In this document: positions 1-32,448 of the stretch, in pieces
Layout of the letters: each line of letters begins with the position of its first letter
Position numbering within the stretch: the first letter of the stretch is position 1
Source of the DNA: Bryobacterales bacterium
GTDB taxonomy: Bacteria > Acidobacteriota > Terriglobia > Bryobacterales > Bryobacteraceae
Reading direction: 5' to 3'
Assembly (NCBI GenBank): GCA_020851655.1
Contig: JADZCI010000289.1
Location: 1-32,448, forward strand
DNA: 32,448 nt
Notes under the pieces: generated by a model
Told to the model about the DNA's origin: nothing
Database searches by the model: none
Seen by the model: only the letters and a program-made list of their open reading frames with translations
Translations under genes and position numbers: made by a program

Positions 1-2
1 CC

Positions 3-203
3 TCAGGCGCGCCCGCTGCCGCCGAGCACCCGCGCAGGCAGGAAGATGAGCGCTTTGACCAAAGCCAGCACGCCCTCAACAGCAATTCCCGCCAGCCTGA
101 ACGGCAGGAGGATGAGCCAAACAATCGGGTACAAAATCAACCCGATGATGGCCACCGGCCAACACACTACCAGCAGGAGCAGGAATATCAGGAACGTCAC
201 CAT
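3..203 (-). CDS. Small hydrophobic membrane protein (66 aa)
   Basis: I do not recognise a named family. The 66-residue product is almost entirely hydrophobic: a long apolar stretch at about residues 3-33, broken by prolines, and a second at about 38-58, so two or three membrane passes with a short polar tail (GGSGRA). The ATG at 203 was chosen over in-frame starts further upstream because GGGAGGA lies about 11 nt before it and because the upstream part would run through the metallo-beta-lactamase gene. It is the last gene of the minus-strand run in this window, 19 nt after that gene, so probably co-transcribed with it. Function unknown. Confidence 0.7.
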   Translation of the reverse strand: MVTFLIFLLLLVVCWPVAIIGLILYPIVWLILLPFRLAGIAVEGVLALVKALIFLPARVLGGSGRA

Positions 204-222
204 TTGCGGGCGAATCCTCCCA

Positions 223-1224
223 CTAAGGTTTACGTATTGCAGAAGAAAAGGTTCCGTGAACGGAGACCGCGCGGGCGCTCCAGCGCTCAACGGGCTTCCC
301 CTCGGCAAATACCCTGCCACGTGCCGCCAGGTACTCCAGGTGCGACAGGATCTCGGTAAACCCGAGTTGATAGTCGAGCGGCCGCAGCGTGCGCCGCCAT
401 ACCGAGGCGACAAGCTCCGCCACGGTCTGGGCGCCGCCGGCAAGTAACTCCTCCAACTGCCTGCACCGGTCTTCATGGTGCCGCACGGCTCGCTCGATCC
501 AGGGCTTTAATCCGCTGAACGGCTGCCCGTGAGAAGGAAGAATGGTCTCGACCTCCAGCTTGGACAAACGCTCCAGCGATTCCAGAAACTCGGCGAGTGA
601 GTCGCGGCCGGGAAGCCAGCCGATATGAGGCGTGATGTCTTCGATCACCTGGTCGCCCGAGAAGAGCAGCTTCCGGTCTGAATTGTAAAGGCACAAGTGA
701 CCCGGCGCGTGACCCGGCGTGATGATCACCCGCCACGGCCCGATCCGGGAGTTCAGCCGCTCCCCATCGTCCAGAAATTGGTCGGGCTGAAACCGCGGAA
801 AAGCGCTCGCAATCTTGGTGTAGGTCGCCGTTACCGCATCGGCAAGGTTCCGTTCCACGCCTCCGCGAACCAGCACACCGCGCAGCTCCTCCGCCTTGGC
901 TGGCCCGGCCGTGACTTGATCGAGCAGAATCGCATCCTGGCGGTTCATGAGAACGGGCGCCTTGGACAACTCGCGCAGGCGTGGCACGAGGCCCGTATGG
1001 TCGGGATGAAGATGGGAGACGACGATGCGTTTAATATCGGTCCAGGCCGCGCCGATCGAACTCAAGCCCTGATCCAGGACGATAAACGCCTCATTCGTTC
1101 CCATGGCCGTGTCGATCAGCGTGTAGCCTCCGGCCTGTTCAACCAGGTACACGTTGACGGTGGGAGGGCCGAATGGCAGCGGCGCGGTGATCCGCCAGAG
1201 ACCCGGGCAGACTTGATCGATCAG
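223..1224 (-). CDS. Metallo-beta-lactamase fold hydrolase with C-terminal winged helix; probable CTG start
   Basis: MBL-superfamily hydrolase, probably a cytosolic thioesterase- or glyoxalase II-like enzyme; substrate unknown. With the start used here the product is 333 aa. The metal motif HLHPDH falls at about residues 71-76, followed by the TPGHAPGH histidine, the SGD aspartate and the LPSHG histidine, which is a complete dinuclear zinc site. The C-terminal 90 residues look like the BLACT_WH winged helix of LACTB2-like proteins. The first GTG (1152) would begin inside the first beta strand. The frame stays open upstream and encodes the family-typical GLWRITAPLPFGPPTVN, but no ATG, GTG or TTG occurs there. 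A CTG at 1224 has AGGAG 7 nt upstream and overlaps the lipA stop as CTGA, so I take it as the start. Confidence 0.88.
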   Translation of the reverse strand: MIDQVCPGLWRITAPLPFGPPTVNVYLVEQAGGYTLIDTAMGTNEAFIVLDQGLSSIGAAWTDIKRIVVSHLHPDHTGLVPRLRELSKAPVLMNRQDAILLDQVTAGPAKAEELRGVLVRGGVERNLADAVTATYTKIASAFPRFQPDQFLDDGERLNSRIGPWRVIITPGHAPGHLCLYNSDRKLLFSGDQVIEDITPHIGWLPGRDSLAEFLESLERLSKLEVETILPSHGQPFSGLKPWIERAVRHHEDRCRQLEELLAGGAQTVAELVASVWRRTLRPLDYQLGFTEILSHLEYLAARGRVFAEGKPVERWSARAVSVHGTFSSAIRKP

Positions 1225-2105
1225 AGCCGGGCTCCTGCCGCTTCGACGGCCTCGCCCGCGTGGTATGAACTGCGGACTAAAGGGCCGGACTCGACGTGTG
1301 CAAATCCCATTGCCATGCCCGCGGCCCTATACTCGGAAAATTCGGCCGGCGGAACATGGCGCAGAACGGGAAGATGCCGGGGCGTCGGGCGAAGATACTG
1401 CCCGATCGTCGCGATGTCCACATGATGTCGCCGGAGGTCGCGCAACACTCCCAGAACCTCTTCAAAGGTTTCGCCCAACCCCACCATCAGTCCTGACTTT
1501 GTGGGGATCGCCGGCCGCAGAGCCTTGGCCCATGCCAGCATCTCGAGCGACCGTTCATAGCGCGCCCCGATCCGCACCTGCTTGTACAGCCGGGGTACCG
1601 TCTCGATGTTGTGATTCAGAACGTCGGGCGCAGCCTCCATGACCGTGGCCATGGCGTCGCGATTGCCCTGGAAATCGGGAACGAGCACTTCCACCTTGCA
1701 ACCCGGAACTCTCTCGCGAATGGCGCCAATGGTGAGCGCAAACAAATCGGCGCCGCCGTCCTTCCTGTCGTCACGGTTCACGCTGGTGACGACCGCGTAC
1801 CGCAGGTCCAGCGCGGCGCACGCCTCGGCCACCCTGCGCGGCTCATCGTAGTCCACATCCAGCGGCTGGCCCTTTTGCACCGCGCAAAAACCGCAGCGGC
1901 GTGTGCAGTAGTTGCCGAGGATCATGAACGTGGCCGTGCGGTGGTTCCAGCACTCGCCGATATTCGGACACGCGGCGCTGTCGCAAACCGTGTGGAGATT
2001 GAGCCGCTCGACCAGTGACTTGAGTTCGCGGTAGTTCTCGCCCGCCGGAGCGGGCGCCTTCAACCACTCGGGCCGCTTGGGGCGGGTGTCGATGGAAACC
2101 AGCAC
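1221..2105 (-). CDS. lipA: Lipoyl synthase LipA
   Basis: Radical-SAM enzyme that inserts two sulfurs into protein-bound octanoyl groups to make lipoyl cofactor for 2-oxoacid dehydrogenases and the glycine cleavage system. Both iron-sulfur motifs are intact: the auxiliary cluster motif CX4CX5C (C41, C46, C52) and the radical-SAM motif CX3CX2C (C67, C71, C74). The family C-terminal RSSYHAGE serine motif lies at about residues 278-285. The GTG at 2105 gives 294 aa, normal for LipA, with the N-terminus leading into DTRPKRPEWLKA. The longer in-frame start at 2198 would add unconserved sequence overlapping the upstream SIS gene. No SD precedes 2105, but TATCAT lies 7 nt upstream. Its stop overlaps the CTG start of the MBL gene. 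No lipB is nearby. Confidence 0.96.
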   Translation of the reverse strand: MLVSIDTRPKRPEWLKAPAPAGENYRELKSLVERLNLHTVCDSAACPNIGECWNHRTATFMILGNYCTRRCGFCAVQKGQPLDVDYDEPRRVAEACAALDLRYAVVTSVNRDDRKDGGADLFALTIGAIRERVPGCKVEVLVPDFQGNRDAMATVMEAAPDVLNHNIETVPRLYKQVRIGARYERSLEMLAWAKALRPAIPTKSGLMVGLGETFEEVLGVLRDLRRHHVDIATIGQYLRPTPRHLPVLRHVPPAEFSEYRAAGMAMGFAHVESGPLVRSSYHAGEAVEAAGARL

Positions 2106-2112
2106 TATTCCG

Positions 2113-2118
2113 ATGATA
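2113..2118 (-). promoter_or_regulatory. Candidate -10 box of a leaderless lipA transcript
   Basis: TATCAT on the minus strand, 7 nt before the lipA GTG. Transcription from it would begin at or next to the start codon. No convincing -35 hexamer and no Shine-Dalgarno sequence are seen. It lies between the SIS gene stop (2129) and lipA. Confidence 0.4.
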
Positions 2119-2128
2119 GCGTGTGGCC

Positions 2129-3175
2129 TTAGAAAGCCACTTCGTCCCGGGTCACTTGGCCTGTGTTGCGGAAGACGCCCGGACGAATTCCGCTCCATTC
2201 CGCCAGCCGCATTGCGGCAAACTGCGCCGGAACGATTTCAAACAACGGCGCCAGGTCCTCGGGATACTCGGGCGTCTGCCAGCAAGTGAATGCGCCGCCG
2301 CCCGCCGCGGGACCGGCCACACGGACTTGGCCGCCCAGGCGGGACAGTTCGCGCGCCAGCGCGAGGTTCAATTCCCGCGACCGGCCGGCGGGCGCGAAAA
2401 CAATGGCCCGGTACCGGGCGTCCACCACCTCAACGGGACCATGGCGGAACGTGCCCGCCGCCAGTCCGACCGCCGGTTGCTTGGCGGTCTCGCCAAAGAG
2501 CAGCGCGGTTTCCTGCGCCGACGCTACCGAGTGGCCGCGTCCGAGCGAGTAGATTGGAACGCCGGGCTCGAGAAAATCACGCCACGCCGCCGAGTCGTGT
2601 TCGTACTGTTCAACCAGAGCGGGCATTTGGCGGATGGCCGAAAACACCACCGACGCGGCGGCGTGAAATCCACCCAGCACTTCGGCCGCCAGCAGATGCA
2701 ATGCCAGGACCGTACCGGTGTAGCTCTGAATGGCGACGATCTCATCCGCCATGCTGCCGATGAGCACATGAAGCGTCGCGCCGCGCGCCAGCGTGCTCGA
2801 CGCGTCATTGGTCACCGCCACGATTTTGACGTCCGCCGCCTTCAACGCATCCTGGAGCTTGACGGCTTCCACCGATTCTCCCGAACGCGAGACGATGATA
2901 ACCACCGAATCCCGGCAGAGAGGCCGCAGAAAATGGAGCAGTTCAGCAGTCTCGATGAGCGAGGCGCGAATTCCCGCGCCGGCCAGCGAATAATAAAGCG
3001 GCGTCGCGGCATTGAACGACGCCCCCATGCCGGTAATGACGACGTTCCCGGTCTGCCGGATTAGCGCCGACGCCGCCAGCAGCGCCGCTCTCCCGCCAAC
3101 ACTGTGATGGTCCAGGACGGTCCCGAGTGACCGAGGTTGATTCCGAATATCGTCCAGTAGTCGCAGGCCGGTCAT
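2129..3175 (-). CDS. SIS-domain protein, GlmS-isomerase-like (AgaS/NagB-II/FrlB type)
   Basis: A 348-aa protein made of two SIS (sugar isomerase) domains, matching the isomerase half of glucosamine-6-phosphate synthase without the N-terminal glutaminase. Domain 1 carries GMGASFNA and the phosphosugar-binding SRSGES. Domain 2 carries GRGHSVASAQETALLFGE and the GTFRHGPVEVVD stretch, which resembles the GlmS ELKHGP segment. Such stand-alone proteins act as amino-sugar-phosphate deaminases/isomerases or deglycases, but the substrate cannot be read from sequence. The ATG overlaps the stop of the upstream Gfo/Idh gene by 4 nt (ATGA) and has no clear SD, so translation is probably coupled. The pairing with a sugar-type dehydrogenase suggests a shared sugar or amino-sugar route. 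Confidence 0.88.
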   Translation of the reverse strand: MTGLRLLDDIRNQPRSLGTVLDHHSVGGRAALLAASALIRQTGNVVITGMGASFNAATPLYYSLAGAGIRASLIETAELLHFLRPLCRDSVVIIVSRSGESVEAVKLQDALKAADVKIVAVTNDASSTLARGATLHVLIGSMADEIVAIQSYTGTVLALHLLAAEVLGGFHAAASVVFSAIRQMPALVEQYEHDSAAWRDFLEPGVPIYSLGRGHSVASAQETALLFGETAKQPAVGLAAGTFRHGPVEVVDARYRAIVFAPAGRSRELNLALARELSRLGGQVRVAGPAAGGGAFTCWQTPEYPEDLAPLFEIVPAQFAAMRLAEWSGIRPGVFRNTGQVTRDEVAF

Positions 3176-4269
3176 GAGGTTGGATTATGCCAGAGTTCGA
3201 TGGGCCTGCGTATGCCCGCCGGACGGAAGGGAAGGGTAATCTTGCGGCCTTGCCCGGCCGAGGCATACCCCGCATACAGCGCCTCCATCACCGCGAGGCC
3301 GTCCTCTCCGGTGGCATCCAGCATCTCCAGTCCGCGCGCAGCCCGCGCAAAGTGCCGCATCTCCTGTGGGAACCCATAATTCCAAAGCTCTTCAAAAACC
3401 GGCCATGACCATCCTTGAGTGGTTGGCGCTTTCTCCACGGCGTAGCCGTAACCGGCCTCGCTATAGGTAGGCAACGCGTTGCCCATGTGGAGATTGGCAA
3501 AGGTGACGCCTCCTTCGCCGTAGACTTCGACGCGGTCGTCCATTCCTCCCCGTCTCGCCCAACTGTTTTCGACAAGCCCGCGCGCGCCGTTTTCGAACTC
3601 AAGAATGCAAATCGATTCGTCTTCACCCAGGCCTTTTGCTCCGTGCACCTGCCGGTCCATCTGGCAGTACACCGACTGGATGGGCGAACGCCCCAGAAAC
3701 CAGTGGCAGAACGCGATTCCGTGGCAGCCCATGTCCATGAAGACGCCGCCGCCGGACTGCTCCACGTCCCAAAACCACGGAGCGTGAGGCCCGAAGTGCT
3801 TCTCCGTCTGCTTGACGAGGTGAATGCGGCCAAACGCGCCCTGCCCGGCCATTTCTTTCGCCTTGACGTACTTCGGCGTAAAAAAGAGTTCTTCGGCATA
3901 CATCAACAGCACCCCGCTCCGGCGGCACACGTCGATCATCTCCTCGCACTCTTCGATGGTCATCGCCATGGGTTTCTCGCAGACGACGTGCTTGCCGGCG
4001 CGGGCGATGTCAAGCGTCATCTGGTGGTGCAGCCGGTTGGGCGCCGTGATGGTCACGATGCCGATCGAGGCGTCCCGCAGCATTTCGCGATAACTGGAAT
4101 ACACCGCCGGAATGGAATAGCGGCCGGCGATTTCAGCCGCATGGCCGGGCGTCGGAGAAGCGACCGCCGCCACGTCCGCCGCATCCGGAATCATGCGCAG
4201 CGACGAGGCGTGAATGTCGGCCTGAAACCCTGAGCCGATGATGCCGAAACGGAGCGGTCCGGAGTTCAT
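3172..4269 (-). CDS. Gfo/Idh/MocA family oxidoreductase
   Basis: NAD(P)-dependent dehydrogenase of 365 aa. The N-terminal Rossmann fold shows GIIGSGFQADIHA at about residues 9-21, then the family hallmark CEKPMAMT, with the conserved lysine, near residue 98. The C-terminal substrate domain has GGGVFMDMGCHGIAFCHW, with the usual Asp and His. Family members oxidise or reduce sugars, inositols and related cyclic alcohols; the exact substrate is not readable. It lies 24 nt after the formiminotransferase gene, and its stop overlaps the SIS gene. There is no SD before the ATG; instead a perfect TATAAT sits 9 nt upstream, so it may start its own leaderless mRNA with SIS, lipA and the MBL gene. Confidence 0.92.
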   Translation of the reverse strand: MNSGPLRFGIIGSGFQADIHASSLRMIPDAADVAAVASPTPGHAAEIAGRYSIPAVYSSYREMLRDASIGIVTITAPNRLHHQMTLDIARAGKHVVCEKPMAMTIEECEEMIDVCRRSGVLLMYAEELFFTPKYVKAKEMAGQGAFGRIHLVKQTEKHFGPHAPWFWDVEQSGGGVFMDMGCHGIAFCHWFLGRSPIQSVYCQMDRQVHGAKGLGEDESICILEFENGARGLVENSWARRGGMDDRVEVYGEGGVTFANLHMGNALPTYSEAGYGYAVEKAPTTQGWSWPVFEELWNYGFPQEMRHFARAARGLEMLDATGEDGLAVMEALYAGYASAGQGRKITLPFRPAGIRRPIELWHNPTS

Positions 4270-4278
4270 GACCGCACC

Positions 4279-4284
4279 ATTATA
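4279..4284 (-). promoter_or_regulatory. Candidate -10 box (TATAAT) before the Gfo/Idh gene
   Basis: Perfect TATAAT on the minus strand, 9 nt before the ATG at 4269 and just after the FTCD stop (4294). The position of a matching -35 (around 4302-4307) reads CCGGCG, so there is no -35. No SD lies between the box and the ATG, consistent with a leaderless start. Confidence 0.45.
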
Positions 4285-4293
4285 CTGGCCGCC

Positions 4294-5715
4294 TCACCCC
4301 GCGCCGGCGGGGATACGCGCCAGAACCGCGGCGCGAAACGCCGCGTCATCGATGGCGTCCAGATTGATGCGCACGTTCGCCATCGCGCCTTCGCGGGCCG
4401 CATTGGCGAGCGCGATGGCGGCCACCACGTCGGATGCGAACTTGGCCGGGCTCTCGTCTTTGAGCCGCGCCAGCGCAAGCGCGAGTTCGTGGGCTTGTTC
4501 AAGTACCTCGAGCGGAACCAGAGTGGCGCCGCGCATCGCTTCGGCGACAAACGGAGCGCGCTCCTCCTTGGGCCGCCGGTATGAAGCAACCACAGCCTTG
4601 TAGGCCGCCGCATCGCGGTCGACGGCTTCCTGCAAGAACTCCCGCGTCTTGAGAAACACCGCGGCTTCCAGCTTGGACAACCGCGCCACCATTTCACCCA
4701 GCGCGGCCGCCATGGCGCCCGCCGCCGCCGCCGCGCTGCCGCCTCCGGGCGTTGCCGTGGGAGCCGCCAAAGCTTCGAAAAACTGCGCCAAACCGGAGCG
4801 TTCCTCCAGCGCCGCCCGCACCCGGTTTTCGAGCACCATCGATGGATCGAAGTTTTCAAACTTCAGGTAATGGTTCGCCGCCATCTCCAGAGCGCGCTTG
4901 GGAATCAGACCAATCAGCTCGCTTCCCAGGACTCGGACGCCTCTTGCGCTGGCCTCCTCGGTTACGGCGTCAAAGACCTTGTGAACCGGCGTGATCTCAA
5001 AATCGGTCAGGTTCATTGAGACCTGCGCCACGTTGCGGGACGCTAGCGTCAAGCCCATGGCCTTGACGTTAGGGAACCCTCCGGAGGAGGTGCGTATCTT
5101 TCTTGCGATCTGGCGCGCAATGTCCACGTTGCTGGTATCGAGGTTGATGTTGTAGGCGATGAGGAACTTCCGGGCGCCAATGACCGTAGCCCCGGCGGTA
5201 GGATGCAAGTCCGGCCCGCCGGTGTCGGGCGCGCGCTCGGGATTGTCTTTGACTTCCTGCCTCAGTCCTTCGAATTGCCCGCGGCGTATATTCTCCAGAT
5301 TGGTGCGTTCCGGACGCGCCGCCGCAGCCTCGTAGAAATACGACGGCACTTGATGCCGCTTCCACAATGCCGCCGCCGCTCTGCGAGCCAGTTCAACACA
5401 CTCGTCCAGCGTCACGCCTTCCAGCGGAACGAAGGGCAGCACATCCAGCGCGCCAATGCGCGGGTGCACGCCCTGGTGGTGATTGAGATCGATTGCCGCA
5501 ACAGCGGCGCCCGCCGCCGCCAGCGCCGCTTCCACCACAATTTCCGGCGGCGCGACAAAGGTTATCACCGAACGGTTGTGGTCCGCGTCCATCTCGACGT
5601 CGAGCACCAGCGCGCCCGGAATACTCCGAACGGCCGAAGCCAGACGGTCCACCAGCGCGGCGTTCCGCCCTTCAGAAAAGTTCGGAACGCACTCTACAAG
5701 TCGTTGATGTCCCAT
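4294..5715 (-). CDS. ftcD: Fused glutamate formiminotransferase / formiminotetrahydrofolate cyclodeaminase
   Basis: Bifunctional folate enzyme of 473 aa. It moves the formimino group of N-formiminoglutamate to tetrahydrofolate and then releases ammonia to give 5,10-methenyl-THF, so it completes histidine degradation to glutamate. Residues 1-180 form the FTCD_N domain starting with [11 protein letters not shown]; the catalytic-His region reads GVHPRIGALDV (about 82-92). Residues 181-300 form the second transferase domain, and about 308-473 the cyclodeaminase, with TPGGGSAAAAAGAMAAAL. The cyclodeaminase part is short compared with stand-alone proteins of about 200 aa. Start: ATG at 5715 with AAGGAG 5 nt upstream; a longer in-frame extension into hutI is rejected. 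It overlaps the end of hutI by 22 nt. Confidence 0.95.
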   Translation of the reverse strand: MGHQRLVECVPNFSEGRNAALVDRLASAVRSIPGALVLDVEMDADHNRSVITFVAPPEIVVEAALAAAGAAVAAIDLNHHQGVHPRIGALDVLPFVPLEGVTLDECVELARRAAAALWKRHQVPSYFYEAAAARPERTNLENIRRGQFEGLRQEVKDNPERAPDTGGPDLHPTAGATVIGARKFLIAYNINLDTSNVDIARQIARKIRTSSGGFPNVKAMGLTLASRNVAQVSMNLTDFEITPVHKVFDAVTEEASARGVRVLGSELIGLIPKRALEMAANHYLKFENFDPSMVLENRVRAALEERSGLAQFFEALAAPTATPGGGSAAAAAGAMAAALGEMVARLSKLEAAVFLKTREFLQEAVDRDAAAYKAVVASYRRPKEERAPFVAEAMRGATLVPLEVLEQAHELALALARLKDESPAKFASDVVAAIALANAAREGAMANVRINLDAIDDAAFRAAVLARIPAGAG

Positions 5716-6973
5716 GCGGGCTCCTTTTCTTTCTGCAGGATCTCGCCCCGCTTGAACGTGAGTTCCACTTGGTTGACTCCAAAATGATAGGGAATCTCGC
5801 GGTAATCGGAAATATCCATGAGCAGGAGGTCGGCCTGTTTGCCGGCTTCGATCGAGCCCACTTGGCCCGCGATGCCAAGCGCGTGGGCGCCGTTGACCGT
5901 GGCCGCCGCGATTGCCTCCGCCGGCGTCATCCTCATCTGTGTACACGCCAGGGCGAGCACCATTTGCATGTTATAGGTCGGGCTGGTGCCCGGATTGAAA
6001 TCGGTCGCCAGCGCCACGGCGGCTCCGGCTTCGATCAACTGGCGCGCCGGCGGATAGCGCGACGAACCAATGTGGAAGACCGATCCGGGCAGCAAGGTCG
6101 CCACGACATTCGATTGGGCCAGCGCCCTGACCTCGGCCTCGGCGATCTGCTCCAGGTGATCGGCGCTCATCGCGCCCTGTTCGACGGCAAGCTGCACCGC
6201 GCCCAGGTTGGCAAACTGGCTGGCGTGTATGCGCGGCTTGAGCCCGGCTAGCCGGGCCGCCTGCAAGTAACGGCGCGACTGCTCGACGGTGAAAGCGTTC
6301 TGGTCGCAGTACACATCGGCGTAATCGGCCAGCCGCCTGCGAGCCACCGCCGGAATCATGTCCGTGCACAGCCAGGAAATATAGTCGTCGGCCCGTCCTT
6401 CAAATTCCGGCGGCACCGCGTGCGCTCCCAGGAACGTGGAGTAAATGTCCAGCGGGCGCGCATCCCAGTGGCGCGCCGCGCGCAGCAGTTTGAACTCGGA
6501 GGTCTCGTCCAAGCCGTATCCGGACTTGGCTTCGACCGACGTTGTGCCGTGTTCACCCATCCGGCGCAAGACCTTGCGCGCCTCGGCCTCCAACCGCCGC
6601 CACGTCCACGACCGGACGCTCCGCACCGTCGACAGGATGCCCCCGCCGTTGGCCGCGATCTCGGCGTACGTCTTGCCGGCGATCCTCATCTCGTAATCTT
6701 TCAGCCTGGGAGGGCCGCAAACGAGGTGAGTGTGGCTGTCGACAAAACCGGGCAAGACAACCTTGCCGTACGCTTCAATCTCGGTCGCCTCCCGCGCCGA
6801 GGCAAGGTTGGTCAGCCGCCGGCTCGGCCCAACTTCTTTGATGATTCCATCCTCGATCAGCACCGCGCCATCCAGGATGATTCCTAAGTCGGCCAGCGCC
6901 GGGCCCCGGCGTGGTCCGGCCGCGCCGCGAAGCGTCAGCAACTGCTTCGCTCCGCGGATCAGGTATGTGGAAG

Positions 6974-6977
<4 letters not shown>
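5694..6977 (-). CDS. hutI: Imidazolonepropionase HutI
   Basis: Third enzyme of histidine degradation: a cytosolic amidohydrolase that opens 4-imidazolone-5-propanoate to N-formimino-L-glutamate. It has 427 aa, normal for the family. The metal motif SHTHLVCG gives H82 and H84. Further family signatures are [31 protein letters not shown] and [14 protein letters not shown] with its metal-binding Asp. The start overlaps the hutU stop by 4 nt (ATGA), and the end overlaps the formiminotransferase gene by 22 nt, a tightly coupled hutU-hutI-ftcD order matching the pathway order. Confidence 0.97.
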
Positions 6978-8632
<1,655 letters not shown>

Positions 8633-8634
8633 AG

Positions 8635-10179
8635 CTACCGGAAGACCACAATATCGGTCAGGCCGACTTCGGCGCCGGATGAACCTTCCATCGGCTCACC
8701 CCGCACCACGATTCGAACCGTGTGGCTTCCGTTCGCCAGGTTGAACGCATGCCACACCACATCGTTGGACTTGCGGCTGTTCTCATCCGGATAGACATCG
8801 ACGGTCTTGTCGAACTTGCCATCCAGATAGACATCCGCCTTGCCTCCATTCGGCAGGTACGGGCCCACCACAATGGCGCCGGTTCCATCGAACATGACGG
8901 ATGCCTCGGCGCCCTTTTTCGCGCTATAGCGCGTACCATGGTCGTCGCGCCACCCGGCATCGAACTTCCAGCGCGCGCTGGTGAGCGGGACGCGCTCGAC
9001 CGGGTCGCCGTAGTTGTCCCACACTTCCAGTTTGGCCGCCACGGGCTTTTGCACCTTGACCACCAGCGCGTCGCCTTTGACCTCTCCGCCGTTCTGCTTG
9101 ACCAGCGCCAGCGCCCGCTCATAGGTGCTCTCCACGATCGTTTTGAAGGTGAAGTCGGTGTAGCTGAACTTCTTGTCCTCGATCGCCGCAATCCCGCTCT
9201 TCCACTCGTCGGGAATCCGCTTGTAGCCGAGCATGACGCCCAGAATCCCCGCCGCCGAGGACGGGTTGCAGTCCGAGTCCTGGCCGGCGCGTGTCGAGAT
9301 CTCGATCGTCTTGCTCATGCTGCCGTCACCATACAGGAGACCGAGCGCGATATAGGCGCCGTTGAGCTTGGCGTCGATGTTGAAGGGCCGGCCCGCACCC
9401 TCCGGACAAGGCTCGCGCTTGTCCCACTTGGTCTCGATCTTCCTCCACACGGCTTCCCAATTTTGCGTGTCCGCGGCGTGCCAGGCAAGCAGGTCCGAGA
9501 TCAACTGGCCATACGGACTCTTGGCCGGAATGCACGCCAGCCCCGCCCGCACGATCTTGTGCGGGTCGCTTTCGAAGAAGGCGGCCGAGTACATGCAGGA
9601 CACAAACATCCCGCCATAAATTCCATCTCCGTAGTTCATCACCCGCCCGGCCCGCCACGCGATGTCGTTCGAGGAGCGCGGCAGACCCGGCGCCATCAGC
9701 CCGATGAAATCGGCTTCGATCTGAAAATCGATGTCATTGGCATGGGCGTTGTATTTCGGCGTCCCGGAAAGCTCCGCCGGAACTCCGCGCCGCAACGCCC
9801 GCCGCGCCGCCAGGTTGGCGTGCCACAAGCGGTACTTGGCGTCCTTGAACATCGCCCCGAAGTCGGCTGTCGTGGCGTTGAGTCCCTTTTCGTCCAGGAC
9901 TTTCGCAAAAGTCATATCCACGTAGAGGTCATCCTGCTCCAGCGCGTTGCTGACCATCTCCGGCTTCCAGACGGGCAGCTTATCCCGGGGGATAATCTCC
10001 TCCCGGTAGCGGAACTCCGTCGGCGCGCCAAAGCTGACGCCAACCATCTGGCCGGCCCAGCCGCCGGCTATCTTGTCACGAAGTTCGGAAAGCGGAATCG
10101 TTCGGGTATTTGCCGCCTGCCCATGCAGAAGAAACGGAGCAGCAAGGGTGAAGGCCAGGCGGCTCATGAAAAGACGCAT
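8635..10179 (-). CDS. Secreted ADP-ribosylglycohydrolase-family protein with C-terminal beta-rich domain
   Basis: A 514-aa protein of the ADP-ribosylglycohydrolase (DraG-like) superfamily. An N-terminal signal peptide (about residues 1-22, ending near LHGQA) predicts export. The ADPRG fold follows, with [13 protein letters not shown] near residue 40, DDLYVDMTF as the first metal-binding cluster and [13 protein letters not shown] as the second, equivalent to the classic GxDTDTxA motif. From about residue 375 a separate beta-rich region ([28 protein letters not shown]) resembles carbohydrate-binding or sialidase-associated modules. The true substrate of these secreted relatives is not known to me. 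Start: ATG with AGGAG 6 nt upstream; a second ATG four codons later is possible. It heads the hut run. Confidence 0.87.
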
Positions 10180-10353
10180 TAAGAACTCCTATGCGAAACC
10201 TATCACCATAGCTATGCCCTCGTCTAGAGACTTGAAGGTATTAGCCGCGCTGTGGCTTGTTCGTCAGGCCCTTCTCGCACATTGGCTATTCTTAATCTCA
10301 GGGACCTTTTCGCGTCAGTCTTTTGAGGACGAAGACAGAAGAGGAGAAGATAG

Positions 10354-11037
10354 ATGCAAGCTTCAAAGCTGTTTGCGGTATTCATCAGTGCGGCCTTGGC
10401 GGGCAGCGCCTTTGCCGCGGAAACGAAAGCGGATGTCGAGAAGCGGTTGAAGGAGGCCACTGACGTATTGAAGGAATTCGCCGGCTCCGGCGACAAAGGC
10501 GTGCCGAAAGATCTTCTTAAGAAGGCGAAATGCGCGGTGATCATTCCCGCCATGAAAAAGGGAGGGTTTATTTACGCCGGGCAGTACGGCCGCGGCTTTG
10601 CCTCGTGTAAAGGACCGGGCGGCAAGTACAACAACATTTCAGCGATGCGCATGGAGGGGGGAAGTTTTGGACTACAGGTGGGGGGCTCCAGCACGGACAT
10701 TCTGATGCTGGTTATGAATGAGAAAGGGGCTGAGCGGCTGTGGAGCAGCAAGTTCACCCTGGGCGGTGAGGCTTCCGCCGCGGCCGGACCGGTGGGGAGG
10801 GATGTCACAGCGCAAACCGACGCGACGATGAAGGCCGAGATCCTTTCTTACTCGCGCTCGCAGGGCATCTTTGGCGGCATCTCGGTCAAAGGTTCGTCGC
10901 TGCGCGCCGACAGTGACGTCAATGAGATTCTCTACGGCAAGAAGGTCGAACCCAAAGCTCTGCTCGCCGCCCATTCCGTCTTGCCGCCGGCGCCGGCTCA
11001 GCCTTTCCTGGCCGAGTTGAACCACTTCAGCAGGTAG
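10354..11037 (+). CDS. Secreted SYLF (Ysc84-like) domain protein
   Basis: A 227-aa protein with a clear signal peptide (about residues 1-21, cleavage after SAFA). It then has a SYLF/Ysc84 domain, known in eukaryotes for phosphoinositide and membrane binding and widespread in bacterial envelopes with unclear function. Typical features are the helical start (VEKRLKEATDVLKEF), KKAKCAVIIPAMKKGGFIYAGQYGRG, GGSSTDILMLVMN and GRDVTAQTDATMKAEILSYSRS. AGGAG lies 8 nt before the ATG. It is divergent from the ADPRG-hut run across 174 nt and convergent with flp. The 200 nt after its stop contain several hairpins and no gene. Confidence 0.9.
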   Translation: MQASKLFAVFISAALAGSAFAAETKADVEKRLKEATDVLKEFAGSGDKGVPKDLLKKAKCAVIIPAMKKGGFIYAGQYGRGFASCKGPGGKYNNISAMRMEGGSFGLQVGGSSTDILMLVMNEKGAERLWSSKFTLGGEASAAAGPVGRDVTAQTDATMKAEILSYSRSQGIFGGISVKGSSLRADSDVNEILYGKKVEPKALLAAHSVLPPAPAQPFLAELNHFSR

Positions 11038-11100
11038 ACGTGCCGGGGCGCTCATCAGCACGCTGCGCCGTGCGGCCGCCTTCAGGGCTTTCTAGAGTTG

Positions 11101-11119
11101 TTCAGACGCCCGGTCTGAA
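11101..11119. terminator. Stem-loop downstream of the SYLF gene
   Basis: Perfect 7-bp inverted repeat TTCAGAC / GTCTGAA with a 5-nt loop (GCCCG), 63 nt after the SYLF stop, in the convergent gap with flp. There is no T tract on either side, so it is at best a weak or Rho-assisted terminator; a symmetric protein-binding site is the alternative. Confidence 0.35.
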
Positions 11120-11169
11120 AGCGGCTGCACGGCATTCGGGTTTGGCTGCATGGGCTGTCCGTCTCCAGA

Positions 11170-11215
11170 GCGTCTTGAAGCCGGCAGGCCGCCCGTGCGG
11201 CCCCGCTCAAGACGC
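11170..11215. terminator. Nested hairpin downstream of flp
   Basis: Outer arms GCGTCTTGA (11170-11178) and TCAAGACGC (11207-11215) pair perfectly over 9 bp. Inside, GGCCGC (11187-11192) and GCGGCC (11197-11202) form a 6-bp stem with a CCGT loop. On the minus strand it begins 22 nt after the flp stop, so it could end the flp mRNA or protect its 3' end. It has no poly-T tract. Confidence 0.45.
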
Positions 11216-11237
11216 GCTCCGCGCGCGTGGCGGATCT

Positions 11238-11414
11238 CTAGTTGACAGCCGACGTAATGATCGAACCCAGCTTGGAAAAGGCTGTGCTCACGCTGGTGCT
11301 CAGCGCGGGCATGACGGCGACGGCGGCAACCGCGACCAGTCCTGCGACCAGCGCGTATTCCACCATGTCCTGTCCCCGGCGGTCCTTCCAAAGGTTCGTA
11401 AACCAGTTCTTCAT
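11238..11414 (-). CDS. flp: Flp/Fap-type pilin subunit (58 aa)
   Basis: Major subunit of the Tad (type IVc) pilus. The 58-residue prepilin has a short basic leader (KNWFTNLWKDRRG) and the class III processing site: cleavage after Gly14 would give a mature protein starting QDMVEYAL, with the hallmark Glu5-Tyr6 pair. A hydrophobic helix (ALVAGLVAVAAVAVMP) follows, then a short polar tail ending SAVN. AAGGAG lies 6 nt before the ATG. It sits downstream of and codirectional with tadZ, separated by 107 nt that could hold its own promoter, and is followed by a strong nested hairpin. A prepilin peptidase is required, but none is in the window. Confidence 0.93.
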   Translation of the reverse strand: MKNWFTNLWKDRRGQDMVEYALVAGLVAVAAVAVMPALSTSVSTAFSKLGSIITSAVN

Positions 11415-11521
11415 CTCGTTCTCCTTTCGTGGCGGATGGGATTGTCTCCCAAATGAACTTTACGGCCCGGTCGTGAGATCTGGTATGAGCAGAATCTCTT
11501 AGCCCAGCCGGGCGTTGCGCC

Positions 11522-12718
11522 TTACCGGTTGCGGGAAGAAAACCAGCTTCGCAAACCGGAGGGCGGCGCCTGGCCGTTCCCCCCGGCGGGCGTGGCGGGC
11601 CCCAACATCGCCCTAACGCTGCGGCAATACACAGACTTGGCGTTGGCCGGCCGGCCTTCCAGCACCGCCCGGTGCAATTCCTGCGGGTCCGAAGCGAGGA
11701 CTCCGGCCACGGGCATCGCCAGCGCGGCCTCCACGTCCTGGCGCGACAACCCCTGGTTGGGGAACCGTTGGTTCATCACGAGCCGGATCTTCTGGCGGCC
11801 GACTCCGGCCCGCTCCAGCCATTCAGCCGACCGGCGGGTCTGGTTGAGCGCCGGCAAGTCGGAGGTCGTCACCAGGTAAACCTGATCGGCGCCGGCCGCC
11901 AACACATCCGCCGAATCCACGTTCACGCCGCCTGAGTCAATTATGGTTACCGGGTAGGAACGCCGGAAGAAACCGAGGACGTCGGCCGCGGCGGCGGCGT
12001 CGAGCCGCACGGGATTCGACGGATCGGGCGCGGCCAGGACGTCCATGCCGTCCGCTTTGACGACCAGGCGCGCCCATAGTTCTCCGTCCAGCCGGCTCCA
12101 GTTTTGCAAGGCGTCCGAGAACCGGTATTCCGGCTGAATCTTCAGCAGGAAGGAAATTGTCTCGCCGGCGCTGTCGCTGTCGACCAGCAGCGGCGCCGCA
12201 CCGTTCTGGCGCAGTTCCACGGCCAACTGCGCGGCAAACGTGCTCGCCCCGGAGCCCGCCTTGCCCGGCATCACCAGGATGACCGTCCCCGGGCTTCTTT
12301 CGTCCGCCTTGGCCGCCGGCCGCACCAGGCCTCCCAACATCGCGGAGAGCTGATGCGGATCAACCGGCGGCGCGATGAATTCCCGAATGCCGTGCCGGAG
12401 CAGCCGCAGAATGAGTGTCGCGTCCGGCTGGCTCACGTGCAGCGCCACCAGCGGCAGCGACGAGCCGAGTTCTTCAACCGTCTCGATGGCGCGCGTGGCG
12501 TCGGACGAAATATCGATCAACGCGAGGTTGGCGTCGCGATCGGCCGCCATCCGGAGCGCCATCCCTGGCGCCGGGTACGTGGCCAAACCAATGATCTCCG
12601 CCGTTCCGCAGATCCGCAGCGCGGCTTCGACTTCTTCCCGCAGCCGAAGATCTGGGCAAACCAGCAACGGGCGCCAGCCAACGCCACTGTCGCGTTGTGC
12701 GCTCATTAGAGGATTCAT
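11522..12718 (-). CDS. tadZ: TadZ/CpaE-like pilus-localisation ATPase
   Basis: ParA/MinD-superfamily protein of 398 aa that in Tad systems marks the polar site of pilus assembly. Residues 16-130 form a receiver-like N-terminal domain (LLVCPDLRLREEVEAAL, LALIDISSD), typical of CpaE/TadZ. The ATPase part starts near 145. Its P-loop reads PGKAGSGAST: the deviant-Walker lysine (K153) is present, but the second lysine of KGGxGKT is alanine, as in many CpaE proteins. The Walker B-like strand is TIIDSGGVN. AGGAG is only 2 nt before the ATG at 12718, unusually close; the ATG at 12706 is an alternative at 14 nt. It is divergent from the membrane protein-cpaB operon across 98 nt. Confidence 0.88.
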   Translation of the reverse strand: MNPLMSAQRDSGVGWRPLLVCPDLRLREEVEAALRICGTAEIIGLATYPAPGMALRMAADRDANLALIDISSDATRAIETVEELGSSLPLVALHVSQPDATLILRLLRHGIREFIAPPVDPHQLSAMLGGLVRPAAKADERSPGTVILVMPGKAGSGASTFAAQLAVELRQNGAAPLLVDSDSAGETISFLLKIQPEYRFSDALQNWSRLDGELWARLVVKADGMDVLAAPDPSNPVRLDAAAAADVLGFFRRSYPVTIIDSGGVNVDSADVLAAGADQVYLVTTSDLPALNQTRRSAEWLERAGVGRQKIRLVMNQRFPNQGLSRQDVEAALAMPVAGVLASDPQELHRAVLEGRPANAKSVYCRSVRAMLGPATPAGGNGQAPPSGLRSWFSSRNR

Positions 12719-12816
12719 TTCTCCTGTGTCTTCATCGGCAAGAAGTGCGGAGGAGATTAATGTGTGTCCCGGATATCCGCTAAACTCTCGCGCGGTACTG
12801 CCGATCTAGAGAACAG

Positions 12817-14412
12817 ATGACGTGTAGCGGTCCCATCCCGCGGGCGGAAACCAACGTCCGGCGTGCTCCCTGGTGGATGCCGTCGGTCTCCGACCTCTTC
12901 TTTGCGGCGCTGCTCTATGCCGCTTTCGGGCGCCGCGGCGGATGGCAGTCGCTGCTCACCGACGCCGATTGCGGCTGGCATATCCGGACCGGTGAGTACA
13001 TTTTGACCACCGGCTCGGTCCCGTGGACCGATCTCTTCTCCTTCAGCCGTCCCGGTTCGCCCTGGTTTGCCTGGGAGTGGCTGAGCGACGTGCTGTTCGC
13101 CTGGTTGTACCGCGCCGCGGGTTTATCGGCGGTGGTCGCCTTCAGCGGGCTGGTCATTGGCATTGCGGTTCTCCTCTTGTGGTGCTGGCTGCTGCGGCAG
13201 GGCGTGGGGCTGTTCGTCGCGCTGCCGGTTACGCTTCTGGCCGCCAGCGCTTCCACGGTTCACTACCTGGCGCGGCCCCACATCTTTACCATTCTGCTGT
13301 TCACCGTGTCGCTGTGGCTGCTCATCGGCGACCGGCGCCATCCGGGCGCGCGCGTGTGGTGGCTCGTACCCATCACCGCCCTCTGGGCCAACCTCCATGG
13401 AGGATTCCTCGCCTGGCCCGTCACCCTCGCGGTGGCGGCGTTCATCGATGCCTGTTCCAGGGACTGGAGCAAGGCCCGGCGCTACGGCGGGCTCACCCTG
13501 GCCTGCGCCGCGGCAACCTTGCTGAACCCCTATGGCCCCCGCGTCCACGCCCACATTGTTCAATATTTGGGGTCGGCATGGATTTCCAACAGCATCCAGG
13601 AGTTTCAGTCGCCGCAGTTCCGCTCCGAGAACGTCATGATCTACGGCCTGCTGCTGATCGCCGGCCTGCTGCTCGCCCCGTCCGCCTGGCGGAACGGTGA
13701 GCGCTTTCAGGCCGTGCTGGTCTGCCTGTGGGCCTGCGCCTCGCTCCGCTCGGCCCGCCACATCCCCCTGTATTCGATTGTGGCGGCGCCGGTGATTGCG
13801 GGTTGCTGGAGCGCCGCTTGGCGGAGGCTCGCCCACCGCTCGGCGCCGCGTTCACTGGCCGCCACGGCTTGGCAGGCTTCACTCGAGTACGGGAGCGCGT
13901 TAGGCCGCCCGACGCCCTGGCTTGCCGCTCTCGCGGCAGGCGTCTTCGCCGCCACTCTGTCGCCCAAAGACGTGTCGGACTTTCCATCTCAACGCTTTCC
14001 AGCGGAAATGGTAAAGCTCCACTCTAAGGAATTGAAAACCTCCGGCAGGACTCCTCGCATTCTGACGACCGACCAGTGGGCCGATTACCTGATCTTTCGT
14101 CTTTATCCGGACGTGCGAGTGTTCTTTGACGGACGCAGCGACTTTTACGGTCCGGAAGTTGGCAACCAGTACCGCGCGCTGATGCAGTTGACCGGAGATT
14201 GGCGGGAGCAGTTGCGGCGGCACGATTTCGACGTGGCGCTGCTGCCGCTGGACTGGCCGCTGCGCGAGATCCTTGAAACTGACCGCGCCTGGCGCAAAGC
14301 CGGCGCCGACAAGCTTGCGGTTCTATTCGTTCGCAATCCTGGAGCTCCGGTGTTGTCTGGCGGCGAGGCGGCGCGGGGCGCAAACCTCGTGGGTGAGGGA
14401 GGGACACAATGA
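12817..14412 (+). CDS. Polytopic membrane protein, GT-C glycosyltransferase-like, heading the cpaB operon
   Basis: A 531-aa protein with roughly ten hydrophobic segments between residues 20 and 390, and a soluble C-terminal part (about 400-531). The first periplasmic loop holds DADCGWHIRTGEYIL and TDLFSFSRPG, acidic-loop features reminiscent of GT-C (PMT/ArnT-like) glycosyltransferases. The tail motifs TTDQWADYLIFRLYP and VFFDGRSDFYG recur in such bacterial membrane proteins. No enzyme activity is proven for this subgroup. The stop overlaps the cpaB ATG by 4 nt (ATGA), so it is translationally coupled to the pilus operon. There is no SD before 12817; an ATG at 12877 (residue 21) is an alternative start. 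It might glycosylate pilin or envelope glycan, which is inference only. Confidence 0.75.
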   Translation: MTCSGPIPRAETNVRRAPWWMPSVSDLFFAALLYAAFGRRGGWQSLLTDADCGWHIRTGEYILTTGSVPWTDLFSFSRPGSPWFAWEWLSDVLFAWLYRAAGLSAVVAFSGLVIGIAVLLLWCWLLRQGVGLFVALPVTLLAASASTVHYLARPHIFTILLFTVSLWLLIGDRRHPGARVWWLVPITALWANLHGGFLAWPVTLAVAAFIDACSRDWSKARRYGGLTLACAAATLLNPYGPRVHAHIVQYLGSAWISNSIQEFQSPQFRSENVMIYGLLLIAGLLLAPSAWRNGERFQAVLVCLWACASLRSARHIPLYSIVAAPVIAGCWSAAWRRLAHRSAPRSLAATAWQASLEYGSALGRPTPWLAALAAGVFAATLSPKDVSDFPSQRFPAEMVKLHSKELKTSGRTPRILTTDQWADYLIFRLYPDVRVFFDGRSDFYGPEVGNQYRALMQLTGDWREQLRRHDFDVALLPLDWPLREILETDRAWRKAGADKLAVLFVRNPGAPVLSGGEAARGANLVGEGGTQ

Positions 14413-15320
14413 TCGCAATTGACCGCAAGTTTACCGTGGTGGTGACGATCTGCCTCGCCTGGGCGATGATTGTCTCACTCTTCTTCTACCGCATGTCGGC
14501 GGGCAAGGCCGGAAAAGGCAATCCCAAGGAAAAGCCCGTCGTAGTGGCGGTCCAGCCTTTAGGGGTTGGCGCCGTCATCGGCCCGGAGGCGGTCAAGCTG
14601 GCCAGCATGGCGGAAAACGCAGTGCCGAAATCCAGCTTCTCGAAGCTCGAAGATGTCATCGGCCGCGCCGTAAACAATCCCATCCTGCTGGACGAGGCGG
14701 TGCTCGAGGGCCGGCTGGCGGCGCGGGGCAGCGGTCCCGGCGTGGCCCCGCTGATTCCGAACGGCATGCGCGCCGTGGCCATTCGTGTGAACGATGTGGT
14801 CGGCGTGGCTGGTTTCGTGCTGCCCGGCATGAAGGTAGACGTCCTGGTGACCGGCCGGCCGCCCAACAGTTCCGAAACGGTGACGGCCACGGTGTTGCGG
14901 AACGTGACGGTCGTTTCCGCCGGGCAGACGATCCAGACTGATGGCAAGAGCCAGGCGATCAACGCGCCCGTAGTGACGCTCCTGGTGACTCCCGAACAGG
15001 CCGAAGCGCTCACGCTGGCCAACAATGAGGGGCGGATTCAACTGGCGTTGCGGAACTCGGTCGACACCGGCCAGGCGCCCACGCCGGGCCGGCAGTTAAG
15101 CGCCCTGTATAGCGTTTCCCGGCCGCAAGAACCTCCGCCGCCTCCACCAGCGGCCGCGCCGGCGGCCCCGCGGGCGTCTCGCCCCGCTCCGGAAAAACGA
15201 GTTCCACGAGCCGAGCCCAAGGTGGCTGAACCCGCGGCGCCCGCCGAAGAGCCGGTCACGGTCATCCGGGGGAATCTGAAAAGCCTCGAGCCGGTCCGGC
15301 GCGCGGGAGGCGCGTTATGA
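14409..15320 (+). CDS. cpaB: Tad pilus assembly protein CpaB/RcpC
   Basis: Periplasmic Tad component that works with the secretin. It has 303 aa: a signal-anchor helix at residues 10-27, then an SAF domain (about 42-105, VVVAVQPLGVGAVIGPEAVKL), then the RcpC/CpaB core with GMRAVAIRVNDVVGVAGFV and LPGMKVDVLVTG, and VTLLVTPEQAEALTLANNEG. The C-terminal about 70 residues are proline/alanine-rich low complexity (a PPPPPPAAAPAAP stretch), probably a flexible periplasmic linker. GGGAGG lies 6 nt before the ATG. It overlaps the upstream membrane-protein gene and the downstream cpaC, both by 4 nt. Confidence 0.93.
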   Translation: MIAIDRKFTVVVTICLAWAMIVSLFFYRMSAGKAGKGNPKEKPVVVAVQPLGVGAVIGPEAVKLASMAENAVPKSSFSKLEDVIGRAVNNPILLDEAVLEGRLAARGSGPGVAPLIPNGMRAVAIRVNDVVGVAGFVLPGMKVDVLVTGRPPNSSETVTATVLRNVTVVSAGQTIQTDGKSQAINAPVVTLLVTPEQAEALTLANNEGRIQLALRNSVDTGQAPTPGRQLSALYSVSRPQEPPPPPPAAAPAAPRASRPAPEKRVPRAEPKVAEPAAPAEEPVTVIRGNLKSLEPVRRAGGAL

Positions 15321-16621
15321 AGGCGTTTTTCATTCTGGCGGGTTGGGCCGCGCTGGCCGCCGCCGCCGAATTTCCCGAGACTGTCTTAGCCGTGGGGCGG
15401 GGAACCGTGATCGAGTGTGGCGAAGGCATCGCCAGAGTCTCGACCAGCAGCCCCGACGTGGCCGATGTGGCCATGGCCAGCGGTACGGAAGTGCTGGTGC
15501 AAGGGAAAGCGATTGGCCAGGCGACCGTCATCCTGTGGCCGAAAACCGGTCCGCGCCGCCTGTATCCCATCCTTGTCGAACCCAACATCGAGCCGGTGCG
15601 CCGGCTGTTGCGGGAGGCGTTTCCAGGCGAGCAGATTGATGTCCGCGCCACCAAAGACTCGATGGTGCTCGTGGGGCGCGTCAGTTCGCCGGTGGCGGCT
15701 GAAAAAGCCTTGGCGCTCGCCGTTACCGCCTTCAAGGGGACGGTGAGCAATCTCGATGTGTCGCCGGCGCCCCAGGACCGGCAGATCCTGCTCCGCGTCA
15801 AGTTCGCCGAACTGAACAAAACCGCCTCCAGCGAGTTCGCGCTGAACCTAGTTTCCACGGGCGCGCTCAATACTCCGGGCGCGGTCACCACCGGCCAGTA
15901 CCCCGTTCCGCGCCCCAGCCGCATTGGCGGCGGCGCACCAGCCGAATTTTCGCTCTCCGACGTGCTCAACATTTTTGCCTTCCGCCCCGACCTCGACGTC
16001 GGCGTGCTGATCAAGGCGCTGCGGAGCAAGGGGCTGCTCCAGATTCTCGCCGAGCCGAACCTGGTGACCACCAGCGGCAAAGACGCAAGCTTTCTGGCCG
16101 GCGGCGAATTCCCCGTGCCCGTGGTCCAGGGCGGCGCCAATGCGGGCGCGATAACGGTTCAATTCCGCCAGTTCGGCATTCAGCTCAGTTTCCAGCCGCA
16201 GTTGACCTTCCGCGGCACCATCCGCCTGCACGTCAAGCCGGAAGTGTCTTCGCTCGATCCGGCCAACGGGGTTGTCGTGTCCGGCTTCAACATCCCGGCG
16301 CTGTCAACCCGGCGCGTCGAAACCGACATTGAGCTGAATCCGGGGCAGAGCTTCGCCATCGCCGGGCTGATTGACGACCGGGTCACTCAGAACCTGGCGC
16401 ACATTCCGGGACTGGCCAGTATTCCGCTCCTCGGAGAACTGTTCAAGAGCCATAACTTCAGAAAGTCGAAGACGGAACTGGTGGTCGTGGTGACTCCGGA
16501 ACTCGTGCGTGGGGACTCGCCCATTGCGCTGCCCAACATGCCGGAACCATTCTTTGATGAATCCACCGGCAAGCCGCCGCCGCAACGCCCGAAGGAGAAG
16601 GGCCCGAAGGAGAACAAATAG
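15317..16621 (+). CDS. cpaC: Tad pilus secretin CpaC/RcpA
   Basis: Outer-membrane secretin forming the channel for the Flp pilus; 434 aa with a signal peptide (about residues 1-17). Residues 20-95 form the pilus-type N-terminal domain (VGRGTVIECGEGIARVS), about 95-155 a BON-like region, and about 165-400 the secretin core with LAEPNLVTTSGKDASFLAGG. The family signature near the C-terminus is IPGLASIPLLGELF, then KTELVVVVTPELV. The last about 30 residues are a lysine/proline-rich tail. GGGAGG lies 6 nt before the ATG; the ATG overlaps the cpaB stop, and cpaF starts directly after the stop. Confidence 0.95.
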   Translation: MKAFFILAGWAALAAAAEFPETVLAVGRGTVIECGEGIARVSTSSPDVADVAMASGTEVLVQGKAIGQATVILWPKTGPRRLYPILVEPNIEPVRRLLREAFPGEQIDVRATKDSMVLVGRVSSPVAAEKALALAVTAFKGTVSNLDVSPAPQDRQILLRVKFAELNKTASSEFALNLVSTGALNTPGAVTTGQYPVPRPSRIGGGAPAEFSLSDVLNIFAFRPDLDVGVLIKALRSKGLLQILAEPNLVTTSGKDASFLAGGEFPVPVVQGGANAGAITVQFRQFGIQLSFQPQLTFRGTIRLHVKPEVSSLDPANGVVVSGFNIPALSTRRVETDIELNPGQSFAIAGLIDDRVTQNLAHIPGLASIPLLGELFKSHNFRKSKTELVVVVTPELVRGDSPIALPNMPEPFFDESTGKPPPQRPKEKGPKENK

Positions 16622-17965
16622 ATGCATCCTGGCGCGACCGACATCAGGAACGCCGTAGCCCGCCCCGTGCCGCCGCCGCTCTCGGAAGCCGCGCGCATGA
16701 ACTACCAGGAGCTGAAGTTCACCCTTCACCGCAAGCTGCTCGACCGCATCAACCTCGATGCGCTGGCCGAAGTCGATTCCAACAAGATTCGCAGCGAGGT
16801 GCGGCAGGCCGTGCTGACGATTCTGGCCGACGAGCCGGTTCCCTTGACCGGGGCCGAAAAGCAGCAGATCAGCGAAGAGGTGATGCACGAGGTGTTCGGG
16901 CTGGGCCCGCTGGAACCCCTGCTGGCGGACCCGGCCATTTCGGACATTCTGGTGAACGGGTACAAGCAGGTCTACGTGGAGCGGCGCGGGCTGCTGGAGA
17001 CTTCGCCAGTCTGCTTCCACGATAACGGCCACCTGCTGCGCATCATCGACAAGATCGTCTCGCAAGTGGGCCGGCGCGTGGATGAATCCAACCCGATGGT
17101 CGACGCGCGCCTGCTCGATGGGTCCCGCGTGAATGCCATCATCCCGCCGCTGGCGCTGGACGGCCCGCTGCTCTCCATCCGGCGGTTTTCCAAGGACCGG
17201 CTGATGCCGGACGGCCTGGTATCCAGGCTGGCCCTGACGCCCGGCATGATGGCGTTTCTCGAGGCGGCGGTCAAGGCCCGCTTGAACATCATCATTTCAG
17301 GCGGCACGGGCGCCGGCAAAACGACGCTTCTCAACGCGCTGTCGGCCTACATTTCCCCGCGCGAGCGAATCGTCACCATCGAGGACGCCGCCGAGTTGCA
17401 GTTGAAGCAGCCTCACCTGGCGCGCCTGGAAACGCGCCCGGCCAACCTGGAAGGGCAGGGCGCGGTGCGGCAGCGCCAGTTGCTGATCAACAGCCTGCGC
17501 ATGCGTCCCGACCGGATCATCGTCGGCGAGGTGCGGGGAGAGGAAGCCTTGGACATGTTGCAGGCGATGAACACGGGCCATGACGGCTCGCTCACCACGA
17601 TTCACGCCAACAGCCCGCGCGATGGCGTCTCCCGTCTGGAGGTGATGGTCTCCCTGGCCAACGCCAACATGACGCTCGTCTCCATCCGCCAGCAGATTGC
17701 CTCCGCCGTGCACCTGATCGTGCAGGCCAGCCGCCTGGCCGACGGCTCCCGCCGTGTCACCAGCATCACCGAAATCACCGGTGTGGAAACGGACATCGTC
17801 ACGCTCCAGGAGATTTTCACTTTCGAAAAGCGCGGCCTGTCGAGCGACGGCAAGGTCCTGGGGCGGTTTGTGTCCAGTGGCATTCTGCCCAAGTGCCACG
17901 AGCGTTTTGTGTCGGCCGGGATCAAGATCCCGTCGGAAGTCTTTGACGAGGTCGTCCCGGTGTAG
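16622..17965 (+). CDS. cpaF: Tad secretion ATPase CpaF/TadA
   Basis: Cytoplasmic hexameric ATPase powering Flp pilus assembly; 447 aa. The N-terminal helical domain runs to about residue 110 and the second N-domain to about 215. The RecA-like core has Walker [10 protein letters not shown] at 227-235, the Asp box around [12 protein letters not shown], Walker [10 protein letters not shown] at about 298-306, and the His box [14 protein letters not shown]. The ATG follows the cpaC stop with no gap and has GAAGGAG 9 nt upstream. An ATG at residue 26 (MNYQELKF) resembles where homologues begin and is a possible alternative. Confidence 0.96.
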
Positions 17966-17967
17966 CC

Positions 17968-18936
17968 ATGCTTCCCGCGTTTCTTGTTACGGCAATCTCC
18001 AGCATCGGCCTGTTCCTGCTCCTGTATCGCAGGCTGGAACGAAAAGAAAACGCCGCCGTCATGCGGCGGCTCTCGCCGGAGTTCGCCGCCAAGGAGGAGA
18101 AACAGGAAGAAGCCGAGCCGCTCCTCATTCAGCCGCACTCCCAGATCCGCAGCCTGCTGGCCGGACGCATCCTGGAGCGGCTGAAGCTCAAAGAGAAGAT
18201 CGATCACCTGCTCGAAACGGCGGACGTCAACTATGGGCCGGTGGGCTTGGTGCACCGGGCGGCCGGCGCATTTCTGGCCGGATCGGCGCTCGGACTGGCC
18301 GCCGCTGGCATCCGCCGTCCGCTCATCATTCTGGGCGCGGGCTTTGCGGCTTCGTTCATCCCGGTATGGCTGGTGAAGCGGAAAGCGGCCAAGCGGATTC
18401 ACGCCTTTGAAGAGCAGTTTCCGGACTGCCTGGAATTCATCTCCCGGTCCATGCGCGCCGGGCACGCCTTCTCGGTGGCGCTCGAGATGGTCCACAAAGA
18501 GTTCCCCGACCCCTTGTCGAGCGAGTTCCGGCGAATCTTCGAAGAGCAGAACCTCGGGCAACCGCTGGATATCGTCCTCCGGAAACTCGGCGACCGCGTT
18601 CCGTCGCTCGACTGCCAGTTCTTCATTTCCGCGGTGCTGCTGCAGAAGCGGACCGGGGGCAACCTGGCGGAATTGCTGGACAAGCTCGCCGGGCTGATCC
18701 GCGAGCGTTTCAAGCTTCGCGCCCGTATCCGGGCCATCAGCGCGCAGGGACTCATGTCGGGCCGGATTCTAGCCGCCATACCCATCATCGTGGGTGTGCT
18801 CATGTTCCTCGTCAACCGCGAGTACGCCGGCTTCTTCATCAACGATGAGACGGGCCAGAAGATGATGATGGCCGCCATCGGATTGCAGGTGTTCGGCTAC
18901 ATGATGATCCTCAAGATGGTCAAGATCGAGGTCTGA
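17968..18936 (+). CDS. tadB: Tad inner-membrane platform protein TadB
   Basis: One of two T2SSF-family membrane proteins forming the platform on which CpaF acts. It has 322 aa: an N-terminal helix (residues 2-20), a charged cytoplasmic stretch, two hydrophobic segments around 88-130, the T2SSF domain (about 150-280) with FEEQFPDCLEFISRSMRAGHAF and QNLGQPLDIVL, and two C-terminal helices (about 265-285 and 300-318). It starts 2 nt after the cpaF stop without a strong SD, so coupling is likely. tadC follows after 3 nt. Confidence 0.94.
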   Translation: MLPAFLVTAISSIGLFLLLYRRLERKENAAVMRRLSPEFAAKEEKQEEAEPLLIQPHSQIRSLLAGRILERLKLKEKIDHLLETADVNYGPVGLVHRAAGAFLAGSALGLAAAGIRRPLIILGAGFAASFIPVWLVKRKAAKRIHAFEEQFPDCLEFISRSMRAGHAFSVALEMVHKEFPDPLSSEFRRIFEEQNLGQPLDIVLRKLGDRVPSLDCQFFISAVLLQKRTGGNLAELLDKLAGLIRERFKLRARIRAISAQGLMSGRILAAIPIIVGVLMFLVNREYAGFFINDETGQKMMMAAIGLQVFGYMMILKMVKIEV

Positions 18937-18939
18937 ACC

Positions 18940-19857
18940 ATGCTCGACCCTGTTTTCCTGCTCCTGTTTTCGGTGGTTTCGATTGGCTCCGTCATGGCGG
19001 CCTGGCTCCTGCTGGGCAAGAACACGCAGGCGGTGGAGCGCATCAAAGAGCGCCCCAAGCTACGCCCGGTCATGCCGGTCAGCGCCGCCATGGGGTGGCG
19101 GGAACTGGTTGCGCGGGCGGGTCAATGGGTCCCCGCCTCCACCAAGAATTCCCCGGAACTGAAGCGCCTGCTCGTCCGCGCCGGCTGGCGGCATCCGCGC
19201 GCACCGCGCCTGGTGCAGGCGGCCAGAACCGTGATGATCGCGGTGCTTGCCGCCGCCGGAGTGATCACCGCCCTGGTCCTCCACTTCCCCTTGCCCCGCG
19301 TGGTCCTGATGGGGTGCGCGGGCGCGATCGCGGGGCACATCCTGCCCACCCGCCTTCTCCGGATCAAGATCAGCAGCCGAAGAAAGGCCATCGCCAAGGG
19401 CTTGCCTCACGTGCTCGACTTGATGGTGGTTTGCGTCGAGTCGGGACTGGGCATGGACCAGGCGACCCTGCAGGTGGCCAAGGAACTCCAGCATGCCTAT
19501 CCGGCGCTGTGCGATGAATTCACGGTGATGAACCTCGAGTTGCGCGCCGGAAAGCGCCGTACCGAAGCGCTCCATAACCTTTCGGAGCGCGCCGGGGTGG
19601 ACGACCTCAAAAAGCTGGCCGCGGTTCTGATCCAGGCGGACAAGTTTGGCACCAGCATTGGACAAACGCTACGCTCGCATTCCGACTACATGCGCGTCAT
19701 GACGCGCCAGAGAGCCGAGGAGCAAGCCGCGAAACTCGCCGTCAAGCTCGTCTTCCCGATCTTCTTCTTTATCCTCCCCGCGCTGTTCGTCGTTACGCTC
19801 GGGCCGGTTGTCATGAAGATGGTCAACGAGCTCATGCCAATGCTTGACCGAATGTAA
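18940..19857 (+). CDS. tadC: Tad inner-membrane platform protein TadC
   Basis: Second T2SSF-family platform protein, 305 aa: an N-terminal helix (residues 4-24), a pair of hydrophobic segments around 90-128, and the T2SSF domain with GLPHVLDLMVVCVESGLGMDQA, cut here to its core LMVVCVESGLGMDQA (about 163-177). It continues with MNLELRAGKRRTEAL and DKFGTSIGQTLR and ends in a C-terminal helix (LVFPIFFFILPALFVVTLG). GAGGT lies 7 nt before the ATG. It is the last large gene of the plus-strand pilus operon; hairpins and a micro-ORF follow. Confidence 0.94.
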   Translation: MLDPVFLLLFSVVSIGSVMAAWLLLGKNTQAVERIKERPKLRPVMPVSAAMGWRELVARAGQWVPASTKNSPELKRLLVRAGWRHPRAPRLVQAARTVMIAVLAAAGVITALVLHFPLPRVVLMGCAGAIAGHILPTRLLRIKISSRRKAIAKGLPHVLDLMVVCVESGLGMDQATLQVAKELQHAYPALCDEFTVMNLELRAGKRRTEALHNLSERAGVDDLKKLAAVLIQADKFGTSIGQTLRSHSDYMRVMTRQRAEEQAAKLAVKLVFPIFFFILPALFVVTLGPVVMKMVNELMPMLDRM

Positions 19858-19871
19858 GGCTTCCGCCCGAT

Positions 19872-19886
19872 GCCCGCAGAGCGGGC
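19872..19886 (+). terminator. Hairpin directly after tadC
   Basis: GCCCGC / GCGGGC, 6 bp with an AGA loop, 14 nt after the tadC stop. There is no T run, so full termination is doubtful; it may attenuate transcription into the micro-ORF or stabilise the tad mRNA 3' end. Confidence 0.35.
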
Positions 19887-19925
19887 GCCCGCCGAATACT
19901 AAGTTGAGAAAGGACCCTCCTTGAA

Positions 19926-20018
19926 ATGGCAGATACCCTGGTTCGAATCGCCTGTGGATTGTTGGCGGTTGGCATCGGCGTGATGATCCTGTTGCGCCGC
20001 CGGCGAAACGCCGAGTAG
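19926..20018 (+). CDS. Predicted 30-aa single-pass membrane micro-protein
   Basis: Small open frame starting MADTLVRIACGLLAVG, continuing through a hydrophobic helix (about residues 6-23) and ending in the basic cluster LLRRRRNAE. This layout fits a membrane micro-protein with a cytoplasmic positive tail and resembles the helix-plus-arginine end of sorting signals. AAGGA lies 11 nt before the ATG and sits inside a small stem (AAGGA-CCC-TCCTT, 19910-19922) that could hide the ribosome site. It lies between the tadC hairpin and the hairpin at 20056. Function unknown; it could be chance. Confidence 0.4.
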   Translation: MADTLVRIACGLLAVGIGVMILLRRRRNAE

Positions 20019-20055
20019 TTTAACGGTAGTGAGAATCACCTTCGCGCGCTGGACC

Positions 20056-20080
20056 GGGCGGTTCCCATTGGGAGCCGCCC
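20056..20080. terminator. Hairpin between convergent tad blocks
   Basis: GGGCGGTTCCC (20056-20066) pairs with GGGAGCCGCCC (20070-20080) over 11 bp with one G-U wobble and an ATT loop. It stands 38 nt after the micro-ORF stop and 5 nt from the tadG stop, so it may end both converging transcripts. Only a weak pyrimidine run (CTTCCT) follows on the plus strand. Confidence 0.5.
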
Positions 20081-20084
20081 CTTC

Positions 20085-21476
20085 CTACATCGACAGGCGG
20101 AGGATGTCGGAAGCCAACTGCATGAACATTGCCTGAAGCTGGTTGGCATTGTTGGCATAGGCCAGCATGCCGACCGGCTGGCTGGAATTGTATGTCGGGC
20201 TTTCAGGCACGTTCGACACCCGCTGGAGCAACTCCATCTCCGGCGGCGAGGCGGCATTGCCGAGTCCTACCGAGTAGGTCACCACCCACAGCCCGTTGGC
20301 GGTGGAGTCGCTGCGGACTCGCGCCGCGGCATTGACCAGCGCGTTGATGCCCGCATTGGTCACGTTGTTCGCGTTCAACGTAATGCGGTTGTTGCCATCG
20401 CGGTTGACGCTCTTCCAGCCGGCGAGGGAATTGCCGTTGACGTCAACCTCGTTGGCCGCGCCCGCGTCGGCCAGCGACACCACATCGCTGGTGACATTGG
20501 CGAAGTTGCCGTTGTAGGCGCAATTGTTGCTGTTGGCCACCACGCGCCAGTCCGGGTTGGGGGCTGGTGGGGGACCCGTCTCCGCGGCCAGAAAGATCCC
20601 CCAGATTGCGGCGCCCGCCGGCGTGACGACGCCGTTCTTGGCGGTCTTATTCGAACAACTGCTGGAGGCCTTGATTTGCAGGGCGGGCATATGGAGTGTG
20701 TTGGGCTGGCCATCGGTAAAGAACAGGATCACATTGAGCGCCCCGGGCTCGTTGATCGTGACCAGCTTCTGGTATGCCAGCCAGTATGCGGCGGCGGCGT
20801 TGGTGCCGCCGACACAAGCGATGTTGTTGACCATGGTGACCATGTCACCGCCGCCCCCACGCGACTGAAAGTCTGTCGCCGGGTCGAAATCGCTGCGGTA
20901 GGTGGTTCCAAACGTGACCAGCCCCAGCCGGTCCCTGCCATTGACAAACGACTGGATAAAGCTCACCGCCGCGCCTTTGAGCGGTGTGCACGAACTGGAG
21001 TTGGCAAGCGATCCCGAGCGGTCCAGCACCATGACGACATTCACGTCGCGCCGGATCGCGGCGCCCCGGGCGTGCAGCGTCACGTGTGTGACGCCGAACA
21101 TGCGCATAAAATAAGTATTCACGTCCACGGCTGTGTCGATCTGAACGATGGTCGCTTTTTGGGGAGCGGGCGGAAACGTGATGTTCCGCGCCGGGTTGCT
21201 GAGCCCTAGCCATCCGTTCTGGATGTTGGCATCAAAAAATTTCTGCGCCGTCGCTGTGGCGCTGCCTTGTTGCGCTTCCAGCGAAATTCCGCGGCTGAGC
21301 GAGCGCGCCGCCGCCAGCGCGGCGCCATCGGTCGAAGTCTGGAGCTTCGCCTTGATGGCGAATAGCAGGCCCGAATCGATCGCCAGACCCACCACCGGCA
21401 CCACGACAAAGAATAGCGTCAAGGTGAACAGCGTGGTGACGCTGCCTTTTCTGTGAGTCGCTTTGAAAGGGATCAT
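20085..21476 (-). CDS. tadG: TadG-like pilus-associated protein with vWA domain
   Basis: A 463-aa envelope protein. The N-terminus has a TadE/TadG-like membrane helix (about residues 12-34) after KG, then TDGAALAAARSL, typical of TadG. A von Willebrand factor A domain begins near 143 with the MIDAS motif VMVLDRSGSLA (DxSxS) and includes GLVTFGTTY and LFFTDGQPN. The domain region carries several cysteines (for example SSSCTP, NIACVGG, SSSCSN, NNCAY) that could form disulfides outside the membrane. It acts with TadE proteins at the pilus base or surface. GAGGA lies about 11 nt before the ATG. It is the last gene of a tadE-tadE-tadG minus-strand operon. Confidence 0.9.
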   Translation of the reverse strand: MIPFKATHRKGSVTTLFTLTLFFVVVPVVGLAIDSGLLFAIKAKLQTSTDGAALAAARSLSRGISLEAQQGSATATAQKFFDANIQNGWLGLSNPARNITFPPAPQKATIVQIDTAVDVNTYFMRMFGVTHVTLHARGAAIRRDVNVVMVLDRSGSLANSSSCTPLKGAAVSFIQSFVNGRDRLGLVTFGTTYRSDFDPATDFQSRGGGGDMVTMVNNIACVGGTNAAAAYWLAYQKLVTINEPGALNVILFFTDGQPNTLHMPALQIKASSSCSNKTAKNGVVTPAGAAIWGIFLAAETGPPPAPNPDWRVVANSNNCAYNGNFANVTSDVVSLADAGAANEVDVNGNSLAGWKSVNRDGNNRITLNANNVTNAGINALVNAAARVRSDSTANGLWVVTYSVGLGNAASPPEMELLQRVSNVPESPTYNSSQPVGMLAYANNANQLQAMFMQLASDILRLSM

Positions 21477-21500
21477 CTGGATCTCATCCTCACCGCGCAG

Positions 21501-22094
21501 TCAAAACAAAGCGATCGAATACGCGCCGGCCGCATTGTTGAATCCCGGAAAGCGCCATTGCGGGGCGTCGAAGTATCCTTCCGCCACGTAGGCGTACTCG
21601 CCCGAAGCCAGTTGCATGTACGGGAACGTGGCCACATTGCGTGAATCCTGCATGTAGTTGCCGACAATCCCCATCGAGTCCACCCCGACCGGTGTTCCCA
21701 GGCTGCTGGTTCGCAGGCTGGAGTTACCGATGACGAGGCGCTGAGTTATGACGTGCCGGTCGGAATTGCACGGGTTCAGTCCCGAACTCGCGCAGGTCGC
21801 CGCCGAAATCCACGTGACGCGCGTCAGGATGACGACACCTTGCCCTCCGGCGCGCGTCATCCCCATGCCGCTGGCCAGCCGTACGAGAATGTCCTGGTTG
21901 CCCGTCTTCGAGAAGTCGACGCCGCGCACAAACATGCTGGCCGCATCGCGGGTCACCTGCGCCGCGCGAACGTTGTGGCCCAACTGCAACCCCACAACGA
22001 TCACCCACACCATCAGGAGAAACGAGGGCGTCATGACAAACGCCAGCTCGACCAGCGCGCTGCCTCTCGTTCTCCGGCGCTTTATCCCGGTCAT
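21501..22094 (-). CDS. tadE: TadE-like pseudopilin (197 aa)
   Basis: Minor pseudopilin of the Tad system. The basic leader MTGIKRRRTRG is followed by SALVELAFVM, with Glu at +5 of the predicted cleavage after Gly, then a hydrophobic helix to about residue 37 and a C-terminal soluble domain. Start: ATG 22094 with AAGGAGG 9 nt upstream; the in-frame extension to 22454 runs through the neighbouring tadE and is rejected. It lies 29 nt after the first tadE-like gene and 24 nt before tadG. Confidence 0.88.
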   Translation of the reverse strand: MTGIKRRRTRGSALVELAFVMTPSFLLMVWVIVVGLQLGHNVRAAQVTRDAASMFVRGVDFSKTGNQDILVRLASGMGMTRAGGQGVVILTRVTWISAATCASSGLNPCNSDRHVITQRLVIGNSSLRTSSLGTPVGVDSMGIVGNYMQDSRNVATFPYMQLASGEYAYVAEGYFDAPQWRFPGFNNAAGAYSIALF

Positions 22095-22123
22095 TGCCCG
22101 TACCCTCCTTTCCCGGAACTGCC

Positions 22124-22603
22124 TTACGGCGTTGGAGGCGCCGTGCCCCGCGGCAGCGTCTCCAGACGGTCGGCCGATTTCGCCGAGATCGTGATCAGAC
22201 CCGAGGTGCGCCACAGATCCACCATGCCGGACCATTGCAAGCCCTCGACCGATACCTCGACAATGTTGCCCGACGCGTTGCGGTTGGGTCCCTCCACTTC
22301 CTCGAACGTAACCGGCGAGTAGAACCGGACCTTGACCTTGTCCCGGCCGCCATCGCCGCTCAAAAAGCCGCTCGAATTCGTCATCACCACGTTTTGAATC
22401 GACACCGTCTGCGACTTGCCCGGCTCGGTCCGGAACGTAATCGCATACCGGCAACCCTCTCTCACGGCATGGGTCATGAGGCTTCTCAAAAAGATCGGTA
22501 TGGAGAAGTCCACAATCGTCAACAACATCGCCAGGAGTGGAATCACCGCCATGGGTATCTCCACCAGGGACGTCCCGCGCTGGGGCTGCCGTGACTGTTT
22601 CAT
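22124..22603 (-). CDS. tadE: TadE-like pseudopilin (159 aa)
   Basis: First gene of the minus-strand tadE-tadE-tadG operon. The leader [10 protein letters not shown] precedes [10 protein letters not shown], again with Glu at +5, followed by a hydrophobic helix (about residues 15-37) and a soluble domain containing [11 protein letters not shown]. The ATG at 22603 is chosen because the pseudopilin leader begins there; upstream in-frame sequence is unlike any TadE and overlaps the divergent promoter region. Only a weak SD is visible. The mature soluble part is smaller than that of its partner gene, so the two are distinct subunits, not a recent copy. Confidence 0.85.
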
Positions 22604-22713
22604 GCTCGGCTTCACGACACTTGCTCTGTTCCCCTCATCGCACTTTTGGACGCCCGCGAGAGTCGGTGACATCCCTGAGAATGGACTTGCTTGTCGCCTG
22701 AGAGGCCGGCCCG

Positions 22714-22740
22714 TTGACCTCCGCCGCCGTGTGCTATCCT
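22714..22740 (+). promoter_or_regulatory. Candidate promoter of the dienelactone hydrolase gene
   Basis: TTGACC (22714-22719) and an extended -10 TGCTATCCT (22732-22740), separated by 15 nt. The spacer is short, but the TGn extension compensates. The predicted start leaves a leader of about 38 nt before the ATG at 22785. Confidence 0.4.
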
Positions 22741-22784
22741 GCTCGCCAATAAGGCCTGGATGCTCGTCGAGGAGGCAGCGGAGA

Positions 22785-23675
22785 ATGGAACGGAAACAAG
22801 CCAAAGATTATCCACAGGAATTGCTCGACCTGTTTGACGATTACGTGCACGGCGGCATCGACCGCCGCGCGTTCCTGGATGGCGCCAAGAAATATGCCGC
22901 CGGCGGAGTCACCGCCACGGCTATCTGGGAAAGCCTTCGCCCCAACTATGCCTGGGCGCAACAGGTGGCCAAAGACGATGCGCGCATCAAGACCGAGGTC
23001 GTAACGGTTGATTCGCCCCAAGGCAATGGCAGCATCAAAGGCTATCTGGCCCGCCCTGCCAACGCGGGCAAGCTTCCCGGAGTCCTGGTCGTACACGAAA
23101 ATCGCGGCCTCAACCCCTATATCGAAGACGTGGCGCGCCGCCTGGCCGCCGCCAACTTCATGGCCTTTGCGCCGGACGGCTTGACCAGTGTGGGCGGCTA
23201 TCCGGGCAACGACGAGAAGGGCGGCGAACTGTTCCGCCAGGTCGACCGCGAAAAGATGATCCAGGACTTCATGGCCGCCGCGCGCTGGCTCAAGGCGCGC
23301 CCGGACTGCTCGGGCAAGATCGGAGTCGTGGGCTTCTGCTTTGGCGGCGGAGTCGCCAACACGCTCGCCGTCCGGTTAGGCTCCGAACTCTCGGCCGCCG
23401 TGCCTTTTTACGGCGGCCAGCCCGCCGCGGCCGATGCCGGCAAGATCAAGGCGCCGCTGCTGATCCAGTACGCCGGACTCGACACGCGCATCAATCAGGG
23501 CTGGCCGGCCTACGAAGAAGCCCTCAAAGCCCACCACGTCACCTACACGATGTACATGTACGAGAACGTGAATCACGGCTTCCACAACGACACCACGCCG
23601 CGCTACGACAAGGCCGCGGCCGAACTGGCCTGGCAGCGAACCCTGGATTTCTTCAGCCAGTACCTGCGCGGCTAA
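22785..23675 (+). CDS. Dienelactone hydrolase family protein with Tat-like leader
   Basis: Alpha/beta-hydrolase of the dienelactone hydrolase (YghX-like) family; 296 aa. The N-terminal region has [16 protein letters not shown] (about residues 23-38) and ends at YAWAQQ, a twin-arginine-type signal common in this subgroup, so export folded through Tat is likely. The nucleophile elbow GFCFGGG carries the family cysteine; the Asp is in YAGLDTRI and the His in NHGFHND, completing the Cys-Asp-His triad. Natural substrate unknown; these enzymes hydrolyse lactones or esters. Start: ATG 22785 with GAGGAGG 9 nt upstream, preferred to the longer in-frame start at 22416, which would run antisense to tadE. 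A stand-alone gene, divergent from the tadE operon. Confidence 0.92.
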
Positions 23676-23695
23676 CTAAAGGCCCCAGGGGCGGG

Positions 23696-24376
23696 TTACG
23701 CGACCAGGGTCCAGCGGCGCAGGCCCAGAAAGTTCGCGTTGCCGGGCACCGGCCGCCACCGCGAGTCCTTGTGTTGCGCCAGTTCAGCGGCCGTGAGCCG
23801 CCGCACTTCGCCCTTCCACCCGCCCGCCGGACCGGTGTGATACACCACATAGCTTTCCGTCGACGCTTCATCGAGGCTCCGGCCCGTCCAAACCATGCTG
23901 TGAAAAGGCTCCGCGGCGGTGAGCTGGCGGAAAAACAGGACATCTCCCGGCTGCGCGGGTTCGACATCCCGGCTCAGGTGAACCGTGTTGTACCGCATCA
24001 GGTTTTCCGCGTCGGCAAACTGCCGGAAGTCGCCGCCCCGCGTCCGGAACAGGTTGACGCCAACCGGCGTGCGTGGATACTGATACTGGCGCACATCGGG
24101 CAGCGCCGGAAACGGATCGATTCCCAAGCCCCGGGCCCACGCGCCGTCATGCTTGCGCAAGCTCTCGCGGAAACAGAACCGCAGCAGCGCCGAACAATCC
24201 GTGATCTCGCCGGGAGCTTGGCGCCCGCCCACCAGGTAGACCCATTCAGCCAAGGCGGCAAACCAGCGCCGGAAAGCGTCGCGATCCGCCGGATGGCGCA
24301 ACCGGAGCGGGGAACCGTCTGCCAGTCCATCCCTTGGCGCCGCCGCCAGCAGCGCCAGGCACGAGCGTCGTGTCAC
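23696..24376 (-). CDS. DUF1175 (YfaT-like) protein
   Basis: A 226-aa protein resembling DUF1175, the family of E. coli YfaT. The N-terminus (MTRRSCLALLAAAP) looks like a short signal peptide. The core has ITDCSALLRFCFRESLRKHD (about residues 58-77), in which the Cys recalls NlpC/P60-type papain-like enzymes. It continues with PAQPGDVLFFRQ and the conserved FHSMVW and YVVYHTGP histidines, so a Cys-His hydrolase is plausible but unproven. In E. coli the gene lies with the alpha-2-macroglobulin-like yfaS; none is seen here. The GTG start at 24376 has no SD; TATGAT lies 8 nt upstream. Convergent with the dienelactone hydrolase gene. Confidence 0.78.
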   Translation of the reverse strand: MTRRSCLALLAAAPRDGLADGSPLRLRHPADRDAFRRWFAALAEWVYLVGGRQAPGEITDCSALLRFCFRESLRKHDGAWARGLGIDPFPALPDVRQYQYPRTPVGVNLFRTRGGDFRQFADAENLMRYNTVHLSRDVEPAQPGDVLFFRQLTAAEPFHSMVWTGRSLDEASTESYVVYHTGPAGGWKGEVRRLTAAELAQHKDSRWRPVPGNANFLGLRRWTLVA

Positions 24377-24383
24377 CGAGCCC

Positions 24384-24390
24384 TATCATA
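24384..24390. promoter_or_regulatory. Overlapping divergent -10 boxes (TATCAT / TATGAT)
   Basis: The near-palindrome CTATCATAG (24383-24391) gives TATCAT on plus (24384-24389), 7 nt before the GGCT ATG, and TATGAT on minus (24390-24385), 8 nt before the DUF1175 GTG. Start codons are only 20 bp apart and neither gene has an SD, so both mRNAs would be leaderless and the two promoters could not be occupied together. Confidence 0.45.
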
Positions 24391-24396
24391 GCGGTT

Positions 24397-24783
24397 ATGC
24401 AGTTGCCGCTCTTTGTCTACGGCACGCTCGGCAGCGCGTTCCAGAACCGCTGGGCACGCCGCCTCTGGGACGGGAAACGGCCTCTCGGAGCAGCCCGCAT
24501 CCGGGGCCGCCTCTTCCTCTTGGACGGCTATCCCGGCTTGACGCCGCCGCGCGGCCAGTCCGAGTGGGTCCGCGGCGAACTCGTGAACCCCCGCGGCTTG
24601 TTGCGCTGGCTCGATTGCTACGAAGGTCCGTGCTTCCGGCGCTGCATGCGCCGCGTAGTCACCGGAAAGGGCGAGACGCTTCGCGCCTGGGTGTATCTCT
24701 ATACCGGCCCTCCACCGGCCGGACGCAGAATCTGGACGGGATCATTTAATACTGCAACGCGGTTCGCAAGTCGGAGGGCTTGA
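24397..24783 (+). CDS. Gamma-glutamylcyclotransferase-like (GGCT/AIG2) protein
   Basis: A 128-aa protein of the GGCT/AIG2 superfamily, which often releases 5-oxoproline from gamma-glutamyl compounds. The signature is FVYGTLGSAFQN at residues 6-17, then GRLFLLDGYPGL, RGELVNP and LDCYEG, which holds the acidic region near the catalytic Glu. The ATG at 24397 fits the family N-terminus; an upstream in-frame start would overlap DUF1175. There is no SD; TATCAT lies 7 nt upstream. The last 38 nt overlap the end of the convergent methyltransferase gene. Substrate unknown. Confidence 0.83.
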   Translation: MQLPLFVYGTLGSAFQNRWARRLWDGKRPLGAARIRGRLFLLDGYPGLTPPRGQSEWVRGELVNPRGLLRWLDCYEGPCFRRCMRRVVTGKGETLRAWVYLYTGPPPAGRRIWTGSFNTATRFASRRA

Positions 24784-25879
24784 TGATCAACGCTCTCTCC
24801 CTGCGGTCTGTGCCGTCAGGACACAAGGCAAGGTCTGCTTCAAACACCAGTTCAGCCGTGCCCTGGCCGAGTCCTTCCAGTAGGGCGACAAACTGGCAGG
24901 CGCCGGCTTCGCGGTAGGATTGCGCCGGCAGCGGTTTCCCGTTGGCGGTCGCGCGCAGCCGCAGGGTTGCGCCCGCCAGGACGCTTTCCGGCAGTACAAA
25001 AGGCAGAACGAGCCGGGCCGAAGCGTTGCGAATGCCGCTCACGGCAACCGAGAACCGCCGGGCCGTCCAGCGCCATGTGCCGTCTTCCAGTTCGTGCCAG
25101 CCGTCGAGCAGCCGGACTCGCAGACTCCCGGCAAGCACCCTGCTGCGCAGCAGACAAAACGCCCGCTCGTCACACTCCGCCCGGACGGGATCGGAATTAA
25201 CGGAGTTGCCGAACGTCACCATGTCGCACACATCCCATTGCGCCCGGTCCAGGATGCGGCGCAGCCCGCTTTCGGAAAAAATCCAGTAGTTGGAGTAATC
25301 GCCGTTCAACTCCTCCGGACCCACCAGGTAGGCTACCGGGAAACCCTGCACAAGCGTCTTCTGATCCGGCATGTACTTGGCCACGCGCGTGTTCAGGAAA
25401 CACCACTCGGCGCGCCGGGCCAGTTCCTCCAGCACAAAGAACGGATTCTTCAGGTGATACAGCCCGCCAAAAAAGAAGGCCGCCGTGTAGTATTGCGCCG
25501 GAAGCTGGAAGCGGGAATCGAGATCCTGGGAGTGGATCTCGACGCCACTGCCAAGCAATTCCCTCATGCGTGCGACCCCGCGCATGAAGTTCATGTTGGT
25601 GACAGGCCAGTCCACCGCGTGCACCGCGCAGCCCAGGGATTCCAAAAAAAACGCCAGGTCGCCATCGGCGCAGCAGAGGTCCAATACCGGGCCGGCGCCG
25701 AAAATCTTTAGCAAGTCGCGCCGTTCCGGGTGAAGAAATTTCTCCAGCAGGCAGAAGTTGCCGATCGAGTCGTAGGGGTACCATGGGAACTCGCCCGGTG
25801 GATTGCTCTGCTTCACTTCGAGCAGTCTGGCTTGAAACTTCCCCGCGCCTTCAACCAGCGCCGCCAACGGGTCCGTCAC
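24746..25879 (-). CDS. SAM-dependent methyltransferase with C-terminal beta-rich module (copy 1)
   Basis: Class I methyltransferase of 377 aa. Motif I is VLDLCCADGDLAFFLE, then the acidic strand-2 end VHAVDWP, with YHLKNPFFVLEEL later. The family N-terminus carries EFPWYPYDS. From about residue 250 a separate domain has DGWHELEDGTWRWTARRF, then beta-rich sequence ending RERALIIKPSDLR; similar modules occur in surface-polysaccharide enzymes. Substrate unknown. The GTG at 25879 is preferred to the ATG at 25933: it overlaps the CoA-binding gene stop as GTGA, has GGGAG about 10 nt upstream, and makes the protein match its 378-aa paralogue at 26386-27522. The 3' end overlaps the GGCT gene. Confidence 0.85.
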   Translation of the reverse strand: MTDPLAALVEGAGKFQARLLEVKQSNPPGEFPWYPYDSIGNFCLLEKFLHPERRDLLKIFGAGPVLDLCCADGDLAFFLESLGCAVHAVDWPVTNMNFMRGVARMRELLGSGVEIHSQDLDSRFQLPAQYYTAAFFFGGLYHLKNPFFVLEELARRAEWCFLNTRVAKYMPDQKTLVQGFPVAYLVGPEELNGDYSNYWIFSESGLRRILDRAQWDVCDMVTFGNSVNSDPVRAECDERAFCLLRSRVLAGSLRVRLLDGWHELEDGTWRWTARRFSVAVSGIRNASARLVLPFVLPESVLAGATLRLRATANGKPLPAQSYREAGACQFVALLEGLGQGTAELVFEADLALCPDGTDRRERALIIKPSDLRTALQY

Positions 25880-26346
25880 TTCGGCAAGGCTCCCGTGAGG
25901 CCGCGCAAAAACCGGTGAGCGCGATGGACCCATCCGGTATGTTCAAGGAACATGAACGGGCACTCCCCGGCGATGACGGTGGCGCCCGCATCCCGGCCGG
26001 CCGCGACGGCTTCTTCGGTCACGCTGCCCGGCTTGGTGGCGGCGTGGAGCCAAATGCGCGACACGCCCCCGGCAACGCAATCCTTGACCACGCCGGCACT
26101 CTGGGCCGGTGGCGTCATGATGAGCGCCGCATCGGCCGGAGGATGGATCGCCGCAACCGACGGGCGGCAGGCGATACCCTCGATCTCCTCAGCGGCCGGG
26201 TTGACGGGGATCACCTCGTACCCACGCTGAACGAGCTCGCGCAGCATCGTCCGGCTGAAATGCTGGTCCCCGCGGGAGACTCCCGCCAGCGCTATCCGCT
26301 TCTGGCGTAGGAAGTCCTCGATGTCGGCCAGCGTGTGCGCCTTCAC
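25876..26346 (-). CDS. CoA-binding (YccU-like) domain protein
   Basis: A 156-aa Rossmann-type protein of the CoA-binding family. Typical pieces are LADIEDFLRQKRIALAGVSR at the start, YEVIPVNPAAEEIEG, the PPAQSAGVVKDCVAGG stretch, IWLHAA and ECPFMF near the end. The family binds CoA or a related nucleotide; its role is poorly known. A TTG at 26364 would give 162 aa; GTG 26346 is preferred because it yields an N-terminus like homologues and has TAGGCT 8 nt upstream. It lies between two paralogous methyltransferases: 39 nt after the first, and overlapping the second by GTGA. Confidence 0.84.
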   Translation of the reverse strand: MKAHTLADIEDFLRQKRIALAGVSRGDQHFSRTMLRELVQRGYEVIPVNPAAEEIEGIACRPSVAAIHPPADAALIMTPPAQSAGVVKDCVAGGVSRIWLHAATKPGSVTEEAVAAGRDAGATVIAGECPFMFLEHTGWVHRAHRFLRGLTGALPK

Positions 26347-26354
26347 AACTAGAC

Positions 26355-26360
26355 AGCCTA
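26355..26360 (-). promoter_or_regulatory. Possible -10 box before the CoA-binding gene
   Basis: TAGGCT (TANNNT form) on minus, 8 nt before the GTG at 26346, with no SD. It is weaker than the other boxes and the gene may simply be read through from nagA. Confidence 0.2.
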
Positions 26361-26385
26361 TCAACCCCAGCCGTGCCGCGCCGCC

Positions 26386-27522
26386 TCATATTGGACTGAT
26401 CAAACCACGCAGGTCGTCCGGCTTGACGATCAGCGCGCGCTCTCGCGTGTCGCCGCTGTCAGGCTTCAGCGCGGCACTGGCCGTGAAAACAAGGTCGAGC
26501 GCGCTTGCCGAGCCTTCGAACTCCGCCTGGAAATGGTACTCTCCCGGCGCCGGACACGCGAGCGGCCCGAGGCTGACGCCGCCGGCGCGGGCTGACAGCG
26601 TAATGGGACCCGTCCCGGCAAACACAGCCTCGGGCAGGACGAAGGGCAGGGAAATGGCATAACGCCGCGCCCCGATTCCTTCGACCCGCAGCGCAAACCT
26701 CGCTTCCGTCCAGCGCCACACGTGCTCCTCCAACTCGTGCCAGCCTTCCCGCAACAGGATCAACGGATGCGAGTCGAAATACGCGCTCCGCAACAGGCAG
26801 AAAGCCCGCTGGTCGTTTTCCGCATGAACAGGGTCGGAGTCGCAGTCCGGATTGACCAGGATGAAGTCGAGCACCTGCCACCCGGTGCGCGCCAGAATCT
26901 GCCGCAAACCCCTCTCGGAGAAGATCCAGTAATTGGTGTCATCGGCGTTCAAATCGTCCGGACCGACCAGATAGGCCAGCGGATACCGTTCGATGGACAC
27001 CAGATGGTCCGGCGTCAGGCGCGCCACCCGCGTGCTCAGAAAACAATACCTGGCTTGGTGCGCAACCCGTTCCAGCACGAAGTACGGATTCTTCAGATGG
27101 TAGAGCGCGCCCAGGAAAAACGCCGTCGAGTAGTGCGGGCCAGGCAAGCGAAACTGCGCGTCCAGGTCGCGTTCATAGACTTCGACGCCCGAACGGAGCG
27201 CGCGCCGGAGCGCCTTTGCGCCTTGCATGAAGTTGCGGTTGGTCATGGGCCAGTCGGCCGCATGCACCCGGCAGCCCACGGTTTCGAGGAAATAGGCCAG
27301 GTCACCGTCGCCGCAGCAGAGATCGAGAACCGGACCCGCGCCCAGCATTGGACGCAGGTCGCGGCGCGAAGCGCTGAGCAGCTTTTCGAGATGCAGCAGG
27401 TTCGCCAGCGAGTCGTAGGGGTACCACGGGAAGTCCGCGGCCAAGCCAGCCTTAGTTCCGGCCAGCTTGTCGCGAAATTGAAGACCTTGCCGGGCGAGCG
27501 CCGAAATATCACCCGGCATCAT
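26386..27522 (-). CDS. SAM-dependent methyltransferase with C-terminal beta-rich module (copy 2)
   Basis: Paralogue of the methyltransferase at 24746-25879, 378 aa. It shares the N-terminal DFPWYPYDS, motif I VLDLCCGDGDLAYFLE, VHAADWPMTNRNFMQG, YHLKNPYFVLE, NYWIFSERGLRQIL and the C-terminal module with EGWHELEEHVWRWTEARF ending in RERALIVKPDDLR. The motifs line up along the whole length, so the pair is a full-gene duplication that has diverged. The ATG overlaps the nagA stop by 4 nt (ATGA); a second ATG follows at once. Substrate unknown; the nagA neighbour makes a glycan-linked role thinkable but unproven. Confidence 0.85.
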   Translation of the reverse strand: MMPGDISALARQGLQFRDKLAGTKAGLAADFPWYPYDSLANLLHLEKLLSASRRDLRPMLGAGPVLDLCCGDGDLAYFLETVGCRVHAADWPMTNRNFMQGAKALRRALRSGVEVYERDLDAQFRLPGPHYSTAFFLGALYHLKNPYFVLERVAHQARYCFLSTRVARLTPDHLVSIERYPLAYLVGPDDLNADDTNYWIFSERGLRQILARTGWQVLDFILVNPDCDSDPVHAENDQRAFCLLRSAYFDSHPLILLREGWHELEEHVWRWTEARFALRVEGIGARRYAISLPFVLPEAVFAGTGPITLSARAGGVSLGPLACPAPGEYHFQAEFEGSASALDLVFTASAALKPDSGDTRERALIVKPDDLRGLISPI

Positions 27523-28664
27523 GCCGGGTAGACCAGCTCACCCGCAAGCCATGTCCGCAGCACTCGAATCGATTGGGATTCCGAATCGTAAGAGAATTCG
27601 ACGACATCGCCGCGTTCGCCGCGTTCCAGTCCGCGCAGCCGGCCAGCCACACGCGCAACCCGCGCCGGATTCCGCGTCGCCGTAGTCAGCGCCTCGGGCA
27701 GCGTCAGCCCGGCCAGCCGCATCAGGTTTTCAACTCCGCGGTCCATGCGCAGCGACGAGCCGGCCAGCTTGTCCCCGCCGCGTAACGTCACCCGCGCATC
27801 AGGATGGAGTTGCACCTCCACCTCACCCAGCATGTACGGCCCCGGTTCACATTCAGCGGGCATGACGGCGTCGGTGATCAGCACCGAGCGTTCAACGCCC
27901 TTGGCCCGTAGCGCAACTTTGAGGAAGGCGGCGCCAAGATGGATTCCATCGACGATGAGCGAAGCGGCCAGGCGGTCCTCGGCCATCTGCTCCCAGATGT
28001 AATTCGGGTGCCGCTGTAGCTCGCGATGGGCGCCGTTTCCAAGGTGCGTGGACAGCGTGGCGCCCGCCGACACGGCGTCACGAATCTGCCCAGCCGTCGC
28101 ATTGGTGTGCCCGATGCTGACTACAACGCCTTGGCGGACCAGCGCCTCGATGTACCGGTTTGTCCCCGGCCACTCCGGCGACACCGTCACCAGCCGCACG
28201 TTGCCCCGCGCCGCCTCCTGCCAGCGCTGGTACTCGTCTATGTCGGGCGGACGCACCCAACGCCGCGGGTGAGCCCCCCGGGGTCCATCATCCGGACAGA
28301 TGTGTGGACCCTCTACATGGAAAGCTTCCATGGCATGGCCGTGCGCGAGCGACTCGCGGGCTTGCGCCAGGTTTTGCAAGGCGCCCGCCATATCGGCGGG
28401 GCTCCCGGTAATCACCGTCGGCAGGATTCGCGTAGTCCCGGTCGCAAAGACCTTCTTCAAGGACGCTTCAATCGCTTCATGCGGCGCCACGGGCGAGTTG
28501 TAGTCCACTCCGGCGAATCCATTGATCTGTATGTCAACAAATCCGGGCGCCAGCACCGTAGCCGGGGTCTCGGCGCCAATCGAGGGCTCGACGCGGTCAA
28601 TCTGTACGCCGAAGTCTATTTCAACGCCAGCCCGGCGCTGCGGATCAAATCCAAAACATTTCAT
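27519..28664 (-). CDS. nagA: N-acetylglucosamine-6-phosphate deacetylase NagA
   Basis: Cytosolic amidohydrolase-fold enzyme converting GlcNAc-6-phosphate to glucosamine-6-phosphate in amino-sugar and cell-wall recycling; 381 aa, normal length. It shows PGFVDIQINGFAGVDYN near residue 40, the metal-ligand segment AFHVEGPHI, IGHTNAT, STHLGNGAH, the substrate loop VDGIHLG, and the catalytic Asp in LITDAVMPAE. The ATG has only a weak AGAAG. No nagB or GlcNAc transporter is adjacent; the SIS protein at 2129-3175 could supply a NagB-II-like step, which is speculation. First gene of the nagA-methyltransferase-CoA-binding-methyltransferase operon. Confidence 0.95.
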   Translation of the reverse strand: MKCFGFDPQRRAGVEIDFGVQIDRVEPSIGAETPATVLAPGFVDIQINGFAGVDYNSPVAPHEAIEASLKKVFATGTTRILPTVITGSPADMAGALQNLAQARESLAHGHAMEAFHVEGPHICPDDGPRGAHPRRWVRPPDIDEYQRWQEAARGNVRLVTVSPEWPGTNRYIEALVRQGVVVSIGHTNATAGQIRDAVSAGATLSTHLGNGAHRELQRHPNYIWEQMAEDRLAASLIVDGIHLGAAFLKVALRAKGVERSVLITDAVMPAECEPGPYMLGEVEVQLHPDARVTLRGGDKLAGSSLRMDRGVENLMRLAGLTLPEALTTATRNPARVARVAGRLRGLERGERGDVVEFSYDSESQSIRVLRTWLAGELVYPA

Positions 28665-28818
28665 ATCGCTTCTGGTTTTTGCACAAGTTTGTCACACGGG
28701 CTCCCCGCCAACTGCCTGAAAACGGAAAACATAAAGCTGTCAAAAACAGGCGCCAACATGACGTCCGGCTATGGCGCGCCCGGCAAACCGCACGGTAGAG
28801 TCTCAAACATATGCGGTT

Positions 28819-28879
28819 CCGCCGGCTTGCTCGGCAATAAAAATCTCGGGGGAGGTTGACATTGGGAGCAAGCCGGCGG
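28819..28879. repeat. 14-bp perfect inverted repeat in the ilvE-nagA gap
   Basis: CCGCCGGCTTGCTC (28819-28832) and GAGCAAGCCGGCGG (28866-28879) are exact reverse complements, separated by 33 nt. On plus the right arm is soon followed by a T-rich stretch (CTTTTTTCTT). On minus, in the direction of ilvE, it begins 37 nt after the ilvE stop and is preceded by an A run. It could be an ilvE 3' hairpin, a terminator or a regulator-binding pair. The rest of the 251-nt gap (28665-28915) shows no gene; a TTGACA on minus at 28743-28738 lacks a good -10. Confidence 0.6.
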
Positions 28880-28915
28880 GCCAAACTTTTTTCTTGCTGC
28901 TCCACAGCGTCTTCT

Positions 28916-29851
28916 CTAGCGCGTCGCCACGGGTTGTTGTATCGGCGTCAACCAGCCGAACCGGTCGGCGACGCGTCCCTCAACGATTTCGAAGAAGGCC
29001 GCTTGCAACCGCTCGGTGATGGGCCCCCGCCGCCCGGAGCCGACCTCGATGCGATCAACCGACCGGACCGGCGTGATCTCCGCCGCCGTCCCCGTAAAGA
29101 ACACCTCATCGGCGACATACAGCATCTCCCGCGGAATCGCGGTTTCAACCAGCGGCAGCCCAAGCTCGCGGGCGAGGGTGATCACGCTGTCGCGCGTGAT
29201 TCCGGGCAGAACGCTCGAAGCAAGCGGGGGCGTGTGTATGATGCCGCCGCGGATCACGAAAATGTTCTCGCCCGAGCCCTCGCTGATGGCGCCCTTGTCG
29301 TCGAGGGCGATGCCTTCGGCGTATCCGTTGACGTGCGCCTCCAGGCGAATCAACTGCGAATTCATGTAATTGGCGCCCGCCTTGGCCAGCGCGGGCAGGG
29401 TATTGGGGGCCAGCCGCGTCCAACTGGAGATGCACACATCCACCCCCTGAGCCAGCGCTTCATCACCCAGGTACTTTCCCCACTCCCAACACGCCAGGTA
29501 AACCTCGGTGGGGTTGTTCGTAGGCAGGACTCCGACTCCGCCGTAGCCGCGCAACACGATGGGGCGGATATAGCAGGACCGAAGCTGGTTGACGCGGACC
29601 AGTTCGATCATCGCCTCGTGTAATTCCTCGGCGGTAAAGCGCATGGGAATCCGGTAAACCTTCGCCGAGTCAAAGAGGCGGCGCGTGTGTTCCTTCAGGC
29701 GGAAGGCCGCCGGGCCATTGGCCGTTTCGTAGCAGCGAATCCCTTCAAACACCGAACTTCCATAACTCACAACGTGGGCGAGAACATGTATGTGCGCCTC
29801 ATCCCATGCAATGAACTTGCCGTTGTGCCATATTTTTTCAGTAGGCGTCAT
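28916..29851 (-). CDS. ilvE: Branched-chain amino acid aminotransferase IlvE
   Basis: PLP fold-type IV transaminase exchanging the amino group between glutamate and the 2-oxoacids of valine, leucine and isoleucine; 311 aa, full length. Family segments are [20 protein letters not shown] near the N-terminus, [17 protein letters not shown], the PLP-lysine region [36 protein letters not shown] and [14 protein letters not shown]. The ATG has no SD; TACAAT lies 9 nt upstream. It is divergent from the M48 protease gene across 80 nt that also hold a GC palindrome. Confidence 0.95.
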
Positions 29852-29860
29852 GATCTACAT

Positions 29861-29866
29861 ATTGTA
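29861..29866 (-). promoter_or_regulatory. Candidate -10 box of a leaderless ilvE transcript
   Basis: TACAAT on minus, 9 nt before the ilvE ATG, with no SD in the gap and no clear -35. Same arrangement as before lipA and the Gfo/Idh gene. Confidence 0.45.
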
Positions 29867-29872
29867 ACTTTC

Positions 29873-29886
29873 CCGGGCCGGCCCGG
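29873..29886. promoter_or_regulatory. GC palindrome in the ilvE-M48 divergent promoter region
   Basis: CCGGGCCGGCCCGG is a perfect 14-bp palindrome lying 6 bp from the ilvE -10 box, within the ilvE promoter spacer, and 45 bp before the M48 ATG. A dimeric regulator site is possible, but GC-rich palindromes also arise by chance in this genome. Confidence 0.35.
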
Positions 29887-29931
29887 AAGTCGGTATGAGC
29901 GCGTTACAACAAAGAGAGGGAGGGGAGTCAC

Positions 29932-31302
29932 ATGCTGAACAGGCGCATCACACTGGCGGCGCTGGCGCTCATGCTGGCCGGCGGAATCGCCTCGGCGCAG
30001 AAACAAAAGAAGATTCCTGTCGCGCCCGACGCCGGGCCAAAGGAACAAGACATCCAGCTTGGCCAGAAGCTGGCGCAACAGGTCGAGCAGCAGATGTATG
30101 TCGTTCCGAACAAGGAATTGACCGATTACATCAACCGCGTGGGCAAGCGCCTGGTGGCCACCGGAATGTTGGATACGGACTTCCCCTACAGCTTCAAAGT
30201 GGTGCAGGAAAAGAGCCTGAACGCCTTCGCGCTGCCAGGCGGCCCGATGTTTGTCCATACCGGCCTGATTGCCGCGGCCGAGAACGAAGCGCAACTGGCC
30301 GGAGTCCTGGCGCACGAGTTGTCGCACGTCTCGCTGCGCCATGGCATTGCCAACTCGAGCAAGCAGCAAACAGCCGCCGGCATCGGACAAGTCGCCGGCG
30401 CCGTGCTCGGCGGCCTGCTCGGCGGCGGTCTGGGGCAGTTGGCGCAAGCCGGCGCGGCCATGGCGGGGCAGAGCTTCGCAATGAAATACTCGCGCAGCGC
30501 CGAAGCCGACGCCGACCTGCTGGGCGCCTACACAATGGCCAAGGCGGGCTACAACCCACTAGAACTCGGCCGTTTCTTTGAAAAGCTGGAAGCCGAAGCG
30601 GGCGGCGATCCCGGAAAAGTCGCGGAGTTTTTCTCCTCACACCCGAATCCCGGCAATCGAACCAAGATGATCGAAGAGCAAATGCGGTTCATGACGCCGG
30701 GTCCCTACACCACTCAGATGGGCAACCTGGCGGCGATGAAGAAGATCGTAGCCTCTCTGCCGCCTTCCCCAAAGGCGAAAGAAGGGCCGCGAGCAACCCT
30801 TGCGCCGGCCGGCGGCGCCATGCCGGCTTCATTCCCTACATCCCGGAACATGACGGCTCTGACCACCCCGTCGTTTTCGATCAGCCACCCGGACAACTGG
30901 CAGCCGGCTAAGAGCCAGCAGGGCGGCTTGACGATCACCCCGGAAGGAGGCCTTGTCGAGGGCGGAATCGGCGCGGGCATGATGATGGGCGGGTTTGCCC
31001 CGCGCCGCGCCCGCGACTTGCGCGGCGCGACCGAAGAACTGGTCCAGGGATTCGTGCAAAACGGACAAATGACGGTGACGCAGCAAGCCCAACAGATTGA
31101 GGTCGATGGGCAGCCGGCCATTATGGTTCATCTGAGCGGTCCATCCCCGTATCAGAATCAGCGTGAGAAAGACGTCCTCATCACCTTGCCGCTACGGGGA
31201 CAAGTCCTGTATATGGTGTTTGTGGCGCCCGAGTCGCGCTTCGGCGAACTGGAACCGATGTTCAAGGAGATGGTCCGGAGCTTCCGGGCTGCTCGCCGGT
31301 AG
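29932..31302 (+). CDS. Secreted M48 family zinc metalloprotease
   Basis: Periplasmic or lipid-free exported peptidase of the M48C (BepA/LoiP-like) group; 456 aa with a signal peptide (about residues 1-22, cleavage after ASA). The zinc motif is HELSH at about 126-130, with the third ligand in SRSAEADADLLG. SHPNPGNRTKMIEEQM follows. From about residue 300 a C-terminal domain (SFSISHPDNWQP, then VLITLPLRGQVLYMVF) looks like the PsbP/Mog1-type fold seen in Acidobacteriota proteases. Likely role in envelope protein quality control. GGGAGGGGAG precedes the ATG by about 5 nt. The stop shares one base with the GTG start of the HAD gene. Confidence 0.93.
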   Translation: MLNRRITLAALALMLAGGIASAQKQKKIPVAPDAGPKEQDIQLGQKLAQQVEQQMYVVPNKELTDYINRVGKRLVATGMLDTDFPYSFKVVQEKSLNAFALPGGPMFVHTGLIAAAENEAQLAGVLAHELSHVSLRHGIANSSKQQTAAGIGQVAGAVLGGLLGGGLGQLAQAGAAMAGQSFAMKYSRSAEADADLLGAYTMAKAGYNPLELGRFFEKLEAEAGGDPGKVAEFFSSHPNPGNRTKMIEEQMRFMTPGPYTTQMGNLAAMKKIVASLPPSPKAKEGPRATLAPAGGAMPASFPTSRNMTALTTPSFSISHPDNWQPAKSQQGGLTITPEGGLVEGGIGAGMMMGGFAPRRARDLRGATEELVQGFVQNGQMTVTQQAQQIEVDGQPAIMVHLSGPSPYQNQREKDVLITLPLRGQVLYMVFVAPESRFGELEPMFKEMVRSFRAARR

Positions 31303-31904
31303 TGGGGAAGTACGACGCCGTCTTCTTCGACTTCGACGGAGTGCTGGCCGACACCGAGCCCATTCACTTTGCATGCTGGCGCGACATCCTGGCCAGGGTC
31401 GGCCTCGACCTGACGTGGGAGCGCTACGAGCGCGAGTGCATCGGCATGAGCGACCGCTCTATGCTGGAGGCGCTTGCGCCCATGCGCGATCCTCCCGCAA
31501 CACTTGATGAATTATGGCCTTTGTATCCGGAAAAAAAACGGTTATTCCGCCAGCGCAGCCGCCGTTCGAAGCTGGTCGACGCCCGTATCCCGGAGGCTAT
31601 CCGGCATTCTTCGTTGAGCTTCGCCGTGGTGACTTCAAGTGGCCGTTCAGAGGTGGAGCCGTTGCTCGACATCAGCGCCGTCCTGCCGCTCCTTAAAGCG
31701 GTTGTGTATGGAGACGACGTCAAGCGGCTGAAGCCAGACCCGGAACCTTACCTGCTTGCGGCGCGAAGGACAGGCGCCAAGCGGCCCGTCGTGTTCGAGG
31801 ATTCGGCCGCGGGCATCGCCAGCGGCCGCGCCGCCGGGTTCGATGTTATCGAGGTGAAAAAGCCCGCGGACGTTCCAGGGTTGCTGGCTGAAGTGCTGTC
31901 GTAG
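31302..31904 (+). CDS. HAD superfamily phosphatase (beta-phosphoglucomutase-like)
   Basis: Cytosolic HAD subfamily IA hydrolase, 200 aa. Motif I FFDFDGVLADTEP (about residues 8-20) holds the nucleophile Asp and the acid/base Asp; motif II is the Ser/Thr in VVTSSG; motif III the Lys in LKPDPEPYL; motif IV VFEDSAAGI. The alpha-helical cap is compact, so a small phosphate ester such as a sugar phosphate is likely. The GTG start overlaps the M48 stop by one base (TAGTG) with no good SD, so translation probably depends on re-initiation after the protease. Confidence 0.9.
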   Translation: MGKYDAVFFDFDGVLADTEPIHFACWRDILARVGLDLTWERYERECIGMSDRSMLEALAPMRDPPATLDELWPLYPEKKRLFRQRSRRSKLVDARIPEAIRHSSLSFAVVTSSGRSEVEPLLDISAVLPLLKAVVYGDDVKRLKPDPEPYLLAARRTGAKRPVVFEDSAAGIASGRAAGFDVIEVKKPADVPGLLAEVLS

Positions 31905-32032
31905 GCCGTCTCCGATTGTGGCGCAGCCTGGATGGACGGCGCTAGTAAACCTGGCCGCGTCGTCGATGCGGTTGTGCCGTGTGGGGAGCCCCTGGGGGCG
32001 GATGGGCGGGTCCGGGCGGGGGAAGGAATGTG

Positions 32033-32056
32033 CGCGCGGGGAGCGCGCCCCGCGCG
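32033..32056. terminator. Strong GC hairpin between the HAD gene and the coiled-coil gene
   Basis: CGCGCGGGG (32033-32041) pairs with CCCCGCGCG (32048-32056) over 9 bp with a 6-nt loop, in the convergent gap 31905-32088. No T tract follows. Otherwise this gap holds only G-rich sequence and no gene. Confidence 0.4.
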
Positions 32057-32088
32057 GGTGGTGGCCGCGCGGGCGTGCCGGATGGCGG

Positions 32089-32286
32089 TTAGCCGGAGCG
32101 CTGTTCGAGTTTGCGGAGGCGCGCTTCGAAGCGTTCCATGTCCAGTTCCAGGGCGTGGATGGCGTCGCGGTGGCTGCGCTGGCGGGCTTCGTTGGGTGAA
32201 GCCCATGCGTGGAAAGCGGTGAGGATCTTGGTTTCGAGGGCTTCGAGTTGCGCCTCGATCCAGCGTTTATCGTCGTCGTCGAGCAT
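32089..32286 (-). CDS. Small coiled-coil protein (65 aa)
   Basis: Unrecognised. The 65-residue product starts MLDDDDKRWIEAQLEALETK and continues as amphipathic, Glu/Arg-rich helix with heptad-like hydrophobic spacing (IHALELDMERFEARLRKLEQ), so probably an alpha-helical, self-associating or partner-binding protein. GGAAGG lies 6 nt before the ATG. It follows the truncated upstream CDS by 36 nt and probably shares its mRNA. Confidence 0.6.
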   Translation of the reverse strand: MLDDDDKRWIEAQLEALETKILTAFHAWASPNEARQRSHRDAIHALELDMERFEARLRKLEQRSG

Positions 32287-32322
32287 TGCGTTTCCTTCCT
32301 GGCGGCTGTGCCGGGCTGCTGT

Positions 32323-32448
32323 TCAGCCGGCTGGCCGGAGCTTGCGGAGCTCGTCGAGGATGGCCTGGACGGTCACCTCGTAGCGGTCGAGGCGCTTTTC
32401 GTGCGCGCCGGCCGTGCCGCTGAGGTCGCGGGCGGTGTCGCGGAGGGC
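32323..32448 (-). CDS. C-terminal end of a helical protein, cut by the window edge
   Basis: The last 41 codons of a gene entering from the right edge, ending in TGA at 32323-32325. The visible end (HEKRLDRYEVTVQAILDEL followed by RKLRPAG) is charged and helical, coiled-coil-like, similar in style to the small protein downstream. The frame is chosen because it gives an amphipathic helix and a stop just before the next gene's SD. Function unknown. Confidence 0.5.
   Translation of the reverse strand, partial: ALRDTARDLSGTAGAHEKRLDRYEVTVQAILDELRKLRPAG

Follow-up and report, generated by a model that had tools for sequence, protein, structure and literature searches.

The tad operon of a Bryobacterales bacterium opens with a gene for a GT-C glycosyltransferase-like membrane protein, and the gene is built into the operon both here and in the majority of relatives that possess a Tad pilus. 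Sequence searches place its product in a family that has no name. Structure prediction supports a GT-C fold for the protein, closest overall to the oligosaccharyltransferases STT3, AglB, and PglB, and the conserved position of the gene beside cpaB and the core tad genes in Acidobacteriota supports its being a dedicated Tad accessory. Below, the evidence for these statements is laid out, together with the case for a role in glycosylating the pilus.

Layout of the tad locus

The window, by which we mean the whole 32,448-nucleotide stretch of DNA that was analyzed, holds the features collected in Table 1. Six co-oriented genes form the operon. The GT-C gene comes first and is followed by cpaB, the secretin gene, tadA, tadB, and tadC. 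The junctions between them are tight. An ATGA at 14409-14412 carries both the stop codon (TGA) of the GT-C gene and the start codon of cpaB, an overlap of 4 bp. cpaB and the secretin gene likewise share 4 bp, at 15317, and the gaps before tadA (16622), tadB (17968), and tadC (18940) are 0, 2, and 3 bp, respectively. The first-pass annotation had read both the ATGA overlap and the leading position in the machine operon, and both are there in the sequence. Its description of the GT-C gene as “translationally fused” to cpaB was overstated, in that these are separate genes sharing only four bases.

No plus-strand gene lies 5' of the GT-C gene in the window. The genes for CpaE and the Flp pilin are on the opposite strand, divergent to the GT-C gene, and those for TadG and TadE are found on the minus strand further downstream. 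A scan of the sequence for promoters and terminators returned sites no more common than in shuffled sequence.

Table 1. Features of the tad region, with positions in the window
Feature	Position	Strand	Evidence
GT-C glycosyltransferase-like gene, 531 aa, opens the tad operon	12817..14412	+	ORF listing, ATG start; AF2 pLDDT 87.4, pTM 0.86; PDB matches STT3/AglB/PglB/DPY19/ArnT
First external loop, residues 47-88, likely catalytic acidic loop	12955..13080	+	Conservation, 25 homologues
Periplasmic C-terminal domain, residues 388-508	13978..14340	+	Folded alone, pLDDT 91.6; VIA matches
Motif DQWADYLI, residues 419-426, near start of C-terminal domain	14071..14094	+	Conservation, 25 homologues
cpaB/rcpC	14409..15320	+	TIGR03177 3.5e-60
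Secretin (CpaC/RcpA)	15317..16621	+	PF00263 1.6e-42
tadA/cpaF ATPase (T2SSE)	16622..17965	+	PF00437 8.3e-58; TIGR03819 8.9e-99
tadB (T2SSF)	17968..18936	+	PF00482 9.2e-18
tadC (T2SSF)	18940..19857	+	PF00482 1.3e-17
cpaE/tadZ-like ATPase	11522..12718	-	TIGR03815 6e-21; PF10609 5.4e-7
Flp major pilin, 58 aa	11238..11414	-	ORF; PF04964 4.7e-9 at 11262-11390
tadG-like minor pilin with VWA domain	20085..21476	-	PF13400 1.4e-9; VWA 2e-9
Small TadE-like protein	21501..22034	-	Homologue in sister tad locus L074; no Pfam match of its own
tadE-like minor pilin	22124..22804	-	PF07811 4.9e-6

The source genome carries a second copy of the GT-C gene, 36% identical, in another tad locus where the order is flp, GT-C, cpaB, secretin. 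Of 151 genomes of the class, 86 contain homologues that share the motifs, and the reading frame is therefore not a chance one. Elsewhere in the window, a minus-strand stretch upstream of the tad region (4294-8632) looks, by reading, like a histidine-degradation cluster encoding urocanate hydratase, imidazolonepropionase, and formiminotransferase. Two similar minus-strand genes, at 24746-25933 and 26386-27522, look like tandem paralogous methyltransferases.

Predicted fold and conserved residues

To what family does this protein belong? Neither Pfam (E up to 1) nor NCBIfam models matched it, no convincing Pfam match was found among 75 homologues, and the PDB, searched by sequence with the single protein and with a 75-row profile, returned nothing at E up to 10. 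Membership by sequence in the STT3 family was considered and ruled out: PF02516 has no match in the window protein (E up to 1) or in the 75 members (0.1), and it is absent from 61 genomes of the class. PF13231, the PMT_2/ArnT model, likewise has no match in the window protein and matched 1 of the 75 members weakly (0.0029), even though the two groups have the GT-C fold in common.

In an AlphaFold2 model built with 25 homologues, residues ~24-380 form a bundle of membrane helices and residues ~388-508 a globular alpha/beta domain at the C terminus, an architecture that agrees with the initial description of a polytopic protein with a soluble tail. Compared with the PDB by Foldseek, the model drew 20 matches below 1e-3, all of them GT-C enzymes. 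Yeast STT3 was the top match (8age_A, E 1.4e-8), and the others include DPY19, AftA, human and archaeal oligosaccharyltransferases (AglB), ALG12, PglB, and ArnT. VIA-align gave Z 22.8 for STT3 over 458 residues (rmsd 4.8), 19.2 for AglB, 18.6 for PglB, 16.3 for ArnT over 402 residues, and 14.7 for AftA. When the C-terminal domain was folded alone, the best 20 rows in VIA (Z 5.5-9.2) were again all GT-C, with STT3 and AglB leading. The top Z was 9.2 over 114 residues, and the next unrelated row stood at 4.5. The GT-C fold, which the first-pass annotation had proposed to check by structure prediction, is thus borne out by Foldseek and VIA-align alike.

The likeness to STT3, AglB, and PglB covers 430-460 residues, including the periplasmic C-terminal domain, and extends to an acidic first external loop and a DxWxDY in the region of the WWDYG motif. 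The differences are that the window protein has neither a PF02516 match nor a canonical WWDYG, that identity in the structural alignments is ~10%, that its gene belongs to a tad operon, and that the Flp encoded nearby has no N-X-S/T sequon.

Which residues might do the chemistry? In the first external loop, D49, H55, G59, P69, D72, S75, W83, E87, and W88 are invariant in 25 homologues, and D51 is conserved in at least 90% of them. The “GT-C-like acidic loops” noted at the outset are represented here by the invariant or near-invariant D49, D51, H55, D72, and E87. Over the wider set of 75 homologues, W88, R153, N192, H194, P238, E262, R314, P395, D438, R440, and W492 are invariant, as expected for an enzyme. 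The alignment of 25 homologues also shows conservation of R153-P154-H155 and E262, residues considered with the second metal-binding acidic motif and the SVSE/TIXE motif of oligosaccharyltransferases in mind, and the C-terminal domain carries the motifs D419-x-W-x-x-Y-L and D438-x-R440. These two motifs, R153-P154-H155, N192, H194, E262, R314, and the first-loop residues D49, D51, H55, D72, E87, and W88 sit where an active site is expected.

Within DQWADYLI, D419, Y424, and L425 are invariant and W421 and I426 are conserved in at least 90% of the 25 homologues. Oligosaccharyltransferases carry WWDYG in what is presumably the corresponding region. From the range of the domain alignment and the order of domains, DQWADYLI would correspond to WWDYG by position in a noncanonical form. 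The canonical motif is absent from the window protein; the D, W, and Y are conserved in DQWADY, and the WW and G are not.

Linkage to cpaB and neighbors in relatives

How general is the position next to cpaB? Coordinate lists of GT-C genes and cpaB were matched over 151 genomes of the class, 92 of which have cpaB. Among the homologues listed at 360 bits or more, 20 of 20 lie on the same strand as cpaB and upstream of it, at a gap of 27-1055 bp. The same arrangement within 3 kb is found for 11 of the 16 listed at 240-360 bits (14 of 16 are within 20 kb), for 19 of the 31 listed at 150-240 bits (26 of 31 within 20 kb), and for 9 of the 78 weaker homologues listed (41 of 78 within 20 kb), several of the weaker ones standing in tandem arrays. 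The control was the PMT_2 family of GT-C enzymes, members of which occur in each of the 61 genomes looked at, a subset of those surveyed. Of its roughly 150 listed places, compared by eye, all are more than 3 kb from cpaB and 2 come within 20 kb. Unlike the window family, PMT_2 genes are not tad linked in these 61 genomes. At two loci (L097 in genome G050 and L098 in genome G009), a PMT_2-family GT-C gene does lie 5-8 kb from cpaB; no member of the window family is listed for either genome, and the PMT_2 gene is possibly a replacement.

Random scattering relative to tad loci, which would have spoken against the original proposal, is not what these data show, with all 20 close homologues no more than 1.1 kb upstream of cpaB. 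A phylum-wide sample finds the association with cpaB outside the class as well, the gene there often being divergent to cpaB. The designation “Tad accessory” accordingly stands, the gene keeping its place beside cpaB and the core tad genes in both surveys. The linkage is not universal, however. At 49 of the 132 cpaB places in the class, some of them near contig ends, no family member is listed within 20 kb. Distant representatives of the family are also found apart from tad genes and in genomes that lack cpaB. Of four plasmid relatives, three (L093, L095, and L096) have no annotated tad genes in their surroundings, and the fourth (L094) carries no annotation. It follows that the GT-C gene is an accessory and not a core Tad part. 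In being encoded in tad operons, conserved, and yet not universal, it resembles TadD, RcpB, and RcpC/CpaB. In their broad survey of the type IV filament superfamily, Denise et al. 2019 use a Tad model that treats tadD, rcpB, and rcpC as accessory, and the stem “glycos” is absent from that paper (PMC6668835).

The partners of the GT-C gene in relatives are pilus genes, encoding Flp, CpaA, a TadD-like TPR protein, and TadG. In most relatives, the prepilin peptidase gene cpaA, an Flp pilin gene, or both lie between the GT-C gene and cpaB. The upstream side is more varied. A NarL-type response regulator is encoded there in 11 Bryobacteraceae-type loci, and in the Terriglobia tad loci L066-L068 the GT-C start shares 4 bp with the gene for an NtrC-type sigma-54 activator (L066:1642-4562). 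Another upstream arrangement is a TadD-like TPR protein and then flp, and in L058 and L060 tadG lies upstream, 4 bp from the GT-C gene.

Some neighbors bear on the sugar donor. A GT2 of the polyprenyl-phosphate sugar synthase type adjoins GT-C copies in the tad loci L061, L062, and L071, and the relative in L047 has a GT2 neighbor as well. A distant relative on a Phyllobacterium plasmid (L095) is accompanied by a GT2, a GtrA flippase-like protein, and a methyltransferase, with no annotated pilus gene. The GT2 and GtrA neighbors are suggestive of a lipid-linked donor; no gene for donor synthesis is present at the window locus. In five loci (L058, L059, L060, L061, and L062), the GT-C gene occurs in tandem arrays of 3-5 paralogues per tad locus, which could serve stepwise glycan building or several acceptors.

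Bryobacteraceae-type tad loci also encode a small conserved protein of ~90-125 aa between the GT-C gene and cpaA or cpaB (L032:11549-11881, L053:959-1258, and 14 others). Its core, WRLPSGKALAEFALQAGFLAPLM, aligns with the Flp prepilin cleavage site, GQDMVEYALVAGLVAVA; the leader is long and the Flp tail is absent. This Flp-like protein has no Pfam match, was not found in the window, and could be a degenerate pilin or a pilin-like decoy. At L045:9920-11890, the GT-C reading frame continues in frame into a segment resembling it (SLPSGTPLGVFALRSGFAAPG), possibly a natural fusion and possibly a frame error.

Proposed function and acceptor

What would a GT-C protein do for a Tad pilus? In the reading we favor, for which we infer the activity, the donor, and the acceptor alike, it is probably an inner-membrane, Tad-dedicated, oligosaccharyltransferase-like enzyme that moves a polyprenyl-linked sugar onto a pilus protein, most likely Flp. 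The membrane core would bind the polyprenyl-linked sugar on the periplasmic side, the first-loop acids D49/D51 and E87 would lie at the catalytic center, and presenting the acceptor would fall to the periplasmic C-terminal domain. The sugar would then be moved to a Tad protein before or during assembly, the likeliest target being the Ser/Thr-rich tail of Flp.

Flp is preferred as the acceptor on several grounds. It is the abundant Tad substrate, and the periplasmic tail of the window Flp is indeed rich in Ser and Thr. In addition, Flp1 of Aggregatibacter (A. actinomycetemcomitans) is reported to be glycosylated (PMC6182317), and RcpC, the homologue of CpaB, has been linked to the glycosylation of Flp (PMC12307814). 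N-glycosylation of Flp is disfavored: no N-X-S/T sequon occurs in the mature Flp of the window, which makes O-linked transfer, or another acceptor, likelier than N-linked transfer. Ser/Thr content of the Flp tails did not separate loci with the GT-C gene from those without it, a comparison in which only 2 loci without it have a detectable Flp. Other possible acceptors are the secretin, CpaB, TadG with its VWA domain, and an envelope glycan.

The last point leads to an alternative that we regard as unlikely but worth weighing, namely, that the pilus-encoded GT-C enzyme has a nonpilin acceptor, be it another Tad protein (CpaB, the secretin, or TadG) or a lipid-linked or surface glycan that acts as a docking partner for the pilus. 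ArnT and AftA, whose folds are similar, modify lipids or polysaccharides; in the window, the GT-C gene abuts cpaB and flp sits on the other strand; and the distant plasmid relative keeps its company of sugar genes with no annotated pilus gene. Against this, the GT-C gene abuts flp, cpaA, or tadG at many loci, and the best match by fold, STT3, is an enzyme that modifies proteins. It is improbable that catalysis has been lost and that the protein is a GT-C-fold chaperone or assembly factor for pilins or CpaB. A place inside an assembly operon, with the stop/start overlap, would suit such a factor, and type IVa pili do have pilin-linked accessories without known catalysis, such as TfpY (PMC11841053). 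TfpY-like proteins are not described as GT-C, however, and all 75 members, including those outside tad loci, keep the same acidic, His, and Arg residues in the core. As for a mere passenger, a housekeeping GT-C gene kept beside cpaB by descent alone, this is very improbable, since the association recurs as upstream on the same strand, divergent, downstream, and in tandem arrays over several families and classes of the phylum and so is not explained by one inherited neighbor pair, even if GT-C and CpaB distances do correlate (r 0.92 over 20 loci, in a data set whose TadA column may hold mispicked ORFs), as expected of any coinherited neighbors. That correlation fits coinheritance and tells little about function.

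An enzyme that glycosylates a pilus protein would have a precedent in TfpW of Pseudomonas aeruginosa, a GT-C arabinosyltransferase of type IVa pilins (Kus et al. 2008, cited in PMC11841053). Both are GT-C enzymes encoded by a pilin- or pilus-linked accessory gene, TfpW being likened here by its description. They differ in that TfpW serves type IVa pili, whereas the window gene abuts cpaB in a Tad (type IVc) locus. Pilin-dedicated GT-C enzymes for type IVa pili are thus already known, and it is the Tad-linked family that appears to be new. The literature searched, with most subscription journals lying outside it, describes no Tad-encoded transferase or GT-C protein, and an earlier mention is possible. 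Together with the lack of a Pfam or NCBIfam model, this agrees with the first-pass view of an undescribed protein that is not a known Tad component.

Few adhesive pili are as widespread as Tad pili. A GT-C protein with an oligosaccharyltransferase-like fold that is tied to cpaB across Acidobacteriota is a strong candidate for the enzyme that glycosylates them. More tentatively, a phylum-wide, Tad-encoded, CpaB-coupled family of oligosaccharyltransferase-like enzymes might glycosylate Flp pili, with the paralogues in some loci building different glycans, and might supply the enzyme that accounts of Flp glycosylation have lacked. With the present analysis, an unnamed family gains its first function hypothesis and the question of Flp glycosylation becomes testable. 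If the hypothesis is true, type IVc pili would have a pilin-modifying enzyme of their own, which, to judge from TfpO and TfpW, might play a part in soil adhesion or in escape from phages.
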